Below are positions 1 to 64,000 of a stretch of DNA of 64,000 nt, one piece after another. The stretch's first letter is position 1, and each line of letters starts with the position of its first letter. Location: the NCBI RefSeq assembly GCF_019320115.1, contig NC_089584.1, positions 77,815,260 to 77,879,259 of the forward strand, given 5' to 3'. Under the pieces are notes generated by a model. It made no database searches. It was not told the origin of the DNA and saw only the letters and a list, made by a program, of their open reading frames with translations. Source of the stretch: Miscanthus floridulus (Eukaryota > Streptophyta > Magnoliopsida > Poales > Poaceae). A program made the position numbers and the translations under genes.

Positions 1-661
1 TATTGGTGCTGCCCGCCTTGTATTCCACGAAGAAGTCGAAGCCCAACAGCTTGCCCATCCAATGGTGCTGGGGAATGGTGGCCAGCCGCTGATCCAAAAG
101 AAATTTGAGGCTGAAATGGTCAGTACGTACCAGGAAGCGGTGTCCCCAAAGGTACAGCCTCCAGTGGCGGATCACCAGCACCAATCCAATTAGCTCCCGC
201 TCATATGCCGCCAAGGATTGATGTCGAGGGGTAGCAGGGTAGCTGAAGAAGGCGATGGGGTGCAGATCTTGAAGGAGAATGGCCCCAAAGCCATGTGTCG
301 AAGCGTCGCACTCCACGATGAATGGCTGCTCGAAGTAGGGCAGGGCTAGTATCGGTGCTGTAGTGATGGCCGTCTTGAGGACGACGAAGGCTACGGCTGT
401 TGCCTCATTCTAGGTGAACCCCTCCTTCTTCAGTAGGCCCGTCAGGGGTGCTGCTATGGCACCAAAATCCTTGAGGAACTTACGGTAGTACCCCGCAAGC
501 CCAAGGAAACCCTAGACCGCGCACGTCGATCGGGGCTACAGCCAATCAGCGATAGCCTAGACTTTATCAGGATCCATGGGCACCCCATGTGTTGAAATGA
601 TGTGCCCTAGATACGTGATGGAGTCAACATTGAAGGCACACTTGGATCTTTTGACGAACAA
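1..661 (-). pseudogene. RT thumb and RNase H region, element A (partial)
   Basis: Minus-strand translation gives the RT connection ([13 protein letters not shown]), then RNase H motifs PFIVECDASTHGFGA, SLAAYERELIGLVLVIRHWR and FLVRTDHFSLKFLLDQ, ending at the window edge in FDFFVEYKAGSTN. At least two in-frame stops occur, one before GFLGLAG and one in the GFT-NEA stretch. The catalytic Asp of CDAS, the Glu of YERE and the Asp of RTDH remain. Confidence 0.75.
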
Positions 662-1084
662 CTAGTGTTGATGCAGCACGGTGAGGACAGCACGCACATG
701 GCAAAGGTGTTCAGCCAGGGAGGCGTTGTAGATTAGTATGTCATCGAAGAAGACGAGGACAAAGCGGCGCAGGAAGAGGCAGAGAACGTCATTCATTAAT
801 GCTTGGAATGTTGCTAGGGCATTGCATAGCCCGAATGGCATGACGAGGAACTCATAGAGCCCATCATGGGTTCTGAACGTCGTCTTCTCCACGTCGGCTG
901 GGTTCATGCGAACCTGATGATAGCCGGAGCGGAGGTCTAACTTGGTGAAGAACCGGGCGCCATTCAACTCATCCAAGAGCCTGTAGACCACTGGAATGGG
1001 GTAGGCATCCTTGACTATAATAGCGTTGAGGGCCCGGTAGTCGACGTAGAAATGCCATGTCCCATCGGCCTTCTTGACCAGCAA
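662..1084 (-). pseudogene. Reverse transcriptase core, element A
   Basis: The 140-residue segment has the Ty3/gypsy RT landmarks in order: [24 protein letters not shown], the [11 protein letters not shown] stretch, and the catalytic box VFFDDILIY near residue 112. It is in frame with the protease block above it, separated by one TAG. Another TAG ends it at 662-664, where the usual sequence continues HQLFVK (probable Gln codon). Not functional as it stands. Confidence 0.85.
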
Positions 1085-1114
1085 GACCGAGGAGGAGAAC
1101 GCTGATGTGCTACG

Positions 1115-1948
1115 CTAGATAAGCCCCTGTTCCAGCATGGTGGTGCATTGGCGCTCCAACTCATCCTTGTGTGAAGCGGGATAGTGGTAGGGCCAGACCG
1201 CCTTCGGCAAGGACCCCGGGATAAGGTTGATGCAGTGATCCCGAGATCGAGGTGGAGGCATGCCGGTCGGCTCGGTGAAGACCGCAGCGAACTCGTCCAG
1301 CAGGGCTGTTAAGAGATCAGCCACGCTGCACGCTCGTTGGGAAGGGCCGGTGCCCCCGACAATGCCTGTCCAGCACACCCTATGATCTCGGTGCCAAAAG
1401 GACATGGTGAGTGTGCCGAAATCCCAGAGGATTGGGCCAAGGGAGGCCAGCCACTCGGTGTCGAGGACGACGTCATAACCAGCCAGCGGTAGTGCGAAGA
1501 AGTCGGTGGAGAATGGTTCGCCGGCGATGGAGAAGGGAACAACACGGTAGACATCGGGGCATGGCACCTGTTTCCCATTTGCCACCGTGACCTTCATGTT
1601 GCCGCAGGGTTGAAGCTTGAGGGAGGTGCATGCCGCTGCTTCCTCAGACACGAAGTTGTGGGTGGAGCCTGAGTCCAGCAGGGCCAGTAAGGATGCCCTG
1701 CCCAGCTGGATGCGGAACTGCATGGTCTCACTGGAGCGAACGCCTGCCATGGCTAGAAGTGAGATGATCGGGCTGTCAACCGCAGCGTTGGTCTGCTCAG
1801 GGTTGTCGTCATCATCGGCCTTGGCCAGACCAAGGAGGAAGATGTGATTCCAGACGCGGTTGTGACCCCTGCCAAATTTCTCGTTGCAGTTGAAACAGAG
1901 GCCCAATCGGCGCCGCTCCTCCATCTCTGATTGGGACAACCGCTTCAC
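1115..1948 (-). pseudogene. Zinc knuckle, aspartic protease and start of RT, element A
   Basis: The 277-residue block begins with a degenerate zinc knuckle, CFNCNEKFGRGH, whose last cysteine position is now Trp. The retropepsin active site LLDSGSTHNFV lies near residue 90. The linker ...EFAAVFTEPTGMPPPRSRDHCI then leads into the RT N terminus, ending EQGLI. A TAG at 1117-1115 follows, and RT continues in the same frame at 1084. Related elements read Q-R-S at this place, again suggesting CAG to TAG. Confidence 0.8.
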
Positions 1949-2009
1949 TTGGCGGCCCTCGACGGTGAGGGAAGGGGCGGCTGCATGGGATGGGGGTTGG
2001 CAAGGCCAG

Positions 2010-2774
2010 CTATGGTGGTGGCCCCATCAAGAGGCCGCGCGTGGCCTGCCGTGGCGCAGGCAGAGCTGGAACAGTAGCGGTGTAGTACTGCTCGCGCAGC
2101 TCCAGCTTGCGCGCGAGGCTCATGGCGATGATGAGGGACTTCGGATTGTGGACTTCCATGTCGAGGCTGAGCGGCGGTTGCAGTCCGACCATAAACGCTT
2201 GTACGCGCTTTGCCTCCGTGAGCGTGCCGACGCGAGGAAGCAACGCCTCAAAGCGGTTCTGGTACTCTGCTACCAAGCTCGTCCGCTTGCACGCCATCAG
2301 CTCACCAAGGGGATTGGAGCGGATCGGTGGCCCAAAGCGAAGGTTGATGAGCTCGGAGAAGCGGCGCCAGGACGGCGTACCCTCATCCTGCTGCACTTGG
2401 ATGAACCACATCTAGGCGCCGTCTTCCAGGTTGTATGATGCCATCCAAACTTGCTCCTCAGCTACAATACGTTGTTGATGGAAATACGACTCACATCGGT
2501 TAAGGAAGGCCAATAGATCAGATTTCCCATCGAACTTGGGAAAGTCCAGCTTCTGGAACCGAGGTGGACGGTCCCCGTGGTGGTCACCGTGGCCTGAGCC
2601 GCGTGATCCTGAGCCGGAGAACGCCTGTGGCTGCGCCTGTGGCTGCGCCTGTGGCTGCGCCTGCTGAAGAGCGGCGACCTGCCGTTGAAGGTCGCTAATG
2701 GAGGCGTTCATGGTGGTGGTGAGGGCCTGGATCATCTTGGCCAGGTCGGCGGTGGACGGCTCAGCCATTGGCAA
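2010..2774 (-). pseudogene. gag (capsid) of element A, interrupted
   Basis: Two same-frame blocks, 2774-2415 and 2411-2010, are separated by one TAG codon at 2414-2412. The N-terminal part has a predicted coiled-coil stretch (DLQRQVAALQQ), a short repeat of AQPQ units, then the gag core with FPKFDGKSDLLAFLNRCE and, after the stop, MWFIQVQQDEG and WRRFSELINLRFGPP. These are typical retrotransposon gag motifs of the chromovirus type. The TAG lies where related gags read Gln before MWF, so a CAG to TAG change is the simplest reading. The frame shifts again before the zinc knuckle. Confidence 0.8.
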
Positions 2775-2874
2775 GGATGTGGAGGCTGCTGAGGCAGTGG
2801 GTGAAGCAGGGGTTTATGGCGAGGTGGCTGCAGGGTTGGAGTGTGGGCTGGAGGTGGAAGAAGATCGCTGGCTA

Positions 2875-2884
2875 GCTGATACCA
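2875..2884 (-). other. Primer binding site of element A
   Basis: The minus strand reads TGGTATCAGC three bases inside the LTR end. This matches the start of the TGGTATCAGAGC sequence complementary to the 3' end of initiator methionine tRNA, the usual primer of plant Ty3/gypsy elements. The last bases of the site differ from the consensus. Confidence 0.75.
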
Positions 2885-2887
2885 AGT

Positions 2888-3296
2888 TGTCAAGGACCTG
2901 GGCGCCTAGAGTTGGAGGCCCCTGACTTCTCAGCTCATAACTCGAACCAGGTAATGGAGGTGCCAGGGTTTTTGCCTGACTACCCTAGCAGGAGGCGAGA
3001 TTAAGAATAGCAGAGAAAGGGGAAGATTAGGGAATAACTTCTTTCTTACTTCCTTCAACGAGTACAGGGGTACATATAGGAGCTCTGCTCCATTGCTACT
3101 TGCGCCAGCCATTAACTGCTAGCTGGCTAATTAATTCCTTAATCTCTTCAACTTCTACTTAATTGCCTTAGAGACTGCATCCCCTCCAGCCGCCTAAACC
3201 TCCTTGGGTTCTTCCCGGCCATGCGTCCCCTTGGGGACTGCCCCGGCTACACCTTGTGTTCGAGGCCGGCGGCTGTACTGTCGGCCCCACATGACA
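2888..3296 (-). repeat. 5' LTR of element A (409 bp)
   Basis: The block begins TGTCAAGGACC and ends CCACATGACA on the plus strand, an inverted TGTCA/TGACA terminus. The same ends delimit both LTRs of element F. A primer site follows directly at the inner edge. The 3' partner LTR is outside the window, so neither target duplication nor age can be read. Confidence 0.85.
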
Positions 3297-3878
3297 GTTG
3301 GAATCTAGATTCTTGATTTTGGTTGTCCCTGAGAAATTGTAGAAAGCATCTGTCAGTGACTAAATGTAGGACTATAATAGTATAGCCATTAAGCATGACT
3401 TCCTTATTACTTGCTTTGAACTTGCAAAGGAATAGTAAGTGCAACACTCGAGAATAAGTCTGTTAAATCGCACTATGTTTCAAACGAATGAAAGTATTTG
3501 ACAGCTCAGTAAAAGAGAATAAGAGATCATATGGCACAGACTATTCAACAAACTATCATGCACACACAATTGGAAGGAGGTTGCTTCCCTTCAAGACAAG
3601 GAAAGGTCGTTTGAACTGGATGTGTTCCTCTACATTGTTGTGCTTCTCTGCCAAAGTAGATTATATCATAACTGAAAAGGGTTACTCCCAAATGATGCCA
3701 TTTAAACTATTTCCAATCATTAATGATCTATGAATATGTTGCAATACACTTTTCTCTGAAAGTGTATACAAGAAAAAAGTGTTTGAAAATGCATCTTTGG
3801 GTGATCAACTCGTTGAGTCATCAGTTTGGAAGCACTGACCATCGCCAATGGTAAGAGAATGAGATTATAAGGTCACAC
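3297..3878. other. Non-coding stretch between element A and the AKR pseudogene
   Basis: No convincing ORF or repeat was recognised. On the minus strand it follows the splice donor of the last visible AKR exon, so it is probably intron of that gene, cut by element A. The final AKR exon was searched for here and not found; it may lie beyond the left edge of the window. Confidence 0.5.
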
Positions 3879-5312
3879 CTGGTATAGGAACCACATCATC
3901 TCCTTGATGCAGAACCCATGCTAAAGCTAGCTGAGCAGGGCTGCACTGGTGCTTATTGGCCAGTTCTTCCATTCGCAGATAAATTTGCTTGTTCCTCTCC
4001 AAATTTTCTGCAGCAAACCTTGGAATCCCATGCTGACAAGTCAAAGTTAAATCTGTAAGTGAACTAAGAAAAAGATTTTGATGCAGACCAAGAAATGATT
4101 TTTTTTGGCAACAAAAGAAAGAAATGATATTCTGAGCTAGAATGTATCAATACCAGAACAGAATCAGCGGGCACTTGTTCTCTCACTCCTCTTCCACCGA
4201 AAAACCCACGGCCGATAGGACTGTATGTCTCAATTCCAATGCCCAATTCTCTGAAGTCCACAGAGCAAAAATAATCTTATTACATGATAATATCGGGCAA
4301 GACCAGAGAGAATTTGCAATCCATGAATCACCTGCAGAGTGGCACAATCTCGGGCTCAATGTCGCGAGACCAGAGAGACCACTCCATCTGCACCGCGGTG
4401 ATCAGGTGCACGTAGGGATGAAAACGGATTGGATACGGACGGATATCACCGATATTATATTTGTTTTTATATTTTTGTCCGGATTCAGATTCGAATACGG
4501 ATAGTGTCAACTATGTCGGATAGGATACGATTGGATATCGACATCATAAATATGCGATTTGAGTATTTGGATACGGATACGGTATCGGATGTTGGATATC
4601 CGGACTCGGATACGGACAGATCTCAACCCCTCTAAACAGATTCGGTTTTAAATACGGTCGAAAAATCCGTACTGTTTTCATCCTAGGTGCACGGCATGTG
4701 CACGCCTGATGGTGTCCGGGCTCGCCTCCGACAATCCGATGTACTTGACCTTCCCCTCCACCAACTTCTTGAGCTCGCCAATCTGCAATAATTTCGAACA
4801 AAGAATTCACATGAGCAAACACACCAACCAACAGCTGCTTGAAGGCAGGTAGAATGTGTCAACCGTGTCCTCGATGGAAACTGTGGTGTCAACGCGGTGT
4901 TGGTAGTAGAGGTCGATGCAGGCGGCGGAGGCTGGCCTCGCAGCAGGCGCGAACGTACTCCGGCCGCCCGCACACGGTCCGCGCGCCGCTCTCGTCACGC
5001 CGGAGCCCGAACTTGGTGGCCACCTGCACCTGCTCCCGCGGCAGTGTGCGCAGCGATCGATGTCTTCCGCGGGTCAGTAAAACTCGCTCACGCTCACAAC
5101 TCTCCAGGAAAAAAAAAAGAAAAGAAAGGGCGGACCATGCCGAGGAGGATTTCGTTGGTGAAGGGCCCGCCGTATTCGTCGGCGGTGTCGAAGAAGGTGA
5201 CCCCGCGGCGGAAAGCGTGCATGATCACGGCAATGCCGGCCTCGTCGTCCAGCGCGGAGCTGTACCCGCCCGTCAGCCCCATGCACCCGAACCCCAGCTT
5301 GGACACCTGCAT
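3879..5312 (-). pseudogene. Aldo-keto reductase (plant AKR, perakine reductase/auxin-induced type), broken
   Basis: Five exons can be placed: 5312-about 5151, about 5063-4864, 4782-4332, 4250-4154 and 4032-3879. They encode an NADPH-dependent (beta/alpha)8-barrel reductase of the plant family that includes probable aldo-keto reductases. The catalytic tetrad is visible: Asp and Tyr in FFDTADEYG, Lys in VATKFG, His in YYQHRVD. Other family motifs are [57 protein letters not shown] and ALAWVLHQGDDVVPIPG. It is not functional. About 11 bases are missing in exon 2 near 4918-4921, shifting the frame between SLRRL and IDLYYQ. A 273-bp MITE splits exon 3. The N terminus before QVSKLGFG and the last exon (after PIPG) are absent. 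The ATG at 5312 is probably only an internal position. Confidence 0.88.
4413..4685. mobile_element. hAT-type MITE in AKR exon 3 (273 bp)
   Basis: The inverted termini are TAGGGATGAAAACGG and CCGTACTGTTTTCATCCTA. It is flanked by a perfect 8-bp duplication GGTGCACG at 4405-4412 and 4686-4693, the length typical of hAT elements. The inside is rich in GGATA/GGATATCC repeats and has no coding capacity. Removing the element and one copy of the duplication restores a continuous exon reading across [13 protein letters not shown], which proves insertion into a coding exon. Confidence 0.92.
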
Positions 5313-5610
5313 CTAAGGGCAGACTCCGTCTCGCCTCGTCGTCCAGCGCGGAGCTGTACTTGCTCAACGTCTAAGGGCAGACTCCGTCTCGCCCGACCTC
5401 GCCCCGCCTTCCTCGATGTCCGGGGCTGACTCCGCCTCTCGCACGACGTCTAGGGACTGGCTCCGCCTCGCCCGACGTCCGGGGGCTGGCTCCGTCTCGC
5501 CCGACGTCTGAGGGCAGACTCCACCTCGCCCGACGTCCGGGGGCTGGCTCCGCCTTACCCGATGTCTCAGGGCAGACTCTGCCTCGCCCAACGTCTGTGC
5601 ACTGCTCCTT
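5313..5610. repeat. GC-rich tandem repeat of about 28-30 bp units
   Basis: Degenerate copies of a unit with the words CTCCGCCTCGCCCGACGTC and either GGGGGCTGG or AGGGCAGA recur about ten times. The array starts exactly where the AKR similarity stops. A 26-bp piece of AKR exon 1 (5240-5265) is repeated perfectly inside it at 5334-5359. Such arrays are common in grass transposons, but I cannot assign a family. Confidence 0.75.
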
Positions 5611-5905
5611 CATAACTACGCGCACAGATAAGGCAGGGCACTCAAGTCAACCGTAATACCGAAAATCATACCCTGCACGCCTGTAGGAAAGTATCGTCAG
5701 AATACGACAAGACAGACACTTTAAGCCCTTCCAGGCATGTCAAAGCCCTAACAGTGCTGTAGGCATCGACATTTGTCTTAGAGCGTTGTGGGCGTCGCCA
5801 TTTGCTCTCGGGCGCGGATCCTGATGGAAGCATACGATAACCACTACGGTCCAGGAGAAAACTCGCATCATCTATAGTAATGGGCGTGTGATCACTGTGC
5901 CGTCT
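5611..5905. other. Unassigned sequence, probably older repeat
   Basis: No gene seen. The sequence continues from the tandem array up to the left end of element B, and its composition resembles retroelement LTR sequence, but no ends could be defined. Element B is inserted immediately to its right; the last five bases, CGTCT, would be the left target duplication. Confidence 0.35.
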
Positions 5906-8900
5906 TGTAACACCCCTGGTGTTACGAGCCTGTTTAGCACCACGATTTAGGCCTAAGAAAAATTTCCAAAACAGTTTTCTCGGATTTTAAAATTTGACTT
6001 AAGTTTAAAAATGTCTGATAGCAAATAAAAGGGGCGAATGGCTTGTTTATTTGATTAAGCATGAAAAATAATTTTTATAAACAAAAATTGTTGAAAGTAA
6101 AATTTGCTAAATAATAACGAAAGTGCCGCGGGCCACTCGGCTTACCCATCTCGCCGGTACGACGCACACTCTGCACCTCGGCATGTCCGTTCGCCTACGC
6201 CGTGTCCTTCTCTCCCTCTCTTGCGTCGTGTCCGAATTTTTAATGTGAGCGCCAGTAGAGCAGGTAACTTACAGCACCGCCGAGTAGCCACTGCCTCCGT
6301 TGTTCTGTCGCTCTGCAACGCTACCGAAGCACGTCGCGTTGTCCCTGCATTAATGAAGTTGGCTGAACCCTTGCGTTGTTTGCTTGCCTCTGTCTCTGAT
6401 TGTCCTTGCCTGTCGCTGTTGTCTGCCTCTGCTCGTCCTTGTCGCCTCCGCTACGCCAAGCCGTCCAGCTCCGCTGCTCATTTGCTTCTCTCAAATCAAG
6501 TTCTCTGTTCTTGCCATGAAGCCGAGCATCGTTGTTGTATCGCCCAGTCCTTTTCTGATTCGGCGACCGGACCATGTGCTTGGGCGAGTTCGCTCAGGCA
6601 CGCCACTGCCGGCCGCGTGGTGCCATGCTGCCCTGTCCCCACCCCCGTCGCGCCTATGAAGCTGGTGGCGAACCCGCACACGACGCTTAGCTCTCCCTTG
6701 CGCGTCTACTCTTCCTTGCCTCCATCCGCTCCCCTCTCTTCGCCGGGCAGCCACCGTGGTTACGCCCCGCCGCACCACGCCTCACGCCATCTGTTCGCCA
6801 CACGCCACGGACCGCGTTGGTCCTGCTGCCCCATGGCCGTCACCGCAGTTCTTCCCGGCGTTGCCTGCTGCATTGCCCTCTCCCGAACCCGCGCGCAACT
6901 CTGCCTTGCCTCGCCATTGTCGCGCCCGTGGCTCCTTCCGTGCCCGCAGCGCCATCCCCTCTCAGTCACCTCCTCCGCACGCCGCAGCTCCATGGTGCCC
7001 GTGTCGCTGGTTCGTTCGTGCCTCGCCGTGGCCGGCCATCTCTCTCGGCCGGGTCTGACACGCCATTTCCCTACTCCCTGTTGTCTCTCGAGAGCACTCG
7101 CTTGACTGCGCCGCCGTCGTCGGACGTCGCCTTGGCCTACTCCCCGCGCGCGAGCTCCTTGGTCTTGCGCTAGAGCCAAAGCCAGCGCAGCTCCACGCCG
7201 TCGCTCTCTGCTGCTCATTCCGCGTGTAGCACCGGTGGCTGTGCTCTCGCTGCTTTCTGCCGGCACCTGCGGCGGCTCCCGAAGCCAGTCGTTGCATGCG
7301 CTAGTGCGCCCGGTCTCCGTGCCGCGCGTGGCTGTCTTGGCCACGCACCACTCCGCGTCGAACCGGTGGCTCCACAGCGCTCCACCTCCAGTCGCTGGCC
7401 GCCATGCCTGCAGCCACCTTGAGGCACCCTCTGTCATGCGCCGTGCGGCTGGCTGCTTTGGTCAAGTGCTACACCACGGCCACCACCGCGCATGCCCTCG
7501 GTCCACGCCGCGCCTCCACGTGACGCACCACCGTAGTGTCGTTGCCGTGGCCCGCACGATGTCGAGCTACTCCGTGCATCGCCCCAAAGCCGCACCACCG
7601 CCGACGAGCCGCTTCCTTGGCCGGTGGATGGTCTCCTTTGCTCCTTTGAATGTAGCAGACGAAGAGAAGGGTAAGAATCCAAGCCAAAATTTTATACAGG
7701 GTCCTCGGTGCAAAATACATGACACAAGTGAATAGTGCATATGTCCTGTGGATTGATTTAAGAAAAGTATAGGGACCTCACAGCAAAAGGATCGCCGCTG
7801 CCCTGCCCTGGCCGAGTGGGCTGGCATGGCTGGGCCATCCGTGTCTGCGCGCTTGGACCGGCCTTGGGCCGCTGCGGCGAGCGTATCATTGGGCCGCCTG
7901 TCCGGCTAGCTGGGCCGCTGGCCACGCGCCCACCTAGGCCTTTGGCCTGCTCGCACTACCGGCCTGCTTCCGACCATGACTGGACCACTCGCGCCAGCGC
8001 GCGCCTGGTTCTCCTGGGCTTGTCAGTTGGGCTGGTCGGTGGGCCACGCCGCGTCTGCTGGGCCGAGATGGGTTGCCGCCAGCTCTTTTCATTTTATAAA
8101 TGCTTTCTAATATAGGTCTCTATTTAACTTATAAAATCGATATAAAATGGTGTAGGAATAAAAAAATAGTGAAACCAGTTTTGTTGAGTCCCTAAAATCA
8201 TGATCTATCTGTTAGTATATTTTGTTCACATAGTTTGATAATATTCTTGGAGGCTATATAATTAATTTAAGGTACTTAATATTGTAAAAATATAAACTTG
8301 TAGAAATTGTTGTGATAAATCGGTAATATTGTTGAATCTGAAATTTGTACAGTAGCCACCTAGCAATATTAGGTACTCACTGTAATTTTTATAGCTCCGG
8401 AATAATTAGCTTGCTACATAGATAAAGATGTCCTATTGTGAATAAAAGATTAAATTGATAGAATAGAAATAAAAAAACAACTCGGGTTTATATAACTAAA
8501 ATAATTGTTGGGACATAACGCCTTATTCGACAACATGGATACGTAGACCAGCGTTAGAGTTATCTCGTTAGCTTGTGAGGCGTGATTGGATTTCTAAGCG
8601 TTTCAGTGGTCGTTGATTATTTACATCTATGTATTTGCATCAATGCATATCATATAGGTACGATGATGGATCAACGGATCAAGTGAAGGATGAGTGGAAA
8701 TCTGCAGATGGTGTAATGGTATTCTCTCCAATAGATGATGCAATGGGCTTTCTATCCAGTTGATGGTGGATGATCTGAAGATGCAGATACTAACTTTTAA
8801 TATATATCTTACCTAGGCAAGCCCCGGTGCATAACCCCTACTCTTCTGCAGTTTAAATTATATTTGTGCATTAAGTTCTAAGGAGTTGGTTGAAACCCAC

Positions 8901-10339
8901 TTGCATATATATCTTTATCCTATAAGTCTTACTAGTATAATAGGATCGTGTAGATTGCTATGCTACAGGACTCCGGTACAAGTCGAGTGATGGCTGTCAC
9001 TCGTGAGAGATTAGAAATATATTATTGGATTATTATCACTTGGAAAATATAAATGGTGGAAAGGAAAAATGGTGACCGGGTAGGGATATGGTTTGGGTAT
9101 TGGTGGGTGTAAGAGGTTGTGTCGCTATGGATGCAGGGCATGGCTTGGTTACACTGCTTTCCCTGTCTGTGTCGGTTAAGGACCGGCCGTTGCATAAGGC
9201 TCTAGGCAAGTCACAGACTTATTATCCCGAGCACATACTCGGGTATGGGCGCTTGGAAGACTTGTTGCTCTCTTATCGTGGGTTCTAGCTCTTTCTGGAC
9301 TGACTGTTAGGGTTTTCTTTTTGGTAGAGGTGGTCCTTGTACCGCACTAAGTCCGGGACTTAGGGGCGGGGGCTTGGAGTCCTAGTTTGGACGGGGACCT
9401 AGGACCCTAGGATAGGAGGGTGATGGGTTGGTCCTGCTTGTGCCTTGGGTACAAGTGGGGCATGTGTTTTTGGGGTACCCAACTAGGAGCATTGATTCAC
9501 GAATCGTCGGGCGATCCGGTACGATTTGTCTACGGTTTAGCATCGTAGGAACAACTGAAAGATGAAAGATGGAAGATGGAAAAAGGAAATCTGATTGCTT
9601 ACCACCTGCTTGAAAGTAGCACAGGTGCTTACATAGAATGGTTAGTTAATGAACCAATGCGGCTATTAATAAAAATTAAATATAAGGACGCACGCTTAGT
9701 AATGCTTCCTACAAATGCAATAAACCCACAAGCCAGATAGCCTTGCATATCCTTGGAGTCTTTTCTTTCCTCCTGTCGAGTAAGTCTTGCTGAGTACAAT
9801 TGAGTACTCAGGGTTTTATTCCCCCTGTTGCAGGTGACAGATGGAGGCTAGAGCTGACCTTTGTGCGTGGATCCCTCCTGGTGGGCTCAGAGAGCATTTC
9901 CTTAACGCTGCGATCATAGTTTTTATTTATAACTCTGACCAAATGTTTTATAAAGAAAAGTTTTATAATATGTTGTCATAGTTCACATATCAATGTTTCA
10001 TCATGCCATGAATAGATAATTATTCCGCTGTAATTCTGATCATATGTTTACATTCCGCTGTTACATGAAACTGTTCATAACTATGATAATATGATTATAT
10101 TCCGTTGTTATAATAATAAATGTTATACTCTGATGTACATGTAAAGTGATGTAAGAAATTGTTAAGAATGATGTAAGCTTTATTCTCTCACTTGTGATCC
10201 TGATGAAAAATGTGGATTTTTGGGTTCTCCCCTGGGGTGTGCCCGATGGAACCGAGTAATTTAGTATTCTCCTTTGGATGCTTAGTGTCTAATGGAAGAC
10301 GAGCACTCCTGGGAGGCCTTAGATTAGACGGTTCTGCCA
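5906..10339 (+). repeat. 5' LTR of element B (4434 bp)
   Basis: It starts TGTAACACCCCTGG and ends GGTTCTGCCA, four bases before the primer site. Composition is zoned: an AT-rich start, a GC-rich block at about 6110-8090, then AT-rich sequence. Positions 5906-9460 align end to end with 13825-17370. Confidence 0.87.
9779..9840 (+). promoter_or_regulatory. Shared LTR block with hairpin, element B copy
   Basis: It reads TAAGTCTTGCTGAGTAC, a short loop, GAGTACTCAGGG, a pyrimidine-rich run, then TTGCAGGTGA. The CTGAGTAC/GTACTCAG arms are an inverted repeat. The same order of words occurs in the LTRs of elements D (22606-22665) and E (30796-30853, 40202-40259). Its function is unknown; it could mark RNA processing near the R/U5 part of the LTR. 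Confidence 0.6.
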
Positions 10340-10343
10340 CAGG

Positions 10344-10355
10344 TGGTATCAGAGC
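10344..10355 (+). other. Primer binding site of element B
   Basis: TGGTATCAGAGC, a perfect match to the usual site complementary to the 3' end of initiator methionine tRNA, lies four bases after the LTR end. Confidence 0.9.
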
Positions 10356-11200
10356 GCAAATGAGGAAATAAGGCTTCGAAAACCTTTTCTAAACTAAAAT
10401 TTGACAACAAATTCTTTTCAAAAAGTTAGGACGTTTGAATGCGAAGTTATATAAGTAGCCCTACTACTATGGTTATGTACCCATGATAGATGGCACTCTG
10501 CTAACTTAGGTAGGCTTAATCAATTTTTCTGTAGGTACACTGACTCAAGCATAGTCCGATAGTATCAACTAGCTACAGGGAGAGAACGATATGCTAAAAA
10601 TTTGAGGACGATTGCCCTATATGTTGGCAATAGTGAAAGGACATATAGGACGTGCATTCATGCATATCCTGTTTGTGCATTGTAGTGCCGTATTGCTTGC
10701 AGATATGCCAACCATAGGTGTCACGCATGTCGTATTATGCACAACTGCCTCGTTCCTGTCTAGAGTTAGGTCTGCACTGGGGCTTCATGCTCCGCGTTCG
10801 CCCATGGTTCACGTCGGTCGTGACCCACGTCTCCCCGTACCTCTTGTCGGAGCTGTGCCCTACAGTCATACTAGTCAGTAATGGCATCGCACATCGCTCG
10901 CCTTGAACGCATGGAATTTGGTCGATTCATTCATAGTAATCCCGCGCGGGAACCCTAGTGGACCACGCTAGGACCACTGAATGCTCCGCCTTTATAAGCA
11001 GAGCCTGACTTAGCCCTTGGTACCACCACTCGGCGCACTTTAGCTCGCTTAGCTTTTCCTTTGAGCCAGTTTTTTGCTTAGCCTTCCTCACAACCACTGC
11101 TAGAAATGGCAGGAGCCTGGGTTAGTAGTTACTACCTAAACGTTGAGGGTTTTCCTAGAATCCTATATGCCACCCTGTAAAAGCTCAGAGTCAAAGACGT

Positions 11201-11942
11201 CCCGAGTATGAGGGCCATGAGTATGAGGAGCATGGCACCAAGTGGTGTGAGGTTACCGTCTACATCGGGAAGAGTGAAGAGTTCCCTGACCTCACTGAAG
11301 CCTAGAGTGTGACCGCAACCGAGTTTAGCTTCATCGACACCTACCAGGTTGAGGCCCAAAAGCCTTACGGTACCTCTACCAAATCTATGAGGAGCCCATT
11401 GCCCATACCCCCATGAGGTTCTTTCCACCTTTGGACAAGAATCAACGGGCATGGAGGGCTCGCATGGAGGCTTTGCAAGGGCAGGATGCGCAAAAAGATA
11501 GTCCTACCGTGGTGCACTTGACCACGTACCTGCTTGCTCTAGATGAGCAGTATGATCGGCAAGCCTTGGAGCTGAGGGCGTGCCTTCGGCGTGCCGAGGA
11601 AGCTAAGATCTTCAACCGGATGCTCTAGGTGCAACTTGCCGAGGCACATGCTAGTGCCACAGCTGCTGAGAGCTAGGAGACTACCATGTCGGAAGCTCTA
11701 CAGGAGGCTAAAGACTGGCATGTTCATCAGCTGCGTGCGGCCTATCTTGTCACCAGGGCCAAGTGGAGGACGCTGGCTGCTGAAAGGTAGGATGCCCTGA
11801 TCTTGGAAGGGATCCCTATCCACCCGCCAGAAAGAAGAAGAATGGGTGTTGCCGCACCGCCAGCACCTCCACCTTCGAAAGTGTCAGATGTGGAACCCTT
11901 GGTTCCTCTCACTCAGCCAGTGCTTAGAGAAGAGGTAGATCC
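11201..11942 (+). pseudogene. Decayed coiled-coil ORF upstream of the gag position, element B
   Basis: Translation gives HGTKWCEVTVYIG, then a frame change near 11363 (one base missing). It continues EEPIAHTPMRFFPPLDKNQRAW, an Ala/Glu/Leu-rich probable coiled coil (ALDEQYDRQALELRACLRRAEEA in two parts), and PIHPPERRR before a Pro-rich end. In-frame TAG codons fall after NRML, TAAES, LAAER and EEVDP, each where a Gln codon CAG would fit. I recall similar proteins in large grass gypsy elements, lying between primer site and gag, with no known function. The longest intact piece is 11413-11628. Confidence 0.6.
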
Positions 11943-13808
11943 CTAGCCAAGACAGTGGAAGAATCCACCATGCCCGGGAATGAAGATGTGTGGCTAGAGT
12001 AGCTTAGTTGCCTTGGAATGCTGTACCTGTAGAGTAGTGCTTTTCATCGCTGTCCTTCGGTATTGTACTCTCGCCGTTATTTTTTGTCCGTAGCTATTGA
12101 GATCGTCTGACCGTAGGTGAATGCTATGTCAGGAATGAGATACTAGATGCCTATATGATGTACCTGTATGAGACTGTTGGAATATGCATTTTATTTATTT
12201 CGCTATGTGATTGCGTCCATCTACCTTTAGGTCTCAGTAGACGTGCTTAAAGTTTTCAAGGCGATATTAAGCGGGGTATAAGAGAAGTTGCCATTTAGAT
12301 GACAGCAGATCAGCCATGATTGGAGAACATAGGACACTGTATCAACTAATTGTGAATGTCCCAGCAGAACACTTGAATCACTTTAAAACAAATCCGCCGT
12401 TGGATTTGAATTCCTTGTCCCTTGTTGTGAAGGGAACATTTGTTGTTTGAATTTTCCCTTGCAATACTCCTCTCACTCTGTGGTCTATGACCCCACCGCC
12501 TTTAGGACATGTAAGTTGGTAACAGTTGCCTGGTTAATAGCTTATGGTGCCATGATAAAACCGAGGGCTCCCTGTGGAACAGCTGCCACATGGTGACGCC
12601 GCTCGGCACGCGCTAGTATTGAGGTTGTTAACCAAGTACCTTTGCCAAGTTACACCACCCTACTGTTTTTGCTACAAAATATTTTTCTTGTAAATATTCG
12701 AGTGTTTAAACAGGAAATCCACAACAGGTTGATGACATAGTGTTCTCTCAAGGTAAGCAAGAGAAGGTGGTTTTGGAGGAAGAAAGTGTGACATGGTCTC
12801 AGTCTACATGAAAGACGGATGTGGTTGAGGAAAGGAAAGAAAAAGAAGAGTGGTAAGAAAAGTTAGCCTCGGGTAGTCGAGAGTGATTGTAAAAGCCTAA
12901 GTGGATGTCATATCCCAAGCCTTGTGTTTAGTTGACCGTGCTGGGTCATTTTGCTATGTGCCCTATGAACACTGTCTGTATCGGGTCCTTTTGCACCCCG
13001 TTCTCACATGGCCGCGGCATCGTGCCACACTCGCAGTCTTTGTGCACTATGCATTTCTCCTTTTTCCAGCATCCGGTCGGCTCTCGACTCTCGCGCCTCG
13101 TCACCGTACCGGACCCCCTTCCTTTTCTCTTTTCTCTTTTCTCTTGGAAACATGGTCACCCGCACACCTGCCTCATCGAGCGAACCCCCTCTCCTCTCCT
13201 CTCCTCTCCTCCCCCTTATCTTCTGCCCGCTTGTGCAGGAGGCACACCATGTCTGACCTGATCTCCACAGCATGACCCATCTATGTACCCTATCCATGTC
13301 ACCTCCACCTCTAGTGTGTTGCGCTCCACCTCCGTTCACCACTATAAGATACCCTTGGTCCTTGCTCTTCTTCTTCTTCATCCCATTCCCTCGCATTCGG
13401 ACTAGATCTATGAGATTCAGTCATCATCTGTGGAACTAGGCTCATTAGTCTGAGGTGATGGTGTAATCTGAGAGGAAAGGATCTGGTTTCTGAAGAAGTT
13501 CAAGTTCCCTTGGTTAGTTTGGTCTTAGGGTTCACAATGTTTGAGTTATGGGAGTCCTGTTTCTGGATCTATTGGTGCTACGCCATATTTTGGATATTTA
13601 TTATCCTGTTGTTTCTCCATTGCCCTCATCTATCTCAACTTCTGGATTAAGTCTCGGTTGTATTAAGTTGCTCTTAACAATGTATCCCTAGATCCAGTGT
13701 GGTTTAGTATTCGAAGTCATGTAATCTTTCGTGTAATCCCTAATCAACAGAAAGGTAATCATGTTTCCCCTTTTCTAATCCTTGCTTGGAATCTTGGGAT
13801 GAGATTCT
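11943..13808. other. Internal domain of element B without recognisable genes
   Basis: No gag, protease, RT, RNase H or integrase motif was found on either strand. A pyrimidine-rich block with CTCCTCTCCT repeats lies at about 13120-13215. The short ORFs here look like chance. Confidence 0.6.
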
Positions 13809-13824
13809 TTTTAAGGGGGTTGGT
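13809..13824 (+). other. Polypurine tract of element B
   Basis: A TTTTTAAGGGGGTTGGT run lies directly before the TGTAACACC start of the 3' LTR, the expected place for the plus-strand primer. Confidence 0.7.
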
Positions 13825-16800
13825 TGTAACACCCCTGGTGTTACGAGCCTGTTTAGCACCGTGATTTAGTCCTAAGAAAAATTTCCGAAATGATTTTCTT
13901 GGATTTTAAAATTTGACTTAAGTTTAAAAATGTCTGATAGCAAATAAAAGGGGTGAATGGCTTGTTTATTTGATTAAGCATGAAAAATAATTTTTATAAA
14001 CAAAAATTGTTGAAAGTAAAATTTGCTAAATAATAATGAAAGTGTCGTGGGCCACTCGGCTTACCTATCTCGCTGGTACGACGCGCGCTCTGCACCCCGG
14101 CATGTCCGTTCGCCTACGCCATGTCATTCTCTCCCTCTTGCGTTGTGTCTGAATTTTAATGTGAGAGCCAGTAGAGCAGGTAACTTACAGCACCGCCGAG
14201 TAGCCACTGCCTCCATTGTTCCATCGCTCTGCAATGCTACTGAAGCACACCGCGCTGTCCATGCATTAATGAAGTTGGTTGAACCCTCGTGTTGTTTGCT
14301 TGCCTCTGTCTCTAATTGTCCTTGCCTGTCGCTGTTGTCTGCCTCTGCTCATCCTTGTCGCCTCTACTATGCCAAGTCGTCTAGCTCCGCTGCTCATTTG
14401 CTTCTCTCAAATCAAGTTCTCTATTCTTGCCATGAAGCCAAGCATCGTTCCTGTATCGCCCAGTCCTTTTCTGATTCACCGACCAGACCATGTGCTCGGG
14501 CGAGTTCGCTCAGGCACGCCACTGCCGGCTGCGTGGTGCCATGCTGCCCTGTCCCCTCCCCCGTCCGCCTATGAAGCTGGTGGCGAACCCGTGCATGACG
14601 CCTAGCTCTCCCTCACGCGTCTGCTCTTCCTTGCCTCCATCCACTCCCCTCTCTCTATCAGGCAGCCACCATGGTTACGCGCCGCTGCACCGCGCCTCAT
14701 GCCGTCCGTTCGCCGCACACCACGGACCGCGTTGGTCCTACTGCCGCACGATCGTCACCGTAGTTCTTCCCGACGTTGCCTGCTGCATTGCCCCCTCCCA
14801 AACCCACGTGCGACTCTACCTTGCCTCGCCATTATCACGCCCGTGGCTCCTTTCATGCCCACAGCATCGTCCCCACTCAGTCGCCTCCTCCACACATCAT
14901 AGCTCCACGGTGCCTGTGTCTCCGGTTCGTCTGTGCCTCGCCATGGTCGGCCATCTCTCTCACCTAGGTCTGGCATGCCATTTCCTTGCTCCCTGTTGTC
15001 TCTCGAGAGCACTCGCCTGACTGCGCCGTCATCGTCGGACATCGCCTTGGGCTACTCCCCACACGTGAGCTCCTTGGTCTCACGCTGGAGCCAAAGCCAG
15101 TGTAGCTCCACACCACCTCTCTCTGCTGCTCATTCTGCGTGTAGCACTGGCGGCTGCACTCTTGCTGCTTTTCCGCTGGCACCTGCGGTGGCTCCCGAAG
15201 CCGGTCGTTGCACGTGCTGGTGCGCCCAGTCTCCGCGCCATGCGTGACCGTCTTGGCCGTGCACCACTCCACGTCGGACCGGCGGCTCCACAGCGCTCCA
15301 CCTCCAGTCATCGGCCGCCATGCCCGCAGCCACCTCGAGGCGCCCTCGGTTACGAGCCAAGCTACTGGTGGCTTTGGTCAAGTGCTACGCCAGGACCACC
15401 ACCGTGCATGAGCACGTGCGTGCCCTCGGTCCACACCGTGTTTCCACATGACACACCACTGTAGTGTCATTGCCGCAGCCCACACGATGTCGAGCTACTC
15501 CACGCATCACCCCACAGCCACACCGCCGCCGGTGAGCCGCTTCCTTGGCCGGCGGATGGTCTCCTCTGCTCCTCTGAATGTAGCAGACAAAGAGAAGGGT
15601 AAGAATCCAAGCCAAAATTTTATATAGGGTCCTTGGTGCAAAATACGTGACACACATGAATAGTGCATATGTCCTGCGGATTGATTTAAGAAAAGTGTAG
15701 GGACCTCACTGCAAATGGACCATCACCGTCCTGCCCTGGCCGAGTGGGCTGGCATTGCTAGGCCGTCCATGTCTGCGCGCTCGGACTAACCTTGGGCCGC
15801 TGTGGCGAGCGTATCATTGGGCCGTCTGTCCGGCTAGCAGGGCCGCTGGCCACGCGCCCGCCTAGGCCTCTGGCATGCTTCGGACCGTGACTGGACCGCT
15901 CACGCCAACGCGCGCCTAGTCCGCCTCGGCTTGTCAGTTAGGCTAGTCAGAGGGCCATGCCACATCTGCTGGGCCAAGATGGGTTGCCGCCGGCCCTTTT
16001 CATTTTATAAATGCTTTCTAATATAGGTGCCTATTTAACTTGTAAAATCGATATAAAATGGTGTAGGAATCCAAAAATAGTGAAACTAGTTTTGTTGAGT
16101 CCCTAAAATTATGATCTACCTGTTAGTATATTTTGTTCACATAGTTTGATAATATTCTTGGAAGATATATAATTAATTTAAGGTACTTAATATTGTAAAA
16201 ATGTAAATTTGTAGGAATTGTTGTGATAAATCGGTAATATTGTTGAATCTAAAATTTGTATAGTAGGCTCCTAGCAATATTAGGTACTCACGGTAATTTT
16301 CGTAGCTCTGGAATAATTAGCTTGCTAAATAGATAAAGTTGTCCTATTGCGAATAAAAGATTAAATTGATCGAATAGAAATAAAGAAACAACTCGGGTTT
16401 ATATAACTAAAATAATTGTTAGGACATAACGCCTTATTCGACAACATAGATACGTAGACCAGCATTAGAGTTATCTCGTTAGCTTGTGAGGCATGTTTAG
16501 ATTTCTAAGCATTTCGATGGTCATTGATTATTTACATCTATGCATTTGCATCAATGCATATCATATAGGTACGATGATGGATCAATGGATCAAGTGAAGG
16601 ATGAGTGGGAATTTGTAGATGGTGTAGTGGTATTCTCTCTAGGAGATGATGTAATGGGCTTTTTATCCAGTTGATGGTGGATGATCTGAAGATGCAGATA
16701 CTAACTTTTAATATATATCTTACCTAGGCAAGCCCCGGTGTATAACCCCTACTCTTCTGCAATTTAAATTATATTTGTGCATTAAGTTCTAAGGAGTTGG

Positions 16801-17370
16801 TTGAAACCCACTTGCATATATATCTTTATCCTATGAGTCTTACTAATATGATAGGATCGTGTATATTGCTATGCTACAGGACTCCGGTATAAGTCGAGTC
16901 ATGGCTATCACTCGCGAGAGATTGGAAATATATTATTGGATTATTATCACTTGGAAAATATAAATGGTGGAAAGGAAAAATGGTGACCGGATAGGGATAT
17001 GGTTTGGGTATTGGTGGGTGTAAGAGGTTGTGTCGCCATGGATGTAGGGCATGGCTTGGTTACACTGCTTTCCCTATCTGTGTCAGTTAAGGACTGGCCG
17101 TTGCATAAGGCTCTAGGCAAGTCATAGACTTATTATTCCGAGCACATACTTGGGTATGGGCGCTTGGAAGACTTATTGCCCTCTTCTCTTGGGTTCTGGC
17201 TCTTTTCGGACCGACTATTAGGGTTTCTTTTTTGTGGAGGAGGTCCTTGCACCGCACTGAGTCCGGGACTCAGGGGTGGGGGCTTGGAGTCCCAGTTTGG
17301 ATGGGGACCTAGGACCCTAGGACAGAAGGGTGATGGGTTGGTCCTGCTTATGCCTTGGGTACAAGCGGGG
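13825..17370 (+). repeat. 3' LTR of element B, truncated by element C
   Basis: It is collinear with 5906-9460 and stops after GGTACAAGCGGGG, where element C begins. The last ~880 bp of this LTR would lie beyond element C and are not present before the assembly gap. In the GC-rich block I counted about 15 differences in 150 bases, mostly C/T or G/A. In an AT-rich stretch it is about 13 in 215. Confidence 0.85.
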
Positions 17371-18462
17371 TGATAGGTACTGGACTATTTCAGTACGGGA
17401 ATTGGCCCGATCTTCACGACAGTAGGTCACAATCAAGATAACTTGCAACAAGGCAGTAGGGATAAAAGGATAACTTGTTGAGGAACAGCGGAGTAACTAG
17501 CTTTATACCTGACCAAGGTTGGATGCGACCAGGCGACGGGGGAGAGACACCGAAACCACGAAGACTTCGACTCGATCTCCGAATGACCACAGAACCACAA
17601 CCGGAGCAAATCCACACAAGGCGGGGCAGCCTTACTGGAACCCGCAAAGCATGAAATAGTGGATTCCAGAGGAATCTCTTCACAAGTCTAGGAAGAACAA
17701 GGAAGAACAAGGGTTTGAGTAAAGCACTTGGCAGCTCGGCTGCAATATCACTTGAATTATCAAATCATCCAAAAGTGTTTTTTCTAGTAGCCTCGAGGTG
17801 GAATTTATACTACGAGAAGTTTCTAAGATAGATGTGAACTGAAGAAACCACGTTGGAAGGTGGAAGGTCAACTGGCTAGAGCTTTTATGAGGTGATCTTC
17901 AGTTCCCGCGCGTCTTCTGGGCTTCTATACAATCTACATTATTTTGGTCATAACTCCTTCAGTTTTGCATAGGATCTTTAGCTTCATGTAGACTGTTGAG
18001 CTTCGAAGCAGTCTTCACTAAAACTGGTCAGACGCCACGCTAGATTGACTCGAACGTAGCTCTTCTCTTTGATCCATCCTTGATGTATCCTTGTCTTCCT
18101 TCTCGAATAACCTGAGTAATAACAACATGCACGACTTAGGTAGCTCGAAATTAGTATCAATGTTTAATTGGAATTCACAAAGTAGCGCATGCACCTCTTG
18201 TTGTATCTTTTTGGTGCGACTACGAGTGATTGGTCTAGTAGGAACTTGGAGTGGTGTATCAGCTGGTGAGGTGGTCGGAGAGGTCACCGAGGTCAGTGAA
18301 GTGGTCGGGGAGGTCACCGATGTGGTCTGAGAGCTCACTGAGGTGGTCGAAGAGATCGCCGAGGTGGTCGGAGAGATCGCCGAGGTGGTCGGAGAGATCG
18401 CCGAGGTGGTCGGAGAGATTGCCGAGGTGGTCGGAAAGATCCCCGACACTGGCGTGGTCACA
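17371..18462 (-). repeat. 3' LTR of element C (1092 bp)
   Basis: The plus strand starts TGATAGGTAC and ends GGCGTGGTCACA, so the LTR has TG...CA termini on the element strand. A polypurine tract adjoins its inner end. It contains a 21-bp tandem array. Confidence 0.8.
18295..18440. repeat. 21-bp tandem repeats in the LTR of element C
   Basis: Units of GAGGTGGTCGGAGAGATCGCC and diverged forms occur about six to seven times, four of them nearly identical between 18340 and 18425. The spacing is constant with no unique spacers, so it is a simple tandem array of the kind seen in retroelement U3 regions. Open frames through it are a by-product of the 21-base period. Confidence 0.85.
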
Positions 18463-18480
18463 TCATCCTCCCCCCTTAAA
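18463..18480 (-). other. Polypurine tract of element C
   Basis: The minus strand reads TTTTTAAGGGGGGAGGATGA just before the LTR start TGTGACCACGCC. Confidence 0.8.
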
Positions 18481-18546
18481 AAGGAGTCGTCCTCGACTCT
18501 TCCAATCCAAAGAATGGAGATAGGTCAGCCACATTAAAACTGGTAC

Positions 18547-19741
18547 TCACACCATAAGTACTAGGTAGATCAATTTCATAAGCATTGTCGTTGATCTTGC
18601 GTAGCACTTTGAATGGACCATCAGCTCAGGCTTGCAACTTGCTTTTGTGTTGTTTAGGAAATCTATCCTTACATAGATGCACCCAAACCAAGTCTCCTGG
18701 TTCGAATAACACCTTCTTTCGACCTTTATTGGTGTGCTTCTCATACAGCTTTGTCATCTTTTCAATGTTTGTCCGAGCTCTATCATGAAGGTTCTTGACA
18801 AACTCGGCTCACTTGCTTGCATCGAAGTTTACATGTTCCTGCATAGGTAAAGGCAAAAGATCTATGGGAGCAGTGGGTTTAAACCCATATACAATTTCAA
18901 ATGGACAAAATTTAGTGGTCGAGTGTATTGCCCTGTTGTATGCAAACTCGACATGTGGCAAACTTTCTTCCCAAAGTTTCAAGTTCTTCTTGAGGATAGC
19001 TCGTAGTAGCATTGATAGAGTACGGTTCACAACTTTAGTTTGTCCATCCGTTTATGGATGACACATCGTAGAGAACAGCAACCGTGTTCCAAGTTTTCCC
19101 CACAAAGTTTTCCAAAAGTAACTAAAAAATTTGGTGTCACGATCAGAAACAATGGTTCGTGGCACTCCATGTAGTCATACAATTTCTTTGAAAAACAATT
19201 CAGCGATATGTGAAGCATCATCGCTCTTGTGGCATGGGATAAAATGTGCCATTTTGCTAAAACAATCAACCACAACAAAGATGGAATCCCTTCCCCGCTT
19301 GGTTCGAGGTAAACCAAGAACAAAATCCATGGAGATATCTTCCCAAGGCACAGTAGGGATAGGTAGAGGAGTGTATAATCCATGAGGGTTCACACGAGAC
19401 TTAGCTTTGTGGCATGATTCACAGCGAAGAACATGTCTCTCCACATCTCTTCTTATCTTTGGCCAAAAGAAGTGGTCGGTAAGGACTTGTTCTATCTTCT
19501 TGGTGCCAAAATGGCCCATGAGTCCTCCTTCGTGGGCTTCCTGCATAAGTAAAATTTGAACAGAGCACTCTGGAATACATAGTTTGTTAGCTCGAAACAA
19601 AAACCCATTATGCACATGAAATTTTTTCCATCCTTTGTCATCTCGACACTTGGAATATGGTTCAACAAAATATGAATCAGTTGTATATAAACCTTTTATG
19701 TTTTCTAACCCAAGAATCTTAGTGTCAAGTTGGGTTAACAA
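18547..19741 (-). pseudogene. Integrase of element C
   Basis: The 19741-19175 block carries the HHCC zinc domain ([11 protein letters not shown] and CESCHKAKS) and the first part of the catalytic core with [14 protein letters not shown] and the [10 protein letters not shown] strand. After a stop or frame change, 19030-18809 continues with the core end ([26 protein letters not shown]). The 18744-18547 segment is a badly decayed C-terminal part. At least three interruptions make it inactive. Confidence 0.82.
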
Positions 19742-19889
19742 AGTGTGACGTCAAGACAACGCATCTGCTACAACATTCTCTTTTCCTTTCTTGTACTTGA
19801 TAATATAGGGAAATGATTCAATGAATTCACACCATTTTGCATGTCTTCTATTCAGTTTTAGTTGTCCTTTAAGGTGTTTCATTGATTCA

Positions 19890-20922
19890 TGATCTGAATG
19901 TATCACAAATTCTTTAGGAAAAAGGTAATGTTGCTAAGTTTCCAAGCTCCGAACAAGAGCATATAATTCTTTATCATAAACTGAATAATTTTGAGTTGGA
20001 CCACTTAGCTTTTCACTGAAGTATGCAATTGGCCTTTGTCCTTGCATGAGCACACCTCCAATTCCATCTCCACTTGCATCACATTCTATTTCAAATGACT
20101 TACCAAAATCTGGGAGTGCAAGGACTGGGGCTGTTGTTAACTTCATCTTCAATTCTTCAAATGCCTTCTATTGTGCTTCTCCCCACTTGAAAAGCACTTC
20201 TTTCTTTGTCAGTTCATTGATTGGTGCAGCAATAGTGCTGAAATCCTTCACGAACCACTGATAGAAACCAGCAAGTCCAAGGAAGCTTCTTACTTGGCTC
20301 ACGTTCTATGGAGGCGCCCAGTCCCATATAGCCTTGATCTTCTCTTCATCTACCTCCACTCCTTGTCCTGTTACAACAAATCCAAGAAAGGCTACCTTGT
20401 CAGTGCAAAAGGTGCACTTTTCAAGGTTAGCATACAATTTCTGTTCACGTAGGACAGCAAGCACACATTGGATATGTTCAACATGTTCATCAGAGACTTG
20501 CTATAAATTAAGATGTCATCAAAGTAAACGACAACAAATTTGCCAATGAAAGCTCTAAGCACATGATTCATCAATCTCATAAATGTACTTGGTGCATTGG
20601 TTAACCTGAAAGGCATTACCAACCATTCATACAACCCAAATTTTGTTTTAAAGGCTGTTTTCCATTCATCTCCTTCTTTCATACGAATCTGGTGGTATCC
20701 ACTTCTTAAATCAATTTTAGTGAATATGATAGCACCACTAAGTTCATCAAGCATATCATCCAGCCTAGGGATGGGGTGTCTATACCTTATGGTAATGTTA
20801 TTTATTGCTCGGCAATCCACACACATCTGCCATGACCCATCTTTCTTAGGTACTAAAAGGACAGGAACAGCACAAGGTGATAGACTTTCTTGTACGTACC
20901 CTTTTCTCATCAATTCTTCCAC
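19890..20922 (-). pseudogene. Reverse transcriptase and RNase H of element C
   Basis: RT lies at 20922-20392: it starts at [23 protein letters not shown] in two parts and continues through [33 protein letters not shown] and the catalytic box [10 protein letters not shown]. RNase H follows at about 20152-19934 with [18 protein letters not shown] and [17 protein letters not shown]. Frame breaks separate the two. Confidence 0.85.
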
Positions 20923-20932
20923 TTGTCGCTAA

Positions 20933-21622
20933 TTCTCCTTGGTTTCTTCCGGGTTGGCGTGGTAAGCAGCACGATTTGGGAGTGAAGCATCGGTCACAAG
21001 ATCAATTTGATGTTCGATTCCTCTCTTAGGTGGTAGTCCTGGTGGCACTTCATCTGGAAACACATCTTCATATTCCTATAACACATCAAAAACAACACTA
21101 GGCAAAGTAGAGGGTAAGTCGTTAGTGATAAGAAAATTATCCTTGTACAGGAGTACATAGAACATAGCATTGGGTTCACTCAATTCTTTTAAATCCCCCT
21201 TCCTAGCCATCATCATTAAACCCTCTTTTCCCTTTGGCTCGGTTCTATGCAGCTGTGGAGTTTTATTTGGCTTTGGAAATACTCCTTCACTATGTTTGTG
21301 TCACTCGTAAGTGGTTCTCGCTCTCTCGCTGTTTCTTCTTAAGATCATCCTTCAAAATTTCCTCCGGTGTTAAAGGAAGCAAAGAAATTCGCTCTCCTTT
21401 GTACATGAAGGACATCTTGTTGGTTCTTCCAAAGATCTAAACATCACGATCAAATAACCAAGGCCTCCCTAACAGCAATTGTCATGCTTCCATTGGAACC
21501 ACGTCACACTCCACTTGATCATTGTACCGCCCAATGGAGAAGGAAACGGTCACAATATTAGTTACACGTAGCGCACCACAATCATTTAACCATTGCATCT
21601 TGTATGGAGAAGGGTGGCACCG
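20933..21622 (-). pseudogene. Protease to RT linker of element C, broken
   Basis: The minus strand shows pieces of the region between protease and RT, including the stretch leading to EDVFP-type and GLPP-type motifs and a block with RKGDLKEL, in shifting frames with stops. No independent gene is seen here. Confidence 0.5.
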
Positions 21623-22183
21623 CTATTTCAGTCCCAATCTTTCAACTAATTCTCGACTTGCAATATTGTTGCAGCTACCATTGTCAACGATGATGCGACA
21701 TAGCTTGTCCTTAATCATGCCTCTGGTATGAAAAAGATTATGCCACTGGCCATTCTCTTCTTTTCTAGCAGTAATACTAAGCACACGAAGAGAAATGAAG
21801 CAATTGTTGTCTCCATCATCAGGTTGAATTTCATCACCTTTATCTTGCATAATTTCTTCATCATATATTGGAGCTTCTTCCTCAGGTTCGCTTTCATATT
21901 CCCATTCACCTTGCTCATTTATAATCATGGTCCTTCGACTAGGACATTGAGTAGCAATATGTCCTCGACCTTGGCACTTGTGACAAACAATGCCTCGGGT
22001 ATGGGAAGAAGAAGCAGCAGCTGATGCAACAGAAGGGGTTGCTGTGCTTGCAGCAGGACGTCGATGTTCTTGCTGAATTACAGGTGAAGAAGTAGAAGAA
22101 ACCGTGGTCTTTGCAGCACCAATGGATGGAGAAGGCCTAGTAGCAACTCCTTGTGATCTTCCCCCACCAACAGAGGTACCGGG
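21623..22183 (-). pseudogene. gag zinc knuckle and protease start of element C, cut by element D
   Basis: The minus strand encodes a Ser/Thr/Ala-rich stretch, the CCHC knuckle CHKCQGRGHIATQCPSRR, an acidic stretch with EYESEPEEE, and a protease-like segment with IVDNGSCNNIASRELVERLG. The ORF seems to begin further right, but that part lies inside the LTR of element D; real gag sequence starts at 22183. The PR motif has DNGS where DSGS/DTGS is usual, a known variant in this lineage. Confidence 0.8.
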
Positions 22184-25100
22184 TGTCATAGAACCGACCA
22201 ATTTATAAGAGCACAAGTACAAAAACAATCGCCGAAATGATCAAATTCTCGAACTTGAGCCCATATAAACCCGGTAGTCAACTGAAATCTCGAAGCATTT
22301 CAAACCAACTTGCACACAACCAAGATCACAGTAATTCAACATAACATATCGTACGTTACAACATTTCACAAACGTTTGCAAATAGATTACATCATCACAG
22401 AGTCATCATTATTACAAAACAAGTCTTGTAAAGTACGCGGAAGCAAATAGTTTAACTTACACACCCGAATTCAAATACAAATACTAGTTCACTGATCACA
22501 ACCTACAAAAGCATCCAGATAAGAGAAACAGAGATCATGCCCATGACCTAGTCTTCATCACCCGTCGAGTGGAGACAATACTTACAGAATCCCTGATATA
22601 GAAGGTCATCTGCAACAAGAGGGAATAAACTCTGAGTATGAGAATGTACTCAGCTAGACTTACCCATCGAAAACCAAAACAAATGACACTGAGGCTTATG
22701 CAAAGCTTAATTTGGTGGATCTGGCTGACACTTTCTTTTTGCGAAAAAGCATAAGTAATAATGATCAACTCTTAACCTAAACTAGCAGTGACTTTTAGCC
22801 ATTAACCTGTCTTCTATATTAGCACCTGTACTAAGCAATCATTTTATTAGGTGCAAACATTAATAACCATATCAGGTATAAATCATGGCAACATTATCAT
22901 CATCATCCATTTAACCATATCGTTAAATTAATTGAATCTACGTTGCCGCTGCTCAGTCAAGTTCTCACTATCCAGGAGAGACGATGATTTGAATCGATTC
23001 CTATCCAGCTAGAGGGTATTCCTAACACAAACCCTGCTTCCCCCATCAGGGTCGCAAACGAGTCACCTTTGGTACAACTTAGGAGAAAAATAAAAGAAAA
23101 GATGCGGGTTTGGGCCGCCCTGCATTCTCAGAGAACCACTCTGCTAGGAAGTGTAGGATTTTAAGCACCTGACTCCCCTTGGACTTATGCCAATGGCTCT
23201 CCGCACATCTTACTTCCTCCAAAATGCATCCAACCCCCATGGATCCCGGCCTAAGTTGAGCTACTCAGCTTCGCGGTCGGAACAACTTATCTGGCCAGCT
23301 AAGTGCTAGGCTGCGTTCAACATGACATGAGGACATATAGCATATTGGTCCTTAAACGACGCAAACGGAGTCACTATGTTCAAACCTACACAAGACTCCG
23401 CCCGGTCTTAATTCATTATTCACATGGTTCTTTTCCACAATAGCAAATATAGCCAACCGTGATCCACCTCATCCTAAAGCTTGCAGGTGATAGGAAATCA
23501 CCTGACTTCTACCGCACTAAGCATGGCTAAGCATTTAACATGTTCCTGAACTTAAATAGGATTCCAGTGCGATATCTGGACAAGGATGGATATATAATGC
23601 AACAATTGGTTCCAACCAATTCCTATACTTAATGCATCATCAACGAATAAAAGGTACTCAATGTATTTGTAAAAACATGGGAGGCTTAATATGCTCCGGG
23701 GCTTGCCTTTCAAGAAAGAGGAAGGCTGGTAGTCAAGGCACTCGGGCAACTCCTCAGTGGCGGCTGCTTCGTCGGCTTCCTGCACCTCGGGCTCCTCCTC
23801 CTGGTTGGCTCCCTCGAACTCCAGCAACGTCACTTCCTCCGGCACACCTATTGTATGTATGCGCACGATAAATATCATGGATGCACATGAATGAAGTTAG
23901 GGATGCTCGGGGAATGCACATGCTCACTGTAGTCCGCATATTCCAACTTAAGCCCTATTCGAATTACATTAACTTACCAAGTTTATACAACCTAATGTAT
24001 AATTGCTTGTCTTCAGTTAAGGACCTAGCACCTGCACCTAAGCATGTTCTCAAGTTAGGCTAGCTCCTAAACAATCAACGAGAACATTGAAACAAGCATA
24101 CACTCAAGGATTTGTATTTTAGCAAAGTAGAGACTATATAGTGGTACAGTAATTTGACAATAACTGAAGATCTATAATTCCAAATGGCATGAAACAAGAC
24201 AATTTGGAAAGCTTATAAAATTGTCTACAATTCATTTTTAGACCTCAAAGCATGATTCCCACCTTTACCAGGTCGAACTCTGTAATCAACAGATCTTTGT
24301 CTTAACAAGGCAGAGAATAGGCAAAAACTGGAACCTAACTTTAAACGACTGTAACTCCTAAACTACTTGGCCCAATGCCATCAAATTTTGACAGGAGATA
24401 GATACATAAATTATCTACAACTTTTGTATTCATCACATTCACAGCAAACCAAATTATCATGGGGAACTTTATAAAGTCCCCAGATCTGTCCAGAAGGACA
24501 TAATGCAAACAAAATAATTATTAACTTATGATGTAAACACATAATTGGACAAAATTAACTCTACTCACTCATTACACATATCACAAGAACACTAGAAAGT
24601 AAGGTGTTCATCACCAAAACATTTCTTTTAATACCTTTCTTAATTTATTTAATTAATTAGGGGAAATGGTAAACTTATATGAAAACTACACCATTAAATC
24701 TACAAAATTTACAGTAGGTACTACATGCTCTAAGTAGGCTACCATAAAAATTTCATACCATTTGAGCAAGTATAACAGCCTACACAAAAATGATAAGACA
24801 TAATGACTTAAAATGACATAATTAGGAAACCTTAGTGAAAAGTGTCAAGCAACAGATTTCATATTTTTCCTAGCATCTTTAAGGTACTAGGACACTCCCC
24901 ACAAATTTTCATGGTCATAGGATTCATAGATAATTTACAAAAATTCACACAAGTATCAATCAATGATAAAAGGAAAATCTATAACTCAAAAACCATACAT
25001 GCAATGACTTTTAAATTTTTACCAGAGCTTCTACTAAGCACAAATATCTTACCCACAAAATTTCATAAGTTTTGGAGCTTAGAAACTCAAGATATAATTT

Positions 25101-26952
25101 AAACAAGTTTTCATGCATTTAAAAACACATTTCAAGTTCCTATTTAATTCATCCAAAATTTCTACTTCAGGTGCTCATGTAATATTTTTCTTAAATACTA
25201 GACTTTATTGTGATTCTACCAAAACTTGAATCACACCATTTGGATCTACCAACAAGGAGATACAAAATTCACAAAACAGCATAGAAATCTATAAATTTGA
25301 ACTATCCTACAACTGAACTGTCACTGACGCGTGGGACCCGCATGTCAGCCGGGCCCGCTGGTCAGCGACACGGAACAGGGGAGATGGCATGCGATGGCGC
25401 GGCAGTGGTCTAGCTCGCCAATGACGAGGACTCCGGTGACACCGAGGACACCTACGTGATCTTCATGATGAGGTGAGTCGATTGGTGCTACCGGCAAGAC
25501 TCAAGGTTCTTCGGAGATGGCTCGTCGTCGGTGAAGGCGGCACGGCAGAGCTCCAGCGCGAGGCACCGACGATGGTGAGCCCTTGCTGCCTCATCCGAGC
25601 TCGGTATGAGCTCCACGAGGTCACTATGGTGCTATCCAAGCAGAGAGAGGAGGACGAGGAGGTCTTGGTGGTGGTTGGCCGCGGTGAGCTCTGCTCCGGC
25701 GAGGCGTGGCCATGGAGACGGTGACGGAAAAAACGGCCACTGGCCCTCACATAAGGCATGGATGGCTCGGCTAGGCGGTTGACGAGGTAGAGGAGGACAC
25801 GGCGGAGCTGTGGTTGAGCTATGGTTCATGTTTTTGCAGCGGCGATGGAGCTAGGCGACGGTGGAGCTGCTCGGCAATGGCGGAGCTGGCGGTGCTGAGT
25901 TGCTGTGCGCGGTGGAGGCGAAGGAAATGAAAATTGAACTGGCGAGCTGGTTGAGCAGGTGCGTGGGGGGTTCAAGTCATGGCCTACAATGCCAGGACGG
26001 CCGTGGCGCATGGCTGCATGGTCAGGCGGCCGACGACGAGTGTCCTCCATGCGGTCGTCGATTTCTGAAATCGGTCAGACACTGTAGCTCGCCATTCAGT
26101 TAACCTTCGACGCTTGACAGTGATGATTGATGATCATGAAACTCCAAATCCATTGATCATCAGCGAAAACAGTCAAGATGAAAGTTGTAGCCCGTACTCC
26201 CATCTTCAATTTCTATTTAAGCACCAAGGACTAATTCTCAACAGATATAGAGGAAAATCACGCCAAAGTTGAGTTCATGAAACCGAAACTCAGTTATCAC
26301 ACTTAGAAAATTTTCAAGTGTTGAATCAGCCTTCAATACTGACTTGTGGGACCTTTTTGAGCATGTTGTGCACATTTTCATGACTTGGCTTCTAAACAAA
26401 GTTTGTTCCTTATAAAATTTGCTACAACTTTGCTTTAGGTTGCTCAGACATGCAAACACTCTAAGCTACATTTTTTAAATAGTCAATCAAAAGGGTTTAG
26501 GAGTCAAAACAAGTCAAACCACTATTTGAAATCATAATTAAGCAACATGATCAACATGAACAATGTTCCAAATGACCTTCTAAGTATCACTAAGTTGTTC
26601 AAGAGAATTATTAGCCACACCACACCTTGGTCACACAAGAATCAAGCATTGTATGTACTGAAACATTGAAAAACACATGAAATGTTACATTTGTTTCATA
26701 GTCATGTTGCACATGTTTCATGATCTTGTTGCATCATACTAACTAACCATGTTTCACTAAAGTGAGTTGCACATGTTGCACTTGAGTGTTGTACACTACT
26801 TATTTCATAAAACAACACACATGAAATATGCAATATGTTGCAATGTTTTGAAAACATGTTTCATGTGATATAAGCTTACGAATGGATGAATGATGCTCAT
26901 GTTCATGAAATGCAAGTGCAAAATGTGGAAGCCAAACACCAAGGGTGTTATA
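22184..26952 (-). repeat. 3' LTR of element D (about 4.77 kb)
   Basis: It runs from TGTCATAGAACC to GGTGTTATA on the plus strand. The outer TG of the element strand has become TA by one C-to-T change on the plus strand. It is AT-rich with a GC-rich block at about 25320-26090. It holds the shared hairpin block at 22606-22665. No genes; the short ORFs inside look like chance. Confidence 0.78.
22606..22665 (-). promoter_or_regulatory. Shared LTR block with hairpin, element D copy
   Basis: On the minus strand it reads GTAAGTCTAGCTGAGTAC, a loop, TACTCAGAGTTTATTCCC, then TTGTTGCAGATGA. The order and spacing match the copies in elements B and E. Confidence 0.6.
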
Positions 26953-26968
26953 GCCCTCCCCCTTATAA
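26953..26968 (-). other. Polypurine tract of element D
   Basis: The minus strand reads TTATAAGGGGGAGGGC directly before the LTR start. Confidence 0.75.
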
Positions 26969-26969
26969 A

Positions 26970-28182
26970 AATCTTGTCCTAAGATTTGAAAAGCATACCA
27001 TTGTTGATAGAATTCCTTATAACCGTCCCTCAAATAATCTTCTCTTTCCCATGTTGCATCGCGTTCACTACCCTGATTACTCCACATGACTTTGTAAAAC
27101 TTGACCACTTGACTCCGAGTCACTCGCTCATGAGTGTCAATCACTCGGACCGGCTTTTCTTCAAAGGTCAAATCTGATTTTAACTCGATATCCCCCAAAG
27201 GAACTCTCTCTTCGGGGACGCGAAGACATTTCTTCAATTGGGATACATGAAAGACATTGAAGATAGCACTCATCTCAAGAGGTAATTGAATCTTGTACGC
27301 CACCTTACCACTTTGTCCAATGATTTCAAACGGACCAACATATCTCGGTGCAAGCTTTCGCTTCACACCAAAGCGTTGGACACTCTTCATGGGTGAGACT
27401 TTTAGATAAATGAAGTCTCCAACTTCAAACTCAATAGGTTTTCTACGTCGATCAGCATAACTTTTCTGCCTAGCTTGAGCTGCGGCCATGTGGGTTTGGA
27501 TAATACAGACTTGTTCTTCGGCTTCTTGAACAAAATCAATTCCATAATACCTTCTTTCACTGGCTTCTACCCAATTCAATGGGGTTCTACACTTTCGGCC
27601 ATACAAAGCGTCAAACGGTGCCATCTTGATGCTCTCTTGATAACTATTATTGTACGAGAATTCAGCTAGGGGCAACCATTTTTCCCATGAGCCCTTAGCT
27701 GAGATGACACATGCTCTCAATATATCTTCTAAGATTTGATTCACTCGTTCAGTTTGCCCATTGGTTTGCGGATGATAGGCAGAACTTCTTATTAACTTAG
27801 TTCCTAATAATCCGTGTAAGTGCTCCCAAAAGCGAGTAGTGAACTATGGTCCTCTATCAGAGATAATAATACAAGGGATCCCATGAAGTCGGACTATCTG
27901 ATTAAAGTACAATTCCGCATAGTCGGTTGGACGGAAATCTATGCGGATAGGAATGAAGTGTGCAGACTTGGTCAGACGGTCTATAATCACCCAAATGGAG
28001 TTAAAATTCTTCTGAGTAGTAGGGAGTCTAACTATAAAATCCATACTTATCTCCTCCCATTTCCAACCTGGAATAGAGAGTGGCTGAAGTAATCCCGCTT
28101 TCATGTGCACAGCTTTGACTCGACAACAAGTGTCACACCTAGCCACATAAGCGGCTATCTCTTTCTTCATTTTGGTCCACTA
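26970..28182 (-). pseudogene. Integrase with C-terminal chromodomain, element D
   Basis: The first block, 28170-27844, has the zinc-domain end CDTCCRVKA and core motifs WEEISMDFIVRLP and DRLTKSAHFIPI. The second, from 27744, has LPLAEFSYNNSYQ, MAPFDALYGRKCRTPL, a GPFEIIGQSGKVAYKIQLP barrel, VFHVSQLKKCLR, and a chromodomain-like end VKFYKVMWSNQGSERDATWE. The chromodomain places it with chromoviruses of the Tekay/Del type. A TAG stands at 28182-28180 just before WTKMKKEIA, and other stops lie between the blocks. Confidence 0.85.
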
Positions 28183-28611
28183 AAATCGAGGCTTCATATC
28201 ATGATACATTTTGCTACTACCAGGATGAATAGATAGTTTAGAGGAATGGGCTTCAGATATGATTTGATTTCTAAGCTCTCTATCCTTCGGAACTACCAAC
28301 CTATCCTTGAACCATAACACGCCATCCTCATCTACTCGAAAATGTTTGGTTTATTGCTCTTTCATCTTGCGCTTAATGTGGAACACACCTGGATCTGTCT
28401 TCTATAGCTCGATAATTCGACTCTATAGAGTACAACTGACAGTGATGTTGTATAGGACTGTAGGATGAAGGAGTTTTGACAAATGGACATCACTCTCGAT
28501 CAATGAGTGACAATGAGATTTCCTACTTAAGGCATCCGCTACAGCGTTTGCCTTGCCCGGGTGATAGTGCATTTGGAGGTTATAATCCTTGATTAACTTG
28601 AGCCATCTTCT

Positions 28612-29073
28612 CTAACGCATATTCAACTCTGGTTGAGTGAAGATATACTTGAGACTTTTATGATCAGTGTAGATGTTGCACACATTGCCGAGCAAATAAT
28701 GTCTCCAGGCCTTCAAAGCATGAACAACTGCAGCGAGTTCCAAGTCATGCATTGGATAATTCACTTCATGCTTCTGAAGTTGGGGAGAGGTATAAGCAAT
28801 GACTCTACCCTCTTGCATAAGAACACCTCCTAACCCAATACTTGATGCATCGCAGAACACATCAAAAGGTTTCTCAATATCCGGTTGTGCCAAAACCGGA
28901 GCCAAAGTTAGAAGAGTTCGCAGGGTGTGGAAAGCCGCATCACACTCGGGAGTCCAGACAAACTTCATGTCTTTTTGCAGCAACCGAGTCATAGGCTTGG
29001 CTATTTTAGAGAAATCTGGGATGAAATGACGATAATAGCTAGCCAACCCCAGAAAACTCCGAACCTCGTGCAC
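28612..29073 (-). pseudogene. RNase H region of element D
   Basis: Motifs are [61 protein letters not shown] and [11 protein letters not shown], all characteristic of the Ty3/gypsy RT connection and RNase H. It ends ELNMR then TAG (28614-28612), where element E has the same ELNMR followed by Gln (CAG) and RRWL. This is a directly visible C-to-T nonsense change. Confidence 0.87.
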
Positions 29074-29175
29074 CGAGATTGGAGCCTTCTAGTTCAACAC
29101 TTCTTGCACCTTGGTGGGATCAACCATAATTCCACCATCGAACAACACGTGTCCAAGAAAAGGTACCTCATGAAG

Positions 29176-29700
29176 CTAGAATTTACATTTGCTGAACTTT
29201 GCATAAAGTTGGTGTTCTCGCAACCTAGTGAGAACCACTCGCAAATGTTCAACATGGTCTTCTTCGTTTTTTGAATAAACCAGGATATCATCTATAAATA
29301 CCATCACAAATTTGTCCAATTCGGGCATAAACACCGAATTCATCAGATACATAAAATGTGCAGGGGCATGGGTCAATCCAAAAGACATAACAAGGTACTC
29401 ATACAGACCATATCTTGTAGAGAATGCAGTTTTTAGAACATCCTCAGGCCGAATTTTGATTTGATGATAACCAGATCTCAAATCAATCTTAGAAAAGACT
29501 TTTGCTTTAGACAACTGATCAAATAAGATATCTATGCATGGCAAAGGGTACTTATTCTTGATTGTAACTGCATTCAAGGGCCTATAATCTACACACATGC
29601 GTAGGGATTGATCCTTCTTTAGAAGCTCATTCAACTAGGTCTTAAGTTTGGCTAGTTCATTGGGAGGCATCCTATACGGCCTTCTAAAAATGGGCACTGT
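29176..29700 (-). pseudogene. Reverse transcriptase of element D
   Basis: The open block 29634-29176 holds [46 protein letters not shown] and [14 protein letters not shown] at 29637-29635 interrupts KT-LNELL where element E has KTQLQEL. The VFIDDILVY box is as in element E, so the catalytic aspartates remain. Compared with element E, a piece is missing between LNELLKKD and SLRMCVDYR. Confidence 0.86.
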
Positions 29701-30118
29701 ACCAGGAAGCAACTCTATCTTGAACTCCACTTCTTGATCCGGGGGCAATCCAGGCAAATCATTGGGAAAAACATCCAGAAAGTCACACAACAGGGATATC
29801 TACTAGAGACTTTGCTTGCACTGCATTAGTCATGCAAGAAAGATTGATGTCCCTGGGTAACTGTACAAGAAAACCCTCCTAATTACCAGGATCTCTGAGC
29901 ATGACTACCCTAGTCGATGTATCAATAAGCACTCCATGCCTGCTCATCCAGTTCATTCCCAATATCACATCGATACCTAGCCCCGGCAAAACTACCAGAT
30001 CAACTCGATAACTCCGCCCCTCTATCTCAAATTGTATGTCCCCAACTACTAGCTTGGTTGGGATAGTACCACTAGCAGCCCTAATACAATAACCCTCTCC
30101 TTCAACAGTGTATGTTTT

Positions 30119-30362
30119 CTACACAAACTTGGATGCAAATGCTAGACTAATAAAAGAATGCGAAGCACCCAAATCAAATAGTACAACTACGGGGTGTTGA
30201 TCAACCAGAAACTTACCAGCAGTTACTACCTCTCTTGAAGCAATATCAGTAATATTAGTGTGGTTCACCTGCCCCTGACGGCCACCTTGGTAGTTATTCT
30301 TCTTAGGGTAAGGATACTTCCTTGCCCAGTGACCGGTCTTGTTGCATTTCCAGCACGGCATG
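30119..30362 (-). pseudogene. Zinc knuckle and protease start of element D
   Basis: PCWKCNKTGHWARK is the CCHC knuckle with its fourth position changed (Tyr where Cys is usual). The linker leads to VVLFDLGASHSFIS, the protease active-site region, where [11 protein letters not shown] is seen in element E; Leu replaces Ser next to the catalytic Asp. Upstream gag continues on the far side of element E. Confidence 0.82.
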
Positions 30363-33300
30363 TGTGGCAGAACCTCCTAAGTTATAGGGCCCACATGCAC
30401 CTGTCACTGTCCGACGACCTTTGACATTTATGCATATGTTTCCATTAACTTAAAAAGACTGTCGGGTGTCCTCAGGAAACCCCGAATCATCCACGATTTC
30501 CGAGCAGGATCACGTTACAGAGTCATTGCAGTATTACAACATTTATTCAAATATCAAAACCAGAGTAAAAACAGCGGAAGTCTTACGATAACATAGTTTA
30601 CAAACCAGTTATTTCAAACCTTACAAACTAAGTTCTTTAATTATTACAAACCATAGTAGTAGTGGAGTGGCATAATTAATATATATACATAACACACAAA
30701 ATAAACATCCTGCCCAAGGATCACACATTTACTTCTCGTCGTCAGAACGAACGATAGTCATGCAGCACGATCCAAAACAGATCTGCTCATGAGGCTCACC
30801 TGTAACAAGGGGTCAACGAACCCTGAGTACGAAAGTACTCCACAAGACTTATCTGAAATAATAACTGATAAACTCAGTAATGCAGGCTCAGGGATTCAAG
30901 GTATAGCTTTAACAATGATCAAAGTTCTTTTGCATAAAAGCTCTTTTAACAACATTCTTTATATAGAAATCTTCTCAAGAATTATATACAAAGCTGACAC
31001 GATCCGCACTGAGATCATGAAACTTCATATTCAGCACCTTTACAAGCCTTATTCAAGTTCTGGTTATTAATTCTACGATGATGAACAGTGAGTTGAGTCT
31101 CCATAACCGAGGAGCAACGACGATTCGAACCGATTAAGCCCAGCTGGGGATTCCAGACCACACGACATATGCAGGTCCCTGACTCACATATATCAACCTA
31201 CCCTTGGATCCTCTAAAACAAGAATGGGTCCGCGCCACCCGAGAATACAGCACACCTCAAATCCGGCCACATTCCAGCCACGAGGGTACACGCTATTCCC
31301 GCCATCTCTCCACTCCCAGTGCGCGAGTAGCCATTCTCTTAATAGAATTTCCATGTTCAGGCTTACCGGAGTATGTGGTTAGTACTACAAATTCTCACCT
31401 CATACAATTCAACAACGGACGTGCCTTAATCGACACAGGCGGAAAGAACCCGCTCACAAGACCTCCATGTCTTGTGGCTCACACACATCGAGTCCGCCCG
31501 GTCTAGATTTATTACTCCACATTCCCATATCACATGCTAACAATATTGACCAATGTCCCATTTAAAACTTGCAGGTGGCAGGTAGTCACCCGACTTTCAT
31601 CGTTCTACGCATAGCTAAGCAAAACTAGACATATACGAGTTTAAAACTGGTAATATGGTAAACATGGAATAACAAGGGTGGTGATGCAACAATTAGGCTT
31701 TTACTTAACTCCTAATCACTTAATGCAGTAACGGAAAGCAAAAGTGAAATTAATTTATAAAACACAAGGTAGGGTTGTATGCATCCGGGGCTTGCCTTCG
31801 TTGACGGAAAAGTCCGATTCCTGCGACGTTACACAAGTATTCGATCCGACCTCAACAGACGGATAAACTTCTTCCACGACTTGGTTAACTACCACGTGTT
31901 CACCTTCGTTCACTACACGTAATAGCAATGCCATGTTTAACATGATGCGGAATACGAAATATGATGCTCGATGATGGATGCAAAGTTAATAATTTGAATA
32001 CAACTTTCCTTCGCGGTACAGTTGCAAGTCAAACAAACTAAATCTTTTTCGTAACACATACATCAACTGCCAAGGATCATTAACAACAAATGACCCGAGG
32101 TCATCACTCAATCCAAAAGTCCAAACAAAAACCTAAATCATTAAAGGTTACTATTTCCTTTTATGAATTAATTATTTAATTCAAAATTATGAAATAAATC
32201 AACTTATTCTATTTGAGCTCAAAATTTTAGTACATGTTCATTACATGTTAACTAAGTGGCAAAACAAATTTCATAATTTTTTGATAAAGAAATAAGCCTA
32301 GAAAAATCATGGAAATCCATTTATGAATAAATTGAGCAATTTTTATCACATTTAAAAATTACTGAAAAACACTATTTCATATTTTTCTTAAATACTATAC
32401 CTCACAGAGAAGTCACTCAAAAATTTTCATAATTTTTGGAGCTCTAAATAAATCTATACAAAAATAACAAAAATAGACACTATTCATTCAAATCTGAAAA
32501 TAGAAAAAATCATTTTGAACGTTGAGTCACTGACATGGTGACCCCACCTGTCATCTTCTACCTCCCGCGTGTTGACTACGATGACGACGGCGCTGACCGG
32601 CGCAAACTCACCGACGGTGAGATCAATGGCGATGACCAACTTACCAAAATGACCACATCATCCCGGCGCATCGACTGAAGGCGCTAGCTAGACGAATTAC
32701 TACGAGTTACGAGCTTGGCGTCGGCCATGGCGGACGCGGTGGCTCGGCAGTGCTACGCCGGCGAAACGAAGCCGAAAACGGGGAAACAGAGGGCATAGGA
32801 AGGTCCAGTAGCTCACCACGAACACTACAGAGCAAAAAGCAAGGCTGGAGAAGCAGCGTAGACGCGGGTCGACGTGAACAGCAACGGCGGCAGAGCAAGG
32901 ATCGTCGGTGACGGTGTGCCGGCGACTGCAGTGGATAAAACGGCCAATCAACAACGAAATGAGCACTATGGCATCGAGACGAAGCTAAAGGTACACCAAT
33001 CAAGGGCAACGGCTCACCGACGGGCTCTGGCCACGGAGATGCGCATGCGACGGTGAGGTTACCGACCGCGAGGAAGAAGGCGATGAAACTCGAGTTCCCA
33101 GTGAAGACAAGCCAAATTGGTGGGTCAGATGGACGCGCAAGGTTCAGGCGGAGCTGGGACTAGCTTATCAGCGATGGTGGAGCACGACAACGACGGCACG
33201 GGCTCGCCGGAGATGGAGCAGCGGCGGCGGGAAAAATAGAGAACGAAGAAAGAAGAACGGCGGCGGCTCCAGAGCTTTATAGGGCAGCCAAGGAAGCGCA

Positions 33301-33961
33301 AAGAAGCCACGACGAAGCCTTCAGTGCGCCAACGTGACGCCCAGACGGCCACGCGCGCGACTGGAAGCAAGCCGAAGCTCGCCGGCGGTGTAGTGCAAGC
33401 GGTGAACACTGTTCATCGAAATTACAAGTTTGCCATTCACCAAAATTCACAAATTACTCCCAAATTTTCATAACAACTCAAAAATCTCCAAAAATAAAAG
33501 TTGTTCAAAATCAAAAGTTCTACAACTTTGCTTTTATAACCATCTCCTAATTCGGTCTAGATTTTGAAATGAACTTTTGAATTTGAATAGGGAAATTTAC
33601 CGAATTACGCCTTTTTGATTTACTCAAAAATTTTCCAAACAACTTGAAAAAACTCCAAAGATAAACTTTGTATAACTTATTAAGCTCTACACTTTTGCTT
33701 TTGGGCCCAACCCCAAAATATTCTTAGATTTTGAAATGGGTTTTCAGGGTAGGGTTTAAATGTTGAAAAGCGGGGTTTCCTAGAAAAAATCAAAATCCAA
33801 ACAAACATTGAACTTGAGTCAAACAATACAATGCAACACATACCAGATAAATATAAACTTGTTTTAGTGCATGCATCTCAAAGTTTCACCAAATGCCAAA
33901 TGCTTTGCAATGCATATGATGACATGCCAGATTTTAATATTTAAACACCCGAGGTGTTACA
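30363..33961 (-). repeat. 3' LTR of element E (3599 bp)
   Basis: TGGCAGAACC to GGTGTTACA on the plus strand. It is AT-rich apart from a GC-rich block at about 32520-33420. It pairs with 39771-43366 over its full length. Confidence 0.93.
30796..30853 (-). promoter_or_regulatory. Shared LTR block with hairpin, element E 3' LTR copy
   Basis: The minus strand reads TAAGTCTTGTGGAGTAC, loop TTTC, GTACTCAGGGTT, then CCCCTTGTTACAGGTGA. It matches the blocks of elements B and D. Confidence 0.6.
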
Positions 33962-33978
33962 ATCCTTCCCCCTAAAAG
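33962..33978 (-). other. Polypurine tract of element E
   Basis: The minus strand reads CTTTTAGGGGGAAGGAT directly before the LTR start TGTAACACCTCGGG. Confidence 0.85.
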
Positions 33979-34128
33979 AAATCTCGCCCCGAGATTCAAA
34001 GCCATAGGGTAAGTAATGGAAAAGGAAATGTGTCGCGAGAACACATACAAACTCTGTCCATAAAATAGCCGAGGTTACTTTGCAAAACACAATTTGTAGC
34101 AACCGAGCTCAACTAACACTACTCTATT

Positions 34129-37100
34129 CTATATTGACGCTAGAAACTCTGGAAACTTTTCTAACAAGTAATCTTCTGATTCCCAAGTAGCTTCCTCTTC
34201 TAAATGTTGATTCCATTGTATTTTATAGAACTTGATTGTCCATCTTCGAGTAACACGATCTTTCTGATCTAACACTCGGATAGGATATTCGGAATAAGTT
34301 AAATCCGGTTCTAGTTCCACTCCTTCAACTTCAACATTTTGTTCAGGCACTCGGAGACACTTCTTCAATTGAGAAACATGGAACACATCATGCACAGCTA
34401 TGAGATGTTCAGGCAATTGCAAGCGATATGCCACCTTTCCATTCCTTTCCAAAATTTGATATGGTCCAATATATCGAGGTGCCAACTTTCCTTTAACACC
34501 AAAACGGGTAACTCCCTTCATTGGTGATACTTTCAGATATACAAAATCTCCTTTGGTAAATACCAATGGTCTCCATCTTCTATCCACATAACTCTTTTAT
34601 CGGGAATGAGCTATCTTCAAATTTCTCTGTATTTGCCTAACCTTGTCTTCTGTTTCTTTCACAAGGTCAACTCCAAAAAATCTTCTTTCTCCAGGCTCAG
34701 ACCAACTCAATGATGTCCTACATCTACGACCATAGAGTGCTTCAAATGGAGCCATTCTAATACTTTTCTGATAACTATTGTTGTATGAGAACTCGGCCAA
34801 AGGTAAGCATTCGTCCCACTTATTGGAATAGTTAAGGACACAACACCTTAACATATCTTCAAGTACTTGATTAACCCTTTCAGTCTGTCCATCAGTCTGC
34901 GGATGATAAGCTGTACTATACAGAAGTTTGGTACCCAATGAAGAATGCAATTGTTTCCAAAAGTTGGAGACAAACTGTGTACCTCTGTCTGACACAATAG
35001 TCTTGGGTACTCCATGCAAACTCATGATTCTTGCTAAGTACATCTTGGCATATTGGAATGTAGGATATATTGTCTTAACTGGAAGAAAATGTGCTGACTT
35101 AGTGAGTCAATCTACAATAACCCATACTGAGTCAAATTCTTTTGATGTCTTGGGTAGACCAACAATAAAATCCATACTTATGTCCTCCCACTTCCAAGAT
35201 GGAATAGGCAATGGTTGTAATTCACCAGCAGACCTCAAATGTATAGCTTTCACCTTTTGACAAGTATCACACTTCACTATATATCTAGCAATTTCTATTT
35301 TCATTTTAGTCCACTAGAATCTTTGCTTCAAATCATGGTACATCTTGTTGCTTCCCGGATGGATTGATAACCTAGTAGCATGTGCCTCATCTAGAATTGA
35401 CTGTCGCAACTCAAGAACTTTTGGTACCACCAGGCGATCCTTGAACCATAACACATCTTCATTGTCAATACTAAAGCATTCCGCTTTTCCATTCTTGACT
35501 CTTTCCTTAATATGGGCTATACCCTGGTTTTCCTTCTGAGCAGCAATAACTTGATCTCGAATAGTGGCTTCAACAATTATATTGGTCAAACTTCCTTGTT
35601 GAATTACTTCTACATTCAACTTTTCCATTTCTTGACATAAATTCAAATCCATTGTCCTCACTGTCAGACAATTGCAATAACCTTTGCGACTGAGGGCATC
35701 TGCAACTACATTTGCTTTACCGGGGTGATAATGTACTTCCAAGTCATAATCCTTAATCAGTTCTAACCATCTTCTCTGTCGCATGTTCAACTCTGACTGA
35801 GTAAAGATGTACTTTAAGCTTTTGTGGTCTGTATACATATGACACGTATTACCAAGCAGGTAATGCCGCCAAATCTTCAGAGCATGAACCACAGCTGCTA
35901 ACTCCAAGTCATGGGTCGGATAGTGTTCTTCATGTTGCTTAAGTTGTCGGGATGCATAAGCAATGACTCGACCTTCTTGCATCAATACACATCCAATACC
36001 AATATCTGAAGCATCACAATAAACATCAAATGGCTTCTCGATGTCAGGTTGGGCTAATACTGGTGCCGTGGTTAACAGTCTCTTCAAAGTCTGGAAAGCC
36101 TCCTCACAATCTGATGACCAGACAAACTTAACTTGGTTCTTCAACAATTCAGTTATGGACTTTGATATTTTTGAGAAATCTGGAATAAACCGACGGTAAT
36201 ACCCCGCCAAACCTAGAAAACTCCGAACTTGATGAACTGTGGTTGGCGGTTTCCAATCAAGCACATCCTTCACTTTGCTTGGATCAACTGCAACTCCTTC
36301 GGCTGATAAGACATGTCCAAGAAATTGCACTTCCTTAAGCCAAAAATCACACTTGCTGAACTTGGCATATAGTTGATGTTCTCTCAAATGGGTCAGAACA
36401 ATTCTGAGATGTTCCGCATGTTCTTTCTTATTCTTGGAATATACTAAAATGTCATCAATAAACACCACTACAAACCTATCTAGCTCAGGCATGAATACTG
36501 AGTTCATTAGATACATGAAATGAGCTGGAGCATTTGTCAAACCAAAAGACATTACCAAGTATTTATATAATCCATATCTTGTGGTAAACGCTGTTTTGGG
36601 AATATCTTCAGGCTTTATCTTGATTTGATGATATCCTGATCTCAAGTCTATCTTGGAGAAAACTTTGGCTCTGGCCAATTGATCAAAAAGCAGATCTATC
36701 TGAGGTAATGGATATTTATTCTTGATGGTCACTTCATTCAATGGACGATAGTCAACACATAACCTCAGGGTCTCATCTTTCTTTTTCACAAAAATTGCCG
36801 GACATCCCCAAGGTGAGGAACTAGGTTGGATAAACCCTTTCTCAATCAATTCTTGTAACTGAGTCTTCAACTCGGCCAATTCCTTAGGTGGCATCCTATA
36901 AGCTCTCCGAGAAATCGGAGCTGTTCCAGGTTGTAACTCTATATTAAACTGTACATCCCTATCAGGTGGTAGACCGGGTAAATCTTCAGGAAACACATCC
37001 GGAAATTCACACACCACCGGAATATCTCTAATCTCTTTGATAGTAGTTGCACAAATCTTGCCCACTGATCTTCTTAGGGTTAGAAGTTGGATAAGAAGTT

Positions 37101-38637
37101 GAGAATTACTATCAGGCAAATTCACTCGTAAGGTCCTATTCAAAGCATCTATAACAGCCTTATGCTGATACACCCAATTCATTCCCAAAATTACATCTAT
37201 ATCCTGATCCTTAAGGATAATCATGGTAGTGGGAAAAATATGCCCACCCAGGTTTACGGGTACCTGGTATGCCATTTCCTTAGTACATAGACGTCCCCCG
37301 GGCGACTGTATAAAGAAACTTTCCTTTGTTGCCCCAATGGAAATTTCATGCTTCACGACAAATGTTCTATTGATGAATGAATGCGATGCACCAGAATCAA
37401 AAAGTATAACTGCAGGGTGATTGGCAACAGGAAACATACCCATCATCACTGGCTCCCCTTCCGAAATTTCTCCAGCTTGAATATAGAACACCCGTCCTGT
37501 CTTCCTCTCATCTTTGCCCTTTTGAGCATTCTGATTGGGGTTCTTGTTTGGTGCCTGACCCTGTTGTTGATTAGCAGGGACCTTCTGATAATTTTGATTA
37601 GCCTGCCTAGGATATAGACATTCCCTAGAGAAATGACCAGTTCTTCCACAATTGTAACACGGATAGTTGTGACCCTAGGATGTTGGAGCATTACCACCAG
37701 GAGCATTGGTTGACTGTGAACTCGGATAGGTTATAGCAGGACGGATATTTGACTGTTGCCCAGCTTGGAACTGCGGTGGATGATAAGGAGGATGATTATG
37801 ATGTACTGGATGATAAATCACCCTCTGCCTCTTCTGATTTCCACCAAAAGATCCAGACGGCACACTCTTTTTCTTTTTGAGCTCCTTATGCTGCCGATAC
37901 TTTGATTCTGAAGCAATTGCAATATTTACTGCCTCATGGTAAGTAACATTGGTGCAAGTGGTCATCATAGTCTGCAACTTGGTATTCAGGCCTCTCATAA
38001 ACCACCTCTTCTTCTTGACATCAGTATTGACATGTTCGGATGCATATTGGGACAGATGATTAAATCTTCCCACATACTGCATCACGGTTTGATCTCCTTG
38101 TTTCAAAGCAAGGAATTCATCTAGCTTCATAGCCATCACTCCTTCAGGGATATAATGGGCTCTGAAGGTAGTACGGAACTCAGCCCAAGTTATTGGAATA
38201 CCAGCAGGTTGCATAGCCACTAAGTTTGCCCACCAAGCACTTGCTGCTCCTCTAAGTTGTTGGGCGGCAAACGTAGGTTTCTGATACTCCGTGCATGGGA
38301 TAAGGTCAAATTTCTGCTCCATGGTTCGAAGCCAGTCATCAGCCTCCAATGGTTCATCTACCTTGGTGAACACCGGGGGTCTTGTGTCTGTGAAATCAAC
38401 ATATATAGCCTCTTGTCGGTTATGGTGGCGTCCACGGTTTCCGTACATCTGATTCTGATTACTCTGGGCCATCTCATGAAGCAAACGAGAATTTTCAGCC
38501 GTCACATTGACAAGTGCGGTTATAGCATCAACTAAATTGGTTGGAACTGGTGGTGGATCTGGAATACCATCCTCATCTTGTGAAGTTCCAGGAATATACG
38601 AACCTCGCGTACGACGCATCTGCTCATAACAAACCAA
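34129..38637 (-). pseudogene. gag-pol of element E: one frame with four nonsense changes
   Basis: A single frame of 1503 codons runs without frameshift from the ATG at 38637 to the TAG at 34131-34129. In order it holds: gag core (about 38480-37900, with EADDWLRTMEQKF and WWANLVAMQP), zinc knuckle [14 protein letters not shown], protease [15 protein letters not shown] with [21 protein letters not shown] and [10 protein letters not shown], RNase H with [10 protein letters not shown] and [11 protein letters not shown], integrase zinc domain CDTCQKVKA and core MDFIVGLPK to PLAEFSYNNSYQ, then the chromodomain-like end IKFYKIQWNQHLEEEATWE. Stops inside are TAG at 37677-37675, TAG at 35316-35314, TGA at 35109-35107 and TAA at 34599-34597. 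Three of the four are explained by one C-to-T step in a Gln or Arg codon, the fourth by a G-to-A step in a Trp codon (C-to-T on the other strand). The longest open piece is 725 codons (37491-35314). Confidence 0.92.
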
Positions 38638-38794
38638 ACTTTATTCACATGTCTTTATTGAATTATACCAAGCTTACTCTAGACACATTACAAGGAGTTT
38701 ACTAATGTACAAACAAACCCACGAGTACGAGAACAAAACTACTTAACTTAACTAGAGCTACTATTATACAACTCTACTCTTTTCCTCAATTTCT

Positions 38795-39364
38795 TCAAAC
38801 TTCAGGCTCGATATCTATTCCGGAATTATTACCGCCTTCATCATCGCTTTCATCGATCATTACTAATTCTTCAGGATCTTCTTCTTCTTCCTCTCCCGAT
38901 TCATCATCATCGGCAAGGATGACACCGGGGTCCATTGCATCCGCTTGAGGCTCATGATTCGGATTTAGTAGATTGCTAAGCCTATGAACTTCCTCATGTA
39001 GATATGTATTATGTTCTTCTAAATCTTCTACATAGAATTCTAGCTCATGAGTTCTAGCTCTAGCTACATTTTCCCTATGCCAAGCTTCATTTCTTCCCTC
39101 CACCGTACGAACTAACATACTTTCACAGTTCCTATGCGCGGTGGTGAGCTGCCTTAATTGACCCTGTAATTCTCCTATTTGTATAACATCCAAAGCCCTA
39201 TCTTTAGTAGATTGTGCTAATTCCATAGAAACCCTCAGTATCTCTGCCTGGGGATCAGGCCTAGAGCTGCTACTGCTAGCACCATCATTTCTCGGGGCAA
39301 GTTGGTGACGAGGAACTCCTTTGGGTCCGGTTGACTTACGGGGCATCATCTTGGCACGAGCCAT
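38795..39364 (-). CDS. Extra ORF between primer site and gag, element E (189 aa, unknown function)
   Basis: I do not recognise a named family. The ORF is intact, on the same strand as gag-pol, and sits between the primer site and the gag start. It begins with a basic stretch (MARAKMMPRKSTGPKG), then a Ser run. A long Glu/Leu/Arg-rich region follows that should form a coiled coil (ELQGQLRQLTTAHRN and LEFYVEDLEEHNTYLHEEV), and the tail is very acidic with EESGEEEEEDPEE-like composition. Element B has a decayed coiled-coil ORF in the same relative place. Being open while gag-pol has four stops could be chance or reflect its short length. A structural or capsid-associated role is only a guess. 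Confidence 0.65.
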   Translation of the reverse strand: MARAKMMPRKSTGPKGVPRHQLAPRNDGASSSSSRPDPQAEILRVSMELAQSTKDRALDVIQIGELQGQLRQLTTAHRNCESMLVRTVEGRNEAWHRENVARARTHELEFYVEDLEEHNTYLHEEVHRLSNLLNPNHEPQADAMDPGVILADDDESGEEEEEDPEELVMIDESDDEGGNNSGIDIEPEV

Positions 39365-39753
39365 ACTGTAGGAAGCTAGTTTAATCCAAGTAAGCCCATT
39401 TGATCAAAATCCAGAAAGTAGCTAAGATGGTTTACATTCCTCAAACCAGACTCACTACTTAACTCCAGACTAAGAGGTGAAGGAAGTAACAAGTGAATTA
39501 TTCCTGATGCATGAATCGTTCTTACGAACAAAAACATCAAAGTTTATAATGCACATAAACAACATTTATTTTTATATAGGGCATAGTATAATTACTACTC
39601 CACCACACAAAAACCTTTTTAATCAAATAGGGAATGGTGAGAAAGAAATAAGATAAGTCAGAAGCAATTTGGACTAAATTACCAAGTTAAATTTAGTCAT
39701 CCAAATCATTTTGAAGTTTTTGTAAAACAATACAACAAAACCTTGTAACGATC

Positions 39754-39765
39754 GCTCCGATACCA
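39754..39765 (-). other. Primer binding site of element E
   Basis: The minus strand reads TGGTATCGGAGC, one base away from the methionine-tRNA site TGGTATCAGAGC, five bases inside the LTR end. Confidence 0.85.
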
Positions 39766-39770
39766 TTCTG

Positions 39771-42700
39771 TGGCAGAACCTCCTAAGTTATAGGGCCCAC
39801 ATGCACCTGTCACTATCCGACGACCTTTGACATTTATGCATATGTTTCCATTAACTTAAAAAGACTGTCGGGTGTCCTCGGGGAACCCCGAATCATCCAC
39901 GATTTCCGAGCAGGATCACGTTACAGAGTCATTGCAGTATTACAATATTTATTCAAATATCAAAACCAGAGTAAAAACAGCAGAAGTCTTACGATAACAT
40001 AGTTTACAAACCAGTTATTTCAAACCTTACAAACTAAGTTCTTTAATTATTACAAACCATAGTAGTAGTGGAGTGGCATAATTAATATATATACATAACA
40101 CACAAAATAAACATCCTGCCCAAGGATCACACATTTACTTCTCATCGTCAGAACGAACGATAGTCATGCAGCACGATCCAAAACAGATCTGCTCATGAGG
40201 CTCACCTGCAACAAGGGGTCAACAAACCCTGAGTACGAAAGTACTCCACAAGACTTATCCGAAATAATAACTGATAAACTCAGTAATGCAGGCTCAGGGA
40301 TTCAAGGTACAGCTTTAACAATGATCAAAGTTCTTTTGCATAAAAGCTCTTTTAACAACATTCTTTATATAGAAATCTTCTCAAGAATTATATACAAAGC
40401 TGACACGATCCGCACTGAGATCATGAAACTTCATATTCAGCACCTTTACAAGCCTTATTCAAGTTCCGGTTATTAATTCTACGATGATGAACAGTGAGTT
40501 GAGTCTCCATAACCGAGGAGCAACGACGATTCGAACCGATTAAGCCCAGCTGGGGATTCCAGACCACACGACATATGCAGGTCCCCGACTCACATATATC
40601 GACCTACCCTCGGATCCTCTAAAACAAGAACGGGTCCACGCCACCCGAGAATACAGCACACCTCAAATCCGGCCACATTCCAGCCACAAGGGTACACGCT
40701 ATTCCCGCCATCTCTCCACTCCCAGTGCGCGAGTAGCCATTCTCTTAATAGAATTTCCAAGTTCAGGCTTACCGGAGTATGTGGTTAGTACTACAAATTC
40801 TCACCTCATACAATTTAACAACAGACGTGCCTTAATCGACACAGGCGGAAAGAACCCGCTCACAAGACCTCCATGTCTTATGGCTCATAAACACCGAGTC
40901 CACCCGGTCTAGATTTATTACTCCACATTCTCATATCACATGCTAACAATATTGACCAATGTCCCATTTAAAACTTGCAGGTGGCAGGTAGTCACCCTAC
41001 TTTCATCATTCTACGCATAGCTAAGCAAAACTAGACATATACGAGTTTAAAACTGGTAATATGGTAAACATGGAATAACAAGGGTGGTGATGCAACAATT
41101 AGGCTTTTACTTAACTCCTAATCACTTAATGCAGTAACGGAAAGCAAAAGTGAAATTAATTTATAAAACACAAGGTAGGGTTGTATGCATCTGGGGCTTG
41201 CCTTCGTTGACGGAAAAGTCCGATTCCTGCGACGTTACACAAGTATTCGATCCGACCTCAACAGACGGATAAACTTCTTCCACGACTTGGTTAACTACCA
41301 TGTGTTCACCTTCGTTCACTACACATAATAGCAATGCCATGTTTAACATGATGCGGAATACGAAATATGATGCTCGATGATGGATGCAAAGTTAATAATT
41401 TGAATACAACTTTCCTTCGCGGTACAGTTGCAAGTCAAACAAACTAAATCTTTTTCGTAAAACATACATCAACTGCCAAGGATCATTAACAACAAATGAC
41501 CCAAGGTCATCACTCAATCCAAAAGTCCAAACAAAAACCTAAATCATTAAAGGTTACTATTTGCTTTTATGAATTAATTATTTAATTCAAAATTATGAAA
41601 TAAATCAACTTATTCTATTTGAGCTCAAAATTTTAGTACATGTTCATTACATGTTAACTAAGTGGCAAAACAAATTTCATAATTTTTTGATAAATAAATA
41701 AGCCTAGAAAAATCATGGAAATCCATTTATGAATAAATTGAGCAATTTTTATCACATTTAAAAATTACTGAAAAACACTATTTCATATTTTTCTTAAATA
41801 CTATACCTCACAGAGAAGTCACTCAAAAATTTTCATAATTTTTGGAGCTCTAAATAAATCTACACAAAAATAACAAAAACAGACACTATTCATTCAAATC
41901 TGAAAATAGAAAAATTCATTTTGAACGTTGAGTCACTGACATGGTGACCCCACCTGTCATCTTCTACCTCCCGCGTGTTGACTACGACGACGACGGCGCT
42001 GACCGGCGCAAACTCACCGACGGTGAGATCAATGGCGACGACCAACGTACCAAAATGACCACATCATCCCGGCGCATCGACTGAAGGCGCTAGCTAGACG
42101 AATTACTACGAGTTACGAGCTTGGCGTCGGCCATGGCAGACGCGGTGGCTCGGCAGTGCTACGCCGGCGAAACAAAGCCGAAAACGGGGAAACAGAGGGC
42201 ATGGGAAGGTCCAGTAGCTCACCACGAACACTACAGAGCAGAAAGCAAGGCTGGAGAAGCAGCGTAGACGCGGGTCGACGTGAACAGCAACGGCGGCGGA
42301 GCAAGGATCGTCGGTGACGGTGTGCCGGCGACTGTAGTGGATAAAACGGCCAATCAACAGCGAAATGAGCACTACGGCATCGAGACGAAGCTAAAGGTAC
42401 ACCAATCAAGGGCAACGGCTCACCGACGGGCTCTGGCCACGGAGATGCGCATGCGACGATGAGGTTACCGACCGCGAGGAAGAAGGCGATGAAACTCGAG
42501 TTCCCGGTGAAGACAAGCCAAATTGGTGGGTCAGATGGACGCGCAAGGTTTAGGCGGAGCTAGGACTAGCTTATCAGCGACGGTGGAGCACGACAACGAC
42601 GGCACGGGCTCGCCGGAGATGGAGCAGTGGCGGTGGGAAAAACAGAGAACGAAGAAAGAAGAACGGCGGCGGCTCCAGAGCTTTATAGGGCAGCCAAGGA

Positions 42701-43366
42701 AGCGCAAAGAAGCCACGACGAAGCCTTCAGCGCGCCAACGCGACGCCCAGACGGCCACGCGCGCGACTGGAAGCAAGCCGAAGCTCGCCGGCGGTGTAGT
42801 GCAAGCGGTGAACACTGTTCATCGAAATTACAAGTTTGCCATTCACCAAAATTCACAAATTACTCCCAAATTTTCATAACAACTCAAAAATCTCCAAAAA
42901 TAAAAGTTGTTCAAAATCAAAAGTTCTACAACTTTTCTTTTATAACCATCTCCTAATTCGGTCTAGATTTTGAAATGAACTTTTGAATTTGAATAGGGAA
43001 ATTTATCGAATTACGCCTTTTTGATTTACTCAAAAAATTTCTAAACAACTTGAAAAAACTCCAAAGATAAACTTTGTATAACTTATTAAGCTCTACACTT
43101 TTGCTTTTGGGCCCAACCCCAAAATATGCTTAGATTTTGAAATGGATTTTCAGGGTAGGGTTTAAATGTTGAAAAGCGGGGTTTCCTGGAAAAATTCAAA
43201 ATCCAAACAAACATTGAACTTGAGTCAAACAATACAATGCAACACATACCAGATAAATATAAACTTGTTTAGTGCATGCTTCTCAAAGTTTCACCAAATG
43301 CCAAATGCTTTGCAATGCATATGATGACATGCCAGATTTTAATATTTAAACACCCGAGGTGTTACA
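39771..43366 (-). repeat. 5' LTR of element E (3596 bp)
   Basis: It is full length, collinear with 30363-33961, with the same ends. The shared hairpin block is at 40202-40259. Sample differences from the other LTR are all C/T or G/A. Confidence 0.93.
40202..40259 (-). promoter_or_regulatory. Shared LTR block with hairpin, element E 5' LTR copy
   Basis: Same as 30796-30853 with three transitions (CTGCAAC for CTGTAAC, CAACAAA for CAACGAA, TATCCG for TATCTG). The GGAGTAC/GTACTC arms are unchanged. Confidence 0.6.
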
Positions 43367-43607
43367 GCATGTTGCTTGGCGGCACATTAGAACTGCCTTG
43401 ACTGGTAGTGCCCTTAGGAAGAGCAACAGTAAACGCCTTGCGAAACCCAGTCTTGCCTAGATTTTTCTTCATCGGTGGGCGGAACTTAGCGGCTGATGCT
43501 GGAGGGCGGACTGGAGCCCTCGGTGCGATGGGAGCCTTGGATTGTGAGGCGCCCGCCTCATAGACCCTCTTACGACCTTTCAAAGCAGCATACATAGCAT
43601 TGTTGTT
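43367..43607 (-). pseudogene. gag fragment of element D, right of element E
   Basis: The minus strand encodes a Lys/Arg/Pro-rich gag C-terminal stretch (AMYAALKGRKRVYEAG, PIAPRAPVRPPASAAKF), then leads to VPPSN at the GCATG duplication. Joined across element E it continues into the zinc knuckle at 30362. It ends in the N run. Confidence 0.85.
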
Positions 43608-43707
43608 NNNNNNNNNNNNNNNNNNNNNNNNNNNNNNNNNNNNNNNNNNNNNNNNNNNNNNNNNNNNNNNNNNNNNNNNNNNNNNNNNNNNNNNNNNNNN
43701 NNNNNNN
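43608..43707. other. Assembly gap (100 N)
   Basis: Exactly 100 undetermined bases, the conventional placeholder for a gap of unknown size. The 5' part of element D and the far sides of elements C and B would be expected next but are absent, so the true missing sequence is probably many kilobases, or the join is wrong. Confidence 0.99.
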
Positions 43708-44742
43708 GTCACTTAGCTTTCCACTAAGAAATCGAAGGGTGATACAAACTTTCCAAGGCTCTTCCACAAGATGGAAGCTCTTGGGCAACGTCTAGCCGGC
43801 TAGGGGCAAAGCCCTAAGAGTAAAAGACGCAAACACAACCGGCTTGACGAAGAAATCAAGTGCTCAAGCTTTCCAAAGTGATGCTCTCACTTAATCTACT
43901 CTCCTTTTACTCAAAAAATAAGGGAATCAAAGATTGGAGCAAAGGAGGAAGGAGAGGGGTGCTTTGGTTGCTTGGGAGTTATTCAGCACGAAGTGAGTCA
44001 ACTATAAAATGAGTCCCTAACTGTTAGAAGTGAAGAGAGGAGTATTTATACTCCAAGTGAAAATCCAACCGTTCAGATCTACGTCGGGAGTCCCGACGCA
44101 GATCCCGGGACTTCCGATGAAAGCAGAAAATACTATTCCTAAAGGGTCAGAAGTCCACGGGTGAAAGTCAGTGTCGGAACTCCCGGCAAACGTCGGGACT
44201 TCCGACGAGTACAGTTAATCATACAGCCAGCACTGCTGAGGCCGGGACTCCCGGCTTGGGTCAGGTCAGTGTCGGAACTCCCGGCGAACATCGGGACTTC
44301 CGACGTGCACAGACAGTGAGCAGTCAGAAGCACAGGCGCCGAGACTCCTGGCTTAGGTCGGGACTTCCGACTGTCGAGACTTCCGACACCAAAAGTCACA
44401 AAAAATTATTCTATGTGGTCGTGAAGTGCTAGAGTGACACTCTTTTGATTTTATTTAAATGCTTGAGCACTCTATTTTCCTCAGACCAACTAAACTTGCA
44501 TCCCTCTTTATAGTGCGGCGGATCCTAAACTCAAAAACAAAATTAAAACCTTTGGAGATCGTTTTGAATTCGTCCGCCTTTACAACTTCAAGAATTGAGG
44601 GATACCATTTCATCTTTATCAACTCTTTGAATCTTTCATGGGACTAATAGCTGCAACATATCTCATTAAGATCACATTAGTCCCTAATTTAGATGTCATC
44701 AATACACCAAAACCTACATAGGGGGCAAATGCACTTTCAACA
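43708..44742 (-). repeat. Copia-type LTR, partial (at least 1035 bp)
   Basis: On the minus strand it begins TGTTGAAAGTGCATTTGCC at 44742, a start I recognise from large Copia (SIRE/Maximus-type) elements of grasses. It contains GC-rich near-palindromic repeats (GTCGGGACTTCCGACG-like words, about 44080-44400). Its other end is lost in the gap, so it is not known whether it is a solo LTR or part of an element. Confidence 0.72.
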
Positions 44743-44814
44743 GGGAAAAAAGAAGACTCGGCTCTCTCAAAGGACCTTCTATACCTTCAGTATTTTTCTT
44801 TTTCTCCGATCTAT

Positions 44815-44945
44815 CAGCCTGTTCGCTTGCTCATAAACGATCGTAAATTTCCAGCCGGGAACAGTGTTTTTCTCTCATACCAAACCAGCCAGCAGTAAAT
44901 AATCCACGATACGATACGGCCTCCCGAACAGGCTGTATAACCCCT
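44815..44945. mobile_element. Short MITE (131 bp)
   Basis: Perfect 11-bp terminal inverted repeats CAGCCTGTTCG and CGAACAGGCTG, flanked by TAT on both sides. It has no coding capacity, and I leave the superfamily open. Confidence 0.7.
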
Positions 44946-45396
44946 GCTCCCCCTTTGTCTATGAAAGGGAGGGCAAGGCCCCCCACCAAAGGGACCAACC
45001 TTTGACGGATCAGTTCAACATACACAACACATCACATATACAGCTGAGCAGCGACCGAGCTCTTGGCATCCTTTCGACCATTCCATCAAAGACCTGGGAC
45101 CTTTCGCTCTCTCAACCGTTTGTACCCCTACTACGAACCTTTTTCGGCACTATAACACGAGTAGCTGCAGACTGGACGTAGGGACATTCAGCCTGAACCA
45201 GTATAAATCTTGTATCCTTTAGTGCACCATCCGGATCTAACGCGCAACAATCATAAATTTACTAGCCAGTGTTTGTTCGAAACACCGATAGTATTATTCC
45301 CTTGGACACTGAAAGAATCAATTCCTGGAGCAAAAAAAATTGTCCACTAATAAGTAGATTTCTGGAGGACGATGGTGGGCCCATTTAATACTCCTC

Positions 45397-45638
45397 GGCC
45401 TTGTTTAGATTGTAAATTTTTGCAATTTGGATACTGTAGCATGTTTCATTTGTATTTGATAAACTTTGTCCGATCATGGACTAACTAGGCTCAAAAGATT
45501 CGTCTCGTGATTTACAACCAAACTGTGCAATTAGTTTTTTTTTTACCTATATTTAATGCTCTATGCATGCGTCCAAAAATTGATACGATGAAGAGAGAAT
45601 GAAAAAACTTAGAATTTTGAGGCAATCTAAACAAGGCC
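45397..45638. mobile_element. MITE (242 bp) with GGCCTTGTTTAG termini
   Basis: Perfect 16-bp terminal inverted repeats GGCCTTGTTTAGATTG and CAATCTAAACAAGGCC. The interior has the CATGGACTAACTAGGCTCAAAAG word common to grass MITEs; a similar interior occurs in the MITEs at 60083-60721. The target duplication is not clear. Confidence 0.78.
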
Positions 45639-46124
45639 CTAGTATTTTCATCATATTTACTGCTGCACCCCCCTTGGTCAATTCTGCTGAATGATGTGAC
45701 CAGCACGTAACACAAACACTGATTAGTGTGCAACTTAATGGTGACATTCAAAATAATCAAAGATAATATGATCATTTGGCAGCTATATTAATTTGTCTGA
45801 AACTTGCTATTTATTAGGGTCGGAGTGAGTAATTACTAATTACTAAAGCGCAAGCACGACTGCACAGTGCCCGGGCGGGCCCCTCATCTGACTAACTAAA
45901 CCGCTTGCCGTCGCGAGCCCAACCCCGCACCGTTTCTTCTCCGAATCTCCGCTGCTCCGTCTCCTCTGGTTCGACGACCTGACTCACTGCTCCGCCACGC
46001 CGCGTTCTGATCCGGCCCTGAGCCTTTCCCGATCCCGCCCGGTTCCCTGCACCGCTCGGCACGATCCGCACCCGCTCCACGACCGGTCCGCCGCTGAGCT
46101 CCCGGCGCTTCTGCGGCCGGCGCC
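45639..46124 (+). promoter_or_regulatory. Presumed promoter and 5' leader of the NECAP-like gene
   Basis: The stretch turns GC-rich from about 45860 to the ATG, as is usual for 5' leaders of grass genes. No clear TATA box could be fixed. The upstream limit is set by the MITE. Confidence 0.4.
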
Positions 46125-49100
46125 ATGGCGACCGGCGGGGGCACCGAGCAGGCGCCGGCGGAGGCCGAGCCGCTGGAGCTCGTGCTGTTCCAGGTCGCTG
46201 AGTGCTACGTCTACCTGGTTCGCCCCCTTGCCCTGCCTCCGACACTTTCTATTTCATTCATGGATAGTTGTAGTGGAGTAGTATCCTGTGCTCTGCCCAT
46301 GCCAGCACTCCTCTGCAGGTTTGGGCGGCAAAGTTCGTCTGAAGCGTGCTAATTAGGTTGTGGGTTTATGCGCAGATACCTCCGAGGAAGACGGCTGCCT
46401 CCTACAGGTGCACTTCTTGTCTCACCAAGGGTGTGGTAGTCGACTCGGTAGGATCTGGAATGCAATTCTTTATGCCTGGAATGCAGACACAGTTAGGAGT
46501 GGCTGTCAGTGCTATGTGCTAGTTTTCGATCTTAATAATATAAGACTTTGACTTGGCTAAGGGCTGTCACAGAAATTTAGGCATTTTCATGTTAAAATTA
46601 ATCCAGAAAAATAATAACAAATTTGTGATGACAAATATGTGCACGTGTGTGATTTTACTACTGCTCAGATTAGTAGCAAATATGTTCATAAACAACATAC
46701 TGATCATAGCGAAAATGAGATTGAATTTAACCAATTTGAGAATAGAGATGTACCCTGCGGAGGGACCCATGTTTAAAGCACCGGTGGCCACTCATGGTGA
46801 GTTGCTCGAAGTCACGGACCACGGTCGGTGCAGGAAGATGTACGTAGTGCAGTCCCTCGGACGTCCACCAGGAAGTAGATGATCCGAGGAAGAAGAAGAA
46901 GACGTACGTAGTGCAGTCCCTCGAACATTCACCGGGAAGTAGATGATCCGAGGAAGAAGAAGACGTCGGCAGTCACCAGGAAGAAGCGAGCAGTCGCGAA
47001 GACGCTCCCCAAAAACCTGATCGCCCGCACACCCGAGCAGATGCCACAGAACTCTCCCTGCGCGCAGAGGATCGGGACGGGGAAACTTAGAAGGCAACAC
47101 AGTAGTGAGAAGTGGAAAACACTAATTGACTATCTTAGGATTTTCCAAACTAGGAACTTCCAATGATAGTTCTATTGTTGTTATATCTTTTTCCAGGAGG
47201 ATTGATACATATATATATATATAGGGAGGAGAACTCCCTACCTCCACATCAACTAGCAATATGGTACTAATTGACGTTGCACCTTCCACCTCTACTCATG
47301 GACTTAAACAATAAAGCCCATTAAGGAACACATATATTGGGCCTTTGAGATTTATTAGAATTTCTTCATATGGATTTAGGGAATTTTATCCATATAAATT
47401 CTAACACGTTTCACCTATGCTTAGTTGCTTCCCACATTTGCTCAGAGACCATTGGAGTGGTTCATTTCATGATTGTGCTCATTCCTTCCTGATTCAGTAC
47501 AAGTTGGGACCAATTTGTTCCATGGAAATAACTGATTAAACTCGTGGTAAAATCCAGGGCGGATGAGTGGAATGTCAACAAATGGGCATGGGAAGGGGCG
47601 CTTAAGGTTGCCAGCAAGGGAGAGGAATGCATCATCAAACTGGAAGATAAGAACACGGGTATTATAGTTTTTAGTGCTTTTGGCCAATTTCCTTTTTCTT
47701 CATCACAACATTGATTCAGTGAATGTGTTTCAGGGGAGCTTTACGCCAGGGCATTTCTCAGAGAGGGTGAACCACATCCCGTGGAACCTGTAATTGATAG
47801 CAGCAGGTCTGTATCTAGCGCTGCCACAAAATATAATCCAATCTTATAATTAACTATGTGCCTTTGTATTTTCCACTGTCCATAAGAAAACTACTTGAAG
47901 ATTATAAGCAGAGCCTGACATGATTCTTGCTGCTTGAATATTTTTCTTGCAGATATTTTGTACTACGCGTTGAAGAGAATATAGGTGATGACTGTCTTTC
48001 TATTGTTTTCTTGAACACACAGAGAGCTCTGCCATTTCATTAATATAGAAGAAAAAAGTTTGTTAGTTCACAGGCCCTAACTGTCCATTAATAACATTAA
48101 CAATACGGCATATGTACCATGGCATAGTATAAACGACTCACTTAGGGATTACCTAAAGAAATCTGAACGCAATACTCAGAGATTTATTGCTTCAGCTCTA
48201 TACCATAAGGATCCTTCATTTGTCACAGCTTAAAAAACCTTGTTTGGTTCAGGAGACACTCCATTGATAAAACTAGACCAATCCTAAAAGGAATAGGTGG
48301 CTTTATTATATTAGTATTAAGAAGAAAATAAGAACTCAAATTTGCCTTAATGAGTTCTTGAACCTTAGGTGTTGTGGCCTTGTGGGCGTACATCCACACC
48401 CTCAGCCAGCTGAGCTAGGTCTTGAGGATCATAGCACTTGGTGCTTAATGTTGAATTGATGTGGCTACTTCTGTCTCATGTTGGGTAATATATTAGCATA
48501 ACAAATCTTATCGTCAACTTCAGGTGGGCGTCAGCGTCATGCTTTCATAGGTTTAGGCTTCCGGGAAAGACCTGAAGCATATGACTTCCAAGCTGCTCTA
48601 CATGATCATATGAAGTATCCTTCTGTTCATTAGAAACATGTTATGAACCATGTAATTTTCTTTTCCTGGGCGATTCCTCAATGACTAGGAGTTCTATGTG
48701 TGGAATTCTGGCCCCGTTCGCGTGCCCTTAAACCTGACTTAATCCGCTTCTTTTTTCATCCGGAGTAGTGTTTTCTCTCACAAATTTCTCCAGATTCATC
48801 CAGATTCCTCCAGATTCCTCCAAAATTCCTCGGCCCCGTTCGCTTGGAGGAATTTTGGATGAATCTGGAGGAATTTGGATGAATCTGGAGGAATTTGTGA
48901 GAGAAAACACTGCTCCGGATGAAAAAAGAAGCGGATTAAGCCGGGTTTAAGGGCACGCGAACGGGGCCAGAATTCCACACATAGAACTCCTATGGCGCCA
49001 TTGACCTTTGATTTTCGATTAGCAACTGTACATTATAGATTGTTGCCTGTTACCTTTCAACATTTGATTATTTGATCTTCTTCCCATGCATTCAGATCTT

Positions 49101-52100
49101 AGTTTATTTGGCAATCATGTTTTAATGTGAATTCTATGAAATATTTCTATATTTTTCACAAGGAATTCAGTTCATTTTCTGCGATAATCATTTTGTGATT
49201 ATGCTTCCAGTATCTTCTTTATATGATGCACTAGTTTTCTCTATGATTTGTTCTTCTCTTACATTATCAAAGATATTTAAACAAGAAGAAGGCTGCTGAA
49301 GAGATGGTTCAGCATTATGAGAAGCAATCATCAGTGGATTACAGCCTCAAAGAAGGGGAGACATTGGTTCTTCAGCTTAAAAATGTAAGTTTCCATCTAA
49401 AAGTTTTCTGGAAGAAAATGACATCACATCTGTCAAGGACCTCCGGTCCTCGGATAGCTGGACCTCGGCTACGTAATTCGTAGCCGCGATCCGTCTTCTC
49501 CGGCGAGGTTTTCCCCTCCGCCGCAGGCTTGGTTTTGTTGAGAGAGAGAGAGAGTTTAGGAGATAATAACTTGCTTAATCTCAAGTGTCACACCCTTACA
49601 AGATAAGTAGGCCGGCGGCCTAACAAACTTGGCAACAACCATTTGGAAATAAACTAATTTAGAAATAAACTCTCCTAAAATCAAGGCCATGCAAATCTAG
49701 CCACTTTCACCGGCCCTGCCTTCCTCCTGCGCGCTGCTCGCGCCTGCTGCGGATGCCCGGGCCGCGGCTCTCCTGATATCTCGGGCCCGCCGGCGACGTG
49801 CATATGTATGGCCCCACATGACATCTCCCCCCCCCTCGAGATCCAGCTCGTCCTCGAGCTGAAACGTTGGATACTTGCTGCGGAAATCATCGAGATCCTC
49901 CCAGGTAGCCGAGGAAGCCGGTTCACCGCGCCAGTGAACCAAGACCTGACGGACACCGCGCGCCAAGCGAGCTTGCTCGACCCGTGCCGGCTCTGGGACC
50001 ACCACGCCATGGTGGATGTCTGGTAGTGGTGGTGGAGCGGATGGAGGCGTGCCGACGAACTTCTTGAGGGTGCTCACATGAAACACGTCATGGATGCGAG
50101 CTTGCGGGGGTAGCTCGAGGCGCACGGCGACGTCGTTGATGAGTTGCACCACACGGTAGGGCCCCAGGTAGCGAGCTTTGAGCTTGCCTGTCGTAGATTG
50201 GGGCAGAGAGGACGGGGCGCGCTGACGAAGACGAAGAAGCGCCCAGTCACCCACTGTATATGAAACCGGCCGGTGACGCTTGTCGTAGTGGAGCTTCTGC
50301 GCTGCCTGCGCTTGTTCTAGCCGGTGACGGACGTCGGAGAGGAAGGCCTCACGCGCCTCCATGTCCCGAGCGACTGCCGCGACCCACGTCTCGCCAGGCT
50401 CATGAGCGGATGGTGGGCGGGTCCCGGCCATACACCACGCGGAACGGCGTCTCGTGCAGGGACGACTGGTAGGCGGTGTTGTAGATGTACTCGGCCCACG
50501 GCAGCCAGCGGAGCCATTGACGGGGACGATCGCCGGTGATGCAGCGCAGGTACATGACGATGACGCGGTTCGCGGCCTCCGTCTGCCCATCGGTCTGGGG
50601 ATGGAAAGCGGATGACATGCGCTGCTTGGTCCCGATGAGACGCATGAGCTCGCGCCAGAACGTTGAGGTGAACACCGGGTCGCGGTCGGACACCATGGAC
50701 TGCGGCACGCCGTGAAGGCGTACAATGTCGGTGAAGAACGCCTGTGCCACGGACTCGGCGGTGTATGGATGAGTGAGGGCAATGAAGTGGCAGTACTTGC
50801 TGAAGCGATCGACGACGGAGAGGATCACCGACTTCCCGTTAACACGGGGCAGCGCTTCGATGAAGTCGAGCCCAATATCCGCCCAGACGACTGTGGGGAT
50901 GGGCAGCGGCATGAGGAGCCCTGCCGGATTGAGGTGCCCCGACTTGTACCATTGACAAGTGACGCACACTCGTACAAAGTCCTGCACAAGACGACGCATG
51001 TTTGGAAAATGAAAGTCACGTCGAAGGCGGTGTAGAGTACGCTGGACGCCCTCATGGCCGTCGTCATGGACCGTCGAGATGATCTCCTGCAGGAGAGGGG
51101 AGGACGGTGGTATGTAGAGGCGCCCATCGTAGAGCACCATGCCGTCTGCCACGGTCCAGGGAGCCGCGCGTGACCCAGCACGGACTTCGTCGTGGATGGC
51201 CACCAGCGCGGGGTCGAGGGCCTAAGCGTGGCGAAGCCGGCCGATGAAGTCGAAGCGGGGCGCTGAGATCGCACGGAGACCGCCCGTGCCTTCCTCGTCG
51301 TCGCGGCGTGAAAGCGCGTCCGCCACCGTATTGGACGCCCCCGACTTGTACTCGACGGTGAAGTCGAAGCCGAGTAACTTCCCGACCCAGTGGTGCTGCG
51401 GAATGGTGGCGAGATGCTGGTCGAGAAGATACTTGAGACTGTAGTGGTCCGTCTTCACAAGGAAACGCCGTCCCCACAGGTACGGCCTCCAGTGCCTCAC
51501 CGCGAGGACCAGGCCGATGAGCTCCCGCTCATACGTGGCGAGGGAGCGATGCCAGGGCGCCACGGGCCGGCTGAAGTACGCGATCGGATGGCCCTCCTGT
51601 AGCAGTACAGCCCCAAAGCCATACGTAGAAGCGTCGCACTCGACGAGGAAGGGCTTGGTGAAGTCCGGCAAGGCCAAGACCGGAGCTGAAGTCACGGCCG
51701 CCTTGAGTGCGCTGAAGGCTGTCTCGGCGTCGGGATTCCACGCGAACCTCTCTTTTTTGAGGAGGGCCGTGAAGAGGGCCGCGATGGCGCCGTAGTTGTG
51801 TACGAATTTCCTGTAGTAGCCGGCCAACCCGAGGAAGCCGCGCACCGCGCGCGCCGAGCGGGGACGTGGCCAATCATGGATGGCCTGGACCTTGGCGCTC
51901 TGATACCAGGTTGTCAAGGACCTCCAGTCCTCGGATAGCTGGACCTCGGCTACGTAATTGGTAGCCGCGATCCGTCTTCTCCGGCGAGGTTTTCCCCTCC
52001 GCCGCAGGCTTGGTTTTGTTGAGAGAGAGAGAGAGTTTAGGAGATAATAACTTGCTTAATCTCAAGTGTCACACCCTTACAAGATAAGTAGGTCGGCGGC

Positions 52101-53124
52101 CTAACAAACTTGGCAACAACCATTTGGAAATAAACTAATTTAGAAATAAACTCTCCTAAAATCAAGGCCATGCAAATCTAGCCACTTTCACCGGCCCTGC
52201 CTTCCTCCTGCGCGCTGCTCGCGCCTGCTGCGGATGCCCGGGCCGCGGCTCTCCTGATATCTCGGGCCCGCCGGCGACGTGCATATGTATGGCCCCACAT
52301 GACACATCCTGTTGACGAGAGATTGTCTTCTAAGGTCTGCAGAGCTAGAATATTGGATGTGGTGCCGCATTAGGTGGATATGTTCATTGGATAGATTGCA
52401 ATAAACTTTTAGATCATGGGATCCTTGTCAAATCTGTGTCTAAGAAAAACATGGTCAATATATGACGTGTTTATCTAGAATATTTTCATGTAATTCCGTT
52501 TACGCATAGTTCCCATTAGATCTCTCTTATTTAAGCAACGCATGCTTGCATATCCATAGATATTTAAATTGAGGCTTTGAGCTACTCTTGCATAGGAACG
52601 TGAAAAAAAAATTGAGTGCTCCTGTACTGCATTGAAGGGTATTTGCAGTGATGTGCCAAATTTTGTGTAAATAAAGCGTTTATTCATAATTTTTGTAACA
52701 TGTGCATGCATCCCTTTTCATTCAACTTTTATATCTACATTTGTCTTTGTGTAATTGTTTCCTGAGTGTTTGGCTTTTCTTTTATTCTGTGCAGAAAGAA
52801 ACTGGCACCAAGACAAAATCGGCATTTTTTGAGCAAGGCCTAAACAAGCTCTCAGTGAACGAAAAGACAGACACCAAGGAGATCCCCGTCTCCCTTAAAC
52901 TCCCACCACCACCTTCGCCTGTCTCTCCAACGGATTCTGGAGTCGCTGCTTCGCCTTTCAAAGCAGAATTTCCTCCCCAAGAGCAACCAGCTGCTGAACC
53001 CATGAGCAGAACCAGCGCTCTCCCTTCCAAAGGTGAACCTGCTCCGGAGCTACCAGCTGCTGCAGAGAAGATGGAGCAAGAAACCGTGGACGACGACTTC
53101 GGGGACTTCCAGGCTGCTGGGTGA
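46125..53124 (+). CDS. NECAP-like protein (adaptin ear-binding coat-associated)
   Basis: Eight exons: 46125-46217, 46377-46408, 47558-47658, 47734-47806, 47953-47984, 48524-48614, 49273-49384 and 52795-53124. They total 864 coding bases, so 287 residues, with consistent phases and GT-AG introns. NECAPs bind AP-2/AP-1 adaptor ears and help clathrin-coated vesicle formation. The PHear (DUF1681) domain fills residues of about 16-170, with LVLFQVAECYVYL, WEGALKVASKGE, ARAFLREGEPHPVEP, RYFVLRVE, HAFIGLGFRERPEAYDF and QHYEKQSSVDYSLKEGE. The tail is Pro/Ala-rich and disordered and ends DDDFGDFQAAG. FGDF fits the FxDF type of adaptor-ear ligand. The start ATGGCG has the usual grass context. Introns carry several insertions, including element F in intron 7, yet all splice sites are intact, so the gene is probably active. 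Confidence 0.93.
46750..47406 (-). repeat. Probable Copia-type LTR remnant in NECAP intron 2
   Basis: The minus strand begins TGTTAGAATTTATATGG at 47406, like a Copia LTR start. An AT-rich part follows, then GC-rich sequence with a direct repeat of about 66 bp (about 46835-46966). The other end and the target duplication could not be fixed. Confidence 0.4.
48687..48991. repeat. Long inverted repeat (hairpin) in NECAP intron 6
   Basis: Two arms of 145 bp (48687-48831 and 48847-48991) are inverted copies with about 95 percent match around a 15-base loop. The arms contain GGCCCCGTTCGC termini known from grass MITEs. They also extend outward by about 24 bp of sequence (AGGAGTTCTATGTGTGG) mirrored on both sides. 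Identical short ORFs on both strands are a consequence of the symmetry. Confidence 0.9.
49431..49823 (-). repeat. 3' LTR of element F (393 bp)
   Basis: Plus-strand ends TGTCAAGGACC and CCACATGACA. It contains a GA dinucleotide run (about 49540). It differs from the other LTR at three single bases, all within otherwise identical sequence. Confidence 0.95.
49697..51203 (-). pseudogene. Integrase with chromodomain, element F
   Basis: The 51203-50400 block carries the zinc domain (HDDGHEGVQRT and CVTCQWYKS) and core motifs WADIGLDFIEALP, DRFSKYCHFIAL, SDRDPVFTSTFW and HPQTDGQTEAANR. Near 50400 two bases appear to be missing, and the protein continues in another frame to 49697. That part has EPGETWVAAVARD, VGDWALLRLRQR, YLGPYRVVQLINDVAVRLELP, IHDVFHVSTLKKF and a chromodomain-like end VLVHWRGEPASSATWEDLDDF. 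So integrase is whole in content but frameshifted once. Confidence 0.88.
49824..49836 (-). other. Polypurine tract of element F
   Basis: The minus strand reads AGGGGGGGGGAGA directly before the LTR start TGTCATGTGG. Confidence 0.85.
51222..51896 (-). pseudogene. RNase H region of element F, fused to the primer site
   Basis: It begins at KVQAIHDWPRP directly next to the primer site and continues [72 protein letters not shown] and VEYKSGASNTVADALSR. It runs in frame to a TAG at 51222-51224, where Q would fit (RHA-ALDPAL), then to the integrase block. There is no start codon of its own. Confidence 0.87.
51897..51908 (-). other. Primer binding site of element F
   Basis: The minus strand reads TGGTATCAGAGC, a perfect methionine-tRNA site, three bases inside the 5' LTR. 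Confidence 0.9.
51912..52304 (-). repeat. 5' LTR of element F (393 bp)
   Basis: Same length and ends as 49431-49823. Confidence 0.95.
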
Positions 53125-53378
53125 TATCATGTATCTTGTACATACAGAATGCTACTGAGACCACATTTTCATTTTTGGTTTATCTTCTTTCAATCAGTTG
53201 TGACTTCTGCTGGCACTCTCCCTGTATAGAGAGCTTCCATCTCAGCCTATATACAAATACATGGACAAACGTTGTACCTTTTGTTTTGACGTAACATGTC
53301 AGATTTTGTATTCGGGCCACAGAGATACAAAAATTCGCAGATCAACAGGGGTAGCAAGGAGGGCGAGAGGGGGCAAGA

Positions 53379-53650
53379 GGATGCCCCTTGTGAGGAGAGA
53401 GGAGGAAGAAAGGAAGAGGGGCTACCGCCCATGTCCCCGTAGACATGGAGGAAGAAAAAGCAAGAGGATGCCCCATGTCTCCGTTACTCCGTAGACAAGG
53501 AAGGAGGGAAGATAGAAAGCAAGAGGGGCTACCGCCCATGTCTCCGTAGACAAGAAGGAAGGAGGAAGAGAGAAAGCAAGAGGATGCCACATGTCTCCGT
53601 AGACAAGGAGGGAGGAGGAAGAGAGAAAGCAAGAGGGGCTACCTCCGGTC
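53379..53650. repeat. Purine-rich minisatellite, about 53-bp units
   Basis: The word GTAGACA recurs at 53439, 53491, 53546 and 53599, a period of 52 to 55 bases. Alternating units contain GAGGGGCTACC or GAGGATGCC, followed by CATGTCTCCGTAGACAAGG. It lies between the convergent ends of the NECAP-like gene and ATG7. No gene is seen between 53125 and 53984. Confidence 0.85.
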
Positions 53651-53984
53651 TTATGTAAGCAAGGCGAGCGTTACACCTTCAGTTATCAATACATACATCT
53701 CCAACTCTCAGAACCAACACCGAGCCAAGCAGAAATAAACATCGAACCAACTGAACTGACATCGAGCCAAACAGAAAATAAGCAGTATTTGGCTAGACTC
53801 TTTTTTGTGCGTTACAAGTATATAAAAGCTAGCAACGTGGCTGGATGTCAGAATTGTTTATAGGGTGGTTGCTTGATTGCTTCGCATTGTTGAGACGAGT
53901 CAATCCATGATTATGTCATCTCGCCATCTCTTGTATCAAATCGTAGGAAATGATATTTACAGTAGTCAAAACCATTGTAATATA

Positions 53985-56900
53985 TCAGACCTCGACGAAA
54001 TCGTCTTCGTCAGTTTCATCTACCCACTCGACCTGTGAGTAAGATGTGGATTTCATCAAGTCCGTGAGGCCGGTTAGGTCTTCCAAATAAGTTGGTTCAT
54101 TGATCACTTGCATCACAAAATCCATTCCTCTCCTCCGATATTCAGACAATACCTGTGATGTTTTTGCATGTAATCAAATAAGAGATCGGTAGCATAGCTG
54201 TCAGCAAACTTTAGTATCGTTTGCATTGTTGGAACTGGAAAAGGATGAAACTCACACGACAACAAACTCAGGCACTCCCAGAACTAAAACCGAAGCAACG
54301 CCAACACACGAGAGCAGACATATTTGTGGCTGGCGACGCATGCCTTTTCTCTGTATTCTCAGTTAAAAAGCAACAACCATGCTGCGTACTTGGCTCATAT
54401 GCCAGCTTACGTGCGCAAGGGAGCATGTATCAATTGCCCTGATCTATGCACACGCACGCACACTCCGCACCAGCGTACACCGCAATGACACGGTCCACTC
54501 ACGTCCCCTGATCAAACCACACCTCATAACGTGCCCAACTAACCATGCAGCAGCTAACTACTTGCTGCCAACTAAGCATGCAAGCAGCTAAATACTTGCT
54601 ACACTAAGCTTTTCAAATTTCAATAATGCCCCGGCCATTAGCTAGACGAGCTGCACACACGCTTCTGACTAGCACCAGCAAACAAGCTAACTTGTACATG
54701 CAACGAACATGAAGAGACTCTAAACTTACAAGACACAGATCCACTACTAACTCATATTTACTCATGCAGAGACTCTAAAACTTGCACAAGTCGCTGCAAG
54801 TGCTAACATGCATGTTGTGCAAGAGAAGAAAGTTTACATACCGCATTGGAACATGCCGTGCAATTACTCGAGGAATAGCCCAGCAGGGTTAATAAGTTGT
54901 ACTGCAATATTGATCCACGCATCTGGTGAGGTAATATACCATGCTGATTACCACTGCTTGTACCAGCAATCTCTCCTGGAGCATGTATCCTGCAACAGGT
55001 AGAAGTCTTTATCAGACTCCTTACTTTTTTTTCACTGGATGCAGTTAGCATCTTCCTTGGAAATGATAACACATGAAGTCATAGTATCGTTCCAGCTTCC
55101 TGGTGCCCAGTTGCTTACCCATCTGGATGATGTAACATTCTTGTGAAAAGGTCTGCGGCATGTCCAGATGCAATAGAGGCCAACCCAGGTCGTGTCACTG
55201 TACATTGTTGATCCAGTGTCCGATTGGATACTGACTGCATCAAACATAATGACATGATTGTAGTAGGTAACATATATATTAAAAGCAAAACAAGTATGAT
55301 TTCCAAAGCATGGAACATTACATCAACAGGAGCAATGACGTCATTGCAGAAATAACACCCCAGCCTTTGATGCCCAAGGGCATCCTCTGTGGACAGCATA
55401 TCTGTGGCAGTGGCCACATTGGAAGCTTCACAGCTTATGCCAGGACCAGACCCATGTCGCATGACAAGGTAACTATCATACCCTAATGCTGCAGTAATAG
55501 CAATCTGCAGTGCAGAGGGGCATTAGCATATAACACATTCCAAGGTCTACATTATTCAAGGATTCCTAGAGGATTCACCTTGTTTTCATTAGTGCAGAGG
55601 AGAGTTGGAAGCCACCTACTTTCTCTTGTGTCGGTCAACAAGAAGATAGCATCGTGAGAAGCCACTAATTCCTTAAGGCACTCGCAATCTTGGAGCACAC
55701 CAGCTTCTTCACCCAGAGACACAGGATGCCCAGGCATAGGTATTTCCATTTTAATGCCTTGTGCATCCTACATGAGCGCATGGCACATATTCATTAAGAT
55801 GAGAAAACAGTAAAAGAAAAAAGGAAGTAGTATAGCTTTAAGGGCGATGAAGTGAAGACTCACCACTGAAGGACATCTCTCTACTAGATGCCTAAGTATT
55901 GCCGTTGCTTTTGGAGCACCACGGTCATCAGAAGTATAGAGTGATTGTCTTGCTAAATTTGACACAACTACACGACCACTATCAACTATTGTTAGCTTCC
56001 GTACACCACAGTCCTGCAAAGTTGGTTTCCACCAGAGTGTATGAGTAGATGTTGTATTTTAACATAAAAGTAACATCATTCGCATTGTCTCAACATAGCA
56101 GGTCCCAAGCCCTAGTAAAGGAGGAGGGTTGTGATAGGCGTGGCGAGCCATCGTTAAATCTAGCCATTCTAATGGAGAATGGAGATTCGCAATACCGAGT
56201 CACTGACCATAAGAATGCGAGCAACATCACATCCAAGAGTTCCAGCACCCAATAGTAGACATCGGACATCAGAAATCTTGTCTGAATTTACAGAGATGCT
56301 GGCTGGTATTTTAGGACAAGTATCTGGCCTTTTCAAATCAGAAATGCCTGTAAAATCTTTCAGATATGTTGGATAGTTGATGGCCTGCATGACAAAATCC
56401 AATCCTCTTCTTCTATACTCTGACAATACCTGGAATGTTTAGCACGGAGTAACATTAGAAACCATAAAATTGTGAGAATGTAATGTCATGAGGTAGAATT
56501 TACTTACAGCAACAGAACATGCAGTACAATTGACCGAGGAATTGCTCAGCTCCATAGATAAACCACACTTTGGGAGTGATCCCCGTAGCTGATGCGGCAA
56601 TAGACCAAGCTGATGTTCTGTTTCCATACCAGCAGTATCGCCTGGAGCATGTATCCTGCAAAAGGGTATGATACTTATGGCACCACATGGTGGACTGAAT
56701 TTTTTTTTTTCAAACTTCCCTACTGATTAGCTTACTCAGGTCCGTAAAAAAGACTAATATTCACTATCAATGCTACACAAACATAAGTTGGACTCAGCAA
56801 TAATCTTTAAGGCATCTTACTCGTCAGGGTGATGTAGCATCCTAGCAAAGAGCTCCACTGTTTTGCCAGATGCAACTGAGGTAAGTCCAGGTAGTGTTTC

Positions 56901-59900
56901 ATAAGGAATTGGCTGCAAAAGAATAAAACTGAACATCAAGGGCCAATAATAAAGTATAAAACAGAAACAACAGGAGACACATGTACCTTAATAAGGGAAG
57001 CAGCATCATTGCAGAAACAACAGCCCAATCTTTGATTACCAGGAGCACCTTCTGTGGACAAATTTTCTATCTGAGTAATCACTTCATCTGTACCCCCACT
57101 TGTTCCAGGTCCAGCACCATGTCGTATGACAAGGTAACTGTCACATCCTAATACTGCACTAATAGCAATCTGCAGTGGAAGTATAACATATCATTAGTAA
57201 ATAGCAGCACTATACACAATGAAAAAGTAGAGGTTAACAGTAATTTTTGTAACTAAGACGTGTGGTTAATTTATCTGGATTCCCTCCTCCAGCCATAGGC
57301 TAAGTACTTAGACATTGCTGTACAAGAACAGCTGAAAAGGTCCTTAGCCAATGGATACTGTGTTCAAGCTTTACCTTGTTTCCACTTGCACAGAGAAGAG
57401 TTGGAAGCCACCTGCTCTCCGATGTGTCAGTTAACAAGAAGACTGCATCATTGGCAGCCACTAATGTCTGCAGATGCTTGCAGTCATCAAGCACACTTGC
57501 CATTTTGCTGGAAGAAACAGGATGCCCAGGCACCGGTATTTCCATTTGGATGCCTTCAACCTCCTGCATGACAGCAATCACCATCAGTTATCCACATCAG
57601 AAATTCGAAAGCATATGTTTCAAGGAAAAGACTGTCCTCACCACTGCAGAACATCTTTCTTTTAGATGTGGAACTATTGCAGTTACTCTTGGAACTCCAC
57701 AGTCCTTATCTATGTAGAGTGATTGCTTGACAAGGTCAGACGTCGCAACACTACTACTATCAACAACTGTTAGTTTCCGTACACCCCAGGTCTGAAAAAA
57801 GAAATGGTTGCCACCATAAATTAGAAGCAGGATATAATGACATATAATCTGTTAGATTTATTACAAATAGGAATCTAGTACCAAGCACTAACCATAAGAA
57901 GGCGAGCAACTTCACATCCAAGAGTTCCAGCACCCAAGAGAAGAACTCGAACATGAGATAACTTGTCTATATTCACAGGAAAGTGGCGCCACCCCATAAG
58001 CTTTAAGTGCATCAATTGTTTTTCTTCATCCTGACTGTGCATGAAATAAACAATCAAGATAGTTTTTTATGCACCGTTGATTATATCGAAACTCAAAGGC
58101 AAAATATACAATAAAACCACCTTGCTGGATTCATTGATTGAAGATTTATTTCTTTTGGTTTCATTTCTTTTGTTCCCTTCCCTGGGTTTACTCCTTCCCA
58201 TCCAATAGCATCAGGTAGAAAATCAGGGTCATCACAACCTGTAGTAACAGCCAGTGTTACAAATGGACAAATCATAGATGAAAATGCAGAATGACATTTA
58301 AATCCACTATATTTATACCACAAGGTGATGGAAATGATGCTTCACCAATGAGGGACTGTTCCAGATCAGGGTTCCCTTTATATTCACGGTAGCAGAAAAA
58401 CTGGACTTTCTCAATCTTCCATCGGATACTCAGAAAGGCAACATAGTTTCTAATAACCCAACCAGGGCAATCTGAGCGACACCCATGATCATAAAATCCA
58501 AATAGTAGCTGCAACAGCAAAGCAATTAATTTACTTCACACAAAGAATGTACATGAAGAAGGGTAAAAAAACAGATACTCTTCTAAAGGATTTATCAAAC
58601 TTCAGGTAGTATAGAAGATCAAATGGATGACATAAACATACCTTTTGATAGTTCCCCTGGCAAGCTTTCCAGTCCTTAAGTTGTCTTATAGAGACAGAGG
58701 AATCTGAGGATATACTGACCAGAAAGAATGGAATGACTGCAGAGATGTTAATCCATTGCAATAATGAAATAGAAAATCAGATCACATAAGAAATTAATAA
58801 TATGATGTCAAGCATATGCATTTGCTGTTAGGCATGGTTCTCAAACCTGTTGTTTCACTAGAAGCGCGCCACTTTTGCAATGATGTATACATGGATGCTG
58901 CCTGCAGGAACAAATCAACAGATTTCAGAACCAACTGAGAGCATCAAATAAGGATGCTAGTGTTGAATACTAGGTGCACATGAACATGACCTCTTCCTTA
59001 GTGAGCACTTTTGAGGCAGGTTGCAGGCTGAGCAGGGTCATTCTTGAGTTGAAAACCAATGACGGGAATGCAACATTGTAATAGACCTTCCAATTCTTCA
59101 AATCGGCAAATGATGTCACAAGGAACCTAAGTAGAACAGAAGGATCCTCTTCTACTTTACCAGACACAATGTCAAGCAAGATCTGGGCCCACACACAAAT
59201 TAGAACCAGACAAGTAAAAGAAATGCATAAACAATAGCAAATTCCATGTCAACCATACCTTCTTTGCTTCTGCTTTCAGAAGCTGTTCTCTATCTAGGTT
59301 TTGGAATCCCCTCATGTTATTAGTGTTTATGAGGGTCCCTGGGACTGGACAATTGTTTCTGTCGCCAACAGAATTGTGAGATGGTGGCACCAATGATCCG
59401 GACCGTAGGTTGAAGAAGCTTGCCATCGGGCGACGCTGGCACGGAGTATAATAACCTGATATTTCAAAAGAATGTCTAGTTCATCCATAGATCTCTAGTC
59501 TAGCTCTCTGTCAATAAAATTAAGCAAAAAAAACACAAAACTGAAATTCTCTGTTGGGAATTTCTTCCGGTGAAACCAGTGGCGGAGCCAAGGACCGGCC
59601 ACCCTGGGCCAGTGCCCGGGCTCCTTTGCTGCTGGCCAGGTGCCCAAAAGCTGCCATGCTGCGCATCACCACGCTGCCAACCCCAGGCTCCTGAGTTTGC
59701 ACTTTGCAGCAAAAAAATGCAAATAGTAGAGGGATGGAGGCTTTGCCTAGCATGTAGATTTCAGTTTTCTTATATGCATGGATTAAATTGGATGGATGAT
59801 TTACGACCGTGCACTAATAAATGCATATTTCTTGTGATTTTGATTTAGGAATGATGTGTTTTTTTGGTTGATACAAGGAACCATCCTGACCATATGGAAC

Positions 59901-61222
59901 ACTTTCACCAGTGAGTTTGATCCTAACAAAAAATCCCATGTAATTCATCTATTTATATTCCATTCTCTAAGTCGCTATGAAGTTATGTACTGATTCCTAG
60001 TTTAGTTTGAAATTATTGCGGTCGTCCAATTTGGCTTGTATGTTATTATTATACATTATATGCGTTGATTCTCACAATTAGGGGATGTTTGGATCCTGTG
60101 ACTAAAATTTAGGAGGTGTCACGTGAGGATGTCGTATGGGGTGTTCGGATACTAATAAAAAAAACAAATTACAGAATCCGTCAGTACTCCACGAGAAGAA
60201 TTTATTAAGCCTAATTAATCTATCATTAGCATATGTTTACTGTAGCACCACATTGTCAAATCATGGACTAATTAGGCTTAAAAGATTCGCCTTGCAAATT
60301 AGTCGCAAACTGTGCAATTAGTTTCGTAATTAATCTATATTTAATACTCCGTGCATATGTCCAAACATCCGATGGGACAGGGTGTTTGGTTCTTTAGTCG
60401 CTTCTAAAATTCATGTCACATCGAATGTTTAGATACTAATAAGGAGCATTAAATATAGATTAATTACAAAACCAATTACATAGATGGAGGCTAATTTGCG
60501 AGACGATTTTTTTAAGCCTAATTAATCTGTCATTAGCACATGTTTACTATAGCACCACGTTGTCAAATCATGGACTAATTAGGCTTAAAAGATTCGTCTC
60601 GTAAATTAGGCGCAAGTTGTGCAATTAGTTTCATAATTAGTCTATATTTAATACTCCATGCATGTGTACAAACATTCGATGTGACGGGAATTTTATGAGG
60701 CACTGCAGAACCAAACTGGGCCTTAGTATGGTGTTGTATCACGCCCAGGCTCCATAAAGTTTCTGGCTCCGCCACTCGATGAAACTCAACAGTTCATCAT
60801 TGGAGTCAATTGCATGTTAAAACTAGACACAGACACACAGTAGACCGCAAAGAGTAATTAGCAACCACACTCCGGCGAACAGCCAACTTCCGGCGAACCC
60901 ACTCAACAACCAAACAAACTTGGATCGTGACCGGCAAGCAACTAAGGCGGGTTGGGCTCTAGGGAAGTCCGGAAGCGGGGCGCGGAAATGCATGGGATCA
61001 GCGTTCGTTCCCTGCCCTAAATTGCGAATTCTACGAACAAACAGCGAAGAGAGGGGGTTGTGGGCGAGCGAGCGAACCGGTGATTGGGATGGGGGAGTCG
61101 TCGGTGCCGAGGACGTCGAGCTTGAGGCGGCGGAGCGCGTCCCAGAACCCCTCCTCCACTAAGCTCTGGATGCGCTGAACCATCAGGTCCCGTGGGAAGC
61201 CCACCGCACCGGCACCCGCCAT
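53985..61222 (-). CDS. ATG7: ATG7, autophagy E1 enzyme, with tandem-duplicated E1 module (1023 aa)
   Basis: Twenty exons: 61222-61078, 59455-59259, 59182-58991, 58901-58847, 58736-58642, 58508-58319, 58238-58121, 58034-57893, 57791-57642, 57563-57375, 57169-56987, 56912-56821, 56655-56508, 56429-56208, 56013-55864, 55767-55579, 55504-55322, 55234-55119, 54989-54842 and 54152-53985. They sum to 3072 bases with consistent phases. ATG7 activates ATG8 and ATG12 and passes them to ATG3 and ATG10. Residues 1-330 are the N-terminal domain ([22 protein letters not shown]). Module 1 (331-about 670) has [10 protein letters not shown] but no catalytic Cys. Module 2 (about 675-1023) has a second [24 protein letters not shown] and the active-site Cys891 in [11 protein letters not shown]. 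Both modules keep the CxxC zinc pairs (CCFC or CYFC, and CTAC). The acidic C terminus [11 protein letters not shown] is typical. The start ATGGCG at 61222 is the first ATG of the exon. Splice sites were placed by eye. Confidence 0.92.
60083..60370. mobile_element. Nested MITE 1 inside the hAT-like element
   Basis: Ends GGATGTTTGGA and TCCAAACATCC are a perfect inverted repeat. The interior has the ATCATGGACTAATTAGGCTTAAAAG-type words (here split by variation) shared with the next MITE. Confidence 0.72.
60380..60721. mobile_element. Nested MITE 2 inside the hAT-like element
   Basis: Ends GGGTGTTTGGTTC and GAACCAAACTGGGCC are inverted repeats with mismatches. A second inner pair (ACATCGAATGTTTAG and ACAAACATTCGATGTG) suggests one MITE inserted in another. 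The interior is closely related to the MITE at 60083-60370. Confidence 0.65.
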
Positions 61223-62364
61223 ACCTCTCGTCTTCCGTCTTCCCCCCGCCGGCACGGCGAGCGGCACTGCACTTTGTTTTTACTTTTTTTTTTCCAGTTT
61301 GGCCCCTGGTTCCGAGGAAGAATAATAATATCCTTAGTTTGGACTTGGACGTTGCTTTGGCGTGCATACAACTCGAAAACGTTTCGTGGAGTCGTAAAAG
61401 ACCACGAAGAGCCCGTGGGGAGTGTCATACTCCTACAAGTCATCGTGATACAAATCATTACTGCGCTGCTAAGGAATTTGGTAAATAATTTTCACCTATA
61501 AAAAATGATCACCATTTCACCAACAGTTAAATTTGTACTCTAGCCATATAGTGAGCATACGAGGAACAAATTCAGATGTTTTGTAAGTTAGGCTAGTTCA
61601 ATTGGAATGCAGATTTTGGGGTGTAAACGGATCAAATGCGGTCACCTACGAATATGAATATGATTTAGATTTGGTTACAGATATTTCAGCTAAGATATAA
61701 TTGGATATGGAAATATTGTCTACAGAGCGTTCGTCTCGTCCGGATGCTTCTTCCTAGGCCTATAGACCAGCCCAATAGACCTCCCACGTCTGTCCGCCCT
61801 GTTGCTCTTGTCGCCTGCCCCACTACTCCAGCTCCGTGCGACGTCGACAGTAGCTGCCAGCGTAAGGAGAAGTGTTGGGCCCTGGCGCAAAAGCCTCCAG
61901 CCTCGCCTCCTGCTACGATTGCGGCGCCCCGATGCAGACTACGGAGGAGGTCGTACCAGGATACGATGCATGTTGTAAGTATACATTTCAGATGTTTCTG
62001 ATGTTTTAAATGTACGTCGCATATGTTTTATAAAAATATTGTAAAAGTATATTGGGATGTTGCGGATCTTACAAAAGGACGCTCCAATGTAGACGGTGGA
62101 GGAGGCATATACCGCTCGCCTGCTCTGACCGTTAGGTACTAATAGGACGATAATTTCTCAAGCACTGGCAAACAAATACAAGATCCGCATTTCTACTGAT
62201 TACTCAAGTCAAGAGCCGATCCAAAATACAAGATGAGCCCCGAGCCTGGGTGCAAGACATCAGGACGGATGCATAACTCTAGAATTTTTTCTCAACATCC
62301 AACTCATATGGTCACTTAACCTCTAGAAAACTCAAGCTTAAACATTGTGTGCGTACAATACTTA
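61223..62364. other. ATG7 upstream region and intergenic sequence
   Basis: No gene is recognised. The first ~100 bases are GC-rich and include the probable ATG7 5' leader on the minus strand. The 61610-61720 stretch has GGATATGG-like words resembling decayed hAT MITEs. A GC-rich piece at 61740-61970 has a short plus-strand ORF with no recognisable similarity. Confidence 0.45.
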
Positions 62365-62455
62365 GGGCCTGTTCGGCTGGTATTAAAGCCGGTTGATAAG
62401 CCAGTTTTAACTAATTTATTGTGAAAGAAAAATATTGGTTCAAGCGAACGGACCC
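62365..62455. mobile_element. Tourist-type MITE (91 bp)
   Basis: Termini GGGCCTGTTCG and CGAACGGACCC are inverted repeats with one mismatch, flanked on both sides by TTA. A 3-bp TTA duplication is characteristic of PIF/Harbinger (Tourist) elements. Confidence 0.75.
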
Positions 62456-62599
62456 TTAGAATCCAGAAATCAATCTTCCTGCTACTTATCGTACTAGTTG
62501 TTACACTATGGACTAAATAGAAAGAAAAAAGGTACACTTTGGACAGCAAAATGCACCCACATATAACTCTACTGGTAGCATTGTACTTCTAGCAAAGTA

Positions 62600-62858
62600 C
62601 TCTCTCCATCCCAAATTATAAATCATTCCAAAAATCTTTGAGAGTCAAAGCATCTCAAGTTTGACTAAAATTATAGAAAAAAATTACAAAGATTTATGAT
62701 ATCAAATCGATATACTATGAAAATATAATTAACGAAGAATCTAATGATACTTAGTTGGTCTCATAAATGTTATTATCTTATTATATCAATTTAGTCAAAC
62801 TTGAAATGTTTTAACTCTCTAAGATTTTGAAATGATTTATAATTTAGGATGGAGGGAG
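62600..62858. mobile_element. Stowaway MITE (259 bp)
   Basis: Inverted termini CTCTCTCCATCCCAAATTAT and ATAATTTAGGATGGAGGGAG, flanked by TA on both sides (62598-62599 and 62859-62860). This is the classic Stowaway (Tc1/mariner) terminus and target site. Confidence 0.93.
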
Positions 62859-62940
62859 TATCGTACATCAGGATTCTTTACAGTAGCGCTAGCGCTTTGG
62901 AATTAGAAATTATCATTCTATTAGAGTGCTTGATGCTATT

Positions 62941-64000
62941 ATGAGAAGGACACTACTTCCGAGGATGGGGTATCACGAGGGCTTGACTGACATACAGCTA
63001 TGACTACTGAACTATTTGATACAGCAGACTGTGTTTGACATTTGGGATCTCCTTCTATCAGAGATGAAGGATACTATTGCAGAGGAGTTTAGGGGTCACA
63101 GGCAGCTACCATATGCTCACTGGATTACAATCTTAATCCACAGGACAGTTACTGTGAGGCCACCTGAGATGCTGACAGAGTATAGTGGTGCTACTACAGA
63201 GTTTCCTACATACAACATGACTCAGATGATTCGTCATAGTGCAGTGAGGACTCCTAGCCAGCCGCGCCGTCGTCTAGAGGTGCCAGAGACTGCAGCCCAG
63301 CAGGATGAGACTATTAGGGGCATAGCAGCTACTGAGAAGGAGCAGTTAGATGCTCATCAGGAGGGGATGGTCGAGAGCAACCCCAGTGACAGCTCAGATG
63401 AGGACTACCGCGATATCCCTCAGATGCCTCCATGATGACATGACCATGAAGCGGGTAGTTCTAGTTCAGCTCCACCTACACCACAGACAGATCCCGCTCT
63501 ACTTGCCATACTTGAGTGGATGAGGCAGAATCAGGCTCGCTAGGCTCAGAAGACCACTACTACTTTTGCATAGTTCTAGACTAGGCAGGATGAGTTCCAA
63601 TGATAGCAGTAGGCAATCTAGCAGCAGCAGGCTATACAGCAGCAGCAGTAGGCCATGCATCAGCAGCAGCTTCTCATGCAACAACAGTTACTTGGGTTTA
63701 TGCAGAATGTTGTGACAGCTATTGGGGCTCCACCGCCACAGCCTTCGCCCCAACTTGGTCAGCCTGCCACCACTTCTATGACTCCAGCTTTATAGCCCAA
63801 TGGGCTTCAGAGTCAGGGACCACCAGCACCACAGTTTCCTTCACCTACAGAGCTTCCAGTGGTTTGCTTCGCCAGTGCCAGCCTCGCAGTTCACTCCTCT
63901 TCATACGGGCTTTACTCCGCCTCAGAGTTCGTTAGTGCTCACTCCAGTTTCTAGGAGCCTTGGTGCTTCATTCAGTGAGTTGACAGGGCAGCCTACTCCA
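62941..64000 (+). pseudogene. Retroelement ORF of plant gag/ORF1 type, full of TAG stops, runs off the edge
   Basis: Translation starts MRRTLLPRMGYHEGLTDIQL, then a TGA where Trp is expected, then LLNYLIQQTVFDIWDLLLSEMKDTIAE in two parts and RQLPYAHWITILI. I recall this from grass Ty3/gypsy (Athila-like) first ORFs annotated as putative plant transposon protein. The main block 63016-63435 stays open; after it a Gln-rich tail is broken by at least eight stops, nearly all TAG next to CAG runs (63540-63800). The rest lies beyond the window. Confidence 0.68.

Follow-up and report, generated by a model that had tools for sequence, protein, structure and literature searches.

Grass ATG7 combines a degenerate and an intact adenylation module in one reading frame

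A two-module ATG7 gene in Miscanthus floridulus

We analysed a 64,000-nt stretch of Miscanthus floridulus DNA (GCF_019320115.1, NC_089584.1, forward strand, 77,815,260-77,879,259), referred to here as the window. It carries an ATG7 gene on the minus strand, with the ATG at 61222 and the last base of the stop codon at 53985. Rebuilding the exons gave a model of 20 exons and 19 GT-AG introns, with 3072 nt that encode 1023 residues and a stop, and reproduced the in-frame model of an earlier sequence-only reading. At several junctions alternative splice choices would also preserve the frame; the homology-keeping ones were chosen, and the total equals that of the earlier reading. Exon coordinates are given in Table 1.

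Table 1. Exons and mapped sequence elements of the M. floridulus ATG7 gene, in window positions
Feature	Position	Strand	Content
Exon 1	61078..61222	-	Start codon 61222-61220; N-terminal domain
Exon 2	59259..59455	-	N-terminal domain; Pfam ATG7_N spans residues 16-327
Exon 3	58991..59182	-	N-terminal domain
Exon 4	58847..58901	-	N-terminal domain
Exon 5	58642..58736	-	N-terminal domain
Exon 6	58319..58508	-	N-terminal domain; second donor 3 nt off also frame-keeping
Exon 7	58121..58238	-	End of N-terminal domain and linker
Exon 8	57893..58034	-	Module 1 start: helix LKLMGWR and first GAGTLGC loop
LKLMGWR, residues 341-347	57986..58006	-	Segment where ThiF/MoeB/UBA1 have the trans arginine; match by segment, not by residue
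Exon 9	57642..57791	-	Module 1; K400 (module 2: Arg), R413 (module 2: Lys)
Exon 10	57375..57563	-	Module 1; DTSESRW replaces DTRESRW (residue 476)
Exon 11	56987..57169	-	Module 1; CCFC cysteine pair retained
Exon 12	56821..56912	-	Module 1; no catalytic-cysteine segment, PIPYETLPG replacing 17 residues
Exon 13	56508..56655	-	Module 1; CTAC cysteine pair retained
Exon 14, fusion exon	56208..56429	-	5' part resembles exon 20, 3' part exon 8 (second GAGTLGC loop); no LKLMxWR helix
Exon 14 fusion junction	within about 56294-56332	-	Between the exon 20-like and exon 8-like parts
Exon 15	55864..56013	-	Module 2; intact R728 and K741
Exon 16	55579..55767	-	Module 2; intact DTRESRW (D802)
Exon 17	55322..55504	-	Module 2; CYFC cysteine pair
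Exon 18	55119..55234	-	Module 2; catalytic cysteine C891 at 55204-55202, in a 12-residue motif
Exon 19	54842..54989	-	Module 2; CTAC cysteine pair
Exon 20	53985..54152	-	Module 2 end and sole acidic C-terminal tail

The lengths of exons 9, 10, 11 and 13 (150, 189, 183 and 148 nt) are repeated in exons 15, 16, 17 and 19, and GAGTLGC loops lie at residues 365 and 693, a spacing of 328; both regularities had been noted from the sequence alone and were found again here. DNA identity in the four equal-length exon pairs is 67-73%, and the repeats are also detectable without a gene model (families D1, D3, D5, D7, D9, D10 and D11). Modules 1 and 2 share 62% protein identity (192/309), with Ka of 0.26 and Ks of 0.87-0.92. 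Exon 14 is 222 nt long, and exon 12 measures 92 nt compared with 116 nt for exon 18 because module 1 lacks the catalytic-cysteine segment. The earlier proposal that an internal, in-frame duplication of an exon block produced a 1023-residue ATG7 fits both this exon model and the tree described below.

The encoded protein begins with the ATG7 N-terminal domain (PF16420, E 3.3e-80, residues 16-327), followed in the same reading frame by a degenerate module 1 and an intact module 2 with cysteine and tail. At E<=0.001, Pfam reports ATG7_N, ThiF and a Shikimate_DH overlap and nothing else, and at this threshold neither UBA1-type catalytic-cysteine half domains nor a C-terminal ubiquitin-fold domain was found. 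Module 2 lacks a separate N-terminal domain in the window. The adenylation and cysteine region had been described as occurring twice; the adenylation domain is indeed doubled, but the catalytic-cysteine segment is not, and the "two E1 modules" are one degenerate and one intact module.

Distribution and origin in the grasses

Comparison with grass ATG7 proteins found two modules in 43 of the 47 grass entries among the matches listed, where the closest named matches to the window protein are those of Sorghum and Saccharum (93-95%). The two-module protein is present in 22 named grass genera (40 rows used), a recurrence that excludes chance. The single-module relatives compared (n=72) have 649-733 residues. 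The sequence-only reading had asked whether all grasses share the duplication; it is present in every main grass lineage represented in our sample (BOP and PACMAD). The tree requires a single duplication, on the grass stem and later than the divergence of grasses from sedges, rushes, Typha and pineapple, and one fusion there best accounts for the two-module order. Gene models from two eudicots, Impatiens and Apium, show such a fusion again, with the same polarity of decay. Four entries whose longest contigs span 3.4-4.5 kb hold unbroken two-module frames of 1030-1040 residues and, to judge by their lengths, must be spliced messages.

No paper on the module duplication was found among the open-access titles and abstract openings listed (including PMC5062844, PMC11013097, PMC7046470, PMC9103229, PMC11274669 and PMC10608115). 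A foxtail millet survey describes two tandem genes, SiATG7a and SiATG7b (PMC5062844), and rice OsATG7 mutants are described as autophagy-defective (PMC9103229).

Unequal modules and the predicted chain

Module 2 has a ThiF-type adenylation domain with its ATP-site residues and catalytic cysteine in all 40 grass rows. In module 1, the ATP-site Arg has become Lys and Asn has become Asp in 40/40 rows, the ATP-site Lys has become Arg in 39/40, and the catalytic Cys is missing from 36/40 through lesions that differ across lineages. Both CxxC pairs, most fold residues and, for the most part, the glycine loop are retained. Module 1 of all 40 rows also has the LKLMGWR helix, which is missing from module 2; this N-terminal helix is retained in 72/72 of the single-module ATG7s compared. 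A literal arginine-finger assignment to R347 was dropped, since this residue stands 18 residues before the glycine loop and the aligner gives end points only; the corresponding distance for MoeB R14 and Uba1 R21 is about 22-24 residues.

Judged from protein identity, module 1 is conserved as a protein. A deeper alignment that included single-module proteins was set aside for structure prediction, because its invariant columns showed individual single modules aligned partly to module 1 and partly to module 2. Parsimony gives three direction-free changes of cysteine state, a count that many shuffles match (46 of 500 were as low), and with regain disallowed there are about five losses on that tree. 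The loss lineages are Oryzeae, Pooideae minus Brachypodium, Chloridoideae, Panicoideae and one Phragmites copy. The Asp of DTRESRW is retained in 35/40 module 1 copies, and 4/40, those of Stipagrostis, Aristida and Brachypodium and one from Phragmites, still have the Cys; these counts run counter to an inactive module 1.

The best of five predicted structures has a pLDDT of 68.9 and a pTM of 0.68, a moderate confidence with inter-domain error not reported; solved E1 structures were among the training data of the predictor. The best fold matches of the predicted chain are Atg7 structures, and module 1 is packed on module 2. Compared with UBA chains, this packing agrees over 410-450 residues at 3.1-3.9 Å in 28 of 29 UBA rows and at 8.0 Å in the remaining row, and Foldseek alignments to UBA1-type chains are globally poor (TM 0.27-0.31 by query, 12-21 Å). 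The N-terminal domain and module 1 together do not superpose on yeast Atg7 (18 Å over 546-565 residues), so the model lends no support to an E2-binding domain placed opposite the module 2 cysteine. The suggested likeness to a fused E1 dimer fits the predicted intramolecular packing but does not extend to two equal E1s, both modules having lost different parts.

We consider it likely that grass ATG7 is a single-chain, asymmetric, pseudo-heterodimeric E1 for ATG8 and ATG12, with module 1 as the scaffold and module 2 as the active part. The two modules would pack mutually like the protomers of the ATG7 homodimer. Module 2 by itself would bind ATP, adenylate ATG8 and ATG12 and form the thioester, and module 1, having given up catalysis, would be kept as a scaffold that lends its N-terminal helix to the ATP site of module 2, which has none, and bears the sole N-terminal (E2-binding) domain. 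ATG3 or ATG10 docked on that domain would receive the tag from the module 2 cysteine, and the trans transfer of the homodimer would therefore become an intra-chain step, as in UBA1. The functional split may have been fixed at birth: with the helix excluded from module 2 by the exon 14 junction, the ATP site of module 1 would at once have been partnerless and could decay. A decay polarity set by the position of the fusion junction would explain the same direction in the Impatiens and Apium models. Helix loss need not inactivate a site, because the arginine finger is reported, in the text available, to be non-essential in MoeB, ThiF and Tcd1-Tcd2 (PMC13139853).

Grass ATG7 could instead form an inter-chain homodimer via module 2 (or module 1), in which case the degenerate copy would merely be carried along, act as a spacer or dock ATG8 or ATG12 without activating them. 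Because its two CxxC pairs and the majority of its fold residues are in place, module 1 could bind a tag or partner that it does not activate, and the predicted model leaves the position of the N-terminal domain unfixed. We nevertheless find this arrangement unlikely: a dimer of two module 2 copies would miss an element conserved in every single-module ATG7 compared, because only module 1 supplies the helix, and module 1 packs on module 2 in the predicted chain.

A splicing escape, in which an exon 8-15 join yields a canonical ATG7 of 695 residues as the functional enzyme and the module 1 exons are optional or regulatory, is quite improbable. Exon phases permit in-frame joins 8-15, 9-16, 10-17, 11-18, 12-19 and 13-20, and the 8-15 product would have helix, ATP site, cysteine and tail; however, among the best 120 of 1549 matches to a 695-residue query, none of the grass proteins showed this join, in a database clustered at 90% identity that could hide a short isoform. 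Two grass hybrids are of this general sort, P0044 (exons 10/17 joined) and P0206 (joined inside the exon 10/16 pair), but both have the degenerate ATP site of module 1. The protein-level conservation of module 1 and the four unbroken frames presumed to be spliced messages also argue against the shorter product. Wheat evidence, from the text available for PMC11274669, points both ways: a single ATG7 band on an immunoblot at about 90 kD is ambiguous, being too small for the two-module protein (112 kDa) and too large for a one-module form (77 kDa), and a fragment covering residues 31-960 was amplified for antibodies (template unstated).

An E1 chain in which both modules are catalytic would suit the mostly retained glycine loop and Asp of module 1 and the four copies with a Cys, but is very hard to reconcile with the near-invariant ATP-site substitutions and lineage-specific loss of the Cys, and equal, doubly active modules are rejected on the residue counts over the 40 grass rows. 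Tandem repeats often give rise to assembly or annotation errors, and the foxtail millet pair could suggest two adjacent genes misjoined, but the artefact raised in the sequence-only reading is scarcely credible and is refuted for grasses (a refutation that does not cover the Impatiens and Apium models) by an identical in-frame fusion of the same length in 22 named genera, together with transcript-sized contigs and the lack, in the window, of a separate N-terminal domain for module 2.

Relation to known E1 enzymes and meaning for grass autophagy

Known ATG7/Atg7, as described in the literature text available, has about 700 residues and works as a homodimer with trans transfer. Grass ATG7 resembles the plant, yeast and human proteins in its ATG7_N and ThiF-type domains, 12-residue cysteine motif, CxxC pairs and acidic tail, and differs in having two adenylation modules, the first degenerate, where they have one. 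At 1023 residues and two modules, rather than about 700 residues and one adenylation domain, it is therefore a variant of ATG7 and not a standard member.

Grass ATG7 is lopsided, and its plan resembles that of UBA1 more than that of two equal ATG7 copies. As in UBA1, UBA6 and UBA7, a putatively inactive adenylation domain is followed by a putatively active one in the same chain. Unlike these enzymes, it has no Pfam-detected cysteine-domain insert or ubiquitin-fold domain, it is expected to bind its E2s through the ATG7 N-terminal domain, and its plan is of separate, younger origin. Having neither the half domains nor the ubiquitin-fold domain, it is not classed with UBA1, although its mode of action may be similar. 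Tcd1-Tcd2 (yeast tRNA ct6A, ThiF fold) are similar in that the partner without the ATP-site arginine gives an arginine finger to the active site of the other, and different in being two separate proteins with another reaction and a non-essential finger, according to the available part of PMC13139853. Whether grasses re-invented the ubiquitin-E1 plan from a homodimeric E1, through a fusion that turned the first domain into an inactive scaffold with the helix and the E2-holding domain and left the second as the sole active site, is in our judgement evenly balanced.

Both conjugation systems of autophagy are entered through ATG7, and findings on the Arabidopsis, yeast and human enzymes are readily transferred to cereals. 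If cereal ATG7 is one-piece and lopsided, its stoichiometry and regulation would differ: each chain would offer a single active site and a single E2 platform, and module 2 would have to be the target of point mutants, dominant negatives and cysteine-based tools. The grass protein provides a datable case, one grass-stem event with many living descendants and more than one loss of the cysteine, of how a symmetric homodimeric E1 becomes an inactive/active E1. The same step for UBA1 predates the last eukaryotic common ancestor, as stated in the accessible part of PMC11864663. If grasses did re-invent the ubiquitin-E1 plan, they would offer a far more recent counterpart, still open to comparison, of the step from which UBA1 arose.

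The internally duplicated gene

Rebuilding ATG7 from its splice sites bore out the 20-exon gene with two in-frame E1 modules that the sequence-only reading had proposed. The model spans 3072 nt, encodes 1023 residues and a stop across 19 GT-AG introns, and reproduces the exon lengths listed there. Its GAGTLGC loops lie at residues 365 and 693. The internal duplication is seen in raw DNA independently of the gene model, and also exon by exon, with the four equal-length exon pairs in the window sharing 67–73% DNA identity. Exon 14 holds the junction: in its 5' part it is similar to the last exon, in its 3' part to exon 8, and about 39 bases between these parts are unmatched. The copied block now starts within exon 8, at a point 3' of the LKLMxWR helix. 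Ks between the two modules is 0.87–0.92. Pfam matches in the window protein are ATG7_N and ThiF, and among solved structures ATG7 chains are closest to it in sequence. Positions are listed below; the direct repeat in intron 1 resembles, at a guess, a pair of small transposon remnants.

ATG7 and other features, in window coordinates
Feature	Position	Strand	Remarks
ATG7	53985-61222	minus	
Direct repeat in ATG7 intron 1	60192-60381 and 60499-60688		190 nt, 89% identical
Degenerate short repeats	53340-53660		Spacings include 53 and 107 nt; between 3' ends of ATG7 and adjoining plus-strand gene
Apparent last exon of adjoining gene	52795-53124	plus	Ends DDDFGDFQAAG; tail to tail with ATG7
Broken retrotransposon-like reading frames	665-2026, 19178-22240, 26803-29634, 34132-38640, 49700-52055	minus	Family by eye from translations

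Distribution and age

Long grass ATG7 sequences are already in public databases. As far as the consulted parts of the papers go, what is in print are single oddities: twenty exons in rice OsATG7 (PMC11013097) and SiATG7a/b, presented as a tandem pair (PMC5062844). We found neither the module duplication nor its asymmetry described in the portions of the open-access literature searched.

A protein database search, a check suggested by the sequence-only reading, ranked two-module proteins top among the best 120 of 551 matches. The matches listed in two protein searches include 47 grass entries (handles P0001-P0044, P0051, P0201 and P0206), five of them (P0002, P0003, P0015, P0029 and P0037) assigned to grasses by match rank and sequence. 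Two modules are present in 43 of these 47 listed matches. Of the other four, P0051 and P0201 break off in or after module 1, and two, P0044 from Oryza meyeriana and P0206 from Aegilops tauschii, are hybrids with a single module. Motifs were counted in 40 rows covering 22 named genera (including Sorghum, Setaria, Oryza, Brachypodium, Hordeum, Aristida and Stipagrostis), made up of the window and 39 of the 47 entries (926–1074 residues). Those four entries were left out, as were P0038, P0039, P0042 and P0043, which have two modules but are truncated or mis-joined. The 72 single-module proteins compared (P0047-P0120 minus P0049 and P0051; 649–733 residues) include Carex, Juncus, Typha and Ananas.

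With a quick method, we built a tree on 78 module rows. The grass rows come from 23 of the 40 proteins used for the motif counts; to these were added rows from 26 of the 72 single-module proteins and from three other two-module proteins. Grass module 1 copies form one clade (support 100) and module 2 copies another (98). The two clades are sisters (100) placed among other Poales, and therefore point to one duplication on the grass stem.

Two-module gene models also occur in Impatiens glandulifera (P0045, 997 residues) and Apium graveolens (P0046, 1063 residues), with a partial case in Capsella rubella (P0049, 819 residues). Since the modules are mutual sisters within Impatiens (100) and within Apium (98) in the same tree, these fusions are apparently separate from one another and from that of grasses, if the models are right. 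No further two-module eudicot was found, by length, among the best 120 of 3018 matches to the Impatiens protein. Daucus carota, a relative of Apium, has a single-module protein (P0146, 706 aa).

Asymmetry of the two modules

Module 2 is intact in 40/40 rows at all sites scored for module 1 (ATP-site residues, cysteine and CxxC pairs). In module 1, the SNxxRQSLY Arg is Lys and the Asn is Asp in every row, the ATP-site Lys is Arg in 39/40, and the DTRESRW Arg is replaced by Trp, Ser or Leu in 39/40. The catalytic cysteine column holds a gap in 32 rows, Ser in four and Cys in four (Stipagrostis, Aristida, Brachypodium and one Phragmites copy). Module 1 retains the DTRESRW Asp in 35 rows and, in all 40, both CxxC pairs, the zinc sites of ATG7. 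The LKLMGWR helix precedes module 1 in 40/40 rows and module 2 in 0/40; LxLMxWR is present in 72/72 single-module proteins.

At 142 near-invariant core columns, departures in grasses have a median of 43 (37–48) in module 1 and 14 (11–32) in module 2; the respective counts are 17 and 4 in Impatiens and 16 and 3 in Apium. At 12 helix columns they are 5 and 10 in grasses, 0 and 6 in Impatiens, and 0 and 4 in Apium. The direction of decay is alike in all three, Impatiens and Apium being one gene model each. The parallel has limits: Impatiens module 1 retains the named ATP-site residues and the cysteine, and Apium retains the cysteine in module 1 and the helix arginine in module 2.

Sorghum and rice share 71% identity in the N-terminal domain, 77% in module 1 and 87% in module 2. 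Module 1 exceeds the N-terminal domain in 8/8 pairs, by a tiny margin in window-Sorghum and Brachypodium-Hordeum. At the sequence level, module 1 is not in free decay. Its protein conservation, retained cysteines and retained helix suggest that it is needed for fold, not chemistry.

The SNxxRQSLY Arg and the ATP-site Lys match MoeB R73 and K86, named in PMC13139853, in an equal-length alignment (residues 682-745 to MoeB 27-90). In ThiF and MoeB, a non-essential arginine finger reaches the neighbouring subunit's site, and yeast Tcd1, which itself lacks the ATP-site arginine, gives such a finger to Tcd2 (PMC13139853). The LKLMGWR helix, at the start of alignments to MoeB, ThiF and the first UBA1 domain, is a putative finger segment.

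Expression and a proposed mechanism

Four entries with longest contigs of 3.4–4.5 kb carry unbroken two-module frames of 1030–1040 residues. They must be spliced messages, judging from these lengths against a 7.2 kb gene. Rice OsATG7 mutants are reported to be autophagy-defective (PMC9103229). Wheat ATG7 residues 31-960 were amplified for antibodies, and one band was seen near 90 kD (PMC11274669), a size that does not discriminate between the calculated masses (112 kDa for two modules, 77 kDa for one). Within exons 8-20 of the window, all six one-module joins (8-15 through 13-20) are in frame, so any such skip would yield a 687- or 695-residue protein. The hybrids P0044 and P0206, whose first half comes from module 1 and second half from module 2, are either true skips, collapsed repeats or annotation errors.

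Between ATG7 protomers, ATG8 or ATG12 passes from the cysteine of one to the E2 on the other's N-terminal domain (PMC12005411, PMC12355090). The grass chain holds one of each, with the N-terminal domain on module 1 and the cysteine and tail on module 2. Should the modules pair within one chain, as in the predicted structure, this trans transfer would become intramolecular and one catalytic site per chain would suffice. The protein may then act as a monomer, in which module 1 would serve as scaffold and helix donor and the E2 would sit on the N-terminal domain of the same chain. Grass ATG7 is an ATG7 variant that probably works like a canonical E1.
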